From IMG/VR virus record IMGVR_UViG_3300042484_002041, positions 1 to 64,000 of that record: DNA of 64,000 nt. One strand, 5' to 3'. This document shows, in pieces, positions 1 to 64,000 of this stretch (positions are counted from its first letter, which is position 1; each line of letters opens with the position of its first letter). The notes beneath the pieces are model-generated. The model searched no databases and was not told where the DNA came from. It saw nothing but the letters and a program-made list of their open reading frames with translations. The DNA comes from a virus. The position numbers and the translations under genes were made by a program.

Positions 1-1
1 A

Positions 2-334
2 TACAGAGACGCAGATGTCAGAGTTATTGTCCCCGAAGACGAAAGAGCAGCGTGTTACTATGGACAAGGAACTCAGTGGTGTACTGCGTCTTCGCGAAAC
101 AACATGTTCAAAAATTACCAGAAACATGGACCACTGTATATCCTTCTCCCACAGAAGCCCGAAGAGCCTGGAGAGAAGTATCAGTTACAATTTGGCTCAA
201 ATCAATTTATGAATGCCAGAGATGAGCCTGTCAAGTTAAGTTATATCTTTAGTAAATTCCCTGGATTCAAAGAGTGGGCAGTTGCTAACGTTCCCGAGGT
301 TCAGGATAAAATTGAATATGCTTCTGATGAATAG
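2..334 (+). CDS. C-terminal part of conserved phage protein (YGQGTxWCTAS motif), partial
   Basis: The reading frame is open from the window edge and ends at a TAG at 332-334, so only the C-terminal 110 residues are present. It holds the motif YGQGTQWCTAS, then a block around LYILLPQKP with a nearby GEKYQLQF. I recognise this combination as a domain found in large phage proteins, but I know no function for it. An internal ATG at 104 gives a shorter frame; the upstream part is clearly part of the same protein. Confidence is high that it is coding and low on role. Confidence 0.7.
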   Translation, partial: YRDADVRVIVPEDERAACYYGQGTQWCTASSRNNMFKNYQKHGPLYILLPQKPEEPGEKYQLQFGSNQFMNARDEPVKLSYIFSKFPGFKEWAVANVPEVQDKIEYASDE

Positions 335-402
335 GTAGAAGAAGATATTCGCAATACTATCTTAAAAGATGGCGGTAACAAATAATAACAAGGGAGCGTT
401 AG

Positions 403-588
403 ATGGTAATCAATAATAAAAAGGTTGCTGCTAGAAAAAAAGTGGTAGTGCCTCCTCCGCCACCTCCGCCTTCACCAGCTGCAAAAGGTGTCCCGACTGC
501 CGCCATTGGTTTAGGTATGGTTGTTCTTACAAATTATCAAGCAGAAGTGAAACAGGTATTATCATTGTTATTGAAGGTAGTAATGTAA
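403..588 (+). CDS. Small hypothetical protein with poly-proline stretch
   Basis: This 61-residue frame has a purine-rich ribosome site (AAGGGAG) just before the ATG. The N-terminus is basic, followed by seven prolines around residues 17-23 and a weakly hydrophobic stretch around residues 30-45. It ends one base before the next gene, so the two are probably translated together. The next gene encodes a membrane protein with a Lys/Pro-rich tail, so the pair may work together; that is inference only. No family recognised. Confidence 0.5.
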   Translation: MVINNKKVAARKKVVVPPPPPPPSPAAKGVPTAAIGLGMVVLTNYQAEVKQVLSLLLKVVM

Positions 589-589
589 T

Positions 590-1336
590 ATGAAAATATT
601 GAATAAATTTTTAGAATTTAAAAAAACTCCATACATCATCACAGGAATTATATTCCTTTGTAGCTTAGTAGTTCTGAGCTGTTTTAAAAATGCAGAAACA
701 CAGTTGTCTATTCTAAATCAAGCGGTGTCATTCAGTCGCAACATGACTAAATCATCTGACGAGTTGACCAACTACGCCAGATATTTTGTAACAACCAAAA
801 ATGAACAGTGGAGAACAGAATTTAACCATGTTCTTAAAATACGCAACGGTTCCATAGCAGATGAGGCCGGCGTTACAAAATCATTCAAAGATAGATTAAA
901 AGAGGTTCCCTTCCTGCAATCTGAAATAAACATAATATTGAATGCAGAACAGTTAAGTAACAATCTTGCCAAGTTAGAAGTTGCTGCATTTGCCTGGATT
1001 GACAAAGGTAAACCAGAATATAATACCGAAGTGCAGGTACATCACTACACTGCGGCACAGATGTTAATGTTTGGTGATGACTATAAAAAATATAAAAAAG
1101 AAATCGTCAATGCCACAACTGAATTTTATTCGTCAGTGGTCAACAGGTTACAATCACAATATTTGTTTTACATGTCAGTGGCCTGGGCGATGATTATTGT
1201 TATCAATCTGAGTCTAATTTTACTAGTGATGGTTATTAAGCATAAAGAAACACCAGTAACCAAACCTAATAGAACTATTAAAAAACCACCAATCAAAAAG
1301 CCAGTTGTTAAAAAAAGCACAGGGACACAACCATGA
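590..1336 (+). CDS. Truncated chemoreceptor-like membrane sensor (four-helix-bundle type)
   Basis: The 248-residue product has a hydrophobic segment at about residues 14-33, an extracytoplasmic region of about 160 residues, and a second membrane segment at about 195-217. The start of the outer region contains SSDELTNYARYFVTT, which resembles the ligand-binding four-helix bundle of methyl-accepting chemotaxis proteins and some histidine kinases. After the second membrane segment there is no HAMP or signalling domain, only a Lys/Pro/Thr-rich tail of about 30 residues. It may be a stand-alone decoy or partner for host receptors, or an unrelated protein of similar architecture. The gene overlaps the next one by four bases (ATGA). 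Confidence 0.6.
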   Translation: MKILNKFLEFKKTPYIITGIIFLCSLVVLSCFKNAETQLSILNQAVSFSRNMTKSSDELTNYARYFVTTKNEQWRTEFNHVLKIRNGSIADEAGVTKSFKDRLKEVPFLQSEINIILNAEQLSNNLAKLEVAAFAWIDKGKPEYNTEVQVHHYTAAQMLMFGDDYKKYKKEIVNATTEFYSSVVNRLQSQYLFYMSVAWAMIIVINLSLILLVMVIKHKETPVTKPNRTIKKPPIKKPVVKKSTGTQP

Positions 1337-1794
1337 GAACACAAGAATTCATCACTGAGTTATTTGACCCAAAAACAGCCCTGCCCTTAAAGTGGGATCA
1401 GCAGTTTGCTGCCAGTCATAACGAAGTTCATGCCGAAGCAATGGACGAAGAGGGCCGGGAACTTTATATATCATTTGTCCCTGTGGGTTTTCGCAGCACT
1501 GTTATTGAGATAACATTCACCCGCGAAGGTAGTTATGATATTACTGGACAAGGCGATGCTGCCCGAGTATTGGCCACTGTTGCTAAAGCAATTGATATCT
1601 ATTTGCGTAAGTATAGCCCCAAATATGTTGTGTTCAGTTCCAAGGAAGGTAGCAGGACAGGGGTTTACTCGGCAATGGTACGCAGATTGCTCAAGGGCTA
1701 TACACAAGTACCACCTGATCAGTTTCCGCCTGGATTAGAAGAGTGGGGGGGAAACACACAAGGTGGGACCCCGTTTGTATTCAAGAGAATATGA
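1333..1794 (+). CDS. Alt N-terminal-domain-like protein with capsid-targeting-like N-terminus
   Basis: This 153-residue protein starts MRTQEFITELFDPKTALPL. From memory, the T4 Alt protein begins MELITELFDEDTTLPI, so the N-termini are very similar. A later block (YVVFSSKEGSRTGVYSAMVRRL, spread over residues ~98-119) matches the spacing of a similar block in Alt. Alt is the packaged T4 ADP-ribosyltransferase injected with the DNA; this protein covers only an Alt-like N-terminal part, without a catalytic ART domain. The start MRTQEFITE also fits the T4 capsid-targeting pattern. It overlaps the upstream gene by four bases. The Alt relation rests on recall, not alignment. Confidence 0.6.
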   Translation: MRTQEFITELFDPKTALPLKWDQQFAASHNEVHAEAMDEEGRELYISFVPVGFRSTVIEITFTREGSYDITGQGDAARVLATVAKAIDIYLRKYSPKYVVFSSKEGSRTGVYSAMVRRLLKGYTQVPPDQFPPGLEEWGGNTQGGTPFVFKRI

Positions 1795-1823
1795 AACCCA
1801 CAATAGCAAATCGCTAACGTGAT

Positions 1824-2963
1824 ATGAAAAATAAAAAATATTTTTGTTACGAAATTTATAAAAATCTCGCAGTATGGTCGCATAATGGCAAATTAGGGTA
1901 TAATCCTTGTTCATTCTTTAATGGCTACATCAAAACAGCATCTGAGTTTAACTTAGAAGAGGTATGGAATAGTCACGAGCACAACGAGTTAAAGAGATGT
2001 GTCGAAAACGACATACCTATCAATGGATGTAAAGCATGTTACACAGCCGAAGAGAACGGGCTCGAGAGCCGGCGGCAAGGGGCAAAAAAATTATATGAAG
2101 AATTTCATGCAGATACTAACATTGAACTTGACGCCCCCCAAGGTCTTGATTATAGCGTCGGTAATTTATGCAACTTAAAGTGTGTAATATGCGGGCCATC
2201 TAATAGTTCACAGTGGGTAAGTGATTACCAAAAACTAAATCCTCAGCGCAATATGGCAGAATTTCAATACAACAAATATAGTCAAATTGAAATTACTAAT
2301 CCTGAACTATTAAAAAATCTAACATCTGTGCATTTTCACGGTGGCGGCGAACCGTTGTTATCAACCAATCATGTTAAACTTTTGACAAAAATTCAAGAAG
2401 TTAAAGGATTATCAGATGTCAGAGTGTTTTACAATGTTAATGGTACAAAAACTGTATCTGATGAAATATTAAAACTTTGGGAAGAATGTAAATTGATTGA
2501 ACTTTACTTTAGTATTGATAGTATAGGGGAACATTTTGATTATCAACGTACTAATGCACACTGGCCAAATGTAGAGTCAAATTTAAAATGGTTTTACAAA
2601 AATATGCCGCACAACCACATGTTTAACATAAACTGTACATGGAGTTACCTTAACTTTTATTATCTCGACGAAGTATATGATTGGTGGCAAAATAACTTTT
2701 CTTCTAACAGATATGGCGATCCGACAAATTTAATTTTTCAAAAAGCCGTCGGGGTATATAGTCTCGATCATCTATCATCCCTGGCTCACCAAACACTGTT
2801 TGACAAATTCCAGGAGCGTAGTGAGTTGCTGGCGCTACTAAGATCTATATCACTTGGTGATCAGACGCATGATCAGTTTTGGGCATCAATAACAGCGTTG
2901 GACAAAATAAGAAACACTAATTTTAAAACTTCGAACCCAACTTGGAGCAATCTCATATCATGA
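1824..2963 (+). CDS. Radical SAM protein, twitch/SPASM type
   Basis: A 379-residue protein with the 4Fe-4S cluster motif CNLKCVIC (CxxxCxxC) at about residues 116-123 and the SAM-binding GGGEP element near residue 173. The N-terminal part carries additional cysteines (CSFF near 29; CKACY near 69-73), typical of proteins with an auxiliary cluster or a twitch-like domain. The reaction and substrate are unknown. The stop overlaps the start of an SDR-like gene (ATGA), and the same pair recurs at 41850-43378. The gene is markedly AT-rich compared with the replication genes, which suggests later acquisition. Confidence 0.8.
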   Translation: MKNKKYFCYEIYKNLAVWSHNGKLGYNPCSFFNGYIKTASEFNLEEVWNSHEHNELKRCVENDIPINGCKACYTAEENGLESRRQGAKKLYEEFHADTNIELDAPQGLDYSVGNLCNLKCVICGPSNSSQWVSDYQKLNPQRNMAEFQYNKYSQIEITNPELLKNLTSVHFHGGGEPLLSTNHVKLLTKIQEVKGLSDVRVFYNVNGTKTVSDEILKLWEECKLIELYFSIDSIGEHFDYQRTNAHWPNVESNLKWFYKNMPHNHMFNINCTWSYLNFYYLDEVYDWWQNNFSSNRYGDPTNLIFQKAVGVYSLDHLSSLAHQTLFDKFQERSELLALLRSISLGDQTHDQFWASITALDKIRNTNFKTSNPTWSNLIS

Positions 2964-3499
2964 TATTATGTACCGGAAACCCATTTCATACCACTGTTGC
3001 CGCAGCGGTTAGTAGAGTATTCCCGGAAGCAAAGTTTGCAAGCAGAGCCACCGGATTTGATTTAAGATTTTGGGATCAAGGGAGCGAAGATTTTTTTCGC
3101 AAAGAGATCAAGAATTATAACATTTTTATCAATAGCTCTTTTATTTGCAGTGGAGGACAGTCGGCATTGTTAGAAGCAGCCTGGCACGAGTGGGCAAATA
3201 ATAACATTCAAGGTCACATAATAAACATTGGTAGCACCGCTGAATGGACAGGGATTGATGCTAGTCCATTTGATAGTATGTATGGGGCATATAGTATCCA
3301 AAAGAGAGCACTGCGGGATCGTAGCCTCCAACTAAACAATAAAAAAGGAATCAAAACGTCGCATATAATTGCCGGAGGGTTGAACGACGGCAAATTAGGG
3401 CACGAAAACTGGTTAAGCCTGGACCATGTAGCTAACACTATCCAATGGATCATTGATCATCCTGTTAATATTCCGTTGATTGAAATCAGAAGTGCTTGA
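2960..3499 (+). CDS. Short-chain dehydrogenase-like protein partnered with radical SAM gene
   Basis: The start at 2960 overlaps the radical SAM stop (ATGA), giving 179 residues. The N-terminus (ILCTGNP) looks like a shortened Rossmann start. INIGSTAEW is followed about 20 residues later by YSIQK, matching the Ser...YxxxK catalytic set of short-chain dehydrogenases/reductases. The usual TGxxxGxG nucleotide-binding loop is replaced by TGNPFHTT, so cofactor binding may be altered. A clear paralogue with the same motifs lies at 42800-43378, also directly after a radical SAM gene. Together they suggest a two-enzyme module; the substrate is unknown. Confidence 0.65.
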   Translation: MILCTGNPFHTTVAAAVSRVFPEAKFASRATGFDLRFWDQGSEDFFRKEIKNYNIFINSSFICSGGQSALLEAAWHEWANNNIQGHIINIGSTAEWTGIDASPFDSMYGAYSIQKRALRDRSLQLNNKKGIKTSHIIAGGLNDGKLGHENWLSLDHVANTIQWIIDHPVNIPLIEIRSA

Positions 3500-3514
3500 T
3501 CGATAATTCGTAGC

Positions 3515-4165
3515 ATGAAACACACAATAGCAATCTTCTTACATCATCCAGAATGTAGTGAGGACTGCGTCAATGGCATGACAGCGGCCTTAGGTGCGCA
3601 TTACACCATTAAAACATTTGGGGTCGATGAATGCTCGGCCGAAACATTTGTTGGAATAGATATCGTTGCATTCCCGGGTGGCATAGGTGATGCCGGCTCT
3701 TATGATAGATTCTTCCGTCGTAAAGCACAAAATGCAGTAGCTGACTATGTAGCCAACGGTGGCAGATATCTTGGTATCTGTATGGGTGCGTATTGGGCCG
3801 GCGGCCATTACTTTGACCTGCTGGACGGAGTAGATGCTGTACAATACATAAAACAACCCACCAGTGATATCAAACGCAGCTATGGCACAGTGGCTCCTGT
3901 ATTATGGGATAATAAACCAGAAAATATATTCTTCTATGATGGGTGTGCCCTGGTAGGTGATTCAGCTAAGTTTGAAACTGTTGCAACATATGCCAATGGT
4001 GATGCAATGGCAATCATACAGAATAGAGTTGGTATTATAGGATGTCATCCCGAAAGTCTTGAATATTGGTACGAGTCGCCTTATCAGTATATCGACCGGT
4101 ATTGGCACCACGGTGCTCACCACAAGTTATTACTGGGCTTTGTGGATCAACTAATGAATAAATAA
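3515..4165 (+). CDS. Class I glutamine-amidotransferase-like protein (BPL_N type)
   Basis: The 216-residue protein has the nucleophile-elbow motif GICMGAY at about residues 86-92 and a GCHPES motif near residues 170-175, giving the Cys and His-x-Glu of class I glutamine-amidotransferase-like folds. The pattern GRYLGICMGAYWAG resembles the N-terminal domain of some biotin-protein ligases (BPL_N), which is also found alone in bacteria and phages with no defined activity. It sits between the radical SAM/SDR pair and the candidate injected proteins. Function uncertain. Confidence 0.7.
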   Translation: MKHTIAIFLHHPECSEDCVNGMTAALGAHYTIKTFGVDECSAETFVGIDIVAFPGGIGDAGSYDRFFRRKAQNAVADYVANGGRYLGICMGAYWAGGHYFDLLDGVDAVQYIKQPTSDIKRSYGTVAPVLWDNKPENIFFYDGCALVGDSAKFETVATYANGDAMAIIQNRVGIIGCHPESLEYWYESPYQYIDRYWHHGAHHKLLLGFVDQLMNK

Positions 4166-4169
4166 TCCC

Positions 4170-4700
4170 ATGCAAGCACACGAATTCATATTTGAGTACG
4201 ACGAGGACTATCGAATACCTCATCGTGCGCCCATGCACGACAGTGGATCACCACTGTATGATGTGACTGGAACTTATCCGGATGACATATATGGCCCAAA
4301 TGGTGTTCAATATTATGGCACTAGAGAACCGTGGGATGCCCGATCAATTCATGTTATTAAGTTATGCAAGGGCAAGCCTAATCAAACTGTTCAAATTTTC
4401 CGTGCAGTGCCAAAAGAGGTTAAATCAAATACAATTAATCCAGGTGACTGGGTCACTGTTAGCAGGGAATATGCGGCCCAGCATGGCAAGGGACTGGGCA
4501 AGTATAAATTATTAAGCAAGATTGTTCCGGCTAAAACACTGTTCACCAATGGTGATAGCATTCATGAATGGGGATATGATCCGGGTAGTGCAGCACAACC
4601 TGTGGCAGAAGGCTGGAGCCAAAAATACAAGAGCAGCATCAACTGTGCTAAAACTCCAGACAAGGCCATATGTAAAGCCCGACGTAGGTGGAATTGCTAA
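4170..4700 (+). CDS. ADP-ribosyltransferase-like protein with capsid-targeting-like N-terminus
   Basis: The 176-residue protein begins MQAHEFIFE, similar to the capsid-targeting peptide of T4 internal proteins. The middle has the order IFRAVP (residues ~72-77), GDWVTVSREYAAQHG (~92-106) and NGDSIHEWGYDP (~126-137). This matches the R / S-T-S-like / E layout of small ADP-ribosyltransferase folds in phages. It then has PVAEGW, where a V-A-E site separates the domain from a Cys/Lys-rich C-terminal tail. An injected ADP-ribosyltransferase would parallel T4 Alt. The last base is the first base of the next ATG. The ART assignment is by motif only. Confidence 0.55.
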   Translation: MQAHEFIFEYDEDYRIPHRAPMHDSGSPLYDVTGTYPDDIYGPNGVQYYGTREPWDARSIHVIKLCKGKPNQTVQIFRAVPKEVKSNTINPGDWVTVSREYAAQHGKGLGKYKLLSKIVPAKTLFTNGDSIHEWGYDPGSAAQPVAEGWSQKYKSSINCAKTPDKAICKARRRWNC

Positions 4701-5005
4701 TGAGACTATATGAATTTGCACCCGGCTCTGGTAACAACAAAGGGCCCGGCCCGGCCGTGAATGAAAATCTTCGCGACTGGTTCAAAGACAAATGGGTACG
4801 ATTTGGGCCCGACGGTAAGATACGCGGCGACTGTGCTCGAGGTTCAGAATCTGAAGGCAAGCCCAAGTGTTTGCCACGGAGCAAGGCACATGCTCTAGGC
4901 AAAAAAGGTCGGGCAAGTGCAGCGGCCCGGAAACGACGTAAAGATCCCGATGCCAACCGTTCAGGCGCAGCAATCAATGTCAGCACAAAAGGTGCCAAGA
5001 AATGA
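4700..5005 (+). CDS. Conserved basic phage protein (RDWFKxKWVRFGPDG family)
   Basis: The start at 4700 overlaps the upstream stop (TAATG), giving 101 residues. The sequence RDWFKDKWVRFGPDGKIRG followed by CLPRSKAHALGKKGRASAA is a block I recognise from many aquatic phages, often as part of larger proteins. The C-terminal half is strongly basic (KKGRASAAARKRRKDP), consistent with DNA contact inside a capsid. The N-terminus MRLYEFAP belongs to the capsid-targeting-like set in this region. The exact role is unknown. Confidence 0.7.
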   Translation: MRLYEFAPGSGNNKGPGPAVNENLRDWFKDKWVRFGPDGKIRGDCARGSESEGKPKCLPRSKAHALGKKGRASAAARKRRKDPDANRSGAAINVSTKGAKK

Positions 5006-5637
5006 CATTTTTAGTTGCCAACCTACCACCTGTACACTGTTGGATTCGTCGAGAGTTTCTATACGATTTCAAATCAGGGCACGGCGAATATGAACCCTGC
5101 ACCTGGGTCACAATCAAAAGCCTACGCAGCCAGGCCTTTAGAATAGAAAGCTACCTGCCCAGATACGCGGCACTGTATGACAAAATACCTCTGCATGCCT
5201 ATGTGAGCAGGAGCACTGATCTAGAACCAGACAAGTTCCTGAGCCTTGATACACTACAGATCTGGGACTGCTTCAGCTATGATATTGCTGTGATACAAAA
5301 GGCTTTTCTACGCAATCTTTCATGTGAATTTTTTGCCAAGGATCGTCAGTTGCACAAAGGTGACTACTTGTTTACTGTGGACAACGCAGCACCGGATCTC
5401 AACACGCTGGACACCAGCTACTCGGAATGGCCCGAAGACCACAAGAGCTTCAACTTCATACAGCTGAACAATGGTCAATATGCTGCTCAACCCAACAATC
5501 GTTGTAGATTTTTTGACGCTGCATCAAATCCCCAAGAGATCCTACATCCAGATTTCAAAGTGGCCACAAAGAAATGGGTAGTAGAAACCAATCCCAAATG
5601 GCGCCTGGGAGACTCAGACACTGTGACTTACGAATAA
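5002..5637 (+). CDS. Conserved phage hypothetical protein
   Basis: This 211-residue protein overlaps the upstream gene by four bases. It opens with FLVANLPPVHCWIRREFL and has a central aromatic-rich region. A similar opening occurs in uncharacterised proteins of T4-like aquatic phages. No catalytic motif, signal peptide or membrane segment is visible. It lacks the MxxxEFIxE start of its neighbours, so if the neighbours are packaged this one may not be. Confidence 0.7.
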   Translation: MTFLVANLPPVHCWIRREFLYDFKSGHGEYEPCTWVTIKSLRSQAFRIESYLPRYAALYDKIPLHAYVSRSTDLEPDKFLSLDTLQIWDCFSYDIAVIQKAFLRNLSCEFFAKDRQLHKGDYLFTVDNAAPDLNTLDTSYSEWPEDHKSFNFIQLNNGQYAAQPNNRCRFFDAASNPQEILHPDFKVATKKWVVETNPKWRLGDSDTVTYE

Positions 5638-5653
5638 CTAGAGAAGTACGCAA

Positions 5654-6331
5654 ATGAACATAAATGATATCATTACAGAATCACAACACACATGTCCGCA
5701 CTGCGGTGGCTCTGTGGTTGAATATTCAGAACTGACAGAAAAGAAAGATGCCTGCTACTACAAGGTCAAGGCTTCGGCAAAAGTATGGCCCAGTGCTTAT
5801 GCATCAGGTCGCTTGGTGCAGTGTCGCAAAAAAGGTGCTGCCAATTATGGCAACAAGTCAGAAAGTGTAGCAGAAAACTTTGCTGATGGTAAAGGTCCTG
5901 GACGTCCCGGAGACAGCGGTCGTCACGGTATTCCTAAGAATGCCACTATGGCTGAATTAGAAAAGGCCAGCCGTAGTGCAGGTCGTAAAGGGCAGCTGGC
6001 CCGTTGGCAATTGAACATGCGCAGAGGCAAGGCCAAGTTGTCAGAAATTAAACAACGCTTAGACGCCAAGTGCTGGCCGGGCACACGAAAAGAAGGCACC
6101 AAGATCAAAGGTGGCATCAGAGTCAACAACTGTGTGCCAGTGTCAGAAACAGGTGTTAAAACCCCCCAACTGAAAACTTATGCTGCCCGTGTCAAACTCA
6201 AACAAGCAGGATACACCAACATTGTTGATGCTACTGTAATGGCTCGAAACCCGGAGATGGCACGGCGCTTGCTGCACCAACTGTATGGCGGCAACAGCAG
6301 TGTGGTTGGACAGCCTAGAGAAATCAAGTAA
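5654..6331 (+). CDS. Conserved phage protein with zinc-ribbon start and VWPSAYASG block
   Basis: The 225-residue protein begins MNINDIITES, then a CPHCGG half zinc ribbon, then CYYKVKASAKVWPSAYASG, a block that recurs in many large aquatic phages. At residues ~72-76 it has ESVAE, a V-A-E site of the kind repeated in the 888-residue neighbour. A basic domain follows with GRHGIPKNATMAELEKA and a C-terminal basic tail. The layout (targeting-like start, V-A-E site, basic domain) suggests a processed internal protein; this is inference. Confidence 0.65.
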   Translation: MNINDIITESQHTCPHCGGSVVEYSELTEKKDACYYKVKASAKVWPSAYASGRLVQCRKKGAANYGNKSESVAENFADGKGPGRPGDSGRHGIPKNATMAELEKASRSAGRKGQLARWQLNMRRGKAKLSEIKQRLDAKCWPGTRKEGTKIKGGIRVNNCVPVSETGVKTPQLKTYAARVKLKQAGYTNIVDATVMARNPEMARRLLHQLYGGNSSVVGQPREIK

Positions 6332-6375
6332 CATTCAATACGCCTGTGGCGTGATCTACAGCCGCTAAATAAGGC

Positions 6376-6663
6376 GTGAACACTAAATTTGTCAAAGCCA
6401 CCATTGATATCAATTGCGACTGGACCGGTACCGAACCCGGATACCGCGTGTATGTTAATGATGAATTGTTTACCGAGCGGGTCTGGCGCTGGCGAGATTG
6501 TTACATCCAGGAGATGTTGCAGATTCAAGCAGAGCCCGGCTCGTACACTGTTCGACTAGAGCCAGTGAATGCGCAGCAAGCTCGATTCCACGTGAGCAAT
6601 CCACAAGTTGAAAACGGGCCGGCGCGCTGGATCGACAACGACACTTTAAGCATAGAACAATGA
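6376..6663 (+). CDS. Conserved small phage protein, GTG start
   Basis: The frame starts at a GTG with AAGG just upstream and encodes 95 residues. It contains GYRVYVNDELFTER and a C-terminal NGPARWIDNDTLSI, a beta-rich pattern I recognise from uncharacterised proteins of T4-like aquatic phages. It overlaps the next gene by four bases. No function is known to me. Confidence 0.7.
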   Translation: MNTKFVKATIDINCDWTGTEPGYRVYVNDELFTERVWRWRDCYIQEMLQIQAEPGSYTVRLEPVNAQQARFHVSNPQVENGPARWIDNDTLSIEQ

Positions 6664-6839
6664 GATATAAAGAATTTCTACCCGAAAGCATGGGCGGCAC
6701 TACTACATCTGGCAGTGTGGCCACGGTTGATAACGGCCTTGGTGGCGAACTTCCGCGTTACAAAACACCAACAAACGCTAAATATCGTAACACGGCTCCT
6801 GAAGTCATTAAGAAACGGAATAAACATGCTCGGCGATGA
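6660..6839 (+). CDS. Small protein with capsid-targeting-like start (59 aa)
   Basis: The ATG at 6660 overlaps the upstream stop (ATGA) and the frame ends at TGA 6837-6839. The product begins MRYKEFLPESMGG, in line with the MxxxEFIxE set of this region, then has a Gly/Thr-rich stretch and a basic C-terminus (KKRNKHARR). It overlaps the Dps-like gene by 14 bases. It may be a small packaged basic protein. Confidence 0.6.
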   Translation: MRYKEFLPESMGGTTTSGSVATVDNGLGGELPRYKTPTNAKYRNTAPEVIKKRNKHARR

Positions 6840-7266
6840 TCTAAAAACACTGTTGGCCACACAATATGCTTTTGTTATTAAGGCACAGTACTTTCACTGG
6901 AACGTGGAAGGTCCGGACTTTGGGCAGCTACACAAGTTTTTCCAAAAAATCTACGAGAATGTAAACGGAGCAATTGACCCCACTGCCGAATACATCCGTA
7001 CCTTGGATGAATACACACCAGGCAGCTTTGAACGCTTCGTTGATCTGAGTCAGATCACAGGACAGACCAAGGTTCCTCGAGCTAGACTCATGCTGCAAGA
7101 ATTACTAGCCGACAATCAAACCATGCTCGATCTGTTGAACACCACTTTCCGGGCTGCTCAAAACGAGCGACAGGAAGGTATTGCGAATTTCATTGCCGAG
7201 CGCATCTCTGCACATGGCAAATTTTCCTGGCAACTCAAATCTTACCTGAAGGACGCACGGGCATGA
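6826..7266 (+). CDS. dps: Dps-like ferritin-fold protein
   Basis: From the ATG at 6826 the product has 146 residues, close to the usual Dps length of about 150-170. It has the ferroxidase-type pattern FHWNVEG at about residues 23-29, followed about 30 residues later by AEYIRTLDEYTPGS; both are characteristic of Dps. Dps proteins store iron and protect DNA from oxidative damage as 12-subunit shells. Homologues occur in T4-like phages, where host-takeover or DNA-protection roles have been proposed. It overlaps the following gene by four bases. Confidence 0.8.
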   Translation: MLGDDLKTLLATQYAFVIKAQYFHWNVEGPDFGQLHKFFQKIYENVNGAIDPTAEYIRTLDEYTPGSFERFVDLSQITGQTKVPRARLMLQELLADNQTMLDLLNTTFRAAQNERQEGIANFIAERISAHGKFSWQLKSYLKDARA

Positions 7267-9929
7267 GCTCTACTGATATCTCAAACATTCTAAAGCAGCT
7301 GGATGAACTGTCACAGCCCCGGCAGTTGCCGGCCCTGTTCAAGCCACACAACATCAGCCCTGTGCTGGGATCTCCAGAAAAGAAAAACCCCATGTCTGGC
7401 TACTTTGTGGGCGGCGAGGGTGCAGAGCCTGATGCCAAACCAGTCTGGTATGCAATTCGCCACCGTGACACGGGTCACACACTCAGCTCACACAAAGATG
7501 AAGCAGCGGCCCGTGATGAGATGGCTGGCCTGGGTGACCGGCGTCAAGAATACAAACTGGTGAAAACTTCTCGGCGTCCAAATCAGTTCGGACTTGATGA
7601 AGAAGACTCCGGTGGCCAACAATATGCTGTCACTATTGACGCAATTGATCACGGTGTATTGTCGCCCATCACTGTGACAGCATCAAACCCGGCTGCGGCC
7701 AAACAAAAAGCCATTGCAAGTGCAACAGCATCCATGGCCAAACGTGGGTATGAACTACAGGTTCGTAGTGCCGCTGTTAAATCTGCACAAGGTGTAGCAG
7801 AAGCAAAAGTTATTGGACATGTAGGAGATGTTGCCGGACACGGTAAAGTAGTTCAGTGTGCCAAATGTGAAACCGATCTCCGTGATGATCATGGATTTGC
7901 GTTGGACAATGGCACTTACATTTGCCGAAGCGGCAAGTGTTCTATGAGGCAGGCAAAGAACCGCCTGGCTGCGATGGCAGCACGAGGTGAAAAACCTCGT
8001 TGGAGAAAAGATGAAGGTGTGGCGGAAGCAACTGGTGACAAACGATTTGATTCGATGATGGGTAAGATCACGGGTGGTGCTGGCGCTAGGCAAGGTGTAG
8101 ATAGTTTGAATAAGTCTCTCACTGCAAGAACAGGCAGTAACCCCGAAACCGCATTGGCCAAATGGGGCCAGGAATTTATAAAATGGCTTGAAGATATTTG
8201 TCGTAACTTTGCCAAGCAAGGTGCAGATAGGATTAGTAAATTAGAAAATTTAGGTAACCTTGACGACGGTGGCGAAACTATGGCGCACTGGTTGATTGAG
8301 GTTGCTAAAAAGACCAATACCTCGGGCATCACACCGGCTGACATACAGGAATTTTCTAGCGAGTTTAATACCCACGGAATGTGGGCTTGGCAGCATTTCC
8401 CTATAGCCTGGAGTCAGAGCGAATGGCAAGACTACAAAGATCAATGGACTGGCCCCGATGGTTACATAGCCAGTCTAGGACAAGGTGTGGCGGAAGGCTC
8501 TTCATCGCCTGATGAATATAAACGTAGATTGGCTAGCATACAATCGTTAAGATACGATAATCCACAGGAATATGCAAAGCAATATCGTGCTTTACTCCAG
8601 GCGATGCCGGAAGAACACGCAGCACATGCTAATCAGGCACAGAAAGGTTCGTATTCTCCCGGAGAGCGCGGAGCAGGTACTGGTCGTATCGGGGGTGTGG
8701 CGGAAGAAGCAAGCCCGATGATTACGCCTCCTTCTAATCGCTTTGACAGCAAGCAAGAAGCATTTGCACATGCCAAAGCTCACGGCGGCAAGGTATTCAA
8801 GAGCACATATACAGATCCCAACACCGGAAACAAAAATGTATCTTTTGTTGTTAAAAAGGATCAAGATGTCGAGGAAGGCTGGAAACAAAAGCTTGGTGCA
8901 GCAGCGTTGGCAGGTTCAATGGCCATGGGTGCAAGTGCAGGCGGCGTCTCGTTGCCCGGGTCCGGTGGCAGCTTTACTCCCGACGCTCAACAAACCTTAA
9001 ATCAGCGTGTACAAGCAACAAAGGATGCCGAAGCTAAAGAGCATGAGGAAAGCATGGCTCGGTGGGGTATTGGATATTTAAAAGGAGTGGTGGCCGCAGG
9101 ACCAGGTTCGAGAGCATTAGTCCCATACGAAGATGCCAAGAAAGAATTAGCCCGTCGTGAGGCAGCATACCAAAAACGAGCTCAAGGTGTAGATGAAGTC
9201 GCACCCCCGGGTGCTCGGGCCGAACGCATGGTCAAGCACATCAAGCAAGGTTATGCCAAGGACGGCAAACTGACCGGTAAAGAAAAAGCCATTGCGTATG
9301 CCACCACATGGAAAGCACACAACCAGGGACAGGTAGAAGAGGCCAGCGCGGATCTGGTCGGATTTCACTTGGATACCGAACGTGCGTACAATGCTGTAAT
9401 GGAAAGATTTGGTGATGTGGTTGAGCAAGACCCTGAGTCGGGCATGATGACTGTACCTCGCCGCTACTGGCCGCAGCTGGAACAGGTTGCACATGATGCC
9501 GATGGTATTGGTGCTATCGAAGCCGGCGGTGAAAAAATTGCAGTAGACGAAGTTGAAGAGTCTTACTGGCAGCCCCAGATTGATGAGGCCATTGCACAGG
9601 AAGATGTGTTAGACAAAGAAAAGCGCCACCTGGGCGACTACCTGCAAAGTGTAGCCGATGCAGTCAAGCATGACGCTGCGCTATCCAGCAAAGACACACC
9701 TACCCACAGTGGCGACACAATTGGATCAGCAGTTAAAACTGTCACAACTGATGACGGACATGATCTCAAGATTCACGGTAACGAGGACGACGGCTTCCGT
9801 ATCAGTATCAAGGGTCGTCCCAGTTCGGTCAAGTTCAAGAGCCTAGACGAAGCCGGCATGGCATGTGAAATGTATCGCTCACATCGGCGCCACAAGCTGG
9901 AGTCAGCAGACTACATCGAGGAACAATAA
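7263..9929 (+). CDS. Modular 888-residue protein with repeated V-A-E linkers; candidate processed polyprotein
   Basis: The protein is a chain of unrelated modules separated by a recurrent linker. QGVAEA is at about residue 178, EGVAEA at 253, QGVAEG at 409, GGVAEE at 479, DVEEGW at 538, QGVDEV at 643, QVEEAS at 691 and EVEESY at 764. Modules include a four-cysteine domain between residues ~190 and 225 (CAKC ... CRSGKC), an Ala/Gly-rich hydrophobic stretch (~545-565), and AERMVKHIKQGYAKDGKLTG (~651-670), a block common in phages. The linkers fit a T4-type prohead protease site (hydrophobic-x-Glu). A packaged polyprotein cut into separate injected domains is my inference. Confidence 0.6.
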   Translation: MSSTDISNILKQLDELSQPRQLPALFKPHNISPVLGSPEKKNPMSGYFVGGEGAEPDAKPVWYAIRHRDTGHTLSSHKDEAAARDEMAGLGDRRQEYKLVKTSRRPNQFGLDEEDSGGQQYAVTIDAIDHGVLSPITVTASNPAAAKQKAIASATASMAKRGYELQVRSAAVKSAQGVAEAKVIGHVGDVAGHGKVVQCAKCETDLRDDHGFALDNGTYICRSGKCSMRQAKNRLAAMAARGEKPRWRKDEGVAEATGDKRFDSMMGKITGGAGARQGVDSLNKSLTARTGSNPETALAKWGQEFIKWLEDICRNFAKQGADRISKLENLGNLDDGGETMAHWLIEVAKKTNTSGITPADIQEFSSEFNTHGMWAWQHFPIAWSQSEWQDYKDQWTGPDGYIASLGQGVAEGSSSPDEYKRRLASIQSLRYDNPQEYAKQYRALLQAMPEEHAAHANQAQKGSYSPGERGAGTGRIGGVAEEASPMITPPSNRFDSKQEAFAHAKAHGGKVFKSTYTDPNTGNKNVSFVVKKDQDVEEGWKQKLGAAALAGSMAMGASAGGVSLPGSGGSFTPDAQQTLNQRVQATKDAEAKEHEESMARWGIGYLKGVVAAGPGSRALVPYEDAKKELARREAAYQKRAQGVDEVAPPGARAERMVKHIKQGYAKDGKLTGKEKAIAYATTWKAHNQGQVEEASADLVGFHLDTERAYNAVMERFGDVVEQDPESGMMTVPRRYWPQLEQVAHDADGIGAIEAGGEKIAVDEVEESYWQPQIDEAIAQEDVLDKEKRHLGDYLQSVADAVKHDAALSSKDTPTHSGDTIGSAVKTVTTDDGHDLKIHGNEDDGFRISIKGRPSSVKFKSLDEAGMACEMYRSHRRHKLESADYIEEQ

Positions 9930-10078
9930 TGATTGTTGATGACTTGTTTGAAGATGACCCTGCCAGTTTAGAGTTTATCAAACTGGTACAAGAAAGTGTA
10001 CAACAGCAGGATGACATCCGTGTTATCCAAAACATGCTATATAAAATGCGCTCTGAGCGCGAACAGAACCAAGCCTAG
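9929..10078 (+). CDS. Small acidic hypothetical protein (49 aa)
   Basis: The ATG at 9929 overlaps the upstream stop (TAATG); the frame ends at TAG 10076-10078. The product begins MIVDDLFEDDP and is mainly predicted helix (FIKLVQESVQQQDDIRVIQ). It has the same tight coupling as the other genes in this string. No family recognised. Confidence 0.5.
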   Translation: MIVDDLFEDDPASLEFIKLVQESVQQQDDIRVIQNMLYKMRSEREQNQA

Positions 10079-10229
10079 GACCGTTAAGGTGCGGTGGGCG
10101 GCCCCGGCCCACAAAGCAAAAGATTCGCTACCTTGCTTGCTTTTAAACTGGGGCACTTTTCCAAACTGTGTTCAATCCACTATGAATCTTGTGACAAGTG
10201 TGTTATACTAGCTTAACAAGGAGATTTAC
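10079..10229. other. Intergenic region with GC-rich hairpin and extended -10 promoter
   Basis: This 151-base gap separates the internal-protein string from the replication genes. Near its start is the inverted repeat GTGGGC/GCCCAC with a 7-base loop (about 10094-10112), without a T-run. At the end is TGTTATACT (10201-10209), an extended -10 element, followed by AACAAGGAG as ribosome site for the next ATG. No good -35 is at the standard distance. Confidence 0.45.
10201..10209 (+). promoter_or_regulatory. Extended -10 promoter element before dsbA-like gene
   Basis: TGTTATACT has the TG extension and a 5/6 match to TATAAT. The -35 position is poor, as expected for an extended -10 promoter. It lies about 20 bases before the next ATG. 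Confidence 0.45.
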
Positions 10230-10490
10230 ATGGACACTCGAGTATTTTCCGGCGAACAAAAAGCCAAACTAGTTCAAATCATCAACGAAGGCATGCAGAT
10301 CATGCATGATGTTGAAACCCTCAACGCAGGTCTTTCGGAAACAGTCAAGGCCATTGCCGAAGAGCTAGAAATCAAACCCAATGTACTAAAGAAAGCCATC
10401 CGCTTGGCACACAAAGCGGAATTCGGCAAAGAGAAACAGGATCACGACCTGCTGGAAACTATTCTGGAAACTGTAGGCCGCACTCTGTAA
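10230..10490 (+). CDS. dsbA: DsbA-like double-stranded DNA-binding protein
   Basis: The 86-residue product has the order INEGMQIMHDVETLNAGL, ETVKAIAEELEIKP, and a C-terminal LLETILETVGRTL. This matches the small T4 DsbA family in length and layout. DsbA binds double-stranded DNA and has been linked to late promoter regions in T4. A strong ribosome site (AAGGAG) precedes the ATG. The next gene starts directly after the stop. Confidence 0.7.
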   Translation: MDTRVFSGEQKAKLVQIINEGMQIMHDVETLNAGLSETVKAIAEELEIKPNVLKKAIRLAHKAEFGKEKQDHDLLETILETVGRTL

Positions 10491-11210
10491 ATGCTGTATT
10501 CGGGTATCGGGTATTCTATCATTGGTCCAGGATTTGTTGGCAAGTTAATAGCAAGCCAACTGCATGTCAACCACATCTACACTCGAACCAATCTTGATAG
10601 CTTGCCAAATTTGAGCCATGATACTATCATACTAGCAGCGCCAACAGGAAACCGTATAGTAGTAAATCTGGATCCTCAACAGGATCGCAATGACTGTGCT
10701 GGTATTGTTGATGCTCTTAAGAGAACCCAGTTCAACAGGATTGTGTACATTAGTACAGTGGATGTCTTTCTAGAATCAAGATATGGTCAAAATCGCCTAT
10801 GGTTAGAGCAACAGATTCAGCAGTTTCCCAATCATATTATTCTTAGACTTCCGTCATTGTGCGATCCCTCTATAAAAAAGAATGTGCTGTTTGATCTTGC
10901 CAATCGACAATGGTTGGACAAAGTTTCTCTGGATTCGATGATACAATGGTACCCACCCAACAGGCTAGCACAAGATATAACATATGCAATTGACAACAAT
11001 ATCACTGAATTGAATCTAGTGTCTGCGCCAGTTTGTAATCGTGATATTGTATCAAAGTTTACCCCGGAACTACTTGAGAAACTAGAGAAGAATACTTCTA
11101 CAGCAGTCTACTATGATGTGAAATCTTCTAACGGGCAGTATTGGATTGATACACAACTGATCTGGGCAGAACTTGGCCATAGCTTTAAGAAAATTCAGCA
11201 ACATGCATAA
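10491..11210 (+). CDS. NAD-dependent epimerase/dehydratase-like Rossmann protein
   Basis: The 239-residue protein starts with a Rossmann beta strand (YSIIGPGFVGKLIAS) and later has NRIVYISTVDVF followed by YGQNRLWLE. That resembles the extended SDR order Ser/Thr then YxxxK, but the lysine position holds arginine. The C-terminal substrate-binding part is short. It may be a degenerate nucleotide-sugar epimerase or reductase. It overlaps the following glycosyltransferase-like gene by eight bases, so the two probably act together on a glycan; that is inference. Confidence 0.55.
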   Translation: MLYSGIGYSIIGPGFVGKLIASQLHVNHIYTRTNLDSLPNLSHDTIILAAPTGNRIVVNLDPQQDRNDCAGIVDALKRTQFNRIVYISTVDVFLESRYGQNRLWLEQQIQQFPNHIILRLPSLCDPSIKKNVLFDLANRQWLDKVSLDSMIQWYPPNRLAQDITYAIDNNITELNLVSAPVCNRDIVSKFTPELLEKLEKNTSTAVYYDVKSSNGQYWIDTQLIWAELGHSFKKIQQHA

Positions 11211-12231
11211 TCAAGCAGAGACTGCTGTGTTTCAAAAAAACCGTTGGCTATCTGAACGAGAAAAACTGTTTGATCGTGTAAAACAATTTTGCAATCGACA
11301 TAATTTTTATTTTTTAATAAATCTTAAAAATCTTCAAATAAAAAATTGTCCATCTACCAAGTTGGTATATTTTTGGCAAGGTGATCTGTTACCAGATCTA
11401 ACTTATTGGAAACAAGTCGACAATGATTGTAGGGTAACCGGAAAAACGATGACTATAATTTCTGATAATATTTTAAATTTTCCTAATTTAAATAATGTTT
11501 TCTTTTACAGTTATCCCGAACTCAATGGCGTTATGTCGGTGTTTGATATTCCATCGGGGACATCTACCAACTGGGGGAAACTGTATAACTGTTTCATACA
11601 AAGAGTCGACTCAACAAGACAGTCTTGGTTTTATTTTTTGCATCAACATAACTTGTTGGACAAAGGATATGTGAGTTTTTTACTCAAGCAGTTGTCTGTT
11701 TACAGCGACTTAACTGGACAAGAGTTGTTTTCTTATATTCACGAGAAATATCAGCTTGGCCAATTACCGCACTTTGCTCAAGCGTACCGGGAACTTTACG
11801 AAATAGTACCATATCGTAATTTTGAAGAGGTATTAGATCTTAACAAGTATATCATAGATAGTAAATATTCTTTGGTTCTAGAAACCTATGCAACTGATGA
11901 CGGCTTGAATCAATGGTATTTCAGCGAAAAAGCCTTAAGGTCTTTACAATTTCCAAATTATAGTTTATTATTTGTACAGCAAGGGGGAATTGCAGTATTA
12001 GAAAAATTAGGATTGCAATTTGCGACCTCATTGAGGCACTTAGATGAGCTACCTTGGCAAGAGAGACAACAGCATTTACTAACTCATCTGATCAATAATC
12101 ATGATGATGTTAAGCAACTTGATTTAGTAGACATAGCGATACACAATCAAAACATATTTAAATCATGGAAGTCAATGTACGATCATCAAAATTATTTTGA
12201 TAAAGTATTCGAGCATCTAGTATCACATTGA
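11203..12231 (+). CDS. Predicted glycosyltransferase-like protein (SEK...LGLQF type)
   Basis: The ATG at 11203 gives 342 residues. Near residue 240 it has FSEKALRSLQFPNY, then VLEKLGLQF about 15 residues later. The same layout (TEKTWDPLIKG ... LQSIGIQF) occurs in the protein at 58469-59542. This is the acceptor-end pattern I associate with phage and bacterial fucosyltransferase-like glycosyltransferases, but the match is weak. The gene is AT-rich relative to its neighbours, suggesting an inserted cargo gene between dsbA and the polymerase. Confidence 0.45.
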   Translation: MHNQAETAVFQKNRWLSEREKLFDRVKQFCNRHNFYFLINLKNLQIKNCPSTKLVYFWQGDLLPDLTYWKQVDNDCRVTGKTMTIISDNILNFPNLNNVFFYSYPELNGVMSVFDIPSGTSTNWGKLYNCFIQRVDSTRQSWFYFLHQHNLLDKGYVSFLLKQLSVYSDLTGQELFSYIHEKYQLGQLPHFAQAYRELYEIVPYRNFEEVLDLNKYIIDSKYSLVLETYATDDGLNQWYFSEKALRSLQFPNYSLLFVQQGGIAVLEKLGLQFATSLRHLDELPWQERQQHLLTHLINNHDDVKQLDLVDIAIHNQNIFKSWKSMYDHQNYFDKVFEHLVSH

Positions 12232-12259
12232 ATCAAACTACAAAATAGAACGGAGATAG

Positions 12260-14920
12260 ATGAGTTATATTGATGCATTGTACGATCGTGATCGTGATCG
12301 TATTCATTTGGTGGGTCGGCGCAATGGTGTTCGTTACTACGAGGACTACCCGGCTAACTATGTATTTTACTACGACGACCCCAAGGGCAAGTTTCGCAAC
12401 ATCTATGACAAGCCAGTAAGTCGTTTCAGCTCTCGAAACAACAAAGAGTTCCGCAAAGAAATGCGGGTACACTCGGGTAAAAACATCTACGAAGGTGATA
12501 TCAACCCGGTGTTTCGTTGCTTAGAAGACAACTACAAGGGGCAAGACGGGCCGCCGTTACACACAGCATTTTTCGACATTGAGGTTGACTTTGATCCAGT
12601 CAAGGGTTATAGTCGACCCGATGATCCGTTTAATCCCATTACCGCGATCTCGGTTTACTTGGACTGGATGGATCAATTGATCACCCTGGTGGTCCCGCCC
12701 AAGCGCATGAGTGCCGAAACTGCGCAAGAGATTGCTGCTGAGTTTCCCAACACATTTGTGTTTTGGGAGGAAGCCGAACTGCTGAAAACGTTTATGTCTT
12801 TGATTGAAGATGCCGATGTGCTTAGTGGTTGGAACAGTGAGGGATATGATATTCCGTACACTGTCAATCGTGTGATCAAGTTGTTAAGCAAAGACGATAC
12901 ACGCAAGTTTTGCCTTTGGGAACAACTGCCTAAGCCAAGAATGTTCGAACGCTTTGGTGCCGAGAACATGACATATGACTTGGTTGGCCGTGTTCACTTG
13001 GACTACATGCAATTGTACCGCAAGTACACCTATGAAGAGCGACACAGCTACAGCTTGGATGCTATCTTAGAGTACGAGGGACTAGCAGGCAAGACCAAGT
13101 ATGAGGGCACACTAGATCAGCTGTACAACCAGAACTGGAAAACTTTCATCGAGTACAACCGGCAGGACGTGGTTGGTCTTGCCAACATCGATAAGAAACT
13201 TAGATTCCTGGATCTAGCCAACACCCTGGCACACGAAAACACTGTGTTGCTGCAAACTACAATGGGTGCAGTAGCAGTGACCGAGCAAGCAATTATCAAT
13301 GAAGCCCATGAACGTGGGCTAGTAGTTCCTAACCGTAAAGAGAGACTCAATGACAGTGATACACAAGCGGCAGGTGCCTATGTTGCTACGCCCAAAAAAG
13401 GAATCCACGAATACATCGGTTCCATTGACATCAACTCGCTCTATCCCTCGGCTATTCGCGCCCTCAACATGGGCCCAGAAACCATTGTCGGACAACTCAG
13501 AAGTACCGCAACCGACAACCTAATCCAGGAACGCATGGCCAAAGGCGATAGTTTTGCAGCATCCTGGGACGGACTGTTTGCCACACTAGAGTACACGGCT
13601 GTGATGGAACAGCAACGGGGCACTGAGATCACAATCGACTGGCAAGATGGCAACAGCACAGTACACTCGGCTGCCGAGGTATGGAAGGCTGTGTTTGACA
13701 GCAATCAACCCTGGATCCTAAGCGCCAATGGCACTATCTTTACATATGAGAAAGAGGGTGTGATCCCAGGCTTGCTCAAGCGTTGGTATGCAGAGCGTAA
13801 ACAAATGCAAGCCAAGCTAAGGGAATGTACAGACAAGACGCAAGAAGAATACTGGGACAAGCGGCAGTTGGTCAAGAAGATTAACTTGAACAGTTTGTAT
13901 GGTGCTATTTTAAATCCTGGCTGTAGATTCTTTGACAAGCGTATTGGGCAAAGTACCACGCTGACTGGACGTAGCATTGCCAAGCACATGGATGCCCATG
14001 TGAATGAATGTGTGACTGGCAAGTACGATCACGCCGGCGCGGCCATCATCTATGGTGATACAGACAGTTGTTACTTCTCTGCCTGGCCCATGCTCAAGGA
14101 TGATGTAGAAGCAGGGCGTATGGAATGGGACAAGGACATCTGCGTAGCACTGTATGACAGCATCGCCGAACAGGTCAACCAAAGCTTTCCGGGATTCATG
14201 GAGCAAGCATTCCATTGTCCCAGAGAGATGGGCAATGTTATCAAGGGCGGTCGAGAGCTTGTTGCCAGCAAAGGCTTGTTCATTACCAAGAAGCGATATG
14301 CTGTACTTTACTATGACAAAGACGGCAAGCGTCTTGATGTCAATGGCTATCCAGGCAAGGTCAAGGCCATGGGCTTGGATCTTAAAAGGTCAGATACTCC
14401 CAAGGTAGTTCAGGAATTCCTGAGCGAGATCCTGGAGAATGTGCTAACTGGGCATGGTCGTGCAGATGTAATTGAGAAGATTCGAGCATTCAAGTACTTG
14501 TTCATGGAGAGGCCTGCATGGGAAAAGGGTACGCCCAAGCGTGTAAACAACTTGACCAAGTACGGCGATGCTGAACTCAAGGCAGGCAAAACTAACATGC
14601 CCGGGCATGTACGTGCTGCACTCAACTGGAATACTATGCGGCGCATGAACAGTGATAATTACAGCATGCAAATTATCGACGGCATGAAAACAATTGTTTG
14701 CAAGCTAAAGTCTAACGCTTTAGGTTGGACCTCAATTGGCTACCCCACAGACGAAATGCACTTGCCACAGTGGTTCAAGGACTTGCCTTTTGATGACGGC
14801 TTGATGGAAACTACAATTATCGACAGTAAGGTATCCAACTTGCTGGGTGTACTGAACTGGGACATTAGTCAGGCCACTAATACAGAAAATACATTTCAAT
14901 CGTTATTTGAATTCACATGA
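12260..14920 (+). CDS. 43: DNA polymerase, family B (T4 gp43-like)
   Basis: The 886-residue protein is close to T4 gp43 (898). It has the exonuclease motif FDIEVDF near residue 105, the polymerase motif A DINSLYPS near 390, motif B KKINLNSLYG near 540 and motif C YGDTDS near 598, with the two catalytic aspartates. Both exonuclease and polymerase activities therefore look intact, and no intein or intron interrupts the motifs. It would replicate the phage genome with the clamp encoded at 15976. CGGAGA precedes the ATG. The gene overlaps the following methyltransferase by four bases. Confidence 0.95.
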   Translation: MSYIDALYDRDRDRIHLVGRRNGVRYYEDYPANYVFYYDDPKGKFRNIYDKPVSRFSSRNNKEFRKEMRVHSGKNIYEGDINPVFRCLEDNYKGQDGPPLHTAFFDIEVDFDPVKGYSRPDDPFNPITAISVYLDWMDQLITLVVPPKRMSAETAQEIAAEFPNTFVFWEEAELLKTFMSLIEDADVLSGWNSEGYDIPYTVNRVIKLLSKDDTRKFCLWEQLPKPRMFERFGAENMTYDLVGRVHLDYMQLYRKYTYEERHSYSLDAILEYEGLAGKTKYEGTLDQLYNQNWKTFIEYNRQDVVGLANIDKKLRFLDLANTLAHENTVLLQTTMGAVAVTEQAIINEAHERGLVVPNRKERLNDSDTQAAGAYVATPKKGIHEYIGSIDINSLYPSAIRALNMGPETIVGQLRSTATDNLIQERMAKGDSFAASWDGLFATLEYTAVMEQQRGTEITIDWQDGNSTVHSAAEVWKAVFDSNQPWILSANGTIFTYEKEGVIPGLLKRWYAERKQMQAKLRECTDKTQEEYWDKRQLVKKINLNSLYGAILNPGCRFFDKRIGQSTTLTGRSIAKHMDAHVNECVTGKYDHAGAAIIYGDTDSCYFSAWPMLKDDVEAGRMEWDKDICVALYDSIAEQVNQSFPGFMEQAFHCPREMGNVIKGGRELVASKGLFITKKRYAVLYYDKDGKRLDVNGYPGKVKAMGLDLKRSDTPKVVQEFLSEILENVLTGHGRADVIEKIRAFKYLFMERPAWEKGTPKRVNNLTKYGDAELKAGKTNMPGHVRAALNWNTMRRMNSDNYSMQIIDGMKTIVCKLKSNALGWTSIGYPTDEMHLPQWFKDLPFDDGLMETTIIDSKVSNLLGVLNWDISQATNTENTFQSLFEFT

Positions 14921-15897
14921 AACTTAGCTCTATAATTGACTATAGAAATTTGTTAGCACGCCTGGATCCTGCCGATACAGATCTTTTGATTAGCAGTCAT
15001 CTTGGCCCAATACTGTACAGTATTGGGGCCAGTGCAGTGCAGTTTCCAGATTTGTTAGAACAGCTTAACCGTGACCGTGACCAGATACACGGTGCGTTTA
15101 TGAAATTTCGATCTACTGTGCGTGAAATAAGAGAACAACTGCAAGATTTGATTGATCAGTTAGAGCCAACCTATTTCACAAACAGCTTTGAACTTTATAA
15201 ATCAAGCCAACATGGCGATAAGCCCGAATATTTACTTTCAAGGCAACACGAATTATCTCAGGATGCAGTCGACTACATCCGTAGTCGACTTAGATTGCTG
15301 TCTGACTGGCATCACCCGGCTATGGTCATCAGGCCCGGCCGAGAAGACTGGATTGAAGACTTAGTTGGATCAGATCCGTTGTATCTAGTTGACTACTGCG
15401 AAGAAATGATTCAACCGACTCTTAATCGTTTCCGAGAGGAATACCGCCGACGAATACAAGTTTACATTGAGCCAAGAGATGAAGATTCTACTGCACTAGC
15501 AGAGTTACCGCAATCACAATTTGGATTAGTGGTTGCGTTGCACTACTTCAATTTCATGCCCATGGAACGTATTGGCCAGTATTTAACTGAAATATTCAAC
15601 AAGCTCAAGCCCGGCGGCAGTCTACTAATGACCTTCAATGATTGTGATATTGCCGGCGGCGTTGATCTAGCTGAACGAAGTTTTATGTGTTATACTCCCG
15701 GACACATGGTTAAGACACTAGCAAAAACTCTTGGGTTTGAAATAACTCAATGGTATTATCTAGAAAAATCCAATGCGTTGATAGAATTGCGCAAGCCGGG
15801 ACGGCTTACATCACTCCGTGGCGGCCAAAGCCTGGGGAAAATTATACCAGTGACTAGCAAAGACCATCATGCCAGGCGGATACGAGTTAGATCATAG
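14917..15897 (+). CDS. Class I SAM-dependent methyltransferase-like protein
   Basis: In this 326-residue protein the C-terminal half has a methyltransferase-like pattern: FGLVVALHYFNFM near residue 204, then KLKPGGSLLMTFNDCD near residues 229-244. The canonical glycine-rich SAM loop is degenerate (DLVGSDPLYLVDYCEEM). The N-terminal half is a charged helical region. Similar proteins sit near the replication genes of T4-like aquatic phages. The target is unknown. It overlaps the polymerase gene by four bases. Confidence 0.6.
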   Translation: MKLSSIIDYRNLLARLDPADTDLLISSHLGPILYSIGASAVQFPDLLEQLNRDRDQIHGAFMKFRSTVREIREQLQDLIDQLEPTYFTNSFELYKSSQHGDKPEYLLSRQHELSQDAVDYIRSRLRLLSDWHHPAMVIRPGREDWIEDLVGSDPLYLVDYCEEMIQPTLNRFREEYRRRIQVYIEPRDEDSTALAELPQSQFGLVVALHYFNFMPMERIGQYLTEIFNKLKPGGSLLMTFNDCDIAGGVDLAERSFMCYTPGHMVKTLAKTLGFEITQWYYLEKSNALIELRKPGRLTSLRGGQSLGKIIPVTSKDHHARRIRVRS

Positions 15898-15923
15898 AGT
15901 CTATAGAATTATACCGAACCCTG

Positions 15924-15952
15924 TTGCAAATTCTAAATAACTGTAATACAAT
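15924..15952 (+). promoter_or_regulatory. Sigma70-type promoter for clamp gene
   Basis: TTGCAA and TACAAT are separated by 17 bases. They lie 24 bases before the clamp ATG, which has its own GGAGAA ribosome site. Confidence 0.55.
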
Positions 15953-15975
15953 TAACCCATAACGGAGAACTTATA

Positions 15976-16707
15976 ATGAGAGATTATCTACTTGACTTAG
16001 TCGAGCACACCTTTGATCTTGGCTGCATTGACTTGATCAAAACCACCGGAACCGACCAAGACACTATTATTGATGGCTTGTCAGAGGATCGCAGTGTGGT
16101 TGTACAAGGGAAGTTTTTGACCCCTGTGGCTGAATTCATTGGCACATTTGGTATGCCGAATCTCAACAAGCTCAAGATTTTGTTGAACTTGCAAGAGTAC
16201 CGCGAAGGTGCCGACATTACTGTGTTGCGGCAGGATCGTAACGGAGAAGCCATGCCAGTAGGGCTGCACTTTCAAAATGCTGCTAACGACTTTACAAATG
16301 ACTACCGGTTTATGACATCGGAGATCATTGCAGAAAAGCTCAAGACCATGAAGTTCAAGGTTCCGGCCTGGCACATTGAATTTGAGCCCAGCGTTGCTTC
16401 TTTGTTAAGACTCAAAATGCAAGCTCAGGCCAATGCAGAAGAAGACACTTTCCAAATTCGCACTGACAAAGGTGATTTGAAGTTCATGTTCGGAGACCAC
16501 AGTACACATGCTGGTGAATTTGTTTTCCAGGCCGGAGTATCAGGCGTGCTCAAGCGTTCATGGTCATATCCCAAGGCACAGGTGATTAGTATTCTAAACC
16601 TTACTGGGGACAAAATTATCCGTATCAGTGATGACGGTGCTGCACAGATCACTGTGAACTCGGGCATTGCCGAATACAATTACATCCTACCCGCAATGGG
16701 CAAGTAA
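15976..16707 (+). CDS. 45: Sliding clamp (T4 gp45-like)
   Basis: The 243-residue product compares with 228 for T4 gp45. It is rich in beta strands and has the clamp-like sequence NDYRFMTSEIIAEKLKT in the middle and a C-terminal GIAEYNYILPAMGK. It follows the polymerase region and would tether gp43 to DNA and, as in T4, may couple replication to late transcription. Overall similarity to gp45 is by layout and context rather than by a catalytic motif. Confidence 0.75.
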   Translation: MRDYLLDLVEHTFDLGCIDLIKTTGTDQDTIIDGLSEDRSVVVQGKFLTPVAEFIGTFGMPNLNKLKILLNLQEYREGADITVLRQDRNGEAMPVGLHFQNAANDFTNDYRFMTSEIIAEKLKTMKFKVPAWHIEFEPSVASLLRLKMQAQANAEEDTFQIRTDKGDLKFMFGDHSTHAGEFVFQAGVSGVLKRSWSYPKAQVISILNLTGDKIIRISDDGAAQITVNSGIAEYNYILPAMGK

Positions 16708-16713
16708 CTGCCA

Positions 16714-18231
16714 ATGATTGAACAAGACGACCTAACTGCCAAGCAGAATGACTATGCTATTTTTCTGCCAGCTATTTCCAGTTTTTATGGCAGCTATATT
16801 GGCAAACAACGTGCCGGCACGTATGTAGAGCAGAGTCGCATGCCCGCGGGAATTCCCGAGATGGAACAACTGAACTGGTTGAATCCACAAAAGGGGCTGT
16901 TTCCGTACCGCTGGAGTCTTTACAGCGCAGGGCACGCCAATCTTGACATGACCAAGCCCAGTGCCAAGGAAGACATGGTACGGGATCGAGACCCCAATAG
17001 CTTCATGCTGTTGGACTCGGGCGGGTTCCAGATTGCCAAAGGAGTGTGGCCTGGACAATGGGCTGATCCCGCGGACTTGAATGCAGAGAAGAAACGCAGA
17101 CAAGTGCTAGAGTGGCAATGTCAAATCGCCGACTACGCAATGACCATGGATATCCCCACCTGGACCTACTTGGACAAGGAAGCATCTGTGCTGTGCGGGA
17201 TTCACAGTTATGATGATGCAGTCAACGCTTCTAAGTACAATAACGAGTACTGGATGGCAAATCGTTATGGCAAAACCAAGATTCTAAACGTGTTGCAGGG
17301 TAGCAATCACAGCGAAGCTGATCATTGGTATGACATGATGAAGGGCTATTCTGATCCAGGCCTGCACCAAAATGCCTTTAATGGTTGGGCCATGGGAGGG
17401 CAAAACATGTGTGATGCGCACCTGGTGCTTAAACGCTTAGTGCACTTGATACATGATGGATTGTTAGAAAAAGGACAACATGACTGGATGCATTTCTTGG
17501 GAACATCGAAACTGGAATGGGCAGTATTACTCACAGCCATTCAGCGTTCGATTCGGTACTATCACAATCCCGACTTCACAATTAGTTTCGACTGTGCGTC
17601 ACCCTTCTTGGCCACAGCCAACGGGCAATTATACCATAACATCACCACAGAGAACAGGGGCAAATGGTCTTACAACATGAGTCCCACGGTGGACGATAAA
17701 AAATACTCTACTGATTCCCGTATGTTTGGTGATACAGTTCGGCAGGATGGAATCCATCCTAGATTCGAAGACAGTCCCATTACCAGTAGGTTAAAAATTA
17801 GTGATGTTTGCTGTTACCAGCCCGGCGACCTAAATAAGATTGGTAAGGAAGGCCGCACATCTTGGGATAGTTTCAGCTACGCCTTGCTCATGGGACATAA
17901 TGTTTGGATGCATTTAGAATCAGTACAACGGGCAAATCGAATGTGTGATTCGGGTGTTTACCCAGATATGATGGTACATCCAATTTCTGAAGCATTCAAT
18001 GTTACTAACCTAATTGATAGAATATTTTCTGCCCGTGATCGCCAAAAGAGCTTGGAAATTATTGACGGACATGCTAAAGTATGGGAACGGGTGGTAGGAA
18101 CTCGTGGGTACACAGGAAAACGAGCAGTCAACGCTCATACTCAGTATAACAATTTATTCAGCGTAGTCGAGGAAGAAGCTACAGATGAACTAGATCAATC
18201 TCGACTTGATCAACTTGAGGATAGTGTATAA
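16714..18231 (+). CDS. dpdA: DpdA-like TGT-fold enzyme for 7-deazaguanine DNA modification
   Basis: The 505-residue protein has the tRNA-guanine transglycosylase hallmark LDSGGFQ at about residues 99-105, then TMDIPTW near 146 and GWAMGGQ near 224, where TGT enzymes bind substrate and carry the nucleophilic aspartate. It is longer than bacterial Tgt (about 375), as in phage DpdA proteins, which exchange guanine in DNA for a 7-deazaguanine base. FolE, QueD and QueE, which make the precursor, are encoded downstream. This would protect the phage DNA from restriction. A tRNA target is less likely given that context. Confidence 0.8.
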   Translation: MIEQDDLTAKQNDYAIFLPAISSFYGSYIGKQRAGTYVEQSRMPAGIPEMEQLNWLNPQKGLFPYRWSLYSAGHANLDMTKPSAKEDMVRDRDPNSFMLLDSGGFQIAKGVWPGQWADPADLNAEKKRRQVLEWQCQIADYAMTMDIPTWTYLDKEASVLCGIHSYDDAVNASKYNNEYWMANRYGKTKILNVLQGSNHSEADHWYDMMKGYSDPGLHQNAFNGWAMGGQNMCDAHLVLKRLVHLIHDGLLEKGQHDWMHFLGTSKLEWAVLLTAIQRSIRYYHNPDFTISFDCASPFLATANGQLYHNITTENRGKWSYNMSPTVDDKKYSTDSRMFGDTVRQDGIHPRFEDSPITSRLKISDVCCYQPGDLNKIGKEGRTSWDSFSYALLMGHNVWMHLESVQRANRMCDSGVYPDMMVHPISEAFNVTNLIDRIFSARDRQKSLEIIDGHAKVWERVVGTRGYTGKRAVNAHTQYNNLFSVVEEEATDELDQSRLDQLEDSV

Positions 18232-18443
18232 TGTATGAAACTAGAATTCGACACTTAGAAAACGTGCATGCCGATCTAGATAATCGGGTCGACACCATGG
18301 AGAAAAACAACGTGTTTGAAGACCATCAGATATCAGAACTTAAGAAACGGCGACTTGCTGTGCTAGACGAACTACGATTTCTGCGGCGTCAACAACACGA
18401 ACATAACCAGCGAGTAGATCTTGACTCGGAGGACCGGCAATGA
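18231..18443 (+). CDS. Small coiled-coil protein, YdcH/DUF465-like
   Basis: The 70-residue, highly charged, helical protein has ISELKKRRLAVLDELRFLRR near its centre. This is similar to the LKKxKLxLKDEI pattern of the YdcH/DUF465 family of small bacterial proteins of unknown function. The start overlaps the dpdA stop (TAATG) and the end overlaps the next gene, so it is cotranslated with the DNA-modification genes. Confidence 0.6.
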   Translation: MYETRIRHLENVHADLDNRVDTMEKNNVFEDHQISELKKRRLAVLDELRFLRRQQHEHNQRVDLDSEDRQ

Positions 18444-18955
18444 ATCGAGAAGGACACGAGGACATCAAGTTCTTTACTGGCATTGAAGTTGAAAATACTC
18501 CACAACGAGGCAAGAATACCTTGTTTGTTGTGGGAGTACAACCTGTGGATGACATTGCTGCTCAACTCAGCGCCGGCAATGCTATTCAACATATCTATTT
18601 TGGAGCCAATCAAAGCTTTCCTAAGCTAGCAATCAATGATGCGGAAAACTGGGAACAATGGGAAGAGATGATTAGTTTCTTCTTGGAGCTTGAGTACACC
18701 TGTACACTTGATATTGATGTAAACTGTGTAGAAGGATTGCTTGAAAGCGGCCTAACCGAAAATCATAAATTTATCCCCATGATATCTGTTAAAATCCCCT
18801 ACATCCAGCAACTGGGATACAATGCAACCGTAAAGATTGATGATTATGACTTCGATGCCACCAACCCCGGGGTATGGTGTCACAGTGTACATGATCTCAT
18901 GGCACGGGATTGTTTCACAGACTGGGATGAATATACAAAGGACAAAACACTATGA
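18440..18955 (+). CDS. Conserved hypothetical protein of the dpdA cluster
   Basis: The 171-residue protein begins with a conserved-looking segment (FFTGIEVENTPQRGKNTLFVVG) at residues ~11-32. It has no cysteine cluster, so it is not a radical SAM enzyme. It lies between dpdA and a T-fold-like gene, with four-base overlaps at both ends. The position suggests a role in making or handling the modified base. I recognise the opening from proteins near 7-deazaguanine genes in other phages but know no function. Confidence 0.6.
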   Translation: MNREGHEDIKFFTGIEVENTPQRGKNTLFVVGVQPVDDIAAQLSAGNAIQHIYFGANQSFPKLAINDAENWEQWEEMISFFLELEYTCTLDIDVNCVEGLLESGLTENHKFIPMISVKIPYIQQLGYNATVKIDDYDFDATNPGVWCHSVHDLMARDCFTDWDEYTKDKTL

Positions 18956-19395
18956 GCCAAGACCAAAGAGACTCCACTGAACGTATTCGTAAAGCTGCAT
19001 CCAGGATGATCTGGGTTACCTTTCAAAAAGAAGGTATCCACAAGTATCCGGCAGCATTGACTGACCCGGCGCTGGCCACCGGGAATGAATATGATGTAAG
19101 TTTTCTGGGCCACCCGCATCGTCATATCTTTCACTTCCGCGTTTGGATTGATGTGTTCCATGATGACCGGGATATTGAGTTTATTCAGTTCAAAAGATGG
19201 TTGGAAAATCTCTACAAAGATGCTATACTAGCGTTGGACTATAAAAGTTGCGAGATGATTGCAGATGACCTATATACTCATATCAGTTTCCGACATCCTA
19301 AACGTGCAGTATGGATTGAGGTATCCGAAGACGGTGAGAACGGATGCCTTATACGTTACGAAACTCACCAACCTCCTAACCGCTTGAAAATTTAA
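18952..19395 (+). CDS. Possible T-fold protein of the 7-deazaguanine cluster
   Basis: The 147-residue protein has a histidine-rich strand LGHPHRHIFHFRVWIDV at about residues 50-66, then RDIEFIQFKRWLENLY and a C-terminal VEVSEDGENGC-like segment. The His-rich strand followed by a helix and a Glu-rich strand resembles the tunnelling fold of QueD, PTPS and QueF, but the exact metal motif is not there. It could be a tailoring enzyme acting on the deazaguanine precursor. That reading rests on layout and position only. Confidence 0.5.
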   Translation: MSQDQRDSTERIRKAASRMIWVTFQKEGIHKYPAALTDPALATGNEYDVSFLGHPHRHIFHFRVWIDVFHDDRDIEFIQFKRWLENLYKDAILALDYKSCEMIADDLYTHISFRHPKRAVWIEVSEDGENGCLIRYETHQPPNRLKI

Positions 19396-19403
19396 TTAAA
19401 ATT

Positions 19404-19646
19404 ATGGCTAAAACTGTTTTTGAACCCAACCCCCGCGTCCACCAAATCTTTGATGATTTGGATCAGTACTTGGAATTCTGCCAAGACTTTGGATACATGT
19501 ACGACGAATCCGATCTTTACAATTGGAAGAGCTACGCTTATCAACAATTCACCAAGAACCAGCAGAACAAAGCTGCCAAGGACATGTGGGTGATTGACGG
19601 CCGCAAGCCCGAAGATCGTGTGTTTAGGAAGTACGCCAGTGCGTAA
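19404..19646 (+). CDS. Conserved small phage protein (NPRVHQIFDDL family)
   Basis: The 80-residue protein contains NPRVHQIFDDLDQYLEFCQ and a C-terminal KDMWVIDGRKPEDR. I recognise this arrangement from uncharacterised genes beside glycosyltransferase genes in T4-like phages. Its stop codon lies just after the GTG start of the next gene. Role unknown. Confidence 0.65.
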   Translation: MAKTVFEPNPRVHQIFDDLDQYLEFCQDFGYMYDESDLYNWKSYAYQQFTKNQQNKAAKDMWVIDGRKPEDRVFRKYASA

Positions 19647-20844
19647 GTTGTTTTACATGGGCCTGGAGGCTTACGAGGCTCGATACACACTTCAACTCAC
19701 AGAGTGGAATCGGCGAGTGTTTGATCGCCGTGGACTTGATGTTGTGTACGTGCCTGGATCGGTGATTGACAACACCAAAAGCATCAGTGTAGGCCAGGTG
19801 CTGGATGCACACGGTCGCAGCTATTTCTCATTAAGCCAGATGATGAACTTGGTGCAAATGATGCGCAGTGGTGATGTCACAAACGAAGATGTCATCTACT
19901 TTGAAGACATGTTTCAACCCGGTATCGAAAGCTTGCCCTACATCCTGGATCAAGTTCCGCTCGACATGCGTCCTCGCATTTATGTGCGATGTCTTGCACA
20001 AGCTATTGACCCCGATGATTTTGTTCATGTGTGGGGCATGGCTGGCTGGATGAGCACGTATGAAAAGATGGTTAATGAATTTGTAACCGGTGTGCTTGCT
20101 ACCAACGAGGAAATGGTCGCTCACATGCGTATTGCTGGGTGGAAGGCTCCGATCTACAACATCAGCGGCCTGGCGTTTGGCAAGGAAGAAGTGCTAGAGC
20201 GCATTGGTGGTGCCGAGAATATTGCTCCGTTCAAGTCGAGAGATCTTCGTGTTGGATTTGCTGCACGGTTTGACCAAGAGAAACAACCAGACTTCTTTAT
20301 GGATCTGGCTCAAGAGTATCAATTGGCATACCCGCAAGTCAAGTTTGCTGTTTTTTCAGGTGGGCCGCTGCGCAGCAACAATCCTCGATACATCACCCGT
20401 GCCAGGGCCATGCAGGAACAAGGGCTGCTTGAGATTCACGAGAACCTCGGCAAGAATGATTATTATGCACTGCTGAATAATACTCGAGTACTGTTTAATT
20501 GTGCCTTGCAAGACTGGGTTAGCAACACTGTAAGCGAAGCAGACACTGTAGGATGCAATGTACTGTATCCGGCTTATCGCAGTTTCCCGGAAACGTTTGC
20601 AAACGACCCGGACCGTTTGTATGTGCCGTGGAGTGAGGACGATGCTTTCAACAAGCTTACTAGCCTGCTGCAAAAACCACATCACAACATGGGCCTGATC
20701 TCTGATTGGAACAATGGCACAGTGGATCGCATTGTGGACATCCTTGAGGATAAAGGCCGGGGTGAACAGTGGCGTCGCGTCGGTCCCAGGTATCGGGATC
20801 ATGTTGCGCATGCCAAATATCCTGTGGTCAAGATCGAAGCATGA
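19639..20844 (+). CDS. GT-B-type glycosyltransferase
   Basis: I choose the GTG at 19639 because AGGAAG lies seven bases upstream and it overlaps the previous stop; a later ATG at 19657 is the alternative. The product has about 401 residues. Near residue 200 it has LRVGFAARFDQEKQPDFFM, the start of a GT4-like donor domain, and later LNNTRVLFNCALQDWVSNTVSEA, where GT4 enzymes carry their conserved glutamate. It likely transfers a sugar to DNA, glycan or protein. The neighbouring genes favour modified bases or surface glycans. Confidence 0.75.
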   Translation: MRKLFYMGLEAYEARYTLQLTEWNRRVFDRRGLDVVYVPGSVIDNTKSISVGQVLDAHGRSYFSLSQMMNLVQMMRSGDVTNEDVIYFEDMFQPGIESLPYILDQVPLDMRPRIYVRCLAQAIDPDDFVHVWGMAGWMSTYEKMVNEFVTGVLATNEEMVAHMRIAGWKAPIYNISGLAFGKEEVLERIGGAENIAPFKSRDLRVGFAARFDQEKQPDFFMDLAQEYQLAYPQVKFAVFSGGPLRSNNPRYITRARAMQEQGLLEIHENLGKNDYYALLNNTRVLFNCALQDWVSNTVSEADTVGCNVLYPAYRSFPETFANDPDRLYVPWSEDDAFNKLTSLLQKPHHNMGLISDWNNGTVDRIVDILEDKGRGEQWRRVGPRYRDHVAHAKYPVVKIEA

Positions 20845-21545
20845 AAAATTTTCAAGCCGATCAATTTAAGCAAGAGGTTAATCAGTTACAATACGATGTT
20901 GCCTTAAAGGAATTGTTTGGTAATGATCTTATATTAACTTATGGAATTGGATCGAAGATAATCGGGCCAAGGACAAACACCCCGCGTGAACAATTGATGT
21001 TAAGAAAATTTAGTATGGTACCATTATGGTACCTACGATTCCTTGTTGATGCGGGTCCATCTCGAATAGTTGATATCGGATGTGGTGCGAACTTTTTTAA
21101 ACCAGTGCTTGCAAAATTGTATGGAATCCAAGTGCATGGCATTGATCCAGTTCCTGATAATAAAGCTGCTGATGAGAATAATTATTTTGATTCGGACTTT
21201 AGTAAAGTGCACACAGATGCATATGAGAGTGTGTTTTCGATTGATGCCTTGCACTTTGTGCCCCTAAACGAGTTGACAACTGTGATCAAGGAATTCTATA
21301 ATATTGTTGCGCCCGGGGGACGTGGGTTTTTAGCGTTAAATTCTGCTCGTATGATTGAACTTACCGAACATGAGTGGCTGTTACGCAATTTTAATAGCAT
21401 TGATCCTGATCCGTTGCAAATTCAAGAGTATGTACGTAGTCAATTGTCTACACTTGACATTGATTTTTTAGTAATTGATTTACTGATTGACAAGGTCAGA
21501 GACGAGTACATGGACGGAAATATTAGAATGGTATTTAAAAAATGA
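20841..21545 (+). CDS. Class I SAM-dependent methyltransferase
   Basis: The ATG at 20841 overlaps the glycosyltransferase stop (ATGA), giving 234 residues. The glycine-rich motif I is RIVDIGCGANFFKP near residue 74, motif II is VHGIDPVP near 99, and a post-motif VAPGGRGFLALNSAR is near residue 155, so the SAM site looks intact. Its position between a glycosyltransferase and GalE suggests methylation of a sugar or its precursor. It is more AT-rich than its neighbours. Confidence 0.75.
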   Translation: MKNFQADQFKQEVNQLQYDVALKELFGNDLILTYGIGSKIIGPRTNTPREQLMLRKFSMVPLWYLRFLVDAGPSRIVDIGCGANFFKPVLAKLYGIQVHGIDPVPDNKAADENNYFDSDFSKVHTDAYESVFSIDALHFVPLNELTTVIKEFYNIVAPGGRGFLALNSARMIELTEHEWLLRNFNSIDPDPLQIQEYVRSQLSTLDIDFLVIDLLIDKVRDEYMDGNIRMVFKK

Positions 21546-22489
21546 ATATAGTAGTTACCGGGGCCGCAGGATACATTGGCGGTGAAATCGCTCTGCGGTT
21601 GAAAGACGCAGGACACACTGTGGTCGGCATTGATCGTCGGCCCTTGCCCGGGTATTTTGACAAAGATGTAATGAGTTTCCTACAGGCCGACTTCGATAGT
21701 GATGTTGCTAAACAACAGTTACTCGAGGCGAGGCCAGATGCTATCATACATTGTGCCGGCACAAGCTTGGTCGGCCCAAGCTTGTCAACTCCGTGCGAGT
21801 ACTATAACAACAATGTAGTCAAGACCATACATCTGTTGGACTTTATGTTGCAAGCAATACCAAAAACTAAGTTTATCTTTAGTTCATCGGCAGCAGTATA
21901 CGGGACACCGATCATGAATCCGTGTCACGAAGTTGATCCACGTGAACCAATTAGTCCATATGGTGAGAGCAAACTCATGGTCGAACAGGTATTAGAAAGT
22001 TATCACAAGGCATACGGTCTCGACTATGTTGCTTTTCGCTACTTCAATGCCTGCGGCGCAGACATGAGTGGTCGTCACGGACAAGAACCCGGGGCCACTC
22101 ATATTATTGCAAGGGTGCTTGAAAGCATTCGAGACAACAAGCCATTTATTTTAAATGGTACAGACTATTCCACAGATGATGGTAGTTGTGTAAGAGATTA
22201 TGTTCATGTGCAAGACATTGCCGATGCGCATGTGAGTGCAGTTTATGACGACATGCCGTCTGGCGTATATAATCTTGGCACAAGCAAGGGTACTAGCAAT
22301 TTAGAAATTATTAATGCAGCTGAACGCATTACTGGAAAAAAATTACAGGTGTCCACGGGCCCGCGCAGATCCGGAGATCCAGATGTACTTACTGCTAGTG
22401 CAGAGAAATTTGGAAGAATCTATAAAGGCTGGCAGAAATTTACTCTTGACGATATGATTTCACACGCCTGGTCCTGGTACAATGTTTGA
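21542..22489 (+). CDS. galE: UDP-glucose 4-epimerase-like (GalE)
   Basis: The 315-residue protein has the NAD loop VTGAAGYIGGEI at the N-terminus, the catalytic S...YxxxK set (FSSSAAVYG then SPYGESK), and RYFNACGAD plus GSCVRDYVHVQDIADAH. The last two are diagnostic of the GalE branch of extended SDRs. It would interconvert UDP-glucose and UDP-galactose or related sugars. The length is close to normal (about 330). It overlaps its neighbours on both sides. Confidence 0.85.
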   Translation: MNIVVTGAAGYIGGEIALRLKDAGHTVVGIDRRPLPGYFDKDVMSFLQADFDSDVAKQQLLEARPDAIIHCAGTSLVGPSLSTPCEYYNNNVVKTIHLLDFMLQAIPKTKFIFSSSAAVYGTPIMNPCHEVDPREPISPYGESKLMVEQVLESYHKAYGLDYVAFRYFNACGADMSGRHGQEPGATHIIARVLESIRDNKPFILNGTDYSTDDGSCVRDYVHVQDIADAHVSAVYDDMPSGVYNLGTSKGTSNLEIINAAERITGKKLQVSTGPRRSGDPDVLTASAEKFGRIYKGWQKFTLDDMISHAWSWYNV

Positions 22490-23060
22490 CAGTCTGTTCC
22501 GTTTTGAACATGAACTAGCCGAGTACACAGGTGCACCTTATGTAGTGGTAACTGACGGGTGCACCCACGCCATTGAGCTAGCTATGAGATGGTATCAGGT
22601 CAGGCAGTGTGAATTCACTGCCCGAACCTATATTAGTGTACCACAATGCCTGACTAACTCGGGGATTGAATATACCCTAACTGATGAAGCGTGGCAGGGC
22701 GAATACCAATTCCATGGTACAAACATCTGGGATTCGGCCCGTCGGCTTGAACCCGGAATGTACCGCACGGGTCAAGTGCAATGTTTGAGCTTTGGGCACA
22801 GCAAGCCCATGAATATTGGTAAATGCGGAGCTATCTTGCTTGACGACAAGCCAGCATACTCCCAGTTGAGTCGTATGCGCAGCGATGGTCGAGATCTTAA
22901 AATTCATCCTTGGCAAGCCCAAATAACATTCGGCCCCGGGTGGCACTATTGCCCGACCCTAGAAGATTGTGAGCGGGGGAGTAAGTTACTGCCAACCATT
23001 CAGCCACAATCTCAGCAAGCGGGTTATCCGGACTTGCGGCAAATTAATTTTGTTAGTTGA
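22482..23060 (+). CDS. Short DegT/DnrJ/EryC1-like aminotransferase homologue
   Basis: At 192 residues this is about half the usual size of the family. It retains VVTDGCTHAIELAM (phosphate-binding helix) at residues ~21-34 and SFGHSKPMNIGKCGAI near 105-120, where the lysine would carry PLP. The C-terminal domain is missing, although the stop is natural and a strong promoter follows. It may be a minimal PLP enzyme, a regulatory subunit or a decayed copy. It overlaps galE by eight bases, supporting a sugar-amination role. Confidence 0.65.
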   Translation: MFDSLFRFEHELAEYTGAPYVVVTDGCTHAIELAMRWYQVRQCEFTARTYISVPQCLTNSGIEYTLTDEAWQGEYQFHGTNIWDSARRLEPGMYRTGQVQCLSFGHSKPMNIGKCGAILLDDKPAYSQLSRMRSDGRDLKIHPWQAQITFGPGWHYCPTLEDCERGSKLLPTIQPQSQQAGYPDLRQINFVS

Positions 23061-23085
23061 CAGCAATCTAAATAACCTGTATAAT
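23057..23085 (+). promoter_or_regulatory. Consensus sigma70 promoter for folE
   Basis: Perfect TTGACA and TATAAT boxes are separated by 17 bases. They overlap the end of the aminotransferase-like gene and lie 34 bases before the folE ATG. Confidence 0.85.
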
Positions 23086-23118
23086 AGATACATTCCTACC
23101 CTTAACCAACAAACATAT

Positions 23119-23814
23119 ATGACCCAACTAGAACGCAATCTATCCCAAGTAATTCGAGACCGCATCAACGCAGCCGGCGCCCGTTTTCACAGCAATGACA
23201 ACATTGCCGAGTTTGTTCACGAAGGTGAACTTGAAGGCCTTGTTGATGAAGTTGCTGCAAAAATGCAAGGTGTTCTTGACTCACTGGTGATTGACACTGA
23301 AAACGATCACAACACACACGACACTGCCAGGCGTGTGGCCAAGATGTTTGTGAAGGAAACGTTTAGCGGTCGCTATCGTCCAGTGCCCAAGATCACTGCT
23401 TTCCCTAACATGGGCTATAAGAGCTTGTACACCACAGGGCCTATTTCTATTCGCAGCACTTGTGCTCACCACTTTCAAAACATTGTGGGTAGCTGCTGGG
23501 TCGGGATTGTGCCCGACACCGAAGTGATTGGGTTGAGCAAGTTCAACCGTTTGGTACATCATATTTGTGAACGTCCTCAAATTCAAGAGGAGATGACCAC
23601 ACAAATTGCCGATGCATTAAAACAATACGCCAAGACTGATAACATTGCTATTGTGGTCAAAGCAGAACATTTTTGTATGACACAGCGCGGCGTGCGGGAA
23701 CACTCAAGTGATATGACCACAGCAATCATGATGGGTGCATTTGAGAAGGATCCTGCATTGAAGAAAGAATTTTACGACATCTGCTTGAGCATGAAAGGCC
23801 ACAGCGGTAACTAA
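23119..23814 (+). CDS. folE: GTP cyclohydrolase I
   Basis: The ATG at 23119 follows a consensus promoter and gives 231 residues. The zinc ligands are visible in RSTCAHHFQNIVG and EHFCMTQRGVR, both standard for FolE. The enzyme converts GTP to dihydroneopterin triphosphate, the first step toward queuosine-type 7-deazaguanines and folate. With QueD and QueE nearby and DpdA upstream, its job here is most likely supply of the deazaguanine precursor. Its own promoter suggests early expression. Confidence 0.93.
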   Translation: MTQLERNLSQVIRDRINAAGARFHSNDNIAEFVHEGELEGLVDEVAAKMQGVLDSLVIDTENDHNTHDTARRVAKMFVKETFSGRYRPVPKITAFPNMGYKSLYTTGPISIRSTCAHHFQNIVGSCWVGIVPDTEVIGLSKFNRLVHHICERPQIQEEMTTQIADALKQYAKTDNIAIVVKAEHFCMTQRGVREHSSDMTTAIMMGAFEKDPALKKEFYDICLSMKGHSGN

Positions 23815-23845
23815 TCATGGAAACTGTGATTAGGCTTGAGCGGGC

Positions 23846-23874
23846 TTGTGTAATCTAGATGTAGTGTGTTTAAT
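23846..23874 (+). promoter_or_regulatory. Possible sigma70 promoter before queD
   Basis: TTGTGT and TTTAAT are spaced 17 bases apart. The sequence CTTGTGTAATCTA around the -35 recurs before the MazG-like gene at 32074. The match is moderate. Confidence 0.4.
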
Positions 23875-23899
23875 AGATAAATTAGCAGGAGAGAACAAC

Positions 23900-24382
23900 A
23901 TGGCAAAAAAATATTTTAGTACAAAAACGTACAAGCAAATTGGTCCAGTCGCATACCGGCAATGGAGAGCAGATAGCCACTGCAATCTAATTCACGGATA
24001 CGCAATGAGCTTTCACTTTGAGTTCGAATGCGACACCCTGGACGCACGTAACTGGTGTACTGACTTTGGTGGGCTCAAGCCCTTAAAGGCCGAACTTGAA
24101 AACTGGTTTGACCATACCTTGTTGGTTGCACAGGACGATCCCATGCGTGAACACTTGTTAGAACTTGGTAGACTCAAACTGGCCAAGATCACAGAAGTGG
24201 AAAAGACCGGATGTGAGGGCCTTGCTGACTTTTTATATGAGTATGTTAACACCATCTTCCTGCCAAACTGCGGCAGCGCAGAGGCTGCACGAGTCTGGTG
24301 CTGCAAGGTCGAGGTTCGTGAAACTGACAGCAACATGGCCGGTCGGCAAGGACATCGAGAAGACAACGAGTTTGTTAATTAA
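23900..24382 (+). CDS. queD: 6-carboxytetrahydropterin synthase-like (QueD)
   Basis: I choose the ATG at 23900, preceded by AGGAGAG, for a 160-residue product. The zinc/catalytic segment SHCNLIHGYAMSFHFEF is at residues ~24-40, a Phe-Asp-His segment (WFDHTLLV) is near 69, and KVEVRETDSN is near the C-terminus with the catalytic glutamate. The usual HGH zinc motif reads HGY, so the third histidine is changed, possibly replaced by the His four residues later. QueD makes 6-carboxytetrahydropterin from dihydroneopterin triphosphate, the product of the upstream FolE. Confidence 0.82.
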   Translation: MAKKYFSTKTYKQIGPVAYRQWRADSHCNLIHGYAMSFHFEFECDTLDARNWCTDFGGLKPLKAELENWFDHTLLVAQDDPMREHLLELGRLKLAKITEVEKTGCEGLADFLYEYVNTIFLPNCGSAEAARVWCCKVEVRETDSNMAGRQGHREDNEFVN

Positions 24383-24391
24383 AGCGTACAC

Positions 24392-25213
24392 ATGAGTTTG
24401 GATAACGCATTACCCGGTATCAGTATTCTATTGCCCAGCCGGGGCCGAACTGAACAGCTGAAACGCAGTGTCGAAAGCTTGATTGACCTAGCACAGGCGC
24501 CTGCAGACATCCAGTGGTGTTTTGGTTTTGATCATGACGACTCGGAAAGTTTTGTATACTTTCAATCCTATGTGCTGCCTAAGATTCAGGAGTCTGGTGC
24601 AAAGTATACCTGCCTTGGCTTTGAGCCAATGGGATATGCTCGGCTGCACGAATATGTGAACCAACTTGCGCACACCAGCACAGGCAAGTGGATGGTGTTT
24701 TGGAATGATGACGCAATAATGCGTACCGCAAATTGGGACACAACGATCAAAAGTCAAGGTGACCGTTTTTGTTTGCAAGCCTTTGAAACACATAAAAAAC
24801 ATCCTTATAGCATTTTCCCTATTGTGCCTCGCAAATGGCTTGAACTGATCGGGCACTTTAGCCAACACCAACTGAACGATGCATGGGTAAGTCAGGTAGC
24901 CTGGCTATTAGACATCATGGTTAAAATTGATGTACATGTGGACCACGAACGATACGACCTTACCGGAAAAAACAACGACGCTACCTTCAGAAAGAGAATT
25001 GTGTTTGAAGGGAAACCATCAGATCCAAGAGATTTTAATTATGTGACGCGTCGTCAACAACGGTTAACAGAAGCCCAAACAATCGGGAATTATCTCATAT
25101 CACAGGGATATGATATGAGCTATTGGACGAGTGTGGCACAAGGAAAACAACTGCCCTGGGATCGTATGATAGCTGCAGATGTGAACAAACATCTGTCGAC
25201 CCCGTCGATGTAA
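24392..25213 (+). CDS. GT-A-type glycosyltransferase
   Basis: The 273-residue protein opens with ISILLPSRGRTEQLKRSVES, the classical start of a family 2-like glycosyltransferase. It has the acidic element FWNDDAIM near residue 108, in the place of the metal-binding DxD. It probably uses a nucleotide sugar made by the adjacent genes. A 12-base gap separates it from the next gene, consistent with one operon. Confidence 0.75.
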   Translation: MSLDNALPGISILLPSRGRTEQLKRSVESLIDLAQAPADIQWCFGFDHDDSESFVYFQSYVLPKIQESGAKYTCLGFEPMGYARLHEYVNQLAHTSTGKWMVFWNDDAIMRTANWDTTIKSQGDRFCLQAFETHKKHPYSIFPIVPRKWLELIGHFSQHQLNDAWVSQVAWLLDIMVKIDVHVDHERYDLTGKNNDATFRKRIVFEGKPSDPRDFNYVTRRQQRLTEAQTIGNYLISQGYDMSYWTSVAQGKQLPWDRMIAADVNKHLSTPSM

Positions 25214-25225
25214 TATAAGTACATT

Positions 25226-26176
25226 ATGAAGAAAATTGTCTACGTGACCGGATGCTTGGGGTTTATAGGATCACACGTGACACGGCAATGTTTGGATCGT
25301 GGATGGTATGTGATTGGAGTTGATAGTTGTACTTACGCCAGTAATTGTAATTTCATGTCTGAGTTTGAAACGTGGCCCACGTTTAAATTTATCAAATCTG
25401 ATATCAATGATCTAGACCGATTGGTTGACTGCGACTATGTTATTAACACGGCTGCAGAAACACATGTAGATAACTCCATCATGAGCTCGGAAGTTTTCAT
25501 CCGCAGCAACATCAACGGGGTGCATCATTTACTGGAACTAATCAAGCAACAACCCAGTCACAAAGCGCCAGTGTTTTTGCAATTTAGTACCGATGAGGTT
25601 TATGGAGATATCGAGTCAGGAGCCCATACTGAACAAGATATGTTGCGGCCCTCAAATCCGTATTCGGCATCAAAGGCCGCTGCTGACATGTTGGTATTGG
25701 CGTGGAACAGAACCTTTGGTATCAAGTACATTATAGTGCGCCCAACCAACAACTATGGCATTGGACAGTATGTAGAGAAACTGATTCCAAAGTCGATCAA
25801 GTATCTTGAACTTGGCAGGAAAATTGATTTGCACGATCATGGTAGACCTGTGCGTACTTGGTTGCATGCCAAAGACACTGCTTGTGCAGTAATATCTATT
25901 ATCGATGCTGGATGTACCAATGAGATATTCAATATCAGTGGCAATACCGAATTACCCAATTGCGAAGTAATTAAAAAAATACTACATCTATATTACGGAG
26001 TTGATCACAACAGCAATTGGGAAACATTTACCACGCCTAGTGCCAGACAAGGACAGGATGTGCGCTACGCTATCGATGACAGCAAATTAAAAAAATTAGG
26101 TTGGGCACCAGAGGCCAAGTTCGACCAAGAACTAGAACAAATAGTCGAGAATTATAGGAATAATTTTGTATGGTAA
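25226..26176 (+). CDS. Nucleotide-sugar 4,6-dehydratase (RmlB-like extended SDR)
   Basis: The 316-residue protein has the NAD loop VTGCLGFIGSHV, the dehydratase signature FSTDEVYGD near residue 120 (Thr-Asp-Glu, diagnostic for sugar 4,6-dehydratases), the catalytic NPYSASKAA and PTNNYG. This would give a 4-keto-6-deoxy sugar nucleotide, the substrate of the RfbH-like enzyme at 26892. TDEVYGD favours a dTDP- or UDP-glucose enzyme over the CDP-glucose (RfbG) form, which is slightly at odds with the RfbH-like partner. It overlaps the next gene. Confidence 0.85.
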   Translation: MKKIVYVTGCLGFIGSHVTRQCLDRGWYVIGVDSCTYASNCNFMSEFETWPTFKFIKSDINDLDRLVDCDYVINTAAETHVDNSIMSSEVFIRSNINGVHHLLELIKQQPSHKAPVFLQFSTDEVYGDIESGAHTEQDMLRPSNPYSASKAAADMLVLAWNRTFGIKYIIVRPTNNYGIGQYVEKLIPKSIKYLELGRKIDLHDHGRPVRTWLHAKDTACAVISIIDAGCTNEIFNISGNTELPNCEVIKKILHLYYGVDHNSNWETFTTPSARQGQDVRYAIDDSKLKKLGWAPEAKFDQELEQIVENYRNNFVW

Positions 26177-26895
26177 AGAACTATCTAGTATGTTCAGTTC
26201 GCCCTATATCAGAAAATTGGATGGGCAATGATAGTTCACAATTATATTTAGACTATCAAGAAATGTATCGTTTAAGACTGGCTAGTTTTGAACACTTTGT
26301 AAAAGAACCGTTTGAAACAATATTGTGGACTGATCCTGCTACCAACGGCGATACCTGTGCATATCAAAATTGGTTGGACATTAAAGAATTATGGAATCGT
26401 GAATCTTGTAACGTATTCTGGGCCGGTGCCGACACACTTATGATTCAGCCTACAGAATTATTTTCAGATAGATTTACTGAATATCGATTGTTCAATTATA
26501 CTGATCCAAAAAGTTATAGAGATTTTGCACACTATTTTAATGATGATATACAATATTATCCACATACCATGTCAGACGATGTATGGAAACTTGGAGAAGA
26601 GTGGTTGACTCAAAGAGAAACCCACCCAGACCGTAATTGGGGTTTTGACCAGCTAAGACACAATGCCATGTTCTGGAACCAAGATATTGATGAGTCCGAC
26701 ATACTGCATCCAGAGATGGCCTATCAAGCAATGAATTTAAGAGTCCTGGCCCAAAATGTAATAGATTGGCATAATGACTGGAACCGTATATCTATAAATC
26801 AAGCTCACATATTACATTTTCATGGCAGTCGTGGTAGTCAAGCTGTAATAAACATTATGAGAGAAATGTGCAATCAACTTGCAATTAAAATATGA
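26170..26895 (+). CDS. Predicted glycosyltransferase (GT-A-like)
   Basis: The 241-residue protein starts YLVCSVRPISENWMGND and has NVFWAGADTLMIQPTELF near residues 81-98, where a nucleotide-sugar enzyme would have its metal site. There is a late HILHFHGSRG at residues ~216-225, and the histidine pair resembles the C-terminal metal ligand of GT-A enzymes. The gene is AT-rich, lies inside the deoxysugar operon and overlaps both neighbours, so transfer of the new sugar is the likely role. Confidence 0.5.
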   Translation: MVKNYLVCSVRPISENWMGNDSSQLYLDYQEMYRLRLASFEHFVKEPFETILWTDPATNGDTCAYQNWLDIKELWNRESCNVFWAGADTLMIQPTELFSDRFTEYRLFNYTDPKSYRDFAHYFNDDIQYYPHTMSDDVWKLGEEWLTQRETHPDRNWGFDQLRHNAMFWNQDIDESDILHPEMAYQAMNLRVLAQNVIDWHNDWNRISINQAHILHFHGSRGSQAVINIMREMCNQLAIKI

Positions 26896-28214
26896 AACAA
26901 ATATTAGAAGACATTAAAAAATATATTGATAATAAACAAGCAGACAAAACCTGGGTAGCCGGTAAAGACTTTGTAAACTATGCAGGGCCTCATTTTGACT
27001 CTTCGGAGTATGTGGCAGCAGCAGAAGTACTGCTCGACGGCTGGCTTGTTATGGGTAACAAAAGTCTAGAGTTTGAGCGCAAATTTCCAAAAGAGTTTGG
27101 GAAGACTCGCGGAGTATTAACCAACTCCGGGAGCAGCGCCAACCTGCTCATGATGACAGCAATGAAGTCCAAGCGCGGATACAACTTCCCGGCAGGAACC
27201 AAGGTGCTGATGCCTATTGCAGGATTCCCTACAACGTTGAATCCGACCATTCAAAACAATTTCACACCTGTGTTTTGTGACATTGAAATTGATACTCTGA
27301 ACATTGACTTGGATCAAGCAGAACAGATTCTTGCAACTGATACAGATATCAAAATTATCACGTTTGCTCATGTGCTAGGCAACCCCCCCAACATGGATCG
27401 TGTTATGGACCTGGTCCGCAAGCACTCGCTTGTACTGCTAGAGGACTGCTGTGATGGCTTAGGCACAACATACGACGGTCAACCCTTGGGCAGTTTTGGC
27501 GAGATGGCAAGTTGTAGTTTTTATCCGGCACATCACATGACCATGGGCGAAGGTGGCTTTGTAGCCATGAACGACGCCCATCAAGAAGTCATTGTTCGTT
27601 CCTTACGTGAATGGGGTCGTGGATGCTACTGTGTTGGCCCCGATGCCAACAAGTTAAAATGTGGTACTTGTAACAAACGTTTCAACGAGTGGATCCCTGA
27701 GATGCCGGGCGTAATATTTGACCACAAGTATGTGTACGACGAGATTGGTTACAACTTAAAACCCATTGAGCTGCAGGCTGCTATGGGCCTAGAACAGATC
27801 AAGAAGCTGCCAGAAATTCACACACTACGCCAACGCAACTACGAGCTGCTGTTTGCAATTTATGAAAAGTATGAAGAGTTCTTCCACCTGCCCCGTGCTC
27901 AGGACAAAGCAGACGTAAGTTGGTTTGCGTTTCCTCTTACCATTAGAGCAGGTGCGCCGTTTACACGCATGGACATTGTGGATTACCTTGAAGAAAATCT
28001 AATTCAAACCCGTCCCTACTTTGCCGGCAACATCATGTTACAGCCTGCCTACAGCCACTTGATGAATCCTGCAGACGCACGTGACAACTATCCTGTGGCT
28101 ACACTCACAATGAAAAACACATTCTTCCACGGTTGCAGTCCTGTTATTACACCGGAACAGATTGAGTACATTGGTGAGCAGGTAGATGGGTTTATGAGTT
28201 TATTTGGAGTTTAA
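26892..28214 (+). CDS. RfbH-like 4-keto-6-deoxyglucose 3-dehydrase (PLP/Fe-S)
   Basis: The 440-residue protein matches the length of RfbH-type 3-dehydrases (about 437). SFYPAHHMTMGEGG near residues 209-222 has histidine where ordinary DegT aminotransferases carry the PLP lysine; this is the hallmark of the 3-deoxygenating enzymes. Cysteines at CYC (~residue 246) and CGTC (~257-260) would bind the 2Fe-2S cluster. The enzyme removes the C3 hydroxyl to make 3,6-dideoxy-4-keto sugars. It is followed by a thiamine enzyme as in yersiniose A synthesis. Strong assignment for the fold; substrate inferred. Confidence 0.85.
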   Translation: MKQILEDIKKYIDNKQADKTWVAGKDFVNYAGPHFDSSEYVAAAEVLLDGWLVMGNKSLEFERKFPKEFGKTRGVLTNSGSSANLLMMTAMKSKRGYNFPAGTKVLMPIAGFPTTLNPTIQNNFTPVFCDIEIDTLNIDLDQAEQILATDTDIKIITFAHVLGNPPNMDRVMDLVRKHSLVLLEDCCDGLGTTYDGQPLGSFGEMASCSFYPAHHMTMGEGGFVAMNDAHQEVIVRSLREWGRGCYCVGPDANKLKCGTCNKRFNEWIPEMPGVIFDHKYVYDEIGYNLKPIELQAAMGLEQIKKLPEIHTLRQRNYELLFAIYEKYEEFFHLPRAQDKADVSWFAFPLTIRAGAPFTRMDIVDYLEENLIQTRPYFAGNIMLQPAYSHLMNPADARDNYPVATLTMKNTFFHGCSPVITPEQIEYIGEQVDGFMSLFGV

Positions 28215-28215
28215 T

Positions 28216-29226
28216 ATGAGAGTATGCGATTGGATAGCAGATTATCTTTATAATTTAGGCATTAAAAATGTCCATGGGCTCATGGGTGGAGGCGCTAGCG
28301 GATTAAATGATGGGTTTATTAAGAATGGTAAAATAAACTATATCTGTTATCATAACGAACAAGGTGCTGGGCACAGTGCAGTTGGAGAAGCAAAATTTAC
28401 TGGCCAATTAGCGGTTGTGAATCCCACCACTGGATGTGCTGGCACTAATTGCACTACTAGTGTATTGGATGCCTGGCAAGATAGTGTTCCTGTTTTATTT
28501 TTAAGTGGCAATGTAAAGCTCAATACCTGTAGTGGGTGGATTAATCAAACTCAGGGGATTAATTTGCGCAAATATGGTGTTCAAGAGCATCATATTGTTG
28601 ATACAGTAAAATCAATTACTAAAATGTCGTACTTTATAACTTCTCCAGATGAAGTTGCCAAAGTTATTCAAGAAGCAATGTATGTTGCTACTACAGGGCG
28701 GCCCGGTCCTGTATGGATTGATATTCCAGGTAATATTCAGACTTCGCCTATGCCCGCTGAGTTTGAAACATTTAATATACCAGAACAAACACAGTCACAG
28801 GTTGATATAAAATCAGTAATTGATGCATTAGAGCAGAGTCAGCGTCCATTGGTTGTTGCAGGGGATGGCATACGACAATCACGCACAGTGAATTATTTTG
28901 TTAGATTTGTTGAAAAGTATCAACTTCCGTTTGTTACTACCTATGGTGGGCGAGATATAACTTCCAATGATTATTCTCTGAATGTTGGTCCTATTGGTGT
29001 TCGTGGTAGCCGAGCAGGAAATTTTGCTTTACAAAATGCCGACTTGTTATTGATACTTGGTACCAGTCTTAGTAGCGGTGTCGTGGGCTATGACCCAGCA
29101 CAGTTTAGTCCATTTAGTTATAAAATTGTTGTTGATTGCGATTCTAATGAGTTAGAAAAAAATATTATACACATGGATCAAAAACATCAACTTGACTTGC
29201 AAGATTTTTTTGGAGCGATGCTATGA
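28216..29226 (+). CDS. Thiamine diphosphate enzyme, N-terminal and central domains (YerE/acetolactate synthase-like)
   Basis: From the ATG at 28216 the product has 336 residues. The Pyr domain has the catalytic glutamate in CYHNEQGAGH near residue 50, and later VNPTTGCAGTNCTTSV, typical of the acetolactate synthase family. The C-terminal third is the central Rossmann-like domain (VVAGDGIRQS, LLILGTSLSSG). The thiamine-binding domain is on the next gene, so one normal enzyme is split in two chains. With the 3-dehydrase upstream, a YerE-type transfer of a two-carbon unit to a dideoxy sugar is plausible. Confidence 0.8.
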   Translation: MRVCDWIADYLYNLGIKNVHGLMGGGASGLNDGFIKNGKINYICYHNEQGAGHSAVGEAKFTGQLAVVNPTTGCAGTNCTTSVLDAWQDSVPVLFLSGNVKLNTCSGWINQTQGINLRKYGVQEHHIVDTVKSITKMSYFITSPDEVAKVIQEAMYVATTGRPGPVWIDIPGNIQTSPMPAEFETFNIPEQTQSQVDIKSVIDALEQSQRPLVVAGDGIRQSRTVNYFVRFVEKYQLPFVTTYGGRDITSNDYSLNVGPIGVRGSRAGNFALQNADLLLILGTSLSSGVVGYDPAQFSPFSYKIVVDCDSNELEKNIIHMDQKHQLDLQDFFGAML

Positions 29227-29975
29227 CAAGAACACAATGGATTAAAAGTTGTCAACGTTGGAAAGCAAAATGGCCGATTATACAACAAGAATATCTTCCG
29301 CAACCAGAAGATCAGGCACTTAATATCTATGCTGTGTTGCATGCTATTAATCAACATAGCACAGCCAATGATATTCTCATGGGCGATGGCGGCAGTATAG
29401 GATACGCAGGCCCTACAGCAATGAATGCCAAGCAAGGACAAAGAATAATTTTAAATCTTGCGCAAGGTGAAATGGGATGGGCATTGCCGGCATCTATAGG
29501 TGTATCAATGTCTAGTAATCAACCAGTTATTGCAACCATGGGCGATGGTAGTTTTATGTTAAACATGCAAGAACTTGCCACAGTAAAACAACATAATCTA
29601 AACATCAAATATGTTGTTATGAATAACCGGGGTTACCTAAGCATTAAAAATACACAGAACAAATACTTTGGCGGTCGTGTGTATGGCACAAGTTCTGAAA
29701 CTGGACTTTGGTTTCCTGATTTTGCCAATGTTGCTCAGGCATTTAAAATTGGGTATGCAAAAGTTTCCACTAAAAAAGATCTTGACAATATAAAAGTATT
29801 GTTATCGACTCTGGGCCCAATGATTATTGACTGCACTTGTTTATCTGAGCAAGAAATTATGCCTGGACAAGCTCTTAAAAATGGGCATCAAGCAGCATTA
29901 CATGATATGTATCCGTTTCTAAGTGACAAAGAGATGCAAGAAGAAATTATTAACAAAAAATTGTTAGACCTATGA
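29223..29975 (+). CDS. Thiamine diphosphate enzyme, cofactor-binding (PP) domain
   Basis: The 250-residue protein has the thiamine-binding motif starting GDGSFMLNMQELAT near residue 107 and ending in VVMNN about 28 residues later, as required for the GDG...NN motif. It overlaps the upstream half-gene by four bases, so both chains are made together and should form one acetolactate-synthase-like enzyme. The split is at a natural domain boundary, and each half has intact start and stop signals. Confidence 0.8.
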   Translation: MTRTQWIKSCQRWKAKWPIIQQEYLPQPEDQALNIYAVLHAINQHSTANDILMGDGGSIGYAGPTAMNAKQGQRIILNLAQGEMGWALPASIGVSMSSNQPVIATMGDGSFMLNMQELATVKQHNLNIKYVVMNNRGYLSIKNTQNKYFGGRVYGTSSETGLWFPDFANVAQAFKIGYAKVSTKKDLDNIKVLLSTLGPMIIDCTCLSEQEIMPGQALKNGHQAALHDMYPFLSDKEMQEEIINKKLLDL

Positions 29976-30664
29976 CAAATTCTATGACAAATTCTACATG
30001 CAAAACAAACCCAACGTTACAAGACCTAATTGAAGTAAGAGAATCTAGTTACCCTGAACTGGGAACATTATGGTGGCCCAGTTACGATCGAGGAATGTGG
30101 GATTACATGCACCAGTATCGCCTGGCACCAGAATTTTTTGATACGTTAATGACGCATGTCACTGGCAATGGTATCGTAGTGCAAGCCGGTGGCAACTGCG
30201 GACAGTATGTAAGACAGTTCAGTCAACGTTTTGATACTGTATATACATTCGAACCAGATCCAATAAATTTTTTATGTTTGACTTTGAACTGCGGTGACAA
30301 TGTGATAAAAACACAGGCCTGTGTGGGCAATGAAAGAAAATTTGTAAACGTAAGCAAAGATAATGATTCGGGCGCTATTCATGTAAGCGGTACGGGTAAT
30401 GTACCTACAGTAATCATTGATGACCTAAATTTACCGGCCTGTGATTTGATACAGTTAGACATTGAAGGTTACGAATATTTTGCATTGTTGGGAGCTCAAC
30501 GTACCATTGAAAAATATCATCCTTTGCTCATGTTAGAATGGTGCGAGCCGTGGGCTAGACGATATGGAACTGATGAAAAAATGCGAGATAATTTTTTTAG
30601 TGATCTAGGATATTGTCAAATTATAAAACAAGATACTGATATTATTTACAAATACCAACCATGA
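29972..30664 (+). CDS. FkbM-family methyltransferase
   Basis: In this 230-residue protein, IVVQAGGNCGQYVRQFSQ is near residue 70 and VYTFEPDPINFLCL is near 90, in the positions of SAM motifs I and II. LDIEGYEYFALLGAQ near 164 is the DxEGxE-type motif of the FkbM family. Such enzymes O-methylate sugars in glycans and natural products. In this operon it probably methylates the deoxysugar. The start carries a short repeat (ATGACAAATTCT twice), so the exact start codon is ambiguous. Confidence 0.8.
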   Translation: MTNSMTNSTCKTNPTLQDLIEVRESSYPELGTLWWPSYDRGMWDYMHQYRLAPEFFDTLMTHVTGNGIVVQAGGNCGQYVRQFSQRFDTVYTFEPDPINFLCLTLNCGDNVIKTQACVGNERKFVNVSKDNDSGAIHVSGTGNVPTVIIDDLNLPACDLIQLDIEGYEYFALLGAQRTIEKYHPLLMLEWCEPWARRYGTDEKMRDNFFSDLGYCQIIKQDTDIIYKYQP

Positions 30665-31599
30665 AAACAGTATTAATTACCGGTGCCAATGGTTTTATTG
30701 GCCACTACTTGGTAAAAGAATTTTTACCCAATCATCGTGTGATCTGCATGGTTCGTCCAGGTACCCACAACATGGGCAGACTTCAGGATGTGATCAATCA
30801 TGTTGAAATAGTCGAGCACGATATTAAAAATCCCTGTGTTGATTTGCCAGCAGTGGACATCATACTACACGCAGGTGCCAATCCCAGTGCAGCCGATAGC
30901 TTGAACAATCCTACAGCATCGGTTATGGACAATGTGCTGGGCACACTAAACTTGTTGGAATATGCACGGAATACCGGTGTTGAACGATTTGTGTATTATA
31001 GTAGTGCAGAAGTATTTGGCCCTATACCTATCGGTCAAGACAGTCAAGCAACTGATGCCTACAACAGCAATAGTCCTTATGCAGCCAGTAAAGCTGCTGG
31101 GGAGGAGTTGTGTGTGTCTTACGCCAACTCGTTTGGTATTGCTGTTAGTATTATTCACATCAACAACACCTTTGGTCCACGTTGCCAAAGCAATCGGTTG
31201 CCAGTTATAATCATGCGCCAATTGCTAGCAGGCCAGACCATAAACCTGCATGTGGGCACAGATGGAGTAATTGGCGGCCGGAGATGGCTGTATGCCGGAG
31301 ATGTAGCCGGCCACACAAGATTTATTCTACAAGTGCAGTCTGTACTGTGTGAAAAATGGAACAGTGCCGGAAGTAGATTTATTGATAACCTTGAGTTTGC
31401 ACAAAAAATAGCCCGCTTGATGGATCTTGAACTGCTATATAAATTAGTTCCGATAGATCGGCCAGGACACGACTTGTGTTACAGCATTGATCCTAGTAAA
31501 CTATATGAGCTAGGATGGCAAGAACCAGCAGCAATTGATCAACGATTGGCACACACTATTCAGTGGTATCGGGACAATCCCGAATGGCTCTATCGTTGA
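30661..31599 (+). CDS. Nucleotide-sugar epimerase/reductase (extended SDR)
   Basis: The 312-residue protein has the NAD(P) loop ITGANGFIGHYLVKE, the catalytic serine in YYSSAEVFG near residue 119, and the YxxxK set in SPYAASKAAGE near 139-149. The alanine after the catalytic serine pair (SSAE) distinguishes it from the STDE dehydratase upstream. As the last sugar gene of the operon it could be the C4 reductase that finishes a branched dideoxy sugar (YerF-like role) or an epimerase. Fold is certain, specificity inferred. Confidence 0.8.
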   Translation: MKTVLITGANGFIGHYLVKEFLPNHRVICMVRPGTHNMGRLQDVINHVEIVEHDIKNPCVDLPAVDIILHAGANPSAADSLNNPTASVMDNVLGTLNLLEYARNTGVERFVYYSSAEVFGPIPIGQDSQATDAYNSNSPYAASKAAGEELCVSYANSFGIAVSIIHINNTFGPRCQSNRLPVIIMRQLLAGQTINLHVGTDGVIGGRRWLYAGDVAGHTRFILQVQSVLCEKWNSAGSRFIDNLEFAQKIARLMDLELLYKLVPIDRPGHDLCYSIDPSKLYELGWQEPAAIDQRLAHTIQWYRDNPEWLYR

Positions 31600-31624
31600 T
31601 ACTTAACATAAAACAGGAGTTTAT

Positions 31625-31996
31625 ATGAGTGATGTTTTCGAAGACCAACGTAAGTTTATGCGAGCATGTGGGCAAACCATCGATACACCCAATGCAGCAC
31701 AGTTCAAGTTGTACTGTGACTTGATCAAGGAGGAAGTTGCCGAACTGGCTGCTGCTGTGGCCAATAGCGATCGCGTCGAGCAACTGGATGCCTTAATTGA
31801 TATCATGGTGGTCACAGCCGGTGCACTGCACAGCATGGGTGTTGATTCTCCCGGCGCCTGGAAGGAAGTAATGCGCAGCAACTTTGCCAAGGTTGATCAA
31901 CGTACCGGTAAAGTTATTCGTAGAGAAGATGGTAAAATTCTCAAACCCACAAACTGGGAACCACCCAGGCTCAAAGGATTTGTGCTTGCGGTATGA
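31625..31996 (+). CDS. MazG-like / HisE-fold nucleoside triphosphate pyrophosphohydrolase
   Basis: The 123-residue protein has the EExxE...ExxD helical pattern (KEEVAELAAA near residue 37, QLDALIDIMVVTAGALHSMG near 57-76) and a C-terminal RTGKVIRREDGKILKP. This matches phage all-alpha NTP pyrophosphohydrolases. These remove unwanted or signalling nucleotides such as dNTPs or ppGpp. A second such enzyme follows at 32074. AGGAG precedes the ATG. Confidence 0.8.
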   Translation: MSDVFEDQRKFMRACGQTIDTPNAAQFKLYCDLIKEEVAELAAAVANSDRVEQLDALIDIMVVTAGALHSMGVDSPGAWKEVMRSNFAKVDQRTGKVIRREDGKILKPTNWEPPRLKGFVLAV

Positions 31997-32038
31997 AAAT
32001 AACAGTGGCCGGTACAGCCGAAATGTTAGCCAAACAGC

Positions 32039-32067
32039 TTGTGTAATCTAAATATCTATGTTACACT
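32039..32067 (+). promoter_or_regulatory. Promoter giving a leaderless transcript of the 32074 gene
   Basis: TTGTGT and TACACT are 17 bases apart. The ATG lies only six bases after the -10 box, so transcription would begin at or next to the start codon. No ribosome site is present. Confidence 0.5.
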
Positions 32068-32073
32068 AGCAAT

Positions 32074-32364
32074 ATGAATTCCAAAGAAACTGAAGTAATG
32101 AACATTCTGCAAGAAGAATGTGCCGAGGTCATTCAAGCTGTCAGCAAATGCGCTAGGTTTGGGATTGACAATTGCAAGCCGCAAGCCCGAGTGACTAACC
32201 GGGAACATCTTGAAGAAGAAGCAGGTGACTTGCTTTGCATGCTTCAGTTGATGATGGAGATGGGTGTACTCAACGAAAAGAAAGTATATGATGCTGCGCT
32301 CCAGAAACGAGCAAAACTGCACAAATGGTCGAATATCTTTACACATGACGTTACAACAGAATGA
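32074..32364 (+). CDS. MazG-like nucleotide pyrophosphohydrolase, second copy
   Basis: The 96-residue protein has NILQEECAEVIQAVSK and, about 40 residues later, LEEEAGDLLCMLQLMMEMG. These are the two metal-binding Glu/Asp helices of the MazG-like fold. It differs from the protein at 31625, so the pair are distant relatives rather than a recent duplication. Transcription appears to start at the ATG. It overlaps queE by four bases, so nucleotide cleansing and base modification are co-expressed. Confidence 0.75.
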   Translation: MNSKETEVMNILQEECAEVIQAVSKCARFGIDNCKPQARVTNREHLEEEAGDLLCMLQLMMEMGVLNEKKVYDAALQKRAKLHKWSNIFTHDVTTE

Positions 32365-33218
32365 GCAAACTTAAAATCTCAGAACTATTTTATAGCATCC
32401 AGGGCGAGGGACGATACATGGGTGTACCCAGTGTGTTCTTGCGCACATTTGGCTGCAACTTTACCTGCGACGGATTCGGTATGACACGTGGGGAGAAAAG
32501 CCAAGAGCGTATCAAGATTGCTGCACTAGACAGCTTTGGCCCATACGCTAACTACAAAGAACTTCCCCTTGTTAGTACCGGATGTGACAGCTATGCGTCC
32601 TGGGATCCTGCATTCAAGCATCTTAGCCCGGTGATTGATACCAAGGACATTGTCAAGAGCATTTGTGAAATGCTGCCGCACAAAGAGTGGCGTGAAGAAC
32701 ACTTGGTTATCACAGGCGGAGAACCCTTGTTGGGATGGCAACGTGCTTATCCAGACTTGTTGAATCATCCGTCAATGCAAGGACTGAAAGAGATCACGTT
32801 TGAAACCAATGGTACTCAACAGTTGACCGGTGAGTTCAAACGATATCTTGCAGATTGGGGCATTGAGAAACGCGGATACAACGCTATTACATTTAGTGTC
32901 AGCGCCAAGCTTGGGGTCAGTGGCGAATCAAGAGAAGATGCTATTCTTCCTGAAGTAGTATGCGAATATGAACAAGTAGGATACACCTATCTAAAGTTTG
33001 TGATTGCGTCCGAAGAGGATGCAGCCGAAGCACTAGAAGTTATAGGAATTTACCGTGCTGCTGGATTTAAAGGGCCTGCATACTTGATGCCTATTGGCGG
33101 GGTAGAAAAGGTGTACGGCATGAACAATCGCAACGTGGCAGCATTTGCAATCAAACACGGGCTAAGGTATAGCGATCGGCTCCAGGTGCCCTTGTTCAAG
33201 AACGAGTGGGGCACTTGA
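32361..33218 (+). CDS. queE: 7-carboxy-7-deazaguanine synthase-like radical SAM enzyme (QueE)
   Basis: The 285-residue protein begins ELFYSIQGEGRYMGVPSVF and RTFGCNFTC, standard for QueE. The third cluster cysteine is not within the usual CxxxCxxC (here CNFTCDGF); a cysteine in VSTGCDSYASW about 40 residues later is the likely third ligand, a layout I know from other phage QueE proteins. TGGEPLLGWQ is the SAM-binding element. QueE makes 7-carboxy-7-deazaguanine from the QueD product, completing the visible precursor path for DpdA. Confidence 0.85.
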   Translation: MSKLKISELFYSIQGEGRYMGVPSVFLRTFGCNFTCDGFGMTRGEKSQERIKIAALDSFGPYANYKELPLVSTGCDSYASWDPAFKHLSPVIDTKDIVKSICEMLPHKEWREEHLVITGGEPLLGWQRAYPDLLNHPSMQGLKEITFETNGTQQLTGEFKRYLADWGIEKRGYNAITFSVSAKLGVSGESREDAILPEVVCEYEQVGYTYLKFVIASEEDAAEALEVIGIYRAAGFKGPAYLMPIGGVEKVYGMNNRNVAAFAIKHGLRYSDRLQVPLFKNEWGT

Positions 33219-33610
33219 TGTTTGAATATTTGAAGAAAAAATTTACAAAGCCGTCGGTGTCCGAAGCACCAAAGGCTCCGAAGGCTGATGCTGCGCCTAA
33301 GAAATCCCCCAAGGAACTGGCTACCGAACGCGGAGAACCGTATGTGGCAATCCTTGGACTAGAGGTTGATCCTGAAAATCTGCATCAGGGCGCATTCGAA
33401 ATTGACTGGAATGAAAAGTTTGTTGCCAATCTAGTTCGTGCTGGATATCAACTCAAACGCGAAGACTCTGACTCGGAAATTGTAGACCGGTGGTTTCAGA
33501 ATGTCTGCAGACACGTTGTAATGGAAACCTGGGAACAGGAACAGGCCATGAACCCGCAACCTTATGTACGCAGCAGGAATCTAGGTAACGGACGCAGAGA
33601 AGTAAGTTGA
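33218..33610 (+). CDS. Conserved phage hypothetical protein
   Basis: The ATG at 33218 overlaps the queE stop (TGATG), giving 130 residues. The N-terminus is Lys/Ala/Pro-rich (APKAPKADAAPKKSPKELA), followed by a compact domain with PYVAILGLEVDPENLHQGAFE. The second half resembles uncharacterised T4-like phage proteins. No functional motif is seen. Confidence 0.65.
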   Translation: MFEYLKKKFTKPSVSEAPKAPKADAAPKKSPKELATERGEPYVAILGLEVDPENLHQGAFEIDWNEKFVANLVRAGYQLKREDSDSEIVDRWFQNVCRHVVMETWEQEQAMNPQPYVRSRNLGNGRREVS

Positions 33611-33613
33611 AGT

Positions 33614-34090
33614 ATGATATTCAACAAAGTAAAAGAGCTCAAAGAGCAGGGTAAAACAATCGGCATTGTGTTTAGTACATTTGATATGTTACATGCTGGA
33701 CATATTGCAATGTTGAGTGAAGCCAAGCACTACTGTGACTACTTGATTGCAGGTCTACAAACAGATCCAACCATAGACAGGCCAGAAACCAAAAACGCCC
33801 CAGTTCAAACCATTGTAGAACGACAGATTCAATTGGCTGCTACTCGATATGTTGATGAGGTTGTGGTATACCAAACAGAAAAAGATCTAGAAGACCTGTT
33901 GCTTATCCTGCCCGTGGATGTTAGAATACTGGGCATCGAGTACGCAGACCGTGACTTTACCGGCAAGACTATTTGCACACAACGCAACATCAAAATTATC
34001 TACAACGCAAGAGATCACAGCTTTAGCAGCAGCAGTCTGAGAAAGCGGGTAGTAGAATCAGAAAGTCTAAAGAATTGTAAAGGTGTTTAA
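33614..34090 (+). CDS. Cytidylyltransferase-like nucleotidyltransferase (TagD/HldE-C type)
   Basis: The 158-residue protein has the nucleotide-binding FDMLHAGHI motif at residues ~23-31 (HxGH) and a C-terminal FSSSSLRKRV, matching the ISSSxxR motif of the cytidylyltransferase family. The length fits TagD (glycerol-3-phosphate cytidylyltransferase) or the C-terminal half of HldE. It could activate glycerol phosphate, heptose phosphate or a related group for the surface glycan genes nearby. Substrate not determinable by eye. Confidence 0.8.
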   Translation: MIFNKVKELKEQGKTIGIVFSTFDMLHAGHIAMLSEAKHYCDYLIAGLQTDPTIDRPETKNAPVQTIVERQIQLAATRYVDEVVVYQTEKDLEDLLLILPVDVRILGIEYADRDFTGKTICTQRNIKIIYNARDHSFSSSSLRKRVVESESLKNCKGV

Positions 34091-34788
34091 TGATCTTATA
34101 CGTCAATGGCGATAGCCATGCTGCGGCTGCCGAAGCTGTCAACTGTCATGCATTTGCCGAAGATGATCACCGATATTTTTATATGGGTCGTGCACCACAC
34201 CCAGATAATCTAGCAGTGAGTTGGGGGCGCCGGCTTGCCGATGTTGTTAAAGCTAGTTTCAAATGCGAGGCAGAGTCGGCTAGCTCAAATACAAGAATAC
34301 TTCGCACTACTCGTCAGTGGTTGAAAGACACCAACCTTTCAACCACTGAAGTTCTAGTAGTCATTCAATGGAGTACCTGGGAGAGGGAAGAATGGTTAAT
34401 TGATAAAGTGTACTATCAAGTGGGATCCAGTGGAATTGATCATGTTCCGGTTGATCATCAACAACGATACAAAGAGTATGTAGTTAGTGTAAATTGGAAA
34501 AAGAAAACTGAACAGGCACATGCAGAAATTTGGCAATTACATACCGAGCTCGACACCCTAGGAGTGAATCATATTTTCTTCAACGGTAATAACGACTTTA
34601 GCAGTATTGAAGAACAAAAAAACTGGGGCAAAAGTTATATTGATCCATACGATCCTAAGGGAACTTACAATGCTCGATTAAGAGCTGCAAACATACAAAC
34701 AGTAACCCCCGAGTCATGGCATTTTGGGGTAGATGGACACGCCCAATGGGCACGTGTCATGATGAAATACATTAGTAGTATGTTGTGA
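34090..34788 (+). CDS. SGNH-hydrolase-like protein (copy 1)
   Basis: The 232-residue protein starts LYVNGDSHAAAAEA, giving the block I serine (GDS), and ends with WHFGVDGHAQWARVM, in the place of the catalytic block V Asp/His. Such enzymes usually remove or transfer acyl groups on glycans. It is one of five SGNH-like proteins in the window. It overlaps both neighbours (TAATG upstream, GTGA downstream) and is linked to the cytidylyltransferase gene. Confidence 0.65.
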   Translation: MILYVNGDSHAAAAEAVNCHAFAEDDHRYFYMGRAPHPDNLAVSWGRRLADVVKASFKCEAESASSNTRILRTTRQWLKDTNLSTTEVLVVIQWSTWEREEWLIDKVYYQVGSSGIDHVPVDHQQRYKEYVVSVNWKKKTEQAHAEIWQLHTELDTLGVNHIFFNGNNDFSSIEEQKNWGKSYIDPYDPKGTYNARLRAANIQTVTPESWHFGVDGHAQWARVMMKYISSML

Positions 34789-35459
34789 AAATTTTATTAT
34801 TTCATTATTTTGGATATGGCGGCGGCAAATTTATTACTAATTGTTTAAGTTTTAGCAAAAGAGTAGCAATTCAAAATTTTGATATAGCATTGCGTACATT
34901 AGAAAATAAGGAGGAGGCGCCGCCAATAGAACAAACACTATTAATGACTATCCCACCTAAAGAAAACTCTCTAGATTGGTGGGGACTTGAACAAGGATGT
35001 GTTCAGTTGTTCGGTGCCGGTATAATCGAAATTAAGCGCAACGGTATACACCATCGGGCCCCGTTAAATAATCTTAGTTTATTAAACGATGTTTGGTTAC
35101 CTTTGGTTACTCATACAAAATTAGAATTTGATAACGTGTTGAAATTTTTCTCAGCATCGACAATTGTTAAAATATTTGTCGATGCCGATCCAACTTTTAT
35201 CAACCTAGCTATGCTTATAAAATCGCCGAACTTCAACAAAGCACACAGTGCCATCGAAAGTTTGCCCATTTACAAAAGTTTTTATGTTGACATTTTATCT
35301 TGTAATTTTGATTTTGTATTCCACAATTGGAACCCATTGATTGCTAAAAATCATTTAAAAATAACAGATCTAGCCAACCTGGTTGGATGCAATTTTGATT
35401 TAGATCTAGCAAAAAATTATATAAAAAAATATGTGGATTTTCATACCGATCGACCTTAA
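34785..35459 (+). CDS. Predicted P-loop, sulfotransferase-like protein (copy 1)
   Basis: The GTG at 34785 overlaps the upstream stop. The 224-residue protein starts FHYFGYGGGKFITNCLSFS, a Gly-rich loop after the first beta strand like the PAPS- or phosphate-binding loop of sulfotransferases and related kinases. IVKIFVDADPTFINLA is in the middle and a C-terminal helix follows. Two similar proteins are at 51692 and 55121. The gene is strongly AT-rich, a cargo-gene trait shared with them. Activity unproven. Confidence 0.5.
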   Translation: MKILLFHYFGYGGGKFITNCLSFSKRVAIQNFDIALRTLENKEEAPPIEQTLLMTIPPKENSLDWWGLEQGCVQLFGAGIIEIKRNGIHHRAPLNNLSLLNDVWLPLVTHTKLEFDNVLKFFSASTIVKIFVDADPTFINLAMLIKSPNFNKAHSAIESLPIYKSFYVDILSCNFDFVFHNWNPLIAKNHLKITDLANLVGCNFDLDLAKNYIKKYVDFHTDRP

Positions 35460-35478
35460 ACTATCTTTGTGCTATAAT
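35450..35478 (+). promoter_or_regulatory. Promoter giving a leaderless transcript of the RNase H gene
   Basis: TCGACC and a perfect TATAAT are separated by 17 bases. The ATG follows only seven bases after the -10 box and there is no ribosome site. The sequence TTTGTGCTATAAT matches the repeated promoter family of this phage. Confidence 0.65.
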
Positions 35479-35485
35479 CCGTTAC

Positions 35486-36511
35486 ATGAAATATCTCTTA
35501 ATTGATACTGCAAATATGTTTTTCCGGGCTAGGCATGTGGCATTCCGTGCCAGCGATCCTTGGGAAAAAATCGGCTACGCCCTGCACATCACACTGAGTG
35601 CAGTGAACAAGGTGGCGCGTAAGTTCAACGCCGATCACGTTGTGTTCGCACTCGAAGGCCGCAGCTGGCGCAAGGATGTGTATCTTCCTTACAAGCGCAA
35701 CCGTGCTGAACTGCGGGCTGCTGCTACAGAAAAAGAGCAAGAAGAAGACAAATTGTTCTGGGAAACATTTGATAACTTTACTAAATACTTGAGTGAGCAG
35801 ACCAACTGTTCAGTTATCCGACATGAAAACGCCGAAGCCGATGACATCATTGCACGGTGGATAGCGTTACACCCCCAAGACCAACATTATATTGTCAGCA
35901 GCGACACCGACTTTGTTCAATTGCTTGCGCCAAACGTGCAACAGTTCAACGGCATCACCGATGAGTTGCTGACTCTTGAAGGCATTTTTGACGCCAAAAA
36001 CAAACTCGTAATTGACAAAAAAACCAAGCTACCCAAGACTGTTCCCGAACCCAAATGGCTATTGTTCGAAAAGTGCATGCGTGGAGATTCCAGCGACAAT
36101 GTGTTTTCGGCCTATCCGGGCGTGCGTGTCAAGGGCACCAAGAACAAAGTGGGGCTGCTTGAGGCATTTGCTGACCGCGAACGTCAAGGATATGCGTGGA
36201 ACAATCTCATGTTGCAACGCTGGACTGATCATGAAGGTGCTGAACATCGTGTGCTGGATGACTATGAGCGCAATCTTATGCTGATTGATCTTACTGCACA
36301 GCCCGACAACATCAAAGCTGCGGTAGACACAGCAATCAAAACCCAAATTAGACACAGAGATATCGGACAAGTGGGTGCACGGTTCATGAAGTTTTGCGGC
36401 AAGTTTGAACTCAATCGTGCATCTGAATCAGCAGAACAATTCGGTCGTTGGCTGAACCAAACATACCCAGGAGTACTTAATAATGATAGTAGCCAAAACA
36501 GTAATACCTAA
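35486..36511 (+). CDS. rnh: RNase H / 5'-3' flap exonuclease (T4 RNase H-like)
   Basis: The 341-residue protein compares with 305 in T4. It has YLLIDTANMFFRARHVAF at the N-terminus (first metal Asp), the ENAEADDIIARW acidic motif near residue 118, IVSSDTDFVQLL near 137, and GDSSDNVF near 200: all the metal-ligand clusters of the FEN family. It would remove RNA primers and 5' flaps from lagging-strand fragments. Its end overlaps the next gene by 29 bases. Its promoter places the -10 box just before the ATG. Confidence 0.9.
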   Translation: MKYLLIDTANMFFRARHVAFRASDPWEKIGYALHITLSAVNKVARKFNADHVVFALEGRSWRKDVYLPYKRNRAELRAAATEKEQEEDKLFWETFDNFTKYLSEQTNCSVIRHENAEADDIIARWIALHPQDQHYIVSSDTDFVQLLAPNVQQFNGITDELLTLEGIFDAKNKLVIDKKTKLPKTVPEPKWLLFEKCMRGDSSDNVFSAYPGVRVKGTKNKVGLLEAFADRERQGYAWNNLMLQRWTDHEGAEHRVLDDYERNLMLIDLTAQPDNIKAAVDTAIKTQIRHRDIGQVGARFMKFCGKFELNRASESAEQFGRWLNQTYPGVLNNDSSQNSNT

Positions 36512-36923
36512 TCAGTATTGGATCCTACGGCAAGGTGATACCAAAGTTGGTAACATCGAGGCCGGGCCAGATGGATTTCAAATCAAAATCAACAACGTTG
36601 TACAACAATACAAATCCATCAAGACTCTTAAACAAAAGGTTCAAATCGACTTTGAACCTGTTGAGAAGAAATCTGCGCCTGTTGTTGATAATGAAGTTAA
36701 TGGATTCCCCACAACCGGGCGCCCATACAATGCCATCTATGATGTCAAGCATCAAGTACCTCTCTGGACACGTGAACCCAGGTCCAAGTCTTGGTTCGCT
36801 GCTGGGTGGTATCGGGTACGCACTGGCCGTACTTGGCAAGTGGTCCAAAGCCCCAAGTTGATTGTTCTGCAACGATATGAATACAAAGGGCCTTTCCATA
36901 CTGAGGCCAAGGCGCGGGCATGA
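36483..36923 (+). CDS. Conserved phage hypothetical protein
   Basis: The 146-residue protein begins inside the end of the RNase H gene. It has VIPNQYWILRQGDTKVGNIE near the start and LWTREPRSKSWFAAGWY near residue 95. I recognise this combination as a widespread uncharacterised protein of T4-like aquatic phages located next to RNase H. No catalytic motif seen. Confidence 0.7.
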   Translation: MIVAKTVIPNQYWILRQGDTKVGNIEAGPDGFQIKINNVVQQYKSIKTLKQKVQIDFEPVEKKSAPVVDNEVNGFPTTGRPYNAIYDVKHQVPLWTREPRSKSWFAAGWYRVRTGRTWQVVQSPKLIVLQRYEYKGPFHTEAKARA

Positions 36924-37132
36924 GTATTCATATCAACAAATTTATCGATAAGATCAAGGCCACAGAAAGCCGCAACCTGCGTGACCTCACAATGTCCATG
37001 ACTGACGCCCGGGACCTGCACGCCGACATTACCAAGCTGCTGTTGGCCGTGCAGGTACTGCAAGAGCGAGGACAGGCTGCCGCGCCAACAACCGGCGTTA
37101 TCTCAGTTGAGGTCGAGGGCGGTACCTTTTAG
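36920..37132 (+). CDS. Conserved small phage protein
   Basis: The 70-residue, mostly helical protein contains RNLRDLTMSMTDARDLHADITKLL, and its C-terminus is VISVEVEGGTF. Related short proteins follow the preceding gene in T4-like phages. It overlaps the upstream gene by four bases. Role unknown. Confidence 0.65.
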   Translation: MSIHINKFIDKIKATESRNLRDLTMSMTDARDLHADITKLLLAVQVLQERGQAAAPTTGVISVEVEGGTF

Positions 37133-37172
37133 CCTCTGAAGCTGGCTCATAAATAAATGTAGGAGTTTATTG

Positions 37173-37478
37173 ATGAGCCGACCCAGACCAACTGTACTTG
37201 TTGAAGTAACTAATCGTAGTACGTACAAGACCGAACAAGTGTTAGCAGCCGAAGGAGTTTGGGCTGTGTTCTTTGACCGCCAGCCTATCAACTTAAAAAC
37301 CAGTAACCTACTAGTGCAGTACCCAGGTCCTAAGTATAAAAAAGTCAGCTTCCCTAATCAGGGGCATGCTATAAACTTGGCCAAGAAGCTCAATATACAG
37401 TTCAAAACTGACAAGTTTTCAGTGGTGCTATTGACCCAAGGGGAGCAGATATTCCCCAATGAAAAACCGAAAATTTGA
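37173..37478 (+). CDS. Conserved phage hypothetical protein
   Basis: The ATG at 37173 has AGGAG eight bases upstream. The 101-residue product is basic, with VLAAEGVWAVFFDRQPINL and FPNQGHAINLAKKLN. Upstream is CATAAATA (37149-37156), which resembles a T4-type late -10 element but may be chance. It overlaps the next gene by 20 bases. Function unknown. Confidence 0.6.
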   Translation: MSRPRPTVLVEVTNRSTYKTEQVLAAEGVWAVFFDRQPINLKTSNLLVQYPGPKYKKVSFPNQGHAINLAKKLNIQFKTDKFSVVLLTQGEQIFPNEKPKI

Positions 37479-37830
37479 AATAGTAAGCAAGCTGATTGAC
37501 CTGGTCCCCGAGGCTCGCCGGGAGGCAGTTGACCGGGCCATGGTCACTTGGTGGGCTAATATACGCAGCACCGGTGGACTTAGACTTACAGATCATGGAT
37601 ACTGTATGCTGCATGATCTCCTGGAGATTGAGTCTTGGTCAGTGGCAATTGAAGACCCACGTAAAACTTTAAACCAGCAGTTCATGCTGGCCTTGGATCA
37701 GCGTCTCACTTGGCCTTACTACATAAGCCGAACACACGTGGTTTTCTTTAGCAGTAGAGACGCTGTCATGGCTTCTCTACATGGCGACCTTCGAGCTTGG
37801 ATTGACCTGGTCGAACCCCGCAATCAATAA
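37459..37830 (+). CDS. Conserved phage hypothetical protein
   Basis: The 123-residue protein has WWANIRSTGGLRLTDHGYCM near residues 31-50 and a C-terminal HVVFFSSRDAVMASLHGDL. I recognise the LRLTxxGxxxL segment from uncharacterised T4-like phage proteins. No functional motif is visible. Confidence 0.65.
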   Translation: MKNRKFEIVSKLIDLVPEARREAVDRAMVTWWANIRSTGGLRLTDHGYCMLHDLLEIESWSVAIEDPRKTLNQQFMLALDQRLTWPYYISRTHVVFFSSRDAVMASLHGDLRAWIDLVEPRNQ

Positions 37831-37876
37831 TCCTTAGTATGTTTACCGTTTTTCTTTGGCTTAACATAATTTGCTT

Positions 37877-38326
37877 TCATACACTAAAAGAATTTGATTT
37901 TTTAATATTTTCATGTTCCGTTAAAATTTGAAGATTATTTTCTACATGTAATCCACAAACTAGTGGATGGTTAGATGGAATAATGTGATCTACTTCGTGT
38001 TTAATACCGGTTTCATAAGTAAGCTGTTTTGCCTTTTTATAAATGTTCCTAATTTCTATCACATTTGCCCAGGCAGGCATTGACTTATCTCTTTTTTTTC
38101 GCCTTTCGACTATGTAAGACGACCACTTTGCTTTTTTCTCTAAAATAATAATCTCTTCTTGAGTTAATGAAGATTTTCGTATTTCTGGACCAGGGCGTTT
38201 ATAAAAAATAGAAACTTCGTCTTTCGTACACGGCATGCCCAGTGCAATTGATAGACGTTGTTTTCGAGTTAATTTTGGCCCCACGAATTCTCTTTTAAAT
38301 TTGGCGTATTCTCGTGAAGTATTCAT
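37877..38326 (-). CDS. HNH endonuclease (possible homing endonuclease)
   Basis: The 149-residue protein on the minus strand ends with HEVDHIIPSNHPLVCGLH followed by ENNLQILTEHENIKKSN. That is the HNH core: the metal-binding HxxDH part, and N...H in the second half. The N-terminal region is charged and helical. It is one of only two minus-strand genes and is AT-rich, as expected for a free-standing mobile endonuclease inserted between conserved genes. Confidence 0.85.
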   Translation of the reverse strand: MNTSREYAKFKREFVGPKLTRKQRLSIALGMPCTKDEVSIFYKRPGPEIRKSSLTQEEIIILEKKAKWSSYIVERRKKRDKSMPAWANVIEIRNIYKKAKQLTYETGIKHEVDHIIPSNHPLVCGLHVENNLQILTEHENIKKSNSFSV

Positions 38327-38420
38327 ATAATTATTTATGGTAGAAATATATCATGGTTTCTACTTAGTTTAATAAATACTTTGTAGGACATAATTCTGCA
38401 TACTTAACAAAGGACACATC

Positions 38421-38591
38421 ATGTTAGCAATCTTAATCAAATTTTTCGATCATTTTTTTTCATCGGCAAGTTATTCAAATGAGCTTGATAGGTTCGTGCT
38501 CAGCAAAAAGCCGACCTCGGTGATAGAAATGGAATACTGGGTCAAAGAATACGATCGCAAGATGACTCGCGGCCAAGGCTGGATACTATGA
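38421..38591 (+). CDS. Small DUF3563-like protein
   Basis: The 56-residue product reads LIKFFDHFFSSASYSN then ELDRFVLSKKPTSVIEMEYW. This resembles the DUF3563 family of very small proteobacterial and phage proteins (SxYxxELDxFxxSxxPxxxAEVE). AAAGGA lies before the ATG. The stop overlaps the next start (ATGA). Confidence 0.6.
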   Translation: MLAILIKFFDHFFSSASYSNELDRFVLSKKPTSVIEMEYWVKEYDRKMTRGQGWIL

Positions 38592-38674
38592 AGACAGTAA
38601 TCAAGGCCATTTGGAACTTTTTAGCAGCATGGGGAGAGATCCGGGCTGCTCGCCATATAAGCAAGCTGTACTAA
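38588..38674 (+). CDS. Very small protein (28 aa) between two DUF3563-like genes
   Basis: The ATG overlaps the upstream stop and the frame encodes 28 residues (MKTVIKAIWNFLAAWGEIRA and a short basic end). Short proteins of this form (KAIWNFLxAWGExRA) occur next to DUF3563-like genes in other proteobacteria and phages, which is why I keep it. It is amphipathic and could bind membrane. Confidence 0.45.
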   Translation: MKTVIKAIWNFLAAWGEIRAARHISKLY

Positions 38675-38679
38675 CTATC

Positions 38680-38805
38680 ATGAAATTCATAACAACCACC
38701 ATGCTAAATATGCTACAACGGTTGGCTGAAATGTTTCCAGATAGCTCTTATCAAGCACGATTAGATGCATACCTAAATTCTCACGGAATTATCGATTCCA
38801 TGTAA
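38680..38805 (+). CDS. Second small DUF3563-like protein (41 aa)
   Basis: The ATG at 38680 gives MLQRLAEMFPDSSYQARLDA and a short C-terminus (YLNSHGIIDSM). SxYQxRLDAYLxS is the conserved part of DUF3563. A longer frame from 38611 is open but would overlap the 28-residue gene. Role unknown. Confidence 0.5.
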   Translation: MKFITTTMLNMLQRLAEMFPDSSYQARLDAYLNSHGIIDSM

Positions 38806-38844
38806 ACAGCAGCTGACCCTTTTGACTTTAAGGGCACAGCAAGC

Positions 38845-39675
38845 ATGAGACAATTTCTAATATCGTTAGTTGTAGCGATTATTGCCGTAACAGGCACACC
38901 CGGCGCAACAGCCTGGACACAACGTGCCCCACAAGACCCACAGACTTGTAAGGTTCATGCTCCTTATGGGTTCCCACAGACAACAGGCGTACAGCCAATT
39001 TGCCGGCAAGCCTACTTAGTAGGGTATGATGCAGCAGCCAAGTTGCCTAAATACGTGACATATGAGCTACTTCCACAAAATGCTCTTGGCTGCGTTGCCC
39101 GCACTAATGCCTTTGCCACCGATCAATCAGTTGCAGGAGGAGCCACTGCTGCTGACTACGCGGGCACTGGCTACGATAAAGGTCATATGTCACCGGACGG
39201 AGATCTATCTTGGGATGTCCAGGTAGAGTTTGAATCATTCTTAATGACCAACATGAGCCCGCAGGCTGGTTCCCTGAATCGTGGAATCTGGAAACTACTC
39301 GAGACCAGCATTCGTGGATGGGCGGTTCAACGTAATCAAAGCTACACAGTGTACGTGGGCGGGGTGTACGACGCGAAGAATATGAAAATTGGCTCGGGGG
39401 TTGTAGTCCCAAATGGGTTTTACAAGATCGTAATCAACAATCAAACCAACGAGATAGCAGGATGGGCATTCCCACACATGGCACCGTACCCCAACTTGGG
39501 CAATGACTTGTCCAAGTTCCGCTTGCCGATTACACAGATCGAATCAGTAGCAGGCGTGCAATTTGCATTCCCCAAGGCTGCGGTTGAATTGCAGCCCGGC
39601 ACAGAATGGCCAGTAGACTTTGGTGCTCTTACAAAGGCGAAAAGGGTCAAGTGTGGTGCTGCATCAAATGATTAA
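38845..39675 (+). CDS. Secreted DNA/RNA non-specific endonuclease (NucA type)
   Basis: The 276-residue protein starts with a signal peptide (FLISLVVAIIAVTGTPGATA). The catalytic motif is GYDKGHMSPDGDLSW at about residues 110-124, a variant of the DRGH motif of beta-beta-alpha metal nucleases. MTNMSPQAGSLNRGIWKLLE follows with the metal-binding asparagine. It would degrade nucleic acids in the periplasm or outside the cell, for nucleotide scavenging or to destroy competing DNA. The Arg to Lys change in DRGH is conservative. A hairpin follows the gene. Confidence 0.85.
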   Translation: MRQFLISLVVAIIAVTGTPGATAWTQRAPQDPQTCKVHAPYGFPQTTGVQPICRQAYLVGYDAAAKLPKYVTYELLPQNALGCVARTNAFATDQSVAGGATAADYAGTGYDKGHMSPDGDLSWDVQVEFESFLMTNMSPQAGSLNRGIWKLLETSIRGWAVQRNQSYTVYVGGVYDAKNMKIGSGVVVPNGFYKIVINNQTNEIAGWAFPHMAPYPNLGNDLSKFRLPITQIESVAGVQFAFPKAAVELQPGTEWPVDFGALTKAKRVKCGAASND

Positions 39676-39684
39676 ACTGATTAC

Positions 39685-39712
39685 CGGACTATATGTACCT
39701 ATAAATAGTCCG
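39685..39712 (+). other. 8-bp inverted repeat ending at the start codon of the radical SAM gene
   Basis: CGGACTAT (39685-39692) pairs perfectly with ATAGTCCG (39705-39712), with a 12-base loop. The loop and 3' arm contain TATAAATA, and the last base is the G of the GTG start. It could end the nuclease transcript, be an operator, or mask the start codon. Confidence 0.5.
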
Positions 39713-40716
39713 TGTTAACAATTTCAGATATAGAATCACTTCACATAGAATTAACTACTCGTTGTAATGCTCGGTGCCCGATGTGTATGAGAAACTATCG
39801 AGGCTCAGACTATAACAGCGGCTATCCAACTACTGAACTATCCCTAGCCGATATTAAAAAAATTTTACCACCAGAATTTATAAAAAATAAACGGGTACTA
39901 GTTAATGGTAACTTGGGAGATTTTGGGCTAGCCAAAGATGCACTTGAGATAGTTGAGTATTTTGTCGAACATAATGCCTCGACTCGAATTCACACTAATG
40001 GATCTATGAGAACACCTGGTTGGTGGGCTCAACTTGCCCATCCAAAAGTGCAAATTGGTTTTGCACTAGATGGATTAGCTGATACCCATTCACTGTATCG
40101 ACTCAACACCGACTGGACCAGCATAATTAAAAATGCGCAGGCTTTTATTGCGGCCGGCGGCGAAGCTAGTTGGAGATTTATTGCTTTCGATCATAATTTA
40201 CACCAAGAAGCTGAATGCAGACAAATGGCCAATGATTTAGGGTTTGTATCATTTGATTATATTAATCAAGGTCGTGACAACGGTCCTGTATACACACGGG
40301 CCGGGGATTTCACACATTGGATAGGCGAGCCGTGGCACGAGCATGTACCTGATATAAAATCTATGATACAAAGTCACATAACTTGGTATGATTCTAAAAC
40401 ATTTAAGTCATCTAAAGATACCACTCCGCTTAATATTAGTTGTCAGCATAAAGTTCGCAAAGAATTGTACATAGCAGCCAATGGCGAAATATATCCATGT
40501 TGTTATCTTGGATATTATCCACAAACAATGCATCACCCGGGAAATGAACAACTCAAGACCCTAGTCAAACGAAATAATGCTCTTGAATATCCTATAGAGG
40601 AATGTATCAAATGGTTCGATACTGTAGAAGAGACTTGGGGTAAGTCTAGTATAGCCAAAGGAAGATTGTATGCCTGTGTGAACTCTTGTTCGGCGAGTTC
40701 TGCGGTTGACAATTAA
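39712..40716 (+). CDS. Radical SAM protein with C-terminal SPASM-like cysteines
   Basis: The start is GTG at 39712; there is no upstream in-frame ATG. The 334-residue protein has CNARCPMC (CxxxCxxC) at about residues 18-25 and later cysteines (SCQHKV near 242, IYPCCYLG near 260, CVNSC near 323) consistent with auxiliary clusters of a SPASM domain. SPASM proteins often modify peptides, proteins or sugars. It is AT-rich and, unlike the other two radical SAM genes, is not followed by an SDR gene but by a promoter pair. Confidence 0.8.
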   Translation: MLTISDIESLHIELTTRCNARCPMCMRNYRGSDYNSGYPTTELSLADIKKILPPEFIKNKRVLVNGNLGDFGLAKDALEIVEYFVEHNASTRIHTNGSMRTPGWWAQLAHPKVQIGFALDGLADTHSLYRLNTDWTSIIKNAQAFIAAGGEASWRFIAFDHNLHQEAECRQMANDLGFVSFDYINQGRDNGPVYTRAGDFTHWIGEPWHEHVPDIKSMIQSHITWYDSKTFKSSKDTTPLNISCQHKVRKELYIAANGEIYPCCYLGYYPQTMHHPGNEQLKTLVKRNNALEYPIEECIKWFDTVEETWGKSSIAKGRLYACVNSCSASSAVDN

Positions 40717-40734
40717 TTCATCCTGTGCTATACT
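40706..40734 (+). promoter_or_regulatory. Consensus promoter, first of a tandem pair
   Basis: TTGACA and TATACT are 17 bases apart. The spacer (ATTAATTCATCCTGTGC) is identical to that of the promoter 76 bases downstream. It overlaps the end of the radical SAM gene. Confidence 0.8.
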
Positions 40735-40781
40735 GGGCACTTGATCGAAGTTCTTCGGGGCAAGAACCAAAAGTTCAGCGG
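40735..40781 (+). other. Short hairpin segment between tandem promoters; possible small RNA or leader
   Basis: GTTCTT and AAGAAC (about 40750-40767) form a hairpin with the loop CGGGGC, between two nearly identical promoters. No T-run follows. It may be the start of a longer leader for the GIY-YIG gene. Confidence 0.3.
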
Positions 40782-40810
40782 TCGACCATTAATTCATCCT
40801 GTGCTATAAT
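40782..40810 (+). promoter_or_regulatory. Second tandem promoter, leaderless start for GIY-YIG gene
   Basis: TCGACC and TATAAT are 17 bases apart with the same spacer as the promoter at 40706. The next ATG is six bases after the -10 box and has no ribosome site. Confidence 0.75.
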
Positions 40811-40816
40811 GGTTAC

Positions 40817-41146
40817 ATGGTTAGAAAAAAGCGTTCAGATCGTACCCACATTGTGTATGCCTTAGTTTCAGGCAGCGACTTCTACATTGGAGTCACTGCA
40901 AAGACTGAAACTACTGTGCAGAAGTCAGCGCAGACTCGTTTCAACAAGCACATCTATCGCTCACGTAGTGAGGACAAGAGCTGGCTGCTGTACGAAGCTA
41001 TGCGCAAACGGGGCACCGAAGCCTTTGCAGTTCTTGTGATCGACGTGCTGCGGGGCAAGGCTGCTGCTCATGCTGCTGAACGCGAGATGATTCGCGAGCT
41101 TGCACCCAACCTGAACACTGATGTGCGGGTGCGAGCAAACGGTTGA
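40817..41146 (+). CDS. GIY-YIG nuclease-like protein
   Basis: The 109-residue protein contains [17 protein letters not shown], in which VYAL...FYIG is the GIY-YIG pair. [10 protein letters not shown] has the catalytic Arg region and [15 protein letters not shown] carries the metal-binding Glu and a final Asn. It is a minimal single-domain nuclease, perhaps a homing enzyme or a DNA-processing factor. Unlike AT-rich cargo genes its codon use resembles the core phage genes. Confidence 0.75.
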
Positions 41147-41171
41147 CTCGAAATGGCACTTGTGCTATAAT
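41143..41171 (+). promoter_or_regulatory. Promoter with conserved leader (copy 1)
   Basis: TTGACT and TATAAT are separated by 17 bases. A leader containing TACTGTAGCAAAACGGAG follows, which recurs at 43430 and 60832. The promoter overlaps the end of the GIY-YIG gene. Confidence 0.85.
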
Positions 41172-41200
41172 GTTTTTACTGTAGCAAAACGGAGCAAGAA

Positions 41201-41848
41201 ATGATGTATGCTAACTATCGCAAGCCTGTGCAGCGTCAAGCCAACCCTGAACAAGTCCCGGCAGTGGATGCACTGCGGGCCGTGCTGCCTGTGCTGGGCT
41301 ACGGCGACGCCAAGTTCGCAAACGACCTGCTGGGCAACTTTGCGCAGTGGGGCCGGCTGAGTGAAAAACAATTGCACTGGGTCGAGACTCTGACTGCTCG
41401 TGGCCTTGCTCCCAAGCAGGCTCCTATTGCGCAGGTCACAGTGGATTTCAAGAACATTCAAGACATGTTTGACCTGGCTGGCAAGACGCTCAAGCGCATC
41501 AAGGTCAAGCTGCAAGCTGTAGGCGGACAGGCTGTGGTGTTTAATCGTGCTGGCCCGATGAGCAAGTATGCCGGGCAAGTCATGATCACAGACGGCTTGC
41601 CCTTTGGCGAGAACAAGTTCTTTGGGCGCATTGATGTTACCGGCGAGTTCTTTGCTACCCGTAATGCCACGCAAGAAGTGTGTGAGCTGGTGAAAGAGTT
41701 CAGCGAAGACCCGGCAGGCACTGCTGGCAAGTACGGCAGGCTCACAGGCGGCTGCAGTTTTTGCAATCATGGCTTGAAGGATGATCGTAGCACTCAAGTT
41801 GGCTACGGCCCAGTGTGTGCCAAGCGGTTTGGATTGGATTGGGGATAA
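41201..41848 (+). CDS. Conserved protein with C-terminal zinc motif (DUF6011-like)
   Basis: The 215-residue protein ends with GGCSFCNHGLKDDRSTQVGYG then PVCAKRFGL. The CxxC...C layout plus GYGPVCAKRFGL is typical of the DUF6011-like zinc segment in phage and bacterial proteins. The body (VTVDFKNIQDMFDLAGKTLK) resembles proteins from other large phages and plasmids. Preceded by a strong promoter and GGAGCAAG ribosome site. Confidence 0.65.
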   Translation: MMYANYRKPVQRQANPEQVPAVDALRAVLPVLGYGDAKFANDLLGNFAQWGRLSEKQLHWVETLTARGLAPKQAPIAQVTVDFKNIQDMFDLAGKTLKRIKVKLQAVGGQAVVFNRAGPMSKYAGQVMITDGLPFGENKFFGRIDVTGEFFATRNATQEVCELVKEFSEDPAGTAGKYGRLTGGCSFCNHGLKDDRSTQVGYGPVCAKRFGLDWG

Positions 41849-41849
41849 A

Positions 41850-42803
41850 ATGACGCAGGTTCCGGGTGCATTGCACATAGAAACAACAACAAGATGTACC
41901 TTGGCCTGTCCGGCCTGCCCTAGAACCACCTGGCATAATATCACTAAACGCCCAGTTGCCAAGACTGATCTTGACGTTGATTTGCTTGAGAAATTTTTAG
42001 ATTGTGAAGGGGGTAAGCAAATTACCCGTTTTATGTTGTGTGGAGATTACGGGGATTCTATATACTATCCCGATCTGTTAAAGTTGATTCGGCGATTCCG
42101 GGATCAAGTTTCTTTTCAGATTATCACAAACGGCAGCAGACAAACAGAAAAATTTTGGCGCAACTTGGCCGGTGTGCTGACTGAAAATGATTCTGTGACC
42201 TTTTCAATTGATGGATTAGAAAATACCAATCACTTGTACAGAATCAATTCTGATTGGCATAGCATCATGCAAGGAATGGATATTATGGCCCAAAGTGCGG
42301 CGGCCATACATTGGAAAACAATAATTTTTAATTTTAACTACGACCGACTTGACAAAATAAAAGCGTTTGCTGAATCTAAAGGAGCCACATTTCATGCAGA
42401 AAAAACTCACCGTTACGGTGATCAATCACTTGCTCCTCCGCAGCAATTTGTAGAAATCAATCATCTTTTTCAAGACAAGTTTGTACATGATACTATCATT
42501 GAGATAGAACCGCGTTGCGAAAAAGATGCTAAAGTTATAACCTCAGATGGGTATTTGTCCCCTTGTGATTGGCTTAGAAATCCACAAACGTTTTACAAGT
42601 CTGAGTTATGGAAACAAAAAGAGCGGTGGTTGGAAAAAACAAAATTGAAAGATAACACTTATGATCAAGCTATTCTGGCCATAAGAGATTGGGAAAATTA
42701 CATAAGACAAAACAGTCTAGCCGGTTCAGACAAAGTTGATGTATTGTGTAAGATGCTGTGCAGAAAGGGCTGTGTCGAGAATAACAGAATAGAGTTGACA
42801 TGA
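41850..42803 (+). CDS. Radical SAM protein of the second radical SAM/SDR pair
   Basis: The ATG at 41850 lies one base after the upstream stop and gives 317 residues. CTLACPAC (CxxxCxxC) is at residues ~16-23. FMLCGDYGDSIYYPDLL replaces the usual GGEP region. Later cysteines include CEKDAK, SPCDWL and the C-terminal CKMLCRKGC, consistent with a SPASM-like domain. The stop overlaps the SDR-like gene (ATGA), exactly as at 2960. The gene is AT-rich, in contrast to the DUF6011-like gene just before it. Confidence 0.78.
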   Translation: MTQVPGALHIETTTRCTLACPACPRTTWHNITKRPVAKTDLDVDLLEKFLDCEGGKQITRFMLCGDYGDSIYYPDLLKLIRRFRDQVSFQIITNGSRQTEKFWRNLAGVLTENDSVTFSIDGLENTNHLYRINSDWHSIMQGMDIMAQSAAAIHWKTIIFNFNYDRLDKIKAFAESKGATFHAEKTHRYGDQSLAPPQQFVEINHLFQDKFVHDTIIEIEPRCEKDAKVITSDGYLSPCDWLRNPQTFYKSELWKQKERWLEKTKLKDNTYDQAILAIRDWENYIRQNSLAGSDKVDVLCKMLCRKGCVENNRIELT

Positions 42804-43378
42804 ACGATCAACCGAAAAAAATTGCACATCTAAGGGAAAAATTAATGTCGGACCGTACTGTACTTTGTACGGGAAATCCTGCCAATCCAATGGCATTGGC
42901 CTCTGGTTTTATAAAAATTTTTCCTAAAATTACATTCATCCATCGCAGTGCTGGATGGGACTTAACTGATCAGTCAACCGAAGCCAAGGCAAAATTAAAA
43001 GAGGTGTTTTCCCGGCATAATACATTTATTAATGCCAGTTATATTGCGCCAAATGTCCAATCGTATTTGTTAGAGTTGTGTAATCAATCTGTTAAATTTT
43101 GCGATGTGTTCAACATGGGAAGTACACACGAATATGATAATCTGGGCCGTAACGAATACAAACAATCAAAATTAGATCTTCGTGACAAAAGTTTACAGCT
43201 AAACTCTTATAGATTTCGTACACATCACATTATGCTCGGCGGAATTAAAAAAGAATCAGATCCCAGCACCGAAAACTGGCTTGACATTGCTGATATATGC
43301 AGTTTGATTCCCTGGATAACAGGACAACCATTTGATGTTCCGTTAATTTGTATTGATCAATTCAAGTCTCCTTGGTAA
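42800..43378 (+). CDS. Short-chain dehydrogenase-like protein, paralogue of 2960-3499
   Basis: The 192-residue protein shares with the protein at 2960 the start VLCTGNP, a central FINASYI (FINSSFI there), NMGSTHEYD (NIGSTAEWT), YKQSKLDLRDKSLQLN (YSIQKRALRDRSLQLN) and a final NWLDIADI-like segment. Catalytic Ser, Tyr and Lys positions are kept. It has a 20-residue N-terminal extension. The shared order, radical SAM then SDR with a four-base overlap, shows a duplicated functional unit. Confidence 0.68.
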   Translation: MNDQPKKIAHLREKLMSDRTVLCTGNPANPMALASGFIKIFPKITFIHRSAGWDLTDQSTEAKAKLKEVFSRHNTFINASYIAPNVQSYLLELCNQSVKFCDVFNMGSTHEYDNLGRNEYKQSKLDLRDKSLQLNSYRFRTHHIMLGGIKKESDPSTENWLDIADICSLIPWITGQPFDVPLICIDQFKSPW

Positions 43379-43396
43379 CTTAATGATCAGGGCCGG

Positions 43397-43425
43397 TTGA
43401 CACGAAATTCAACTCGTGTTATAAT
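43397..43425 (+). promoter_or_regulatory. Promoter with conserved leader (copy 2)
   Basis: TTGACA and TATAAT with a 17-base spacer, followed by the same TTTTTACTGTAGCAAAACGG leader as at 41172. Confidence 0.88.
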
Positions 43426-43454
43426 GTTTTTACTGTAGCAAAACGGAGTACGAA

Positions 43455-43868
43455 ATGGCTTATGTGAACCAAGCAACCAAAGCGGCAATTGCACCCAAGA
43501 TCAAGGCTATCCTGAAAAAGTACGGTGTCAAGGGATCGCTTAGTGTTCGCACTCATTCCACTTTGACGCTGACTCTGAAGTCCGGAGCTATCGACTTCAT
43601 CGGCAACGGCAACGAAACTTGCAGTCAGGATCCGTACCAATCTGCAAAAGGTTTCAAGCCCAACACTTCGGGGTCCGAACAGGTTAACCCCTACCACTAC
43701 GGTAGCCACTACAGCGGACGTGCCAAGAAGTTCATGGCAGAGGCCCTTGCTGCCATGAACACCGGAAATCACAACCGCAGTGATGCTATGACTGATTACT
43801 TTGATGTGGGCTGGTATGTTGATATCAATATCGGCAAGTGGAACCAGCCCTACATTGTGCAAGCTTAA
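43455..43868 (+). CDS. Conserved hypothetical protein (phage/plasmid type)
   Basis: The 137-residue protein has KKYGVKGSLSVRTHSTLTLT near residue 22 and a C-terminal YFDVGWYVDINIGKWNQPY. I recognise this C-terminal pattern from proteins of large phages and plasmids. No catalytic motif. It is transcribed from its own strong promoter. Confidence 0.65.
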   Translation: MAYVNQATKAAIAPKIKAILKKYGVKGSLSVRTHSTLTLTLKSGAIDFIGNGNETCSQDPYQSAKGFKPNTSGSEQVNPYHYGSHYSGRAKKFMAEALAAMNTGNHNRSDAMTDYFDVGWYVDINIGKWNQPYIVQA

Positions 43869-43886
43869 TAATAGGAAAGTCCAGCA

Positions 43887-44444
43887 ATGCAAAACGAACT
43901 CGACAATCGACTTTTTGACAAGTATCCGAAGATTTTTCGTAATCCCCACACCGTGCTGACTCAAACATGCATCTGGGGATTTGAAATAGATAACGGCTGG
44001 TACAATATTGTCGATAAACTGTGCAACAATATTCAACGCCACATCGACTGGGGCCGGAAAGAACGTGCCCGAGCTTTGCGATTTAATCGAGCACTAAAGC
44101 GAGCCATTGCCGGAGATCGCACCAGCATCACTAATTTGTATTTTGACAATCGGGAAGTTCCAACTGATCACTGGATCAGCGATCGCATCAATAAACAAAT
44201 TCGGGATGAAGAGTACAGGGAAGTTCCCGAAATTGTTCAGCAGGTGGTGGCTATACAAGTAAAAGAAAAGTTCGGGACCCTAAGGTTCTACTACTCAGGT
44301 GGTGATGAGTTTGTGGCCGGCCTGGTAGATATGGCAGAATCCATGTCCGGCGTCACTTGTGAAAGATGCGGCACTCCGGGCGAGCTGCGCGGCAGGGGTT
44401 GGATCAAGACCTTGTGCGAACAGCATGCACCAGTTGACCAATAA
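43887..44444 (+). CDS. Conserved phage protein with C-terminal zinc-binding motif
   Basis: In this 185-residue protein, VKEKFGTLRFYYSGGDEFV is near residue 130. The C-terminus has CERCGTPGELRGRGW then TLCEQH, giving CxxC...CxxH zinc ligands. The same order is common in phage proteins of unknown function. It follows the previous gene by 18 bases. Confidence 0.7.
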   Translation: MQNELDNRLFDKYPKIFRNPHTVLTQTCIWGFEIDNGWYNIVDKLCNNIQRHIDWGRKERARALRFNRALKRAIAGDRTSITNLYFDNREVPTDHWISDRINKQIRDEEYREVPEIVQQVVAIQVKEKFGTLRFYYSGGDEFVAGLVDMAESMSGVTCERCGTPGELRGRGWIKTLCEQHAPVDQ

Positions 44445-44462
44445 TTCCCGTTCTGCTATAAT
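44434..44462 (+). promoter_or_regulatory. Sigma70 promoter
   Basis: TTGACC and TATAAT are 17 bases apart, overlapping the end of the previous gene and driving the small gene at 44495. Confidence 0.8.
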
Positions 44463-44494
44463 AGCTTTATACAGTTAGCAATTAGGAGCAAAAG

Positions 44495-44656
44495 ATGGAG
44501 ATCGAAACATTGGCGATAGAAATTGCACAGCTTTCAAACGTGGATCTGGCCAAGTTGGCAGATGTGTTGATGGCGCAGTTTAACGCCCGTGCCGAAAAGT
44601 TGGCCTGGAACCTGCAAGTGAGCAGCACCGACCAAGCTCTGCGTGGAGGCATGTGA
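44495..44656 (+). CDS. Small helical protein (53 aa)
   Basis: The ATG follows a TTAGGAGC ribosome site and a strong promoter. The product is acidic and helical (ETLAIEIAQLSNVDLAKLAD, AEKLAWNLQ). It overlaps the next gene by four bases. No family recognised, but signals and spacing support it as a real gene. Confidence 0.6.
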   Translation: MEIETLAIEIAQLSNVDLAKLADVLMAQFNARAEKLAWNLQVSSTDQALRGGM

Positions 44657-44862
44657 GCCAAGTTAGAATCTTAGATGGTGATCGAATCAACGAGTTTGAA
44701 ATGCTCACCGTGTTGGACTACATGCAGAACAAGTATCCCGCCCAGCACTACACCATGTCGCCTGGGAATCAATGTGTTTGGGTTGCTTGGGGTAGCAGTG
44801 TGCCCATGAACTTCTATTTTGTGTTCCGTGAAGGACGCATTGCTGATATTCAAATTGATTAA
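44653..44862 (+). CDS. Small hypothetical protein, GTG start
   Basis: The GTG at 44653 overlaps the upstream stop; the product has 69 residues. It is rich in aromatic residues (YTMSPGNQCVWVAWGSS, FYFVFREGR). An internal ATG at 44701 is an alternative start. No family recognised. Confidence 0.55.
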   Translation: MSQVRILDGDRINEFEMLTVLDYMQNKYPAQHYTMSPGNQCVWVAWGSSVPMNFYFVFREGRIADIQID

Positions 44863-44865
44863 CAG

Positions 44866-44894
44866 TTGACAACAAACGATCCCTAGTGTATAAT
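44866..44894 (+). promoter_or_regulatory. Consensus sigma70 promoter
   Basis: Perfect TTGACA and TATAAT with a 17-base spacer, 27 bases before the ATG at 44922. Confidence 0.9.
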
Positions 44895-44921
44895 GCTGTT
44901 GAGTAACAAGGAGAACGCGAG

Positions 44922-45068
44922 ATGAAGATCATTGTTAAGATTCCCCAGTTGCGCACTCGGGCGCATCGTGTGCTATTTGATAAAGAGCTGCCGTTCCACC
45001 CGCGGCGCGAACAGTCTCGCAAGCAATACCAACGTCATCCCAAAAACCGTAATCAGGAGCTAGTATGA
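44922..45068 (+). CDS. Small basic protein (48 aa)
   Basis: The ATG follows an AACAAGGAGAAC ribosome site. The product is basic (KIPQLRTRAHRVLFDKELPF then many Arg/Lys). I recognise KIPQLRxRAHRVLFDxELPF as a small protein found in other phages. It overlaps the next gene (ATGA). Confidence 0.65.
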   Translation: MKIIVKIPQLRTRAHRVLFDKELPFHPRREQSRKQYQRHPKNRNQELV

Positions 45069-45601
45069 ACACAGAACAAATCACCATTCGCGACTTTATG
45101 GAAGTTATCGAATACCGTATCACTGAAGGTAGCGAGTACGGTTGGGACTGCTTTGGCAACAAGGCATTCCAAATGGATCACTGGGCCGGCGAACAGCAAG
45201 ACCCCAGCTTGAGCATTGTGTTTGACACTGCTACGCAGGCGGTGTATCAAATGGAAGCGCATGACTATGTTCATGCGCGAGCGTACCGCTGGACCAATCC
45301 TGATTGGCGAGAAGCAGAGGATCGGGAAAGCCGTGCCCGTGCTGTTGATAATAAAGTAGCGTGGGACGATGTTCTATACATTGATCTAGATGTTGCTGAT
45401 GACATGCTGGAAAAGGCCACTGCTATCGCGACAGGCAAAGAATACGATACCCGTGTCAAGATATCATTAGAGTTCAGTAATGAAGAACTGCTAGAATACA
45501 TGATGATGGCGCATGAGATGGATGTTACCTTTAACGAATTTGTCACGCAGGCACTTGAATCGGCTATTGCACAACACGCCAAGCCCCGGGATTCTGAATG
45601 A
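45065..45601 (+). CDS. Conserved phage hypothetical protein
   Basis: The 178-residue protein has WDCFGNKAFQMDHWAGEQQ in the first third and a C-terminal half (VKISLEFSNEELLEYMMMAH ... FNEFVTQALESAI) that looks like a ribbon-helix-helix or short helical regulator. It overlaps genes on both sides, so it belongs to an operon from the promoter at 44866. Confidence 0.65.
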   Translation: MNTEQITIRDFMEVIEYRITEGSEYGWDCFGNKAFQMDHWAGEQQDPSLSIVFDTATQAVYQMEAHDYVHARAYRWTNPDWREAEDRESRARAVDNKVAWDDVLYIDLDVADDMLEKATAIATGKEYDTRVKISLEFSNEELLEYMMMAHEMDVTFNEFVTQALESAIAQHAKPRDSE

Positions 45602-45810
45602 TTATCAAGGGACTGACCCGGCGTCAAGTAGAGATTGCCGACGCGCTGTGGGCTTGCGAAACGTTAGACGATGCCGATGAAGTTGTTGCCCGTTACGGGA
45701 CCGACGGTGTTGTGGTACATTCCCTTATGGTAGCCGAAGTGCTAGACTACACTGACGTTGATCTAACTGAAGTAAAGACCTGGCTTAACGATACGTTTTG
45801 GTTGAACTAA
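45598..45810 (+). CDS. Small conserved phage protein
   Basis: The 70-residue protein has TRRQVEIADALWACETLDDA then VHSLMVAEVLD. It resembles short proteins adjacent to the preceding family in other phages. It overlaps the upstream gene by four bases. Role unknown. Confidence 0.6.
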   Translation: MIIKGLTRRQVEIADALWACETLDDADEVVARYGTDGVVVHSLMVAEVLDYTDVDLTEVKTWLNDTFWLN

Positions 45811-45811
45811 G

Positions 45812-46273
45812 ATGAAAAAAATCTACTACGAAAAAGTCGGTAAACGGTACAAGCCTGTTGCCGAGCATGACAGTGACCTATTGGACAGTGTTCCCAAGGG
45901 AAACCATCTTGTCATGAGTTACCCCGGAGGTGTTAGTCGTAGGTACAATGTCAATCCCGACCATGCTGCTATGATTGCTGCAGGCCGGGTTGCCGAGAAT
46001 GCTATCTGCAAGGCTATCGGCAAGGCAAGCGAACTACGACCACAGCGAACTCCCATTACTCCTGGACAAAAGAAAGCATGGGAGAAGCTGGCAAAAGAGT
46101 TTGGAGATGAGCTTTGCACACTTAGCGGGCTGTGTATCCAAGACTGCGCAGAAGCAGGGGTCCAGGCCATGATCGATGAAGCCGAAAAGCTAATGCAGCA
46201 CGAAGCAGTTCGCAAAGCATACGAGCAGTTCATGTTGGTGTGCGAATTAACGAAACAACAAGAACAAACGTAA
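45812..46273 (+). CDS. Conserved phage hypothetical protein
   Basis: The 153-residue protein opens KIYYEKVGKRYKPVAEHDSD and has PGGVSRRYNVNPDHAAMIAA in the middle. The remaining part is helical (PGQKKAWEKLAKEFGDEL). I have seen the same order in other large phages. No motif of known function. Confidence 0.65.
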   Translation: MKKIYYEKVGKRYKPVAEHDSDLLDSVPKGNHLVMSYPGGVSRRYNVNPDHAAMIAAGRVAENAICKAIGKASELRPQRTPITPGQKKAWEKLAKEFGDELCTLSGLCIQDCAEAGVQAMIDEAEKLMQHEAVRKAYEQFMLVCELTKQQEQT

Positions 46274-46283
46274 ATATAGGCAT

Positions 46284-46358
46284 GGGCCATTAATTCAACG
46301 GTTAGAATAGACGACTCATAATCGTTCAACGAGTGTTCGACTCACTCATGGCCTACCA
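46284..46358 (+). tRNA. tRNA-Met (anticodon CAT)
   Basis: Acceptor GGGCCAT pairs with ATGGCCT, followed by A and an encoded CCA. The anticodon loop is CTCATAA and the T-arm is GAGTG/CACTC around TTCGACT. It could also be the Ile tRNA with a modified C34. It lies apart from the main tRNA cluster. Confidence 0.9.
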
Positions 46359-46373
46359 TATTAATACTACACA

Positions 46374-46913
46374 ATGACCAATCCTGTACCAAGCACTAGC
46401 CCGGCGCATTATCATTTCGCAATTGAGAGTGCCCGTCGGCGAAGCCAAGATGCCAATGAGCCCGAAGCGGTGCAGTCTTATTTGCACCAGGTGCAGTACT
46501 ACGAGCAAGCAAGCAAGGAAAAAGCAATGCAAGAACAGGACCCCAAATGGCGCGAGAATAATCTAGAGTACGACCTACGGTCCACTGACTGGATCCTGGA
46601 CAAGGTACGGGCCAGTGATGTGTATGCTCAAAATATCTATGCTGCATTATGCAACAATGACTTTCAGCGTAACAATGTCATGCCTATCCTTAAAAACGAA
46701 ACATGGAGTTGCAGTTGGCGCCACGCAGGCGGAGTTGTGGCTGACATGATAGGCAAGGGTGACTACATGGATTGGTACTGCTCGGGCAGTATGAGCGGTA
46801 CAGCTTTGCGTACCGAAGATTACATCACGGGCTATGTAAATGAAAGCACAGTCACAGATGAAGTACTAGAAGACCTGTTCAAGCTTGGTTGGATTGTTAG
46901 CTCACTTGACTAA
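46374..46913 (+). CDS. Conserved phage hypothetical protein
   Basis: The 179-residue protein has WRENNLEYDLRSTDWILDKV and SCSWRHAGGVVADMIGKGDY then YCSGSMSG, and a C-terminal TDEVLEDLFKLGWIV. The C-terminal half resembles uncharacterised phage proteins. It starts 15 bases after a tRNA. Function unknown. Confidence 0.6.
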   Translation: MTNPVPSTSPAHYHFAIESARRRSQDANEPEAVQSYLHQVQYYEQASKEKAMQEQDPKWRENNLEYDLRSTDWILDKVRASDVYAQNIYAALCNNDFQRNNVMPILKNETWSCSWRHAGGVVADMIGKGDYMDWYCSGSMSGTALRTEDYITGYVNESTVTDEVLEDLFKLGWIVSSLD

Positions 46914-46916
46914 CAT

Positions 46917-47126
46917 ATGACAACCGTTGTAGACTGTGAAAAAGTCTTTGCCCGGACATTTGACCAACTTACTGTGTATCGCAGGCACTGCATGGCTGTG
47001 TGGTGCAGCGAGCGCATGACGCCGCTTGATCCGCAGGGCAAATATAACTGGTGGGTCGACGGCAATACCTTTCTCTTCCGTTGCGAGAAAGATCATATGC
47101 TGTTTGTACTGGCCTGGTGTGACTAA
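46917..47126 (+). CDS. Small hypothetical protein
   Basis: The 69-residue protein starts three bases after the previous stop. It is rich in Cys and Trp ([24 protein letters not shown]). No family recognised. Tight spacing and an unbroken frame support coding. Confidence 0.55.
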
Positions 47127-47140
47127 CCTTACTAACTAAT

Positions 47141-47968
47141 ATGAAAACTATTGAACTTGAGCATTTTAAAATTGACAGAAAACAGCCGTTAACAGTTATA
47201 GCCGGACCGTGTCAAATTGAAGACTTAACTCATGCTATGGCTATTGCGTTGGAAGTAAAACGCATTTGCGAAGATTTGAATGTTCAGTTCATTTATAAAA
47301 GTAGTTTTGATAAAGCAAATAGATCAAGCATAACTACCAGGCGCGGTGTGGGCATGGAACAAGGGTTGGAGATTTTAAAAACAGTCTCCAACAAATTAGG
47401 TGTTCCTACTATTACCGACATACACGAATCATCACAAGCGGGTATTGTGGCAGAATCAGTTAGTATGCTACAAATCCCCGCATTTTTATGCAGACAAACT
47501 GATTTACTTTTGGCTGCTGGCGCAACTGGCAAGCCCATTAATGTTAAAAAAGGACAATTTTTAGCGCCTTGGGATATGAAAAACGTTGCAGAAAAAATTG
47601 CCTCAACCGGCAATGACAACATAATGTTATGCGAAAGAGGATACAGTCATGGATACAATAATCTTGTGGTTGATATGCGCAGTTTACCTATTATGGCAAG
47701 TACTGGTTATCCCGTTGTCTTTGACTGTACACATAGTGTCCAACAACCCGGAGGACTCGGTGACAAATCTGGGGGAGACAGAAAAATGGTTCCCTTTCTA
47801 TCTAGAGCCGCAGTAGCAACTGGATGCGTGAGTGCAGTGTTTATTGAGACTCATGAGAATCCCGATAAAGCTCCTAGCGATGGACCAAATATGATTCCAT
47901 TACGAGACCTAAGAGTGCTGATAAGTCAGCTAAATTTTATTCATAACAGTGTTAGAAACTTTAACTAA
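47141..47968 (+). CDS. kdsA: 3-deoxy-D-manno-octulosonate 8-phosphate synthase (KdsA)
   Basis: The 275-residue protein compares with 284 in E. coli. It has [10 protein letters not shown] near residue 20, [14 protein letters not shown] near 50 with the substrate-binding Lys and Asn, PTITDIHE near 90, the LCERG near 164 and [11 protein letters not shown] near 190: all characteristic of KdsA. It condenses phosphoenolpyruvate with arabinose 5-phosphate to give Kdo 8-phosphate, the precursor of the inner sugar of lipopolysaccharide. A phage copy suggests altered host lipopolysaccharide or a Kdo-like sugar for phage use. The AT-rich sequence suggests acquisition. Confidence 0.93.
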
Positions 47969-48004
47969 AGAACAACAACTTACAGCGTTTAGCCTCAAGT
48001 GGGC

Positions 48005-48033
48005 TTGACAAGCGGTGTGATATCAGTTATACT
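48005..48033 (+). promoter_or_regulatory. Sigma70 promoter
   Basis: TTGACA and TATACT with a 17-base spacer, 25 bases before the ATG at 48059, which has its own AAGGA site. Confidence 0.85.
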
Positions 48034-48058
48034 TGTGAAAATTTATTAAGGACTTTGT

Positions 48059-48364
48059 ATGAGATGGCTCAATGGTTGGATGGAAGAACGATGCAGGAAC
48101 GCATTGGTACTGGTGCAACTTGAGGATTCAAAAATGCGCAACAGGATGGGAATGCAGTCGAAGTCGTCTCATGACGATGTCGAAAGTGATGACGGACTTA
48201 ACATTACCATCAGGCACGCAGTAGGTGGCAAAATTGTTACCTTTAGGCACTTCAATCACAGGACTGATCGTATTACCAATACACTGTATGTGATCCCCGA
48301 GGAACTGGACTTTGAACGAGAACTAGGAAAAATAATCACGCTCGAATCCATGCGGATGTCATGA
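48059..48364 (+). CDS. Conserved phage hypothetical protein
   Basis: The 101-residue protein has LNITIRHAVGGKIVTFRHFN then TNTLYVIPEELDFERELGKI. I recognise this arrangement as a common small phage protein. It has its own consensus promoter and overlaps the next gene by four bases. Confidence 0.65.
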   Translation: MRWLNGWMEERCRNALVLVQLEDSKMRNRMGMQSKSSHDDVESDDGLNITIRHAVGGKIVTFRHFNHRTDRITNTLYVIPEELDFERELGKIITLESMRMS

Positions 48365-48537
48365 ATACTTTGATTACAACTATCGTTGCCCTTGCGGCAG
48401 CGGTCTCGATTATCTCGTTTGTTGCTTGTGACGAGATCAAGGTAGTTACGCCCCCGGTTGAAACTGATTCAACTCTGGGTAAACTGCAAGTAAATAATAA
48501 CTCAAGTCAGCCAAATTGTGTCAACTACACAGGCTGA
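48361..48537 (+). CDS. Small predicted lipoprotein (58 aa)
   Basis: The ATG overlaps the upstream stop (ATGA). The product has an N-terminal hydrophobic segment (TTIVALAAAVSIISFVAC) ending in a lipobox-like FVAC, with the cysteine at residue 23. It would be anchored to the inner or outer membrane. Small phage lipoproteins often act in superinfection exclusion or lysis; that is an inference from size and location. Confidence 0.55.
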   Translation: MNTLITTIVALAAAVSIISFVACDEIKVVTPPVETDSTLGKLQVNNNSSQPNCVNYTG

Positions 48538-48554
48538 TTTAGCGTTATATATAT

Positions 48555-48574
48555 GTAGGGATAAAAATTCCTAC
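48555..48574 (+). other. Hairpin in the 5' region of the 48599 gene
   Basis: GTAGGGA and TTCCTAC pair with a short A-rich loop. It precedes the AAGGAAAC ribosome site of the next gene and could affect its translation. No T-run. Confidence 0.3.
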
Positions 48575-48598
48575 TCCAACCAAAAAGGAAACTTTAAC

Positions 48599-48832
48599 AT
48601 GAAATCAATCGTCACTCTTATCGCCACCCTGGCCACTGTTACTGCATTTGCCGCTGAACCAGTCAAGGCTGCTCCTGCTGCTGCTTCTGCAACAGCCGCT
48701 ACCCCTGCACCTGCTGCTTCTACGCCTGCCAAGAAAGCAGAAAAGAAGGCCGATGCTGCCAAGCCTGCTAAAAGCAAAGCATCGGCACCCAAGGCTGACG
48801 CCAAGCCTGCCGCACCTGCTGCAAGCAAGTAA
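48599..48832 (+). CDS. Exported Ala/Pro/Lys-rich low-complexity protein
   Basis: The 77-residue product starts with a signal peptide (KSIVTLIATLATVTAFA with AEP after it). It continues as an Ala/Pro/Lys/Ser repeat resembling histone H1 tails (PAKKAEKKADAAKPAKSK). It is probably periplasmic and unstructured. Similar exported proteins exist in betaproteobacteria. The frame stops at 48832, but the next frame continues open to 49028. Confidence 0.65.
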   Translation: MKSIVTLIATLATVTAFAAEPVKAAPAAASATAATPAPAASTPAKKAEKKADAAKPAKSKASAPKADAKPAAPAASK

Positions 48833-49028
48833 TTACACAGCAGACGATGAAGACGATGAGATTGGCATAGGCACAACTGATGTCTATGTAGGTTATCGTC
48901 GTCGCTCACTAGAAGAATGTGACGAACACTGCGAGCATCATGAAGATGGGTTCAGTGATTACGTAAAAACTAGACTGTTGATTGCTAGGTTGCTGGCATT
49001 AAGAAAGCGACAAGAAGTTTGGGGGTAA
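48816..49028 (+). CDS. Possible small acidic protein without a standard start, or frameshift extension of 48599
   Basis: The frame has no ATG, but its downstream part looks like protein: ADDEDDEIGIGTTDVYVGY, then ECDEHCEHHEDGF and DYVKTRLLIARLLALRKRQE. It ends at a terminator hairpin. It may use a rare start codon or be joined to the Ala-rich upstream protein by a +1 frameshift. The boundaries are uncertain. Confidence 0.3.
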   Translation: MLQASNYTADDEDDEIGIGTTDVYVGYRRRSLEECDEHCEHHEDGFSDYVKTRLLIARLLALRKRQEVWG

Positions 49029-49043
49029 TACCCCAAACTTTTC
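49015..49043 (+). terminator. Rho-independent terminator
   Basis: A perfect 10-bp stem (AAGTTTGGGG / CCCCAAACTT) with loop GTAATA is followed by TTTTC. It closes the transcription unit that began at 48005. Confidence 0.85.
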
Positions 49044-49065
49044 TTACGAAGTAAAAAGAAAACCA

Positions 49066-50022
49066 ATGACAAAAGCGTTGATTACATTTGGATGCAGTTG
49101 GACATTTGGCGTAGGGGTTGGATACGAAGACCCTATGTCATTAACTGACTATAAAACTATAAATCAGTCCGTTGATGTGAATAACAATCTTAGTTTTCGT
49201 GGTATTCTTAGTCAACGGCATGGATTCAAAAATATAAATTTCTCCGAGGCGGGATCTAGCAATCGACGCCAATTTAGATTGGCAACTGAATTTTTCAATG
49301 GTAAAAAGTTTCAAGATCTACAAAACTGCGGGACTAAAATTGTTGTGCTATGGGGGATGACTTCAACCGCTCGAAATGAAGTATTTCTGAGTGAAGAGAA
49401 TAAACTCTATAATTTTATGTACAGTTCGGTAGAAAATATCGGGAGACAGCATCAAGCTGTTGACAATCAAGTTAGACAGTTTTTTGCCAAGCATATGTAT
49501 AGTCATGAACACGAAATGTTTACACTAGCGCACGAGATGGCACATTGGAATACGTTTTTTAAGTCACTTGGTATTGAGAATTATTGGTATGATACATTTA
49601 ATCATCATGACTACACTATCAATAGCCCGGCCTTGCTAGAGTTCAAAAAAAACTATACTGATTGCGCTGGACCAGACTGGCCCAGTTGGCAGAACTTTGT
49701 TGATAAAAAATTTGATGGTATTGATAGTAGCGTAATCGATGAAATTTTAAATACAAACTTTGAATTTGTAAATAATTTGTCAATCACAAATTTTGTAATT
49801 GATCATCCCACTGACCGAGATCTTATGAGTCAACTGGTGATGCGCAACGGTAGCGATCAGTTTGATCGTAATTATCATCTTAGTCATTGGGAAGTTGATG
49901 GCGATCGAGTAAAATATTTGATTGATCTGAAACTTCTTAATCCTTACAGCTTTCATCCTACCAAACTTGGACACGAACAAATAGCAAACATGTTTGACCA
50001 CTTATTTGAAAAAACTAGCTGA
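49066..50022 (+). CDS. SGNH-hydrolase-like protein (copy 2)
   Basis: The 318-residue protein has block I as ITFGCSWTFGVGVGYED (serine in GCS, residues ~7-23) and block V as SFHPTKLGHEQIANM (His near residue 301). An AGSSNRRQ segment near 63 fits the oxyanion Gly/Asn region. SGNH proteins are esterases or acyltransferases often acting on polysaccharides. The gene is AT-rich and stands alone between a terminator and the tRNA region. Confidence 0.65.
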   Translation: MTKALITFGCSWTFGVGVGYEDPMSLTDYKTINQSVDVNNNLSFRGILSQRHGFKNINFSEAGSSNRRQFRLATEFFNGKKFQDLQNCGTKIVVLWGMTSTARNEVFLSEENKLYNFMYSSVENIGRQHQAVDNQVRQFFAKHMYSHEHEMFTLAHEMAHWNTFFKSLGIENYWYDTFNHHDYTINSPALLEFKKNYTDCAGPDWPSWQNFVDKKFDGIDSSVIDEILNTNFEFVNNLSITNFVIDHPTDRDLMSQLVMRNGSDQFDRNYHLSHWEVDGDRVKYLIDLKLLNPYSFHPTKLGHEQIANMFDHLFEKTS

Positions 50023-50040
50023 CTTTTGATAAAACTCAGG

Positions 50041-50069
50041 TTGACAAGGAATAAATAAAAGCATATAAT
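50041..50069 (+). promoter_or_regulatory. Consensus sigma70 promoter
   Basis: Perfect TTGACA and TATAAT with a 17-base spacer. The ATG of a 41-codon frame is 10 bases downstream without a ribosome site. Confidence 0.85.
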
Positions 50070-50079
50070 TGACACTGTT

Positions 50080-50205
50080 ATGAAAAACTTCACACTATCA
50101 CTCTTATCCAAGCACGAACAGATGTGCCCCCGCGCCACCACATGGCTAGGTCCGGTATCATATATTCGCGCATTCGAGAATAGTGATACCAGGGGGTCTG
50201 AGTAG
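50080..50205 (+). CDS. Possible leaderless mini-gene (41 aa) or non-coding transcript
   Basis: The frame begins MKNFTLSLLSKHEQMCPRA and ends at TAG 50203-50205. Against coding, the 3' part forms a strong hairpin (GGTATCA ... TGATACC, with inner TATTC/GAATA, about 50155-50192). The transcript ends at a terminator 60 bases later. It may be a small structured RNA instead of a gene. Confidence 0.3.
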   Translation: MKNFTLSLLSKHEQMCPRATTWLGPVSYIRAFENSDTRGSE

Positions 50206-50232
50206 ACTGAGTCGTAAGATTCAAATACACAG

Positions 50233-50265
50233 ACCCTGGCTCGAAAGACCCAGGGTTTGTCTTTT
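50233..50265 (+). terminator. Rho-independent terminator
   Basis: ACCCTGG and CCAGGGT pair with a 10-base loop, followed by TTGTCTTTT. It ends the short transcript started at about 50076. Confidence 0.75.
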
Positions 50266-50288
50266 AGTGAAACAGGAATACAGGAGAG

Positions 50289-50317
50289 TTGACAACAAAT
50301 TGAAAACACTGTATAAT
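50289..50317 (+). promoter_or_regulatory. Consensus sigma70 promoter for a structured RNA
   Basis: Perfect TTGACA and TATAAT with a 17-base spacer. No gene follows; the transcript would begin at about 50324 and run through a structured region into tRNA-Glu. Confidence 0.88.
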
Positions 50318-50645
50318 AAGGCGCTAGGGAATTAAAAATCCTAGCAAAGTGTGATAAGAGGGAACGAGGCCCTCGCTCTGCACTTTAAACAATGGAGCAA
50401 ACGGGCGTGTTAGGGGCATAAAATCTGTGGCGGGAACGCAGAGAGTCAGATCCTAATAGTAAAGTACATTGGTTGTCAGTGTGCTTTACTATACACATTT
50501 TTTGTAAAAAAGAGTGTGTACAGAGAAGCGCGCCATGATCTAATCTGAAGTCCAAACATCTGATGCGGACGGAACCTGTGTGTTGATTATGCTGCACACC
50601 TCGCAGCACGGAGCCAGGATAGCGTGTTTCTCTGTACCTACTTAA
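50318..50645 (+). ncRNA. Candidate large structured non-coding RNA upstream of tRNA-Glu
   Basis: These ~328 bases follow a consensus promoter and hold no convincing ORF. Helices readable by eye: GCTAGG/CCTAGC near the start; AAAGTG (50346-50351) with CACTTT (50481 region is separate; partner at 50381-50386); GAGGG/CCCTC inside it; TTAGG/CCTAA around ATCTG/CAGAT; TAGTAAAG (50457-50464) with CTTTACTA (50484-50491); TACACA with TGTGTA; and a 15-bp helix between 50519-50533 and 50622-50636, enclosing TGCTGC/GCAGCA and GTCC/GGAC. It is not RNase P RNA or tmRNA by their conserved cores. Its place beside tRNAs recalls the large ornate phage RNAs GOLLD and ROOL, but identity is unproven. Confidence 0.6.
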
Positions 50646-50650
50646 TTAAA

Positions 50651-50726
50651 GTCTGGTTCGTCTATCGGTTTAGGACGCTGCCCTTTCAAGGCGGAAAGAC
50701 GGGTTCGATTCCCGTACCGGGCACCA
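50651..50726 (+). tRNA. tRNA-Glu (TTC)
   Basis: Acceptor GTCTGGT with ACCGGGC (two G-T pairs), A and CCA; anticodon loop CTTTCAA; T-loop TTCGATT. Confidence 0.92.
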
Positions 50727-50732
50727 AATAAT

Positions 50733-50808
50733 CTCTCCCTAGTTCATGTTGGCAGAACACTGGTCTCCAAAACCAGAGAGCGCGGATCGTCACCGTGGGG
50801 GGAGGCCA
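50733..50808 (+). tRNA. tRNA-Trp (CCA), T-loop ATCGTCA
   Basis: Acceptor CTCTCCC with GGGGGAG, G and CCA; anticodon loop CTCCAAA. The T-arm is CGCGG/CCGTG around ATCGTCA, in which the usual T54/A58 are A54/T58. Confidence 0.88.
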
Positions 50809-50825
50809 AACTTTAAGGAACTGAT

Positions 50826-51605
50826 ATGAAAATCGGTATGTTCGGCGATAGTTATATTGCATACCTAAAAAATACTTGGATAGAGCATCTTAACTCTAAA
50901 TCTCAAGACTACAAGATTCAAACTTACGGCAAAGGCGGATCAAACTTATTCTATGCTATAGATCAGTTCAATCAAGCAGTTGATGTAAGAAAGAAAAAAT
51001 ACGATGTTGTTGTTTTTACATTCACATGGCACCAACGATGGTACAGTGCATGGCGGTATAGAAATGAACAATATTGTGCTTTTAGCGAATCAAGAAAATT
51101 TAGTACATATCAGTCTGTTGTCGAGGCGCACGATCCTTCTATTTACAACGACGATACGGATGCCGAATTTATAGCAACTATCCCGAAATTCTACGAATAC
51201 ATGTACGATGATCGGTGGACTAGATTTAATTACGAATTAGAAGTTAAGTATATTTTAGAACTACCGGATCGTTATCCGGATACCAAGTTTATTTTCTTGC
51301 CAAATACAGAATATTCACAAGACCTAGCAAAGAAACATTTCAACAAGGGTGTATTAGTTGATTTTGCATTTGAAACTGTTAGTATCTCGGAACCCGGGGC
51401 GCCAGCCAAGCTCAAGCCCGGGGAGAGAATTAATGTCGAGCGTGACAACCGACTCGGGCATTTAAATCAAAGCAATCATCGTGCAGTCGGTGAACTAATG
51501 TATGACATAATTTCTAACTACCAGGCAGTGGAAAATAAGATTTATCAAGTTGATTTTGATAAATTTGATATGATATTCCCTACCAAGTCTGTTAGCACAA
51601 CATAA
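50826..51605 (+). CDS. SGNH-hydrolase-like protein (copy 3)
   Basis: In this 259-residue protein, block I is IGMFGDSYIAYLKN (Ser at residue ~8), KGGSN near 38 gives the Gly/Asn region and block V is GHLNQSNHRAVGELM near residue 210. Among the five copies this one has the most typical GDS start. It is inserted between tRNA-Trp and a tRNA-Met and is AT-rich relative to the tRNAs. Confidence 0.7.
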   Translation: MKIGMFGDSYIAYLKNTWIEHLNSKSQDYKIQTYGKGGSNLFYAIDQFNQAVDVRKKKYDVVVFTFTWHQRWYSAWRYRNEQYCAFSESRKFSTYQSVVEAHDPSIYNDDTDAEFIATIPKFYEYMYDDRWTRFNYELEVKYILELPDRYPDTKFIFLPNTEYSQDLAKKHFNKGVLVDFAFETVSISEPGAPAKLKPGERINVERDNRLGHLNQSNHRAVGELMYDIISNYQAVENKIYQVDFDKFDMIFPTKSVSTT

Positions 51606-51611
51606 GTAAAT

Positions 51612-51686
51612 CGCGGGATAGGAAAGCAGTAATCCGCTTGGCTCATAACCAAGAGATCGGCAGTGCGAGTCTGCCTCCCGCAACCA
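51612..51686 (+). tRNA. tRNA-Met (CAT), initiator-like acceptor
   Basis: Acceptor CGCGGGA with TCCCGCA leaves a C1-A72 mismatch, the hallmark of bacterial initiator tRNA. However, the anticodon stem is CTTGG/CCAAG rather than three G-C pairs. Anticodon loop CTCATAA, encoded CCA. It may be an initiator variant. Confidence 0.85.
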
Positions 51687-51691
51687 AGTTT

Positions 51692-52330
51692 ATGAAACCA
51701 TATTTAATAGTGTACCAAGGCGGAACCTGCGGCAATTTAATGGCAGGCTTAATTCATACGCTACAAACAAATACCGCAGTCGAAGTACGGCAAGATGGAT
51801 CACTACACGAACAGAGGCATGGACCGGTGCACGTATACTATCCGTGGAAAATTCTAATAGAAAATGATCTAAATAAAAATTATAACACTGCACTAACAAA
51901 TATTTTTATTACGCACGATAGAAATATTAGAGACTTTGCATCTAGTAACGATTTAACAGTTATTAAAATCGTATACACAGACGACTCGAAGAAGTTAATT
52001 CGTCAGTTAGTATCAGAAAAAGCACAATTAACTAACCTAAAACAATGGTATCTATCACTTCCGGCCTTGCCGTTCAAGGACGTTGATTTAGATAACATCA
52101 ATGATGATACTAGAGTAGTCAAGTACCTTTATCGATGCTTAGATGATCGTATAGATAACTTTATGGACGCAGTAACATATTATCATCATACTGTTAATTT
52201 TGAAGATATTTGGACAGACAATGAAAATTTACTCAACCAATTGAGTAACATAACTGGATTAAAAAGTAACGAAAAAACAGTGCAATTAATTCAAAATTAT
52301 GTTACTATCAATAATAGATTGTATAAATGA
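51692..52330 (+). CDS. Predicted P-loop, sulfotransferase-like protein (copy 2)
   Basis: The ATG at 51692 is six bases after the tRNA; the earlier in-frame start at 51638 lies inside the tRNA and is unlikely. The 212-residue product starts KPYLIVYQGGTCGNLMAGLI, a strand followed by a Gly-rich loop as in sulfotransferases. A late YYHHTVNFEDIW fits the pattern before the C-terminal helix. It resembles proteins at 34785 and 55121 in layout. AT-rich cargo gene. Confidence 0.5.
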   Translation: MKPYLIVYQGGTCGNLMAGLIHTLQTNTAVEVRQDGSLHEQRHGPVHVYYPWKILIENDLNKNYNTALTNIFITHDRNIRDFASSNDLTVIKIVYTDDSKKLIRQLVSEKAQLTNLKQWYLSLPALPFKDVDLDNINDDTRVVKYLYRCLDDRIDNFMDAVTYYHHTVNFEDIWTDNENLLNQLSNITGLKSNEKTVQLIQNYVTINNRLYK

Positions 52331-52367
52331 GTAGCATATCAGCTACCAGATTTTTAAGTAGCACAAT

Positions 52368-52443
52368 TCCGGTCAAGCAAACACGGTGTAGGCAGAGGAC
52401 TGTTAATCCTTGAAGCCTGGTTCGATTCCAGGGACCGGAGCCA
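52368..52443 (+). tRNA. tRNA-Asn (GTT)
   Basis: Acceptor TCCGGTC with GACCGGA, G and CCA; anticodon loop CTGTTAA; T-loop TTCGATT. Confidence 0.93.
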
Positions 52444-52451
52444 CACATACT

Positions 52452-52528
52452 GCACAGATACCAAAGAGGCCTAATGGCATGGATTGCAAATCCGTTGTTC
52501 GTGAGTTCGAATCTCACTCTGTGCTCCA
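52452..52528 (+). tRNA. tRNA-Cys (GCA)
   Basis: Acceptor GCACAGA with TCTGTGC, T and CCA; anticodon loop TTGCAAA; T-loop TTCGAAT. Confidence 0.92.
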
Positions 52529-52541
52529 AACTCGACACAAC

Positions 52542-52635
52542 GGAAGCGTGGCAGAGCCCGGTTTAATGCACCTGACTTGAAATCAGACGAATGTAGCGAT
52601 ATGTTCCGTGAGTTCGAATCTCACCGCTTCTACCA
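52542..52635 (+). tRNA. tRNA-Ser (TGA)
   Basis: Acceptor GGAAGCG with CGCTTCT, A and CCA; anticodon loop CTTGAAA; long variable arm; T-loop TTCGAAT. The discriminator is A instead of the usual G. Confidence 0.9.
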
Positions 52636-52643
52636 GTTACTGG

Positions 52644-52672
52644 TTGACAATTAAATCCAAGTACGCTATACT
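52644..52672 (+). promoter_or_regulatory. tRNA-operon promoter
   Basis: TTGACA and TATACT with a 17-base spacer. The spacer begins ATTAA as in the other promoters of this family. It is followed by a hairpin and boxA. Confidence 0.88.
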
Positions 52673-52679
52673 AGAGTCA

Positions 52680-52713
52680 TGTTGTCGGTAACTCAGCAAC
52701 AGCTCTTTAAAAA
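52680..52713 (+). promoter_or_regulatory. Hairpin plus boxA antitermination-like site
   Basis: TGTTG (52680-52684) pairs with CAACA (52697-52701), directly followed by GCTCTTTAAAAA (52702-52713). The latter matches the rrn boxA consensus TGCTCTTTAACA closely. The arrangement parallels boxB-boxA of ribosomal RNA operons. Confidence 0.65.
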
Positions 52714-52742
52714 CACAAGCAAGCGTTTGTAAAGATACAATC

Positions 52743-52827
52743 GCCCGGGTGATGAAATGGTATACATAGAAGACTTAAAATCTTCCGCCGTAATGGCATG
52801 CGGGTTCGAGTCCCGCCCCGGGCACCA
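52743..52827 (+). tRNA. tRNA-Leu (TAA)
   Basis: Acceptor GCCCGGG with CCCGGGC, A and CCA; anticodon loop CTTAAAA; variable arm; T-loop TTCGAGT. First tRNA after the boxA site. Confidence 0.92.
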
Positions 52828-52836
52828 AACATATAC

Positions 52837-52912
52837 AGGGGTTTCGCCAAGTTGGTAAGGCATCGGATTTTGATTCCGACATGCGGTGGTTCGAATCCAT
52901 CAACCCCTACCA
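52837..52912 (+). tRNA. tRNA-Gln (TTG)
   Basis: Acceptor AGGGGTT with AACCCCT, A and CCA; anticodon loop TTTTGAT; T-loop TTCGAAT. Confidence 0.9.
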
Positions 52913-52919
52913 AAATTTA

Positions 52920-52994
52920 GGTCTCAAAGTGTTCATGGACGCATACATGCCTGTCACGCATGAGGAAGGGGATCGTTACCCCTTGGGACCGCCA
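52920..52994 (+). tRNA. tRNA-Asp (GTC), T-loop ATCGTTA
   Basis: Acceptor GGTCTCA with TGGGACC, G and CCA; anticodon stem CATGC/GCATG around CTGTCAC. T-arm AGGGG/CCCCT around ATCGTTA, with A54 and T58 swapped from the usual T54 and A58. Confidence 0.88.
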
Positions 52995-53034
52995 ATTTTT
53001 CATTGGTGCTGTTAGTGATATAGATACCTTAGGT

Positions 53035-53109
53035 GTGACTGTAGTGTAGTGGTCTGCACATTGCTCTGTGAAAGCGATAGTATGGGATCGTTCCCCATCA
53101 GTCACCCCT
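53035..53109 (+). tRNA. tRNA-His (GTG), T-loop ATCGTTC, no full CCA
   Basis: Acceptor GTGACTG pairs with CAGTCAC; anticodon stem TTGCT/AGCGA around CTGTGAA; T-arm ATGGG/CCCAT around ATCGTTC. The 3' end reads CCCT, so CCA is not fully encoded and would be added by the host. No G is present at position -1. Confidence 0.8.
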
Positions 53110-53160
53110 AAGTTATTTGCGATATGGGATTTTCCCCACTTCACCCCAACATTGTTTTAT

Positions 53161-53234
53161 ACCCGGTTAGCTCAAAGGTAGAGCAATGGCTTGATAAGCC
53201 ATAGACAGAGGATCGTTACCTTTACTGGGTACCA
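53161..53234 (+). tRNA. tRNA-Ile (GAT), T-loop ATCGTTA
   Basis: Acceptor ACCCGGT with ACTGGGT, A and CCA; anticodon stem ATGGC/GCCAT around TTGATAA; T-arm AGAGG/CCTTT around ATCGTTA. Confidence 0.9.
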
Positions 53235-53242
53235 ATATACAT

Positions 53243-53318
53243 GCTGCTTTAGCTGATGTGGTCATAGCGGAGGTTTGAAGAACCTTGGAACGTGGTTCGA
53301 TTCCACGAGGCAGCACCA
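53243..53318 (+). tRNA. tRNA-Phe (GAA)
   Basis: Acceptor GCTGCTT with AGGCAGC, A and CCA; anticodon loop TTGAAGA; T-loop TTCGATT. Confidence 0.92.
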
Positions 53319-53320
53319 GA

Positions 53321-54049
53321 TTATGGAGTTAGGTCTATCAAAGTTAACACCGAGCTGGCTAAATCTAAATTAGATTTAACTCCATGATGAGATAGGTCTC
53401 GAGCACGATCTAATCCTTTTAATGTGTTTAATTTTACTGGAACAAATTTGCACTCATTCAGTTTACTTACTTGTGCAAGTGCAAGCGTGTTCTTTTCAGA
53501 ATTTAACTGACTGTTAGTATCGACTGATAACCATGTTTTGTAAAACCCTGAATAATAACCAGGAGGAGACACAGGGGTTAAAAATTCTACATACTGTTCC
53601 CCGACTAGTTCAACCCTATGCATGTCAGGCAGTAACAATACTACTATCTTTGGTAAGATTTTAGGAATCCAATACGAGCCTAATCTGTATGCAGTATCGG
53701 TACTGCCGCCGCCCTGCCCAAGATTGTAACATTTTAAATTTAGATTGTCGGCAACAATTGTCGGCCAAGTGTGTTCGATAGGTAGGCCAACCCCAACAGT
53801 GTGACTGCAACCCAGAAATAAAATGCTAGGGTCGTTTGTAAACTCTTCGCACCTGAATGCAAAACTATTAAATTTGTAAGTTATTTCTTGGTTGATCCAT
53901 CCGTTGAGTTCCATCTCCGGACGTCTCAACTTTAAGTTTTCAAGATATCGATCTTCTGTATCCTGCGGTAGCCATTTTACAGTTCTGTTGGCTAATGACC
54001 CAGCGTTATTAAAGTTGTTGATGTAGCATGAATCGTAATTTATTTTCAT
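53321..54049 (-). CDS. SGNH-hydrolase-like protein (copy 4), minus strand
   Basis: The 242-residue protein is read against the surrounding tRNAs. FLGCSHTVGVGLPIEHTWP near residue 77 gives the catalytic serine of block I, NLGQGGGSTDTAYRL near 108 the Gly/Asn region, and ARDLSHHGVKSN near the C-terminus the DxxH of block V, so the triad looks complete. Being on the opposite strand inside a tRNA operon, it must have its own promoter and probably was inserted late. Confidence 0.7.
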   Translation of the reverse strand: MKINYDSCYINNFNNAGSLANRTVKWLPQDTEDRYLENLKLRRPEMELNGWINQEITYKFNSFAFRCEEFTNDPSILFLGCSHTVGVGLPIEHTWPTIVADNLNLKCYNLGQGGGSTDTAYRLGSYWIPKILPKIVVLLLPDMHRVELVGEQYVEFLTPVSPPGYYSGFYKTWLSVDTNSQLNSEKNTLALAQVSKLNECKFVPVKLNTLKGLDRARDLSHHGVKSNLDLASSVLTLIDLTP

Positions 54050-54073
54050 TGAAATATTTATTAGTGTAAGAAT

Positions 54074-54157
54074 GCGGACGTGATGTAATTGGTAGCCATG
54101 CGAGTCTTAGAAGCTCGTGCCTTGTGCGTGAGAGTTCGAGTCTCTCCGTCCGCACCA
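54074..54157 (+). tRNA. tRNA-Leu (TAG)
   Basis: Acceptor GCGGACG with CGTCCGC, A and CCA; anticodon loop CTTAGAA; variable arm; T-loop TTCGAGT. Confidence 0.92.
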
Positions 54158-54179
54158 TGAGATATATAGTAGTATAAAG

Positions 54180-54254
54180 GCCTGGTTAGCTCAGGGGTAG
54201 AGCGTCTCCTTTACACGGAGAGGGTCCGCGGTTCGAAACCGTGACCAGGTACCA
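54180..54254 (+). tRNA. tRNA-Val (TAC)
   Basis: Acceptor GCCTGGT with ACCAGGT (G-T first pair), A and CCA; anticodon stem TCTCC/GGAGA around TTTACAC; T-loop TTCGAAA. Confidence 0.93.
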
Positions 54255-54260
54255 AAGTTT

Positions 54261-54337
54261 GGTCGGGTATCTTAAGAGGAAGTAGAGCCTCCCTCATAAG
54301 GAGGAATGTGGAGCTTCGAGTGCTCTCCTGACCACCA
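54261..54337 (+). tRNA. tRNA-Met (CAT) or Ile with modified C34
   Basis: Acceptor GGTCGGG with CCTGACC, A and CCA; anticodon stem CCTCC/GGAGG around CTCATAA; T-loop TTCGAGT. This is the third CAT tRNA of the window, so one of the three is probably the AUA-reading Ile tRNA. Confidence 0.88.
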
Positions 54338-54351
54338 AGATAGTTTTATAT

Positions 54352-54425
54352 GGGCGTGTAGTATAATGGGATTACGACGGCTTTGCAAGCCGTTTATGGG
54401 AGTTCGATCCTCCCCATGTCCACCA
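54352..54425 (+). tRNA. tRNA-Ala (TGC)
   Basis: Acceptor GGGCGTG with CATGTCC keeps the Ala identity pair G3-T70; A and CCA; anticodon loop TTTGCAA; T-loop TTCGATC. Confidence 0.93.
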
Positions 54426-54438
54426 TAGTTTTACAAAA

Positions 54439-54528
54439 GGAGAGCGGGCCGGACGGTAAGGCAACTGACTGCTAATCAGTAGAGTGTAGTAATATGCTCA
54501 CAGGGTTCGATTCCCTGGCTCTCCGCCA
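54439..54528 (+). tRNA. tRNA-Ser (GCT)
   Basis: Acceptor GGAGAGC with GCTCTCC, G and CCA; anticodon loop CTGCTAA; long variable arm; T-loop TTCGATT. Confidence 0.93.
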
Positions 54529-54536
54529 AGTTTTTT

Positions 54537-54611
54537 CGGTCTTTAGTTCAATGGATAGAATACGTGGCTTCGAACCATGTGATGGGAGTTCGATCCTCTC
54601 AGGACCGGCCA
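54537..54611 (+). tRNA. tRNA-Arg (TCG)
   Basis: Acceptor CGGTCTT with AGGACCG, G and CCA; anticodon loop CTTCGAA; T-loop TTCGATC. Confidence 0.92.
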
Positions 54612-54641
54612 AGAGTTTTATACTACACAATAGGAAATAGT

Positions 54642-55112
54642 ATGTTAAAGGTAGATGTTCGAGAGGTTGAAGAATTCATGAGCCAGCAAGGCCCTAATAC
54701 TCGAGTCTACTTGGGTGCCGACAGCGAGCGATTCAAGGTCAACGGTGTTTGGTGGGCCGAATACACAGTAGCTGTGGTTATCCACATCAACGGTCGCAAT
54801 GGTTGCAAGATCTTTGGAGAAACTTCCAAGGAACGCGACTACGATCAAAAGTACAATCGTCCCAGCATGCGGCTCATGAACGAGGTGTACCGTGTCAGCG
54901 AAATGTTCCAGCGGCTGCAAGAGATACTGAAAGATCGAGAGGTCGAGGTGCACTTGGATATTAATCCTAGCGAAATGCACGGATCCAGCTGTGTGGTGCA
55001 GCAAGCAATTGGGTACATACGCGGCACTTGCAACGTGATCCCCATGGTCAAGCCAGATGCGTTTGCAGCCAGTTATGCGGCGGATAGGCTAAAGAGCTTG
55101 CTGGCTGCTTAA
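54642..55112 (+). CDS. RNase H-fold nuclease-like protein (YkuK/DUF458 type)
   Basis: The ATG at 54642 has AGGAAATAGT upstream; the longer frame from 54564 runs through tRNA-Arg and is rejected. The 156-residue protein has RVYLGADSERF near residue 21 (first strand with catalytic Asp), VHLDINPSEMHGSS near 105 and a C-terminal KPDAFAASYAADRL. This matches the layout of YkuK, a predicted RNase H-related family. It may process RNA, perhaps the surrounding tRNAs; that role is a guess from position. Confidence 0.65.
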   Translation: MLKVDVREVEEFMSQQGPNTRVYLGADSERFKVNGVWWAEYTVAVVIHINGRNGCKIFGETSKERDYDQKYNRPSMRLMNEVYRVSEMFQRLQEILKDREVEVHLDINPSEMHGSSCVVQQAIGYIRGTCNVIPMVKPDAFAASYAADRLKSLLAA

Positions 55113-55120
55113 ATAGTATC

Positions 55121-55849
55121 ATGCAACTTTGGGTATTTTTTGAGCCTGGCACCGGAGGTGATGGATTGTGTAACCTCCTGGAACAGTCAACAGACTGCAA
55201 TAGCCTAGGCGCAATAAAACAATGGCGTCCGCATCGTTATGTTGATGGTGATTTAAAATTTTGGATGCCAACTCCGGATGTAAAACATTGTTTTCGAAGT
55301 TCTGCTCCTTTTAAACAACACAAAAATCAGTTTCATAACAATTATGTTAACTTGGCTAATCAAGATCAAGGATTTGTAATTATACCATCTCACGGTATCA
55401 ACTTGCGGGCGTTAGAAACAAGCGACTGCCAGGATATATTGACTGCTAATCAAAAAAAAGTTTTGCTATTAAGTAAAGATCGAAAGGCTGCTTTACTTCG
55501 AGCAGAACGAAGTTGTTTACGCGAAATAAAGCCAGCAACGCCAGAATATCTTGACTGTCAGATAAAACAAAAAATTAATATTGATAAATTTGACTCGGTC
55601 GTCTACATTGAGGATTTACGATCGAATTTTGACATCTTTGACAACTTTTGTAACACATTAGGAATTGTTGCAGATAAAAATCACTATGACACCTACCTGC
55701 AACTAATCCGAAGAGAACTTTTTTTTGTATCACCAGGTATAGCATATCACAGTTCTAGAATTGACAAAAACGGAATTCTTCGGTATGATCAAGTTGATCC
55801 AGATATGGTAATAGGTCAAAGAAAAAAATTATTGTTTGACTTGATGTAG
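55121..55849 (+). CDS. Predicted P-loop, sulfotransferase-like protein (copy 3)
   Basis: The 242-residue protein begins QLWVFFEPGTGGDGLCNLLE, a strand then a Gly-rich loop like the other two copies (34785, 51692). YIEDLRSNFDIFDNFCNTLG near residue 167 is followed by the C-terminal helix, a layout typical of bacterial sulfotransferase-like proteins. AT-rich. The -35 box of the next promoter overlaps its last base. Confidence 0.5.
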   Translation: MQLWVFFEPGTGGDGLCNLLEQSTDCNSLGAIKQWRPHRYVDGDLKFWMPTPDVKHCFRSSAPFKQHKNQFHNNYVNLANQDQGFVIIPSHGINLRALETSDCQDILTANQKKVLLLSKDRKAALLRAERSCLREIKPATPEYLDCQIKQKINIDKFDSVVYIEDLRSNFDIFDNFCNTLGIVADKNHYDTYLQLIRRELFFVSPGIAYHSSRIDKNGILRYDQVDPDMVIGQRKKLLFDLM

Positions 55850-55878
55850 TTGACATCTAATAACAGTTGTGTTATAAT
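55850..55878 (+). promoter_or_regulatory. Consensus promoter for tRNA-Gly and omega gene
   Basis: Perfect TTGACA and TATAAT with a 17-base spacer, 13 bases before tRNA-Gly. Confidence 0.88.
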
Positions 55879-55890
55879 ACATGAATGTAT

Positions 55891-55964
55891 GCGGGATTGG
55901 CATATTGGTTGTGTCCTAGCCTTCCAAGCTAGTCAAAGGAGTTCGATTCTCCTATCCCGCTCCA
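55891..55964 (+). tRNA. tRNA-Gly (TCC)
   Basis: Acceptor GCGGGAT with ATCCCGC, T and CCA; anticodon stem CTAGC/GCTAG around CTTCCAA; T-loop TTCGATT. Confidence 0.93.
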
Positions 55965-55990
55965 TAAATATAAATTAACCGAGGTCTTTG

Positions 55991-56236
55991 ATGAATGTAA
56001 CCCTTAGTCGTGGTACCGGTATTAACACTGAAAAATGCGTGGAAAATGCCGGGGGGAATCGATACAATTTGGTGTTGATTGCTTGCCACCGTGCTCGTGA
56101 CATTGAACGTCATAACATCCAGCGCCAGAAGCAAGCCTACGAAAACCCAATTGTGAGTGCCTTGTTGGACGTGCAAAACGGTACAGTCGGCGAAGAGTAT
56201 CTCAAGCGAATTAAGACGCCTAACAGGCGGGTATGA
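55991..56236 (+). CDS. rpoZ: RNA polymerase omega subunit-like protein
   Basis: The 81-residue protein has the omega signature in order: CVENAGGNRYNLVLIACHRA RDIE near residues 13-36, then ENPIVSALLDVQNGTVGEEY near 49-68. Bacterial omega (about 90 residues) binds the largest RNA polymerase subunit and assists assembly and promoter choice. A phage copy between tRNA genes may replace host omega and tune transcription toward phage genes. Its last codons lie in a 17-base direct repeat whose second copy begins tRNA-Gly. Confidence 0.85.
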   Translation: MNVTLSRGTGINTEKCVENAGGNRYNLVLIACHRARDIERHNIQRQKQAYENPIVSALLDVQNGTVGEEYLKRIKTPNRRV

Positions 56237-56259
56237 TGTAATGCGGGTATGATGTAATG
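56227..56259 (+). repeat. Tandem 16-base repeat joining the omega gene and tRNA-Gly
   Basis: GCGGGTATGATGTAAT occurs twice, at 56227 and 56243. The first copy contains the omega stop codon and the second is the 5' end of tRNA-Gly(GCC). This suggests a small duplication formed when the tRNA and gene were joined. Confidence 0.75.
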
Positions 56260-56316
56260 GTAACCTGAAACCTTGCCAAGGTTTATTCGCGAGTTCGATT
56301 CTCGCTACCCGCTCCA
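56243..56316 (+). tRNA. tRNA-Gly (GCC)
   Basis: Acceptor GCGGGTA with TACCCGC, T and CCA; anticodon stem AAACC/GGTTT around TTGCCAA; T-loop TTCGATT. Confidence 0.93.
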
Positions 56317-56321
56317 GGATT

Positions 56322-56396
56322 CTGCCCATCGTTCAACGGACAGGACATGGTTCTTCTAAATCCAGAATGGGGGTTCGATTCCCTCTGGGCAGACCA
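56322..56396 (+). tRNA. tRNA-Arg (TCT)
   Basis: Acceptor CTGCCCA with TGGGCAG, A and CCA; anticodon loop CTTCTAA with one mismatch in the anticodon stem; T-loop TTCGATT. Confidence 0.9.
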
Positions 56397-56419
56397 ATTT
56401 ATATACAAGGATACGCAAA

Positions 56420-56611
56420 ATGACTGAACAACAACAACGAGATGCTGCTATGGAAGAGTTCCTGGCCAAAGGTGGTAAGATTCAACAAGTGGCCACCGGC
56501 GTTAGCGGCAGGATCGAAGGCGTCAACTATTCAGCCTGGGGCGCACCGCGTAAAGCAGGTAGGCCCCCAAACGTGCCCGATACTGCCAAGGTGGACAAAA
56601 CACCAGTCTAA
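56420..56611 (+). CDS. Conserved small phage protein
   Basis: The 63-residue protein has EEFLAKGGKIQQVATGVSGR and NYSAWGAPRKAGRPP, a basic C-terminal segment like an AT-hook core (RKAGRPP). I recognise the FLAKGGxIQQ...YSxWGxPRKK order from many phages. It might bind DNA; unproven. Confidence 0.7.
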   Translation: MTEQQQRDAAMEEFLAKGGKIQQVATGVSGRIEGVNYSAWGAPRKAGRPPNVPDTAKVDKTPV

Positions 56612-56667
56612 TTTGCGATCTGCTGATATTTTTAAAAATTGGTTAAATAGTAAAAAGGATTTATATT

Positions 56668-56955
56668 ATGACTTTAACCAAAGCGGTAGTTGTTGTTTGG
56701 ACTATACCACTAGATACGGAGTTACCGGTACCGGAGACGGTGCCCACGTCCTGTATCACTGCGCTACAAGACAAACTGGCAGCAATGACCGCTGCTGGTC
56801 AAACAGACGGCAAGAAATATTGGTTCGCGCCCCAGGTTACCGAACACCGTTTTACTGATCAAGCAGCAGCTGAAGAATTTGTGTATTACCTAACTCAGGT
56901 ATTTGCGTGTAGTACAGATATTGATTCTACTCACATCAATCCCCTCTACCTCTAA
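56668..56955 (+). CDS. Hypothetical protein
   Basis: The 95-residue protein contains VVWTIPLDTELPVPETVPTS and a C-terminal TDQAAAEEFVYYLTQVF. It precedes a terminator. I do not recognise it. The spacing and AAGGA-type ribosome site support coding. Confidence 0.55.
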   Translation: MTLTKAVVVVWTIPLDTELPVPETVPTSCITALQDKLAAMTAAGQTDGKKYWFAPQVTEHRFTDQAAAEEFVYYLTQVFACSTDIDSTHINPLYL

Positions 56956-56974
56956 GCGCCCGGGCTCAGATAAC

Positions 56975-56997
56975 AGCGCGGTTAATCCGCGCTTTTT
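56975..56997 (+). terminator. Rho-independent terminator
   Basis: AGCGCGG and CCGCGCT with loop TTAAT, followed by TTTTT. It separates the preceding gene from the next RNA promoter. Confidence 0.9.
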
Positions 56998-57011
56998 CAT
57001 GGTAGGCACGG

Positions 57012-57040
57012 TTGACAATTAATTCAACTTGCCGTATAAT
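57012..57040 (+). promoter_or_regulatory. Consensus promoter for the second tRNA/ncRNA operon
   Basis: Perfect TTGACA and TATAAT with a 17-base spacer starting ATTAATTCAACTT, the same promoter family as at 40706 and 52644. Confidence 0.92.
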
Positions 57041-57048
57041 GCTTGTAT

Positions 57049-57078
57049 GCGTTAAGAGATTAACGCGCTCTTTAACAA
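57049..57078 (+). promoter_or_regulatory. boxB-like hairpin and boxA antitermination site
   Basis: GCGTTAA (57049-57055) pairs perfectly with TTAACGC (57060-57066) with loop GAGA. GCTCTTTAACAA (57067-57078) follows at once and matches the core of the rrn boxA. The transcript start is only a few bases upstream. Confidence 0.75.
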
Positions 57079-57221
57079 GTCGATGAAAAACATGACTGTG
57101 AGGTCATATTGAAGCTCTGGTGTAAATGGGCACATCCCCCAAGTACTAGTCTTGGAAAAACGGGGAGAGAACACGCGGCTCCAAAAGCAGATGCGAGTGA
57201 GTTTCAATATGATCTTACATT
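57079..57221 (+). ncRNA. Structured leader between boxA and tRNA-Lys
   Basis: No ORF is convincing. Visible helices include CCAAG/CTTGG around TACTAGT (57139-57155), enclosed by CCCC/GGGG, and a TGT/ACA element at 57121-57133. The CCAAG hairpin looks like an anticodon arm with CTA but lacks T33 and a cloverleaf, so I do not call a tRNA. Confidence 0.4.
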
Positions 57222-57295
57222 GGGTTTGTAACTTAAAAGTAAAGTATCGGACTTTTAATCCGACTAAGAAGGAGCGTTACCTTCCAGACCTACCA
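57222..57295 (+). tRNA. tRNA-Lys (TTT), T-loop AGCGTTA
   Basis: Acceptor GGGTTTG pairs with CAGACCT (two G-T pairs), then A and CCA. The anticodon stem TCGGA/TCCGA surrounds CTTTTAA and the T-arm GAAGG/CCTTC surrounds AGCGTTA. The D-arm is weak. This completes the set for 20 amino acids. Its 3' ACCA is also the start of a long hairpin. Confidence 0.8.
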
Positions 57296-57383
57296 TATAG
57301 AAATGCATTAGATCCCTTGTATGCTGCTGAACAGGCGCCCCGATCAGCGGCATATATCCCTTTTAGTGTGTTTCTATATGGTA
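57291..57383 (+). ncRNA. Long hairpin 1 downstream of tRNA-Lys
   Basis: 57291-57310 pairs with 57364-57383 over 20 bp (sixteen Watson-Crick, the rest G-T). Inside is an 11-bp stem (TATGCTGCTGA / TCAGCGGCATA). Hairpin 2 at 57453-57531 has the same stem with compensating changes. It begins at the CCA end of tRNA-Lys. Confidence 0.7.
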
Positions 57384-57452
57384 TGTGAGGGTGGTATGTA
57401 GGTTGGTAACCATTCCAGCGAGGACCGGGATTCCCAAGCCAGCAACACTGGC
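57384..57452 (+). other. Spacer between twin hairpins, with small hairpins
   Basis: It contains GGTTGGTAACC and AGCCAG/CTGGCT around CAACA (the latter ends just inside hairpin 2). No ORF or tRNA cloverleaf could be built. Confidence 0.35.
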
Positions 57453-57531
57453 TACCATATAGAAACACATTATCATCATAACTGGTTGATAAAAGAGACT
57501 TGACCCTCTGTTAGTGTGTTTCTATATGGTA
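57453..57531 (+). ncRNA. Long hairpin 2, near-copy of hairpin 1 stem
   Basis: 57453-57472 pairs with 57512-57531 over 20 bp with a single G-T pair. Relative to hairpin 1, the CA at 57466-57467 replaces TG at 57304-57305 while pairing is kept (C-G and A-T instead of T-G and G-T). This supports a helix maintained at RNA level. Confidence 0.7.
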
Positions 57532-57544
57532 AGTATTTTAGGGA

Positions 57545-57569
57545 GTAATGCAGATGTCCTGCATTACTT
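57545..57569 (+). other. Perfect 10-bp hairpin before tRNA-Tyr
   Basis: AGTAATGCAG and CTGCATTACT with loop ATGTC. No T-run follows, so it is more likely a structural or processing element than a terminator. Confidence 0.6.
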
Positions 57570-57621
57570 AAACGACCAAGCTGAGCCGGTGTCCCTTAGT
57601 TAAATTAATGGAAAGTATAAT

Positions 57622-57706
57622 GGACAGGTGGGTGAGTGGTTAAAACCAGGAGACTGTAAATCTCCCGCCTCTGGCTACGTAGGTTCGAATCCTACCCTGT
57701 CCACCA
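57622..57706 (+). tRNA. tRNA-Tyr (GTA)
   Basis: Acceptor GGACAGG with CCTGTCC, A and CCA; anticodon stem GGAGA/TCTCC around CTGTAAA; long variable arm; T-loop TTCGAAT. Confidence 0.93.
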
Positions 57707-57712
57707 AGATTT

Positions 57713-57787
57713 GGGCTGATAGTGATAATGGGAGCACAGGGCGTTTGCAACGCTTTAGTCGGGGTTCGATCCCCCGTCGGTCCACCA
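57713..57787 (+). tRNA. tRNA-Ala (TGC), second copy
   Basis: Acceptor GGGCTGA with TCGGTCC keeps the G3-T70 Ala identity pair; A and CCA; anticodon loop TTTGCAA; T-loop TTCGATC. It differs in all stems from the Ala tRNA at 54352, so it is not a recent copy. Confidence 0.88.
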
Positions 57788-57869
57788 AAATTTTGCGGTC
57801 GCGCCGCAGACGACTCAATACTTGGTCGTAACATCATGTATCTATTAGGTGAAAAGCCTATCCTTATTT

Positions 57870-57896
57870 GCCTCCATAGTTCAATGGATAGAACAG
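57870..57896 (+). pseudogene. Truncated 5' half of a tRNA
   Basis: GCCTCCATAGTTCAATGGAT followed by AGAACAG looks like the acceptor strand and D-arm of an Arg-type tRNA. It runs directly into the complete tRNA-Arg(CCT) with no anticodon arm of its own. Confidence 0.6.
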
Positions 57897-57972
57897 GCCC
57901 CGGTAGCTCAGTGAATAGAGTACATTCCTCCTAAGAATGAGGTCGGGCGTTTGATTCGCCCCCGGGGCACCA
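57897..57972 (+). tRNA. tRNA-Arg (CCT)
   Basis: Acceptor GCCCCGG with CCGGGGC, A and CCA; anticodon stem CATTC/GAATG around CTCCTAA; T-loop TTTGATT. Confidence 0.92.
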
Positions 57973-57996
57973 TAACTCAAGTAAATAAACATCTAA

Positions 57997-58071
57997 GCCC
58001 CTTTAGCATAGTGGTACTGCAATCGCCTTGTAAGCGATAGAGCGTCTGTTCGATTCAGACAAGGGGCACCA
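57997..58071 (+). tRNA. tRNA-Thr (TGT)
   Basis: Acceptor GCCCCTT with AAGGGGC, A and CCA; anticodon stem ATCGC/GCGAT around CTTGTAA; T-loop TTCGATT. Confidence 0.93.
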
Positions 58072-58077
58072 CATTAT

Positions 58078-58153
58078 CTCCGTAAAGTGTTATCTGGTGG
58101 CATGCTGCGTTTGGGACGCAGTGGTGAAGGTTCAAATCCTTCTATGGAGACCA
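58078..58153 (+). tRNA. tRNA-Pro (TGG)
   Basis: Acceptor CTCCGTA with TATGGAG, A and CCA; anticodon stem CTGCG/CGCAG around TTTGGGA; T-loop TTCAAAT. Last tRNA of the cluster. Confidence 0.92.
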
Positions 58154-58202
58154 GTCATGTTGTTATCCTGTACACCATAAATATACAGTAGGAGTAATAA
58201 TT

Positions 58203-58427
58203 ATGACAAAGAAATTTACATTCACTAACTCAACCGGTAATCCTGTTGTAACTCATCGGGCCTGGGTTAACACCTTATCGCCAGGTGACCAAGAAAAATT
58301 TACCGCAGCAAATATTAGACAAAATGCTAGTATAGCCGCAGATCCAACCGCAGACAATGATCCCGAATGGAGTAGTTTTTGGGATAGGTATATTAAAGAA
58401 ACAAACACAGTGTTAACTGTAGAGTAA
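58203..58427 (+). CDS. Small hypothetical protein
   Basis: The 74-residue protein has AWVNTLSPGDQEKFTAANIR and a C-terminal EWSSFWDRYIKETNTVL. The ribosome site is AGGAG. CATAAATA about 20 bases upstream resembles a T4-type late -10 element. No family recognised. Confidence 0.55.
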   Translation: MTKKFTFTNSTGNPVVTHRAWVNTLSPGDQEKFTAANIRQNASIAADPTADNDPEWSSFWDRYIKETNTVLTVE

Positions 58428-58468
58428 GAATCGGTTCCTTCTATGGCGATCCTCTAATAAATAGGATC

Positions 58469-59542
58469 ATGAGAGAATACATAGTTTTTGATTATAAACC
58501 AACTGACAAGCGCAATTCAATTTGGCGCAATTCAATTTGGTTTGAGTTAAACAACTCTTCTTACCGAATGGTAGGATTTGAACACCGAGGTCAAATCAAT
58601 TTTTGTTGTAATCCTAGTGAAATACTTCGAACGCAACACCACACAATGCTGAGCCTTGATATCTTTCATAATTATGAAAATCAAGGGAAAGTACTAACAT
58701 CAAAAGCAAATGATCACAGTGACATTATAATAACCAATGTCGTAGATCCTAGAATTCAGCATAAAAATATTGTGTTTAGTGACTTTTTGTTTAATCGAAC
58801 AAAAGCTTACTATAGCCAATATCCATTTAACGCCGGCACTACACCTTGGTATCATGCCGGCACTAATGCGTACATCAACCCCCCATTAACCCGTGCTGAC
58901 AACAAGAAGCTTATTTTTGTAGCGGCTTGTAGAACTCATATTGGCAAGAGAATTTATCGAACTCGATTAGCAAAGCTGCTAGAAAGTTATAAACAGCTAG
59001 GCCATCTTGGGCTCGGCGACAACACAATAAATTCGTTATATTCTCACTCAGACTTTCCCAATCATAGCTTAACACAGCTCGACCACGAAAAAAAGACTTA
59101 TTGCAAACGTATTGTCAAGTGGGGCGAAGAATATGCAGCATATTCTGGGTACAACCCACCGCACAATGAATACTACAAGAACACGTTTATCAGTATCTAT
59201 GGAGAAACTATAGAATTTGGGCTAACCACTGCTGTAACAGAAAAAACCTGGGATCCGCTGATCAAAGGGCATTTTATATTGCCGTTTAGCAATGCAGGGT
59301 TTATTGGATATCTTCAGAGTATTGGCATTCAGTTTCCGGACTTTATTAATTACAGTTACGATACCATAATCGACGATGAAAAAAGATTCGCAGCATACAG
59401 CGACGAAGTAAAACGGTTACTGGCACTGGACTTGGACGCCTGGCGAGCGCTGTGGGACAACAATCTGCACACACTGCTGGCCAACAAGAGATATTTCTAT
59501 AACCGAGACTATCATAGAATAGATTTAGAGCAATTTCTATGA
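58469..59542 (+). CDS. Predicted glycosyltransferase-like protein (TEKTW...LQSIGIQF type)
   Basis: In this 357-residue protein, near residue 256 VTEKTWDPLIKGHFILPFSN is followed by FIGYLQSIGIQF and later NYSYD. This C-terminal pattern is related to the protein at 11203 and to uncharacterised phage/bacterial proteins with a fucosyltransferase-like layout. The N-terminal half is not recognised. An in-frame repeat (RNSIW twice, around residues 13-22) is due to a 15-base direct repeat. AT-rich. Confidence 0.45.
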   Translation: MREYIVFDYKPTDKRNSIWRNSIWFELNNSSYRMVGFEHRGQINFCCNPSEILRTQHHTMLSLDIFHNYENQGKVLTSKANDHSDIIITNVVDPRIQHKNIVFSDFLFNRTKAYYSQYPFNAGTTPWYHAGTNAYINPPLTRADNKKLIFVAACRTHIGKRIYRTRLAKLLESYKQLGHLGLGDNTINSLYSHSDFPNHSLTQLDHEKKTYCKRIVKWGEEYAAYSGYNPPHNEYYKNTFISIYGETIEFGLTTAVTEKTWDPLIKGHFILPFSNAGFIGYLQSIGIQFPDFINYSYDTIIDDEKRFAAYSDEVKRLLALDLDAWRALWDNNLHTLLANKRYFYNRDYHRIDLEQFL

Positions 59543-60303
59543 ACATATTAATGTTGGGCTGTAGTGTCGGAGTTCCTAATTATGCGTATGGTATAATACC
59601 AAAAAAACCCACACGACAAAGGTGGACCGCACCCCGAAACACAACACCAACTGACGCTCATATTGAGTTCTTGCTGCGCAGCCGTGGATATAACGTCGTT
59701 AACTGTTCACAAAATGACAGCAGTAATTTAAACAGTTTAGATCGAGCAAGAAAATTATTAGCCGGTGAAGCTGTAACACATCCCAAATACAATACTGATG
59801 GTGTTGATCGAGATACAATAAAACTAGAACATCCGCCGGGCAACATTGATTGGGTGATTTGGTTTCACACCGAACTTGCCCGAGACGCTAGTGATGCTGA
59901 ACTTGCCCGATACCCTATAATAAATCTGCTCAACAATACTGCCGAGATTGTGTACCGTGCATATGCGCAGTTTATACAAGAGCTTGGCGCCCAGGTGGCT
60001 GTCATCGGCGGTGCCGGCGATGTATTGCCTAGCATGTACCGCCATATACAACCTACCTTCTGTATACCAAGTTGGCGCAGCTATATTTTTAAAGAGTCGT
60101 TGCCCTCAATGAACTTTCTTAGTAGATTAGAAAAATTCAATCTTATTGCAGACACCACAGAAAACAAGATGTTGATGCTACAACAACAAGAGATCGTAAG
60201 GGCCAAGTTGGCTGCTAGCGACCTCTTCCCCGATAATAACCATCCCGGGGAAGTGCCGCATCGTGAGCTAGCAGGGTTATTACACCGCGTGTTTCAAGCT
60301 TGA
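59539..60303 (+). CDS. SGNH-hydrolase-like protein (copy 5)
   Basis: The 254-residue protein starts NILMLGCSVGVPNYAYGI, giving the block I serine. NCSQNDSSNLNS near residue 53 fits the Gly/Asn region and DNNHPGEVPHRELAGLLHRV near the C-terminus carries the His of block V. It overlaps the glycosyltransferase-like gene by four bases, directly linking the SGNH family to glycan work. Confidence 0.6.
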   Translation: MNILMLGCSVGVPNYAYGIIPKKPTRQRWTAPRNTTPTDAHIEFLLRSRGYNVVNCSQNDSSNLNSLDRARKLLAGEAVTHPKYNTDGVDRDTIKLEHPPGNIDWVIWFHTELARDASDAELARYPIINLLNNTAEIVYRAYAQFIQELGAQVAVIGGAGDVLPSMYRHIQPTFCIPSWRSYIFKESLPSMNFLSRLEKFNLIADTTENKMLMLQQQEIVRAKLAASDLFPDNNHPGEVPHRELAGLLHRVFQA

Positions 60304-60328
60304 CCATTAATTCCCGTTGTGCTATACT
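60300..60328 (+). promoter_or_regulatory. Sigma70 promoter, near-leaderless
   Basis: TTGACC and TATACT with a 17-base spacer (ATTAATTCCCGTTGTGC). The ATG at 60338 is nine bases after the -10 box and has no ribosome site. Confidence 0.8.
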
Positions 60329-60337
60329 GTGTAATAT

Positions 60338-60802
60338 ATGCCCTGGATTCAGAACATTTCGCTAGAAGACATTAACTTGGGTCGCCATATCGAGCCCGGA
60401 GTCAACGCCATGCTGATTCAGATCATGGATCCTCCAGGCGACTTCCCTGATCCGTTGCCCACGGTCAAGTTTAAAGAAACACATCAGTTCCAGTTCTTTG
60501 ATGTAGAGGAAACAGATCCTGTGCCAGATGAAGAAATGCGTTGCAGCCCGGATCAGGCAGCCCGGCTGGTGCAACTGTTACAGCGCGCCTTGGCCAATCG
60601 AATGCATGTGATAGTGCACTGCCACGCAGGTGTGTGCAGGAGTGGCGCTGTGGCCGAGGTGGGTGTCATGCTGGGCTTTGACGATGCCGAAGCTTTTCGC
60701 AGTCCTAACCTGTTGGTCAAGCACCGCATGTTGGCTGCGCTGGGCTGGCCCTACGACAAACACGAGCCCTGCACCATAAACGGCGTCCCGTTCAGCGGTT
60801 GA
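60338..60802 (+). CDS. Cysteine-based protein phosphatase (dual-specificity/tyrosine phosphatase-like)
   Basis: The 154-residue protein has the P-loop signature VIVHCHAGVCRSGAVAEV at about residues 90-107 (HCxxGxxRS) with the nucleophilic cysteine and arginine. An upstream aspartate in the FDVEETDPVPDEE stretch could be the general acid. It could remove phosphate from host proteins, RNA caps or nucleotides. Phage phosphatases of this kind are known but rarely characterised. Confidence 0.8.
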   Translation: MPWIQNISLEDINLGRHIEPGVNAMLIQIMDPPGDFPDPLPTVKFKETHQFQFFDVEETDPVPDEEMRCSPDQAARLVQLLQRALANRMHVIVHCHAGVCRSGAVAEVGVMLGFDDAEAFRSPNLLVKHRMLAALGWPYDKHEPCTINGVPFSG

Positions 60803-60827
60803 CCATTAATTCCCGTTGTGCTATAAT
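60799..60827 (+). promoter_or_regulatory. Promoter with conserved leader (copy 3)
   Basis: TTGACC and TATAAT with a 17-base spacer, then a leader containing TTTACTGTAGCAAAACGGAG as at 41172 and 43427. The spacer equals that of the promoter at 60300. Confidence 0.88.
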
Positions 60828-60856
60828 GTATTTACTGTAGCAAAACGGAGCAAGAA

Positions 60857-61204
60857 ATGGCTTATATTCTTTTTCATCGCACTACTGGCCGGCGCATCAA
60901 GAGCTATCCTACACTGAGCGGCGCTCGGCGCGGCATGACAGTTTCCAACAAGAACGCAGGTTGGGAAATGGTGTGCAAAATATGGTACGGTGCAGTCGAG
61001 AGCCAGCATGGTCGCTGCCACAATGCACGGCCGGCCTCTTATGGGGCGGCTCCGTACAGTCTGGCACACGAAGCTGATTACCAAAAGCTTTACGGCAACC
61101 AGACTCGGACTGTGCATAACTTGATGACCGGTGCACTGGTAGAAGAAGACATCAACACCCCTTTTGCTTGCAGCGTGTCTAGCGAATCATACTGGAGTAG
61201 CTGA
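60857..61204 (+). CDS. Conserved hypothetical protein
   Basis: The 115-residue protein has GARRGMTVSNKNAGWEM near residue 22, PYSLAHEADY near 66, then VHNLMTGALVEEDINTPFAC and a C-terminal SESYWSS. I recognise this order from many phages and plasmids. No function known. Preceded by the third copy of the promoter-leader cassette. Confidence 0.7.
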   Translation: MAYILFHRTTGRRIKSYPTLSGARRGMTVSNKNAGWEMVCKIWYGAVESQHGRCHNARPASYGAAPYSLAHEADYQKLYGNQTRTVHNLMTGALVEEDINTPFACSVSSESYWSS

Positions 61205-61205
61205 C

Positions 61206-61403
61206 ATGAAAACACGGATTGAGATCTTGGCTGAACAGGCCACAGAAATAGATCCCAATGCTCTAGAAGGTGCCGTTGGACCCGGAGTGTTTAACAAAGA
61301 AAAGTTTGCCGAACTGCTCATACACGAGTGCGCCGAGGTGGGTGCATACTATGGCAACAACGTTCGATATTTGATCCTTGATAACTTTGGACTCAAGCCA
61401 TGA
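61206..61403 (+). CDS. FAELIVREC-family small protein (member 1)
   Basis: The 65-residue protein reads KTRIEILAEQATEI, then KEKFAELLIHECAEV, then ILDNFGLKP. It is the first of the tandem family that continues to the window end. The pattern is N-terminal RIxxLAEQA, core FAELIVREC, C-terminal HFGV. Confidence 0.7.
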   Translation: MKTRIEILAEQATEIDPNALEGAVGPGVFNKEKFAELLIHECAEVGAYYGNNVRYLILDNFGLKP

Positions 61404-61663
61404 CTCAAAATCAACAACTCTTTATCAACGGCATCTGCTCTGCTATAGTGTCAGGCGATTTTGCCATGTTCACTAACCCGGCCAATTGCGGCGCTAACTT
61501 TAAGTGGGACGAGTTCGCTGACATGATGGCAGAACGGTGTCGCACTGATATCTTTATGTATGTCAAGTTGACCAAGAAGAACACTGCAGAAGTACAGGCT
61601 CATGCAGAACTAGTTGGACGCAGGGTTGCTACAGAATTGCTGTGGAGAGCGAGGACGGTATGA
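61400..61663 (+). CDS. Hypothetical protein within the tandem family region
   Basis: The 87-residue protein lacks the FAELIVREC core but has a comparable DEFADMMAERCRTDIF in the middle, so it may be a diverged member. It overlaps both neighbours by four bases. Confidence 0.6.
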   Translation: MTQNQQLFINGICSAIVSGDFAMFTNPANCGANFKWDEFADMMAERCRTDIFMYVKLTKKNTAEVQAHAELVGRRVATELLWRARTV

Positions 61664-61869
61664 ACGAAAAGATTCGACAACTTGCCAAGTGCAATGAACG
61701 TATCCAAAACTTTTTTGAAACAGGGCCGGTGCAACGTGCTGCTATCGAGGAGTTCGCCGAACTGATTGTTCGGGAATGTGCTCATTTAGTTGACACTCTT
61801 AACGAAGCATACGGAGCACCTAGCACTGCTGGGAAATTTATCAAACAACAGTTCGGAGTTAAGGAATGA
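61660..61869 (+). CDS. FAELIVREC-family small protein (member 2)
   Basis: The ATG at 61660 overlaps the upstream stop and gives 69 residues: NEKIRQLAKCNERIQ, EEFAELIVRECAHLVDTL, and FIKQQFGVKE at the C-terminus. It overlaps the next gene by four bases. Confidence 0.7.
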   Translation: MNEKIRQLAKCNERIQNFFETGPVQRAAIEEFAELIVRECAHLVDTLNEAYGAPSTAGKFIKQQFGVKE

Positions 61870-62051
61870 AAACAGAATTTGAAATGACCCTGTGGGATGA
61901 TGAGGAAACAGAAAAAAACTTGACGATACTAAATCGTCTTGAGGCATTGTTTGATCACTCAAAGAACACTTTGCCCAAAGATTATTTTTGGTTCAGCGAT
62001 AATTTGCCAGTGGGTTCTCGGGTGAAAATTACATTTGAGGTGATTGAATGA
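61866..62051 (+). CDS. Small acidic protein between family members
   Basis: The 61-residue protein (KTEFEMTLWDDEETEKNLTI then SDNLPVGSRVKITFEVIE) does not share the family core. It overlaps both neighbours by four bases, so it is translated with them. No family recognised. Confidence 0.55.
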   Translation: MKTEFEMTLWDDEETEKNLTILNRLEALFDHSKNTLPKDYFWFSDNLPVGSRVKITFEVIE

Positions 62052-62296
62052 ACGCACGAATCACAGCAATTATGCAAAAATGTTTTGACATCACGATTGA
62101 TCAGCGCGGCCGCGAAGAATGCACCGCGGACTACGCCAACATCCAGATGTTTGTTCAACTGATCGGGTTGGAGTGTATCAAGGAAATTGAAACTGCCGCT
62201 TATCACGATTCGTGTGAGGACTGGGAGTATGGTTATAACTCTGGGTTACGCAAAGCAAAAGAGTTGATTGTTAAACACTTTGAGGTGGAAGAATGA
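62048..62296 (+). CDS. Diverged FAELIVREC-family small protein (member 3)
   Basis: The 82-residue protein has MFVQLIGLECIKEIETAAYH in place of the core and ends RKAKELIVKHFEVEE, so both family signatures are recognisable but altered. Four-base overlaps on both sides. Confidence 0.6.
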   Translation: MNARITAIMQKCFDITIDQRGREECTADYANIQMFVQLIGLECIKEIETAAYHDSCEDWEYGYNSGLRKAKELIVKHFEVEE

Positions 62297-62658
62297 GTGC
62301 GTGGAGTCATCTGCCTAACGCGGCACATATTGATCGTGTAATTGAATCCTCAAACTCATATCCTGAAGTTTGGAATGTGGCTTATGATTCGGCTTGGGAT
62401 GCGGCTTGGGATGCGGCTTGGGATGCGGCTTATACTGCGGCTCGGGATGCGGCTCGGGATGCGGCTTATACTGCGGCTTGGGATGCGGCTCGGAATGCGG
62501 TTTTGGCATTTATTGCATACGATGATGCTGCCAACTACCTGGCTATGCCTAGTGATCAATTGAAGGCCTGGGCTATACTGAGTGAAAACCCAGCGGCGAT
62601 CTTATTGTTGCCTGTAGTAATCGCATATGAACGAATTAGTGAATGGGAGTTGGCATGA
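62293..62658 (+). CDS. Protein with tandem WDAA/RDAA repeats
   Basis: Residues ~32-67 of this 121-residue protein are a run of four-residue units (AWDA, AYTA, ARDA) encoded by 12-base repeats GCTTGGGATGCG at about 62391-62506. The rest is helical. Such Ala/Asp/Trp repeats occur in phage and bacterial proteins and probably form one long helix. Repeat number may vary by slippage. Confidence 0.7.
   Translation: MSAWSHLPNAAHIDRVIESSNSYPEVWNVAYDSAWDAAWDAAWDAAYTAARDAARDAAYTAAWDAARNAVLAFIAYDDAANYLAMPSDQLKAWAILSENPAAILLLPVVIAYERISEWELA
62391..62506 (+). repeat. 12-base tandem repeats inside the WDAA protein
   Basis: Units of the form GCTTGGGATGCG, with variants GCTCGGGATGCG and GCTTATACTGCG, are repeated about nine times without frameshift. 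Repeats of three-base multiples allow copy-number change while keeping the frame. Confidence 0.8.
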
Positions 62659-62864
62659 ACGAACGAATTGAACAACTTGCCGATGAGGCCGGTGCCGATA
62701 TTTGGGGACACCAAGTAATGGCTAGTCGGCATTTTGATATAGAAAAGTTCGCCGAACTTATTGTTCGGGAATGTGTCGACTTGTTGCCAGCTGATATGAC
62801 ACATGGCCCGGACAGTCGTCCGTTGTTGCAAGTATTCAAAGAACATTTCGGAGTTGCGGAATGA
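62655..62864 (+). CDS. FAELIVREC-family small protein (member 4)
   Basis: The 69-residue protein from ATG 62655: NERIEQLADEAGADIWG, EKFAELIVRECVDLLP, and FKEHFGVAE. The DNA of the core matches member 6 at 63349 base for base over nearly 30 bases. Confidence 0.72.
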   Translation: MNERIEQLADEAGADIWGHQVMASRHFDIEKFAELIVRECVDLLPADMTHGPDSRPLLQVFKEHFGVAE

Positions 62865-63109
62865 CCGAGAAGATTAAACTACTAGCCGAACAGGCTGGGT
62901 TAGGTCAGGAACGATGGTCCACGACGGAACAGTTTAATTCTTTCCTAGACAAGTTCGGCGAACTGATTGTGGCAGAATGTGTAGGAATTATTGAATCTCA
63001 ACAAGTGCCAGTCGGTAACAGTCCGGCTGGCGAGATGGCGGCTGATTGGACAATAGCTGCGCTTAGTGAGTGTCGGACTGAAATAAAAGAACATTTCGGA
63101 GTCAAATGA
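62861..63109 (+). CDS. FAELIVREC-family small protein (member 5)
   Basis: The 82-residue protein has TEKIKLLAEQAGLGQERW, then DKFGELIVAECVGIIES and IKEHFGVK. It overlaps both neighbours by four bases. Confidence 0.72.
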   Translation: MTEKIKLLAEQAGLGQERWSTTEQFNSFLDKFGELIVAECVGIIESQQVPVGNSPAGEMAADWTIAALSECRTEIKEHFGVK

Positions 63110-63252
63110 TGATTCGTGCGGCGGGTGATTATATCACCAACACCATAGCAACCCTGTTTATACTATGTGTTGTATTTGTACCACTAGGCATATGGAAACT
63201 TGCGGAAATAGCTATTTGGTGTTATAATCATATCAGTATCGGAATCAAGTGA
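63106..63252 (+). CDS. Small single-pass membrane protein (48 aa)
   Basis: The frame from ATG 63106 overlaps the upstream stop and ends at TGA 63250-63252. A hydrophobic helix (IATLFILCVVFVPLGIW) spans about residues 14-30, so the product is probably a membrane peptide. Placed between family members 5 and 6. Confidence 0.6.
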   Translation: MMIRAAGDYITNTIATLFILCVVFVPLGIWKLAEIAIWCYNHISIGIK

Positions 63253-63497
63253 TGAACGAACGAATTGAACAGTGTTTATACCTGTCAGGGCTAACTGCAC
63301 AGGGATGCTGGGACGAATTGGATGATTATGCTAAACAGGGTATATACAAGTTCGCCGAACTTATTGTTCGGGAATGTTTAGCACAATGTTTAGCACAGGT
63401 TGATAAAGTAGATGAGATGCTTGAGGATGACAGCGAGAAAGCAGGCGTGGCCTGGGTAGGATATGCAATTGAAAAACATTTCGGAGTTGAAGAATGA
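63252..63497 (+). CDS. FAELIVREC-family small protein (member 6)
   Basis: ATG 63252 overlaps the upstream stop. The 81-residue protein has NERIEQCLYLSG, YKFAELIVRECLAQCLAQV and a C-terminal EKHFGVEE. A 12-base direct repeat (TTAGCACAATGT) within the core region duplicates LAQC. Confidence 0.72.
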   Translation: MNERIEQCLYLSGLTAQGCWDELDDYAKQGIYKFAELIVRECLAQCLAQVDKVDEMLEDDSEKAGVAWVGYAIEKHFGVEE

Positions 63498-63739
63498 TTG
63501 AAGATCGTATTATTGACGACAAGATTATGTTGAAAGATTTACTAGCACAGGCTGTGTGCCTTGGTGTCAAGGCCGGTCGTGAAGAACTTGATTACACTAG
63601 TCGTGGTGCTTGGCATATTGCCGAAGACATTCTGAACGAGACGGAAGAAATTCTAAGTCACCGTGAACGCATAATGGGCTTTAGAACTATAGCTGTTCAA
63701 ATGGTAGAAAAATTAAATCTTTTGGCAGATCAAGAATGA
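63494..63739 (+). CDS. Small hypothetical protein
   Basis: The 81-residue protein (LKDLLAQAVCLGVKAGREEL, AWHIAEDILNETEEILSH) is helical and lacks the family signature. It overlaps both neighbours by four bases. Confidence 0.55.
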   Translation: MIEDRIIDDKIMLKDLLAQAVCLGVKAGREELDYTSRGAWHIAEDILNETEEILSHRERIMGFRTIAVQMVEKLNLLADQE

Positions 63740-63894
63740 GAACAGCATATTCCAGTTTGAAGTCGGGCAGAAAACCTAGTAAGCCTCAGGGCTATCTGAG
63801 GGATCCTACTCCTGAAGAATGGAAGAAAACAATGGATGAATATTACAAACAACAGTCACAAAGTAGATACAACGGCAATAGGGGACGGTGGTGA
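63736..63894 (+). CDS. Small basic protein (52 aa)
   Basis: The ATG at 63736 overlaps the upstream stop. The product is basic with RKPSKPQGYLRDPTPEEWKK and an Arg/Asn-rich end. The stop at 63892-63894 overlaps the next GTG. No family recognised. Confidence 0.5.
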   Translation: MRTAYSSLKSGRKPSKPQGYLRDPTPEEWKKTMDEYYKQQSQSRYNGNRGRW

Positions 63895-64000
63895 ACGAAC
63901 GAATCAAACTCCCGGCTCAAGAATGGTTGGGATATGATCCAGAAAAAGGCGATCTTCATGGTTACACCGTTGAACAGATGCGAGAGTTCGCCGAGTTGAT
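63891..64000 (+). CDS. FAELIVREC-family small protein (member 7), cut by window end
   Basis: A GTG at 63891 overlaps the previous stop. The visible 36 residues begin NERIKLPAQEWLGYDPEKG and reach EFAELI at the window edge, so the C-terminus lies outside. Confidence 0.65.
   Translation, partial: MNERIKLPAQEWLGYDPEKGDLHGYTVEQMREFAEL

Follow-up and report, generated by a model that had tools for sequence, protein, structure and literature searches.

A modular polyprotein of a T4-like jumbo phage with repeated hydrophobic-x-Glu linkers: a probable packaged cargo precursor whose putative cleavage site is also a recombination seam

Large phages disarm and reprogram their hosts within the first minutes by means of proteins that are packaged and injected. 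Examples are the internal proteins IPI-III and Alt of T4, which carry a capsid-targeting N-terminus (CTS), are cleaved by gp21 and are injected. To our knowledge such proteins are hard to recognise outside T4, P1 and a few giant phages. T4 gp21 cleaves after L/I-x-E (PMC9026906). For the polyvalent proteins of phages and conjugative elements, injection followed by splitting is likewise proposed; a metallopeptidase within the chain is credited with the release, and the paper describing them does not use the word "linker" (PMC5512222). Here we describe P0001, an 888-aa protein of a large freshwater phage, encoded in a window of 64,000 nucleotides, the whole stretch of DNA analysed (positions 1 to 64,000 of IMG/VR virus record IMGVR_UViG_3300042484_002041). 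We consider it likely that P0001 is a capsid-packaged cargo polyprotein cut by a gp21-type protease, and that the cleavage site doubles as a recombination seam.

The P0001 reading frame runs on the plus strand from an ATG at 7263 to a stop ending at 9929, and an identical twin lies on an independently assembled contig (L007). Nine cassettes and ten junctions, eight of them clear and two degenerate, make up an array that interrupts a small conserved core gene (Table 1). The two core halves, residues 1-55 and 767-888, are found uninterrupted in compact proteins of 158-290 aa (L263, L173, L118, L192, L191, L269, L295 and L296), with the C-terminal half 51% identical to residues 79-196 of the L263 protein and 50% identical to that of L173; the array is an insertion into this pre-existing core gene, a point missing from the initial annotation. 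In the predicted structure of the core protein (mean pLDDT 65) confidence is high for a C-terminal beta/alpha domain and low for the stretch surrounding the insertion point, at about residues 43-85; the model has no significant match in the PDB by Foldseek, and the protein has none among annotated phages. P0001 itself has no Pfam domain above threshold, and the model of cassette 4 (AlphaFold, mean pLDDT 44; helical at low confidence) is not interpretable. The gene lies far from the head genes of its contig, and the region upstream of the array has no exact TATAAATA, the late promoter of T4 type; in another contig (L042) the capsid gene is followed, some 2.6 kb downstream, by a linker polyprotein gene.

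Table 1. Features of the P0001 gene and neighbouring CTS-type genes in the window; a slash marks the putative cut position.
Feature	Position	Strand	Remarks
Candidate CTS-type cargo gene, MRTQEFITELFDPKTALP, DUF6934	1333..1794	+	PF22028 1.7e-7; N-terminus resembles T4 Alt MELITELFDEDTTLP; family recurs as VAE-linked module in L036
CTS-type gene, ParB-C-like domain then PVAE/GWSQKYKSSINC.. module	4170..4700	+	phrog_2579 5.8e-39; C-terminus common to S-CREM2 virion protein gp137
CTS-type gene, start MRLYEFAPGS, LRDWF module	4688..5005	+	39% over 74 aa to S-CREM2 virion protein gp160
CTS-type gene MNINDIITE/SQHTCPHCGG..	5654..6331	+	KKDACYYK, SVAE/NFADGK, KCWPG modules; 73% over 48 aa to S-CREM2 virion protein gp160; module elsewhere follows QGVAE/ in L203
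Small CTS-type ORF MRYKEFLPESMGGTTTSGSVA, 59 aa	6660..6839	+	L118 and L269 have counterparts of 66-70 aa in this location
Core gene N-terminal half, residues 1-55	7263..7427	+	MSSTDISNILKQLDE..LPALFKP..GYFVGGEGAE; contiguous with C-terminal half in relatives
Degenerate junction GAE/P, residue 55	7419..7427	+	next module follows KGVAE/GSEQYYAI in L284
Cassette 1, residues 56-113, PDAKPVWYAIRHRDTGHTLSSHKDE..	7428..7601	+	residues 62-114 match internal module of L284 2817-5525
Degenerate junction LDE/E, residue 113	7593..7601	+	next module follows QGVAE/GSEQQYAVTID in L175
Cassette 2, residues 114-180	7602..7802	+	69% identity to internal module, L175 880-2409
Linker QGVAE/A	7788..7802	+	CAAGGTGTAGCAGAAGCA, 16/18 to consensus
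Cassette 3, residues 181-255	7803..8027	+	same order in L009; CxxC..C motifs, possible zinc-binding
Linker EGVAE/A	8013..8027	+	GAAGGTGTGGCGGAAGCA, 15/18 to consensus
Cassette 4, residues 256-411, ATGDKRFDSMM..	8028..8495	+	many other contigs, ~83% aa identity
Linker QGVAE/G	8481..8495	+	CAAGGTGTGGCGGAAGGC, 18/18 to consensus
Cassette 5, residues 412-481	8496..8705	+	fused directly to cassette 3 in L009
Linker GGVAE/E	8691..8705	+	L007 and L008 diverge upstream of linker
Cassette 6, residues 482-538	8706..8876	+	common to L008 and L009
Linker QDVEE/G	8862..8876	+	CAAGATGTCGAGGAAGGC, 15/18 to consensus
Cassette 7, residues 539-645, GWKQKLGAAALAGSMAMG..	8877..9197	+	other polyproteins have this module family after VAE/ or VDE/
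Linker QGVDE/V	9183..9197	+	QGVAE/V at same site in L009 and L011
Cassette 8, residues 646-693, AERMVKHIKQGYAKDGKLTGKEKAIAYATTWKAHN	9198..9341	+	phrog_30733 E=3e-9
Junction GQVEE/A	9327..9341	+	sequence
Cassette 9, residues 694-766	9342..9560	+	common to L008-L012; 42% identity to stretch of L268 ORF
Junction EVEE/S	9549..9560	+	border to core C-terminal half
Core gene C-terminal half, residues 767-888, ending DYIEEQ, and stop	9561..9929	+	

The linker peptide is far too frequent in P0001 for its composition, [GD]V[AED]E occurring six times where 2000 shuffles gave 0.15 on average and at most 3, and its DNA follows a shared 18-mer consensus, CAAGGTGTGGCGGAAGGC. At 69 distinct GVAE sites, taken from bait-free loci that were collected independently of the linker, Gly is encoded by GGT in 91% of cases compared with 44% elsewhere in the same ORFs (p = 8e-17), Val by GTG in 83% compared with 17% (p = 6e-32) and Ala by GCG in 84% compared with 7% (p = 1e-54). 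At least 170 related ORFs of large freshwater phages have the common linker QGVAE/G with shuffled modules, among them enzyme-like ones (GNAT, cytidylyltransferase and a phage kinase family; the Kinase-PolyVal match in L036 is sub-threshold only). Alignments between these ORFs break at the linker: 33% of 1263 ends of similarity have a linker no more than 20 bp away in each of the two partners, compared with 1.3% at the random positions that served as controls, a 25-fold excess, and the ends being partly non-independent, a thinned set of 684 still places 30% at linkers. The nine cassettes of P0001 are distributed among relatives independently of one another. Cassette 4 is linker-flanked elsewhere with neighbours that differ between contigs, and single cassettes come and go precisely: it is missing from L009 by an exact deletion relative to L007, and L011 has an extra cassette relative to L009 exactly at the QGVDE/V site (9183..9197). 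In bacterial and archaeal genomes the 18-mer gave 26 single matches, none in a polyprotein-like ORF, as is consistent with chance. The initial annotation had listed eight linkers in an 888-residue frame, had considered their DNA similar enough to act as a recombination seam and had predicted related proteins with the same linkers and swapped modules. The frame and all eight linkers are present, the DNA similarity is stronger than claimed given the GGT/GTG/GCG bias at the 69 sites, swapped relatives are abundant, and breakpoint clustering together with precise cassette indels bears out the seam.

Strong conservation at the DNA level and clustered breakpoints would also be expected if the linker were a recombination seam only, the protein remaining an uncut multidomain chain in which the VAE peptide has no role in cutting; conserved DNA could yield a conserved peptide as a by-product. 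This is the best surviving alternative, but we regard it as unlikely in view of how the linker varies. We chose 491 linker sites by DNA similarity alone, limiting the scan to ORFs with two strong sites; it replaced a looser scan (13/18, no seed) in which chance matches diluted the signal at P3 and P1. P3 is V, I, L, M or F in 487 of the 491 (99%) and P1 is Glu in 482 (98%), while P2 is free. Deviations that change the amino acid affect 11 of 1473 bases at P3/P1 compared with 117 of 1964 at P2/P4 (p=3.6e-18), and in the bait-free loci 0 of 216 compared with 16 of 288 (p=1.3e-4). The P3 and P1 codons thus vary only synonymously or among hydrophobics, whereas P2, P4 and P5 vary freely, and the peptide is under selection for hydrophobic-x-Glu, the gp21 motif, with the difference that P3 is mostly Val and not the Leu or Ile preferred by T4 gp21.

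A second observation that a mere seam leaves unexplained is the register of the linker Glu. In 53 ORFs a linker-borne module stands directly behind a short T4-like capsid-targeting N-terminus, and the residue aligned to linker P1 is Glu in 37 of them (5 and 2 in the adjacent columns), always with a hydrophobic P3. Thus MRATEFITE/AFDKPYELLRW pairs with QGLTE/AFDKPYELLRW, MKAREFITE/AVEDRTSYQVAKIL with QGVAE/AVEDRTSYQVAKIL, and MNINDIITE/SQHTCPHCGG of the window parallels QGVAE/EQHSCPHCNG; the N-terminus of T4 ipII/ipIII reads MKTYQEFIAEA. When modules stand alone, the linker Glu aligns with the CTS cleavage Glu. CTS-like starts are found in 57 of 101 other polyproteins and in 162 of 594 controls (p=2.5e-8). 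DsbA-like small proteins (families 10 and 17 of the first clustering) proved to be false polyproteins and were left out when CTS-like starts were compared.

Next in rank, and likewise improbable, is that the linker is dedicated to a recombinase or to mobile-element machinery, the array being an integron-like cassette system inside an ORF into which site-specific recombination inserts the modules. Synonymous positions of the linker are kept despite divergence of the modules to ~83% identity or less, cassettes are gained and lost as whole units, and the array interrupts a core gene, all of which would suit such a system; yet the 18-mer, read directly, has no inverted repeat, substitutions are tolerated in the linkers, ordinary recombination between direct repeats also gives precise unit loss, and no associated integrase was recognised in a non-systematic search. 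It is very improbable that the conserved codons act in translation, as a Shine-Dalgarno-like pause assisting co-translational folding without cleavage: the seam does contain a purine-rich GGAAGG, and GTG-GCG-GAA are uncommon codons in these ORFs, but breakpoints at the seam, the hydrophobic-x-Glu constraint and the CTS equivalence would all go unexplained. Least credible is chimeric assembly at short repeats. Every polyprotein contig is metagenomic (IMG/VR records), but the assemblies of L007 and of the window agree exactly on P0001, other architectures recur across assemblies (L015, L018 and L021; L027, L030, L031 and L035), 18 bp is a short repeat to cause misassembly, and isolated cyanophages have the same module families.

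Evidence for the protease and for packaging comes from relatives and neighbours. A gp21 Pfam search of the record gave no match with its controls silent too, but it is uninformative because the contig breaks off within the portal gene, and relatives were used instead. Among 80 relatives found through the portal, 75 have a gp21-type protease next to it (PF03420, 4e-24), in the nearest ones within the head gene cluster. The N-termini of the capsid protein and protease of the relatives carry LLE/S, LME/G, LKE/N and VVE/G, and several gp21-bearing contigs also carry the linker. Proteomics of purified S-CREM2 virions detected gp160 and gp137 as well as several CTS-like non-structural proteins (PMC10665884). 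These two belong to the same module families as the linker polyproteins and window genes, the matches being to modules of the neighbours and of other polyproteins, not to P0001's own; CTS enrichment in S-CREM2 is weak (6/15 compared with 2/29, p=0.013). Cassette 8 is 46-70% identical to parts of cyanophage proteins such as S-WAM2 AOV61865, whose N-terminus is CTS-like (MKTFKQLREE). The capsid-targeting-like starts that the initial annotation saw in the genes at 4170 and 5654 are real, with similar ones at 1333, 6660 and 4688 (MRLYEF), as are its VAE sites in the former two (PVAE/ and SVAE/). The gp21-like protease whose presence it proposed to check lies in the head cluster of the nearest relatives; the contig itself stops short of this gene. 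Its central proposal, a packaged and cleaved polyprotein, is supported in part: it gains from the hydrophobic-x-Glu selection and the CTS-site equivalence and loses from Val at P3 and from the start of P0001, MSSTDISNILKQLDE/L, which resembles a CTS only loosely and is not canonical; that P0001 itself is packaged, cut and injected, and what its modules do, we infer.

The course of events we favour would be as follows. In a T4-like jumbo phage, nine unrelated small modules have been inserted into a small conserved core protein, set apart by hydrophobic-x-Glu/small sites that are mostly QGVAE/G or QGVAE/A. The precursor would most likely be incorporated into the prohead core, the gp21-type (S77) prohead protease of the phage would cleave its linkers, and the fragments would pass into the host with the DNA, like the T4 internal proteins and Alt. 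Recombination at the shared seam adds, drops and exchanges whole cassettes in frame. As this seam also encodes the cleavage site, any newly gained cassette would come free as a separate protein, regardless of what flanks it. The identity of protease site and recombination site would explain how modules are exchanged in frame with function kept, and would, if true, make this a clear case of a polyprotein in a prokaryotic virus. The seam marks each cargo border and may thus serve as an address label for probably injected modules, so that hundreds of uncharacterised ones could be extracted from metagenomes, listed and tested singly. More tentatively, freshwater jumbo phages might possibly share a mobile library of injectable in-frame cassettes, a plug-and-play platform across many lineages in which one DNA element is both a recombination site, possibly with dedicated machinery, and a head-protease site.

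Phage domain mosaicism (Smug et al. 2023, PMC10684548) likewise involves recent shuffling of fragments between phages, and the available text of that study, as far as it goes, names no single universal seam encoding a protease site of the kind described here. In the giant phages phiKZ and SPN3US many head proteins are also cut after x-x-Glu by a gp21 relative, the proteases differing in P3 (S-x-E, A-x-E), but mostly at terminal propeptides (13 of 14 mapped sites in SPN3US) and not in shuffled cassette arrays. Virion proteins of T4-like cyanophages (S-CREM2 gp160 and gp137, S-RIM2 AOO07245, S-SRM01 QPX48171) have the same small module families, often after x-x-Glu, but those examined have no QGVAE DNA seam, fewer modules and less shuffling. 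Polyvalent proteins (Iyer et al. 2017, PMC5512222) also join many unrelated domains in one polypeptide, some of them enzymatic (GNAT, kinase), whereas P0001 has no metallopeptidase domain, has no Pfam match above threshold to their characteristic domains (MPTase, ArdC-N, LPD, Kinase-PolyVal and others) and has a uniform repeated linker that fits the head protease. The closest likeness is to the T4 internal proteins and Alt: hydrophobic-x-Glu/small sites, cargo that varies from phage to phage, modules that are also found singly after CTS-like N-termini, with their cut sites aligned, and a gp21-type protease in relatives of this phage. Unlike T4, where each gene has one cargo with terminal processing, P0001 joins many modules in one ORF with internal sites, and these sites are at the same time a conserved DNA seam.

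All of the VAE-type linkers listed in the initial annotation are present in the 888-aa ORF (P0001), which recurs unchanged in another assembly (L007) and holds six matches to [GD]V[AED]E where sequence shuffles predict 0.15. Comparison with related metagenomic loci exposes two further, degenerate junctions, GAE/P at residue 55 and LDE/E at residue 113 (slashes mark candidate cuts), with the counterparts KGVAE/GSEQYYAI in L284 and QGVAE/GSEQQYAV in L175, and the array therefore comprises nine cassettes and ten junctions. Residues 1–55 and 767–888 are the two halves of one compact conserved protein, found uninterrupted (158–290 aa) in L263, L173, L118, L192, L191, L196, L269, L295, L296 and L015, and in the structure model of this core protein confidence is low around the insertion point (approximately residues 43–85). 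In those relatives a gene of ~95 aa is followed, often after one of 66–70 aa with a start like a capsid-targeting sequence (CTS), by a Dps/ferritin-like gene and the core gene; a separate linker polyprotein comes next in most of them and, where the contig is long enough, DsbA-like and DNA polymerase genes lie further downstream. The window keeps this order (starts 6376, 6660, 6715, 7263, 10230, 12260), differing in that core and array are fused as one ORF. The changed N-terminus and upstream genes in L008 (see table) indicate that the array can be transferred as one unit. The conserved end of the core protein may act as a signal for targeting or processing, by analogy with T4 Alt, which is cut at its C-terminus too.

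Coordinates of P0001 and of features observed in the window and in related sequences
Sequence	Position	Feature
Window	7263–9929 (+)	P0001 ORF
Window	9909–9926	conserved core C-terminus DY[ILM][ED]E[AKQR]; also in L263, L118, L192, L269 and others
L008	9557–11236	core C-half with its final cassettes, preceded by another N-terminus and other upstream genes
L029	9536–11389	ATGDERFDTMM module starts twice within one ORF, at contig end
L042	18529–20292	linker polyprotein ~2.6 kb downstream of the major capsid gene
S-CREM2 OR473000	gp6, gp12, gp13, gp14, gp136, gp154	virion-detected, non-structural; common N-terminus F[LMF]xE
Window	46284–58153	27 tRNA genes in 12 kb, most amino acids covered, interspersed with unknown ORFs
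Window	62293–62658	alanine/tryptophan repeat protein (AWDAAWDAAYTAARDAA...)
Window; L001	63249–64000; 3249–5355 (genome 63249–65355)	run of paralogous ORFs, 82–105 aa, each ending FGVEE, most overlapping by a few bases

Loci L007–L268, retrieved with P0001 peptides, the portal and two linker 18-mers as queries, lie on contigs of up to 364 kb whose nearest isolates by portal are jumbo phages (e.g. PA5oct, 121Q), and include 173 ORFs that have two or more strong linkers, with up to ten linkers per ORF; in bacterial and archaeal genomes the linker 18-mer gives only isolated hits, consistent with chance. Common families in a first catalogue of 485 internal modules (median 78 aa, a few DsbA-like false positives included) have many, differing neighbours, so that relatives with the same linkers and swapped modules, as anticipated, do exist. 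The proposal that linker DNA acts as a recombination seam is likewise borne out: 33% of the points at which similarity between polyproteins breaks off have a linker no more than 20 bp away in both partners, compared with 1.3% of random positions. Clean cassette indels occur as well: L009 lacks exactly cassette 4 and one linker of the window ORF (231/237 and 192/200 identical nt on the two sides), while L011 has one cassette more than L009 (138/140 and 286/300). The repeated module start in L029 suggests tandem cassette duplication. In loci fetched without the linker, the GVAE codons are GGT (91%), GTG (83%) and GCG (84%), whereas elsewhere in these ORFs the corresponding shares are 44%, 17% and 7%; information in the larger linker set is at background a few bases beyond GAG-CAAGGTGTGGCGGAAGGC.

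Among 491 linker sites gathered by DNA similarity alone, the residue before the cut (P1) is Glu in 482 and P3 is hydrophobic in 487, with P2 (A, E, S, T, V, G) and P4 variable. Amino-acid-changing bases deviate at 11 of 1473 positions in P3/P1 versus 117 of 1964 in P2/P4 (p=3.6e-18), and at 0/216 versus 16/288 when only loci fetched without the linker are counted. A constraint on DNA alone would make codon positions vary alike; since they differ, the linker also behaves as a peptide resembling a protease site. There are 53 ORFs in which a module otherwise internal to polyproteins directly follows a short N-terminus; when these are aligned on module homology and nothing else, the residue opposite linker P1 is Glu in 37 (5 and 2 in the flanking columns), always with a hydrophobic P3. 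Examples are MRATEFITE/AFDKPYELLRW with QGLTE/AFDKPYELLRW, MKAREFITE/AVEDRTSYQV with QGVAE/AVEDRTSYQV and, in the window, MNINDIITE/SQHTCPHCGG with QGVAE/EQHSCPHCNG. These N-termini resemble those of T4 ipII/ipIII (MKTYQEFIAEA) and Alt (MELITELFDEDTTLP), to which the start of window gene 1333 (MRTQEFITELFDPKTALP) may be compared, and CTS-like starts are enriched in linker polyproteins (57/101 versus 162/594 controls).

The record is a linear contig of 167,584 bp that ends within the portal gene, and its own prohead protease (gp21) is for that reason not readable. In relatives found by portal (that gene being up to 89% identical over the full match), gp21 directly follows in 75 of 80 loci (PF03420, 4e-24), the order being portal, gp21, scaffold, gp23 (PF07068, 2e-99); their capsid propeptides carry LLE/S, LME/G and LKE/N, the protease N-terminus carries VVE/G, and several of these contigs also carry the linker. 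In some relatives the system is linked to the head cluster, as the position of the L042 polyprotein shows.

According to published mass spectrometry (PMC10665884), gp160 and gp137 are among the proteins of purified S-CREM2 virions; both are partly made of the same module families as the polyproteins, and window genes 5654, 4688 and 4170 match these two proteins (at 73%, 39% and 65% over 48, 74 and 26 aa, respectively). Several non-structural virion proteins of this phage have CTS-like starts (MKNFSSFLTEADE, MKDLHSFLTEQ, KRFDAFLTEEE), a modest enrichment (6/15 versus 2/29, p=0.013). Their F[LMF]xE N-terminus is apparently a cyanophage capsid-targeting sequence, a term absent from the proteomics paper (PMC10665884).

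Taken together, the sequence evidence supports both initial proposals well, that of a packaged polyprotein cut by a protease and that of a recombination seam, and the best reading joins them in a single device; on this reading P0001 itself would be packaged, cleaved and injected. No significant Pfam domain was found in P0001's own modules; other polyproteins contain GNAT, cytidylyltransferase, DUF6934, DUF5661 and DUF6321 domains, and there is a match to a family of phage kinases that inhibit transcription in the host. Searches of the open literature, which covered few subscription journals and preprints, yielded no such system, only the analogues mentioned here. T4 gp21 cleaves after L/I-x-E; in giant phages, its relatives cleave after S-x-E or A-x-E (PMC9026906, PMC5694885, PMC10052503). 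The domains seen in the other polyproteins would fit early host-takeover cargo, by analogy with polyvalent proteins (PMC5512222).
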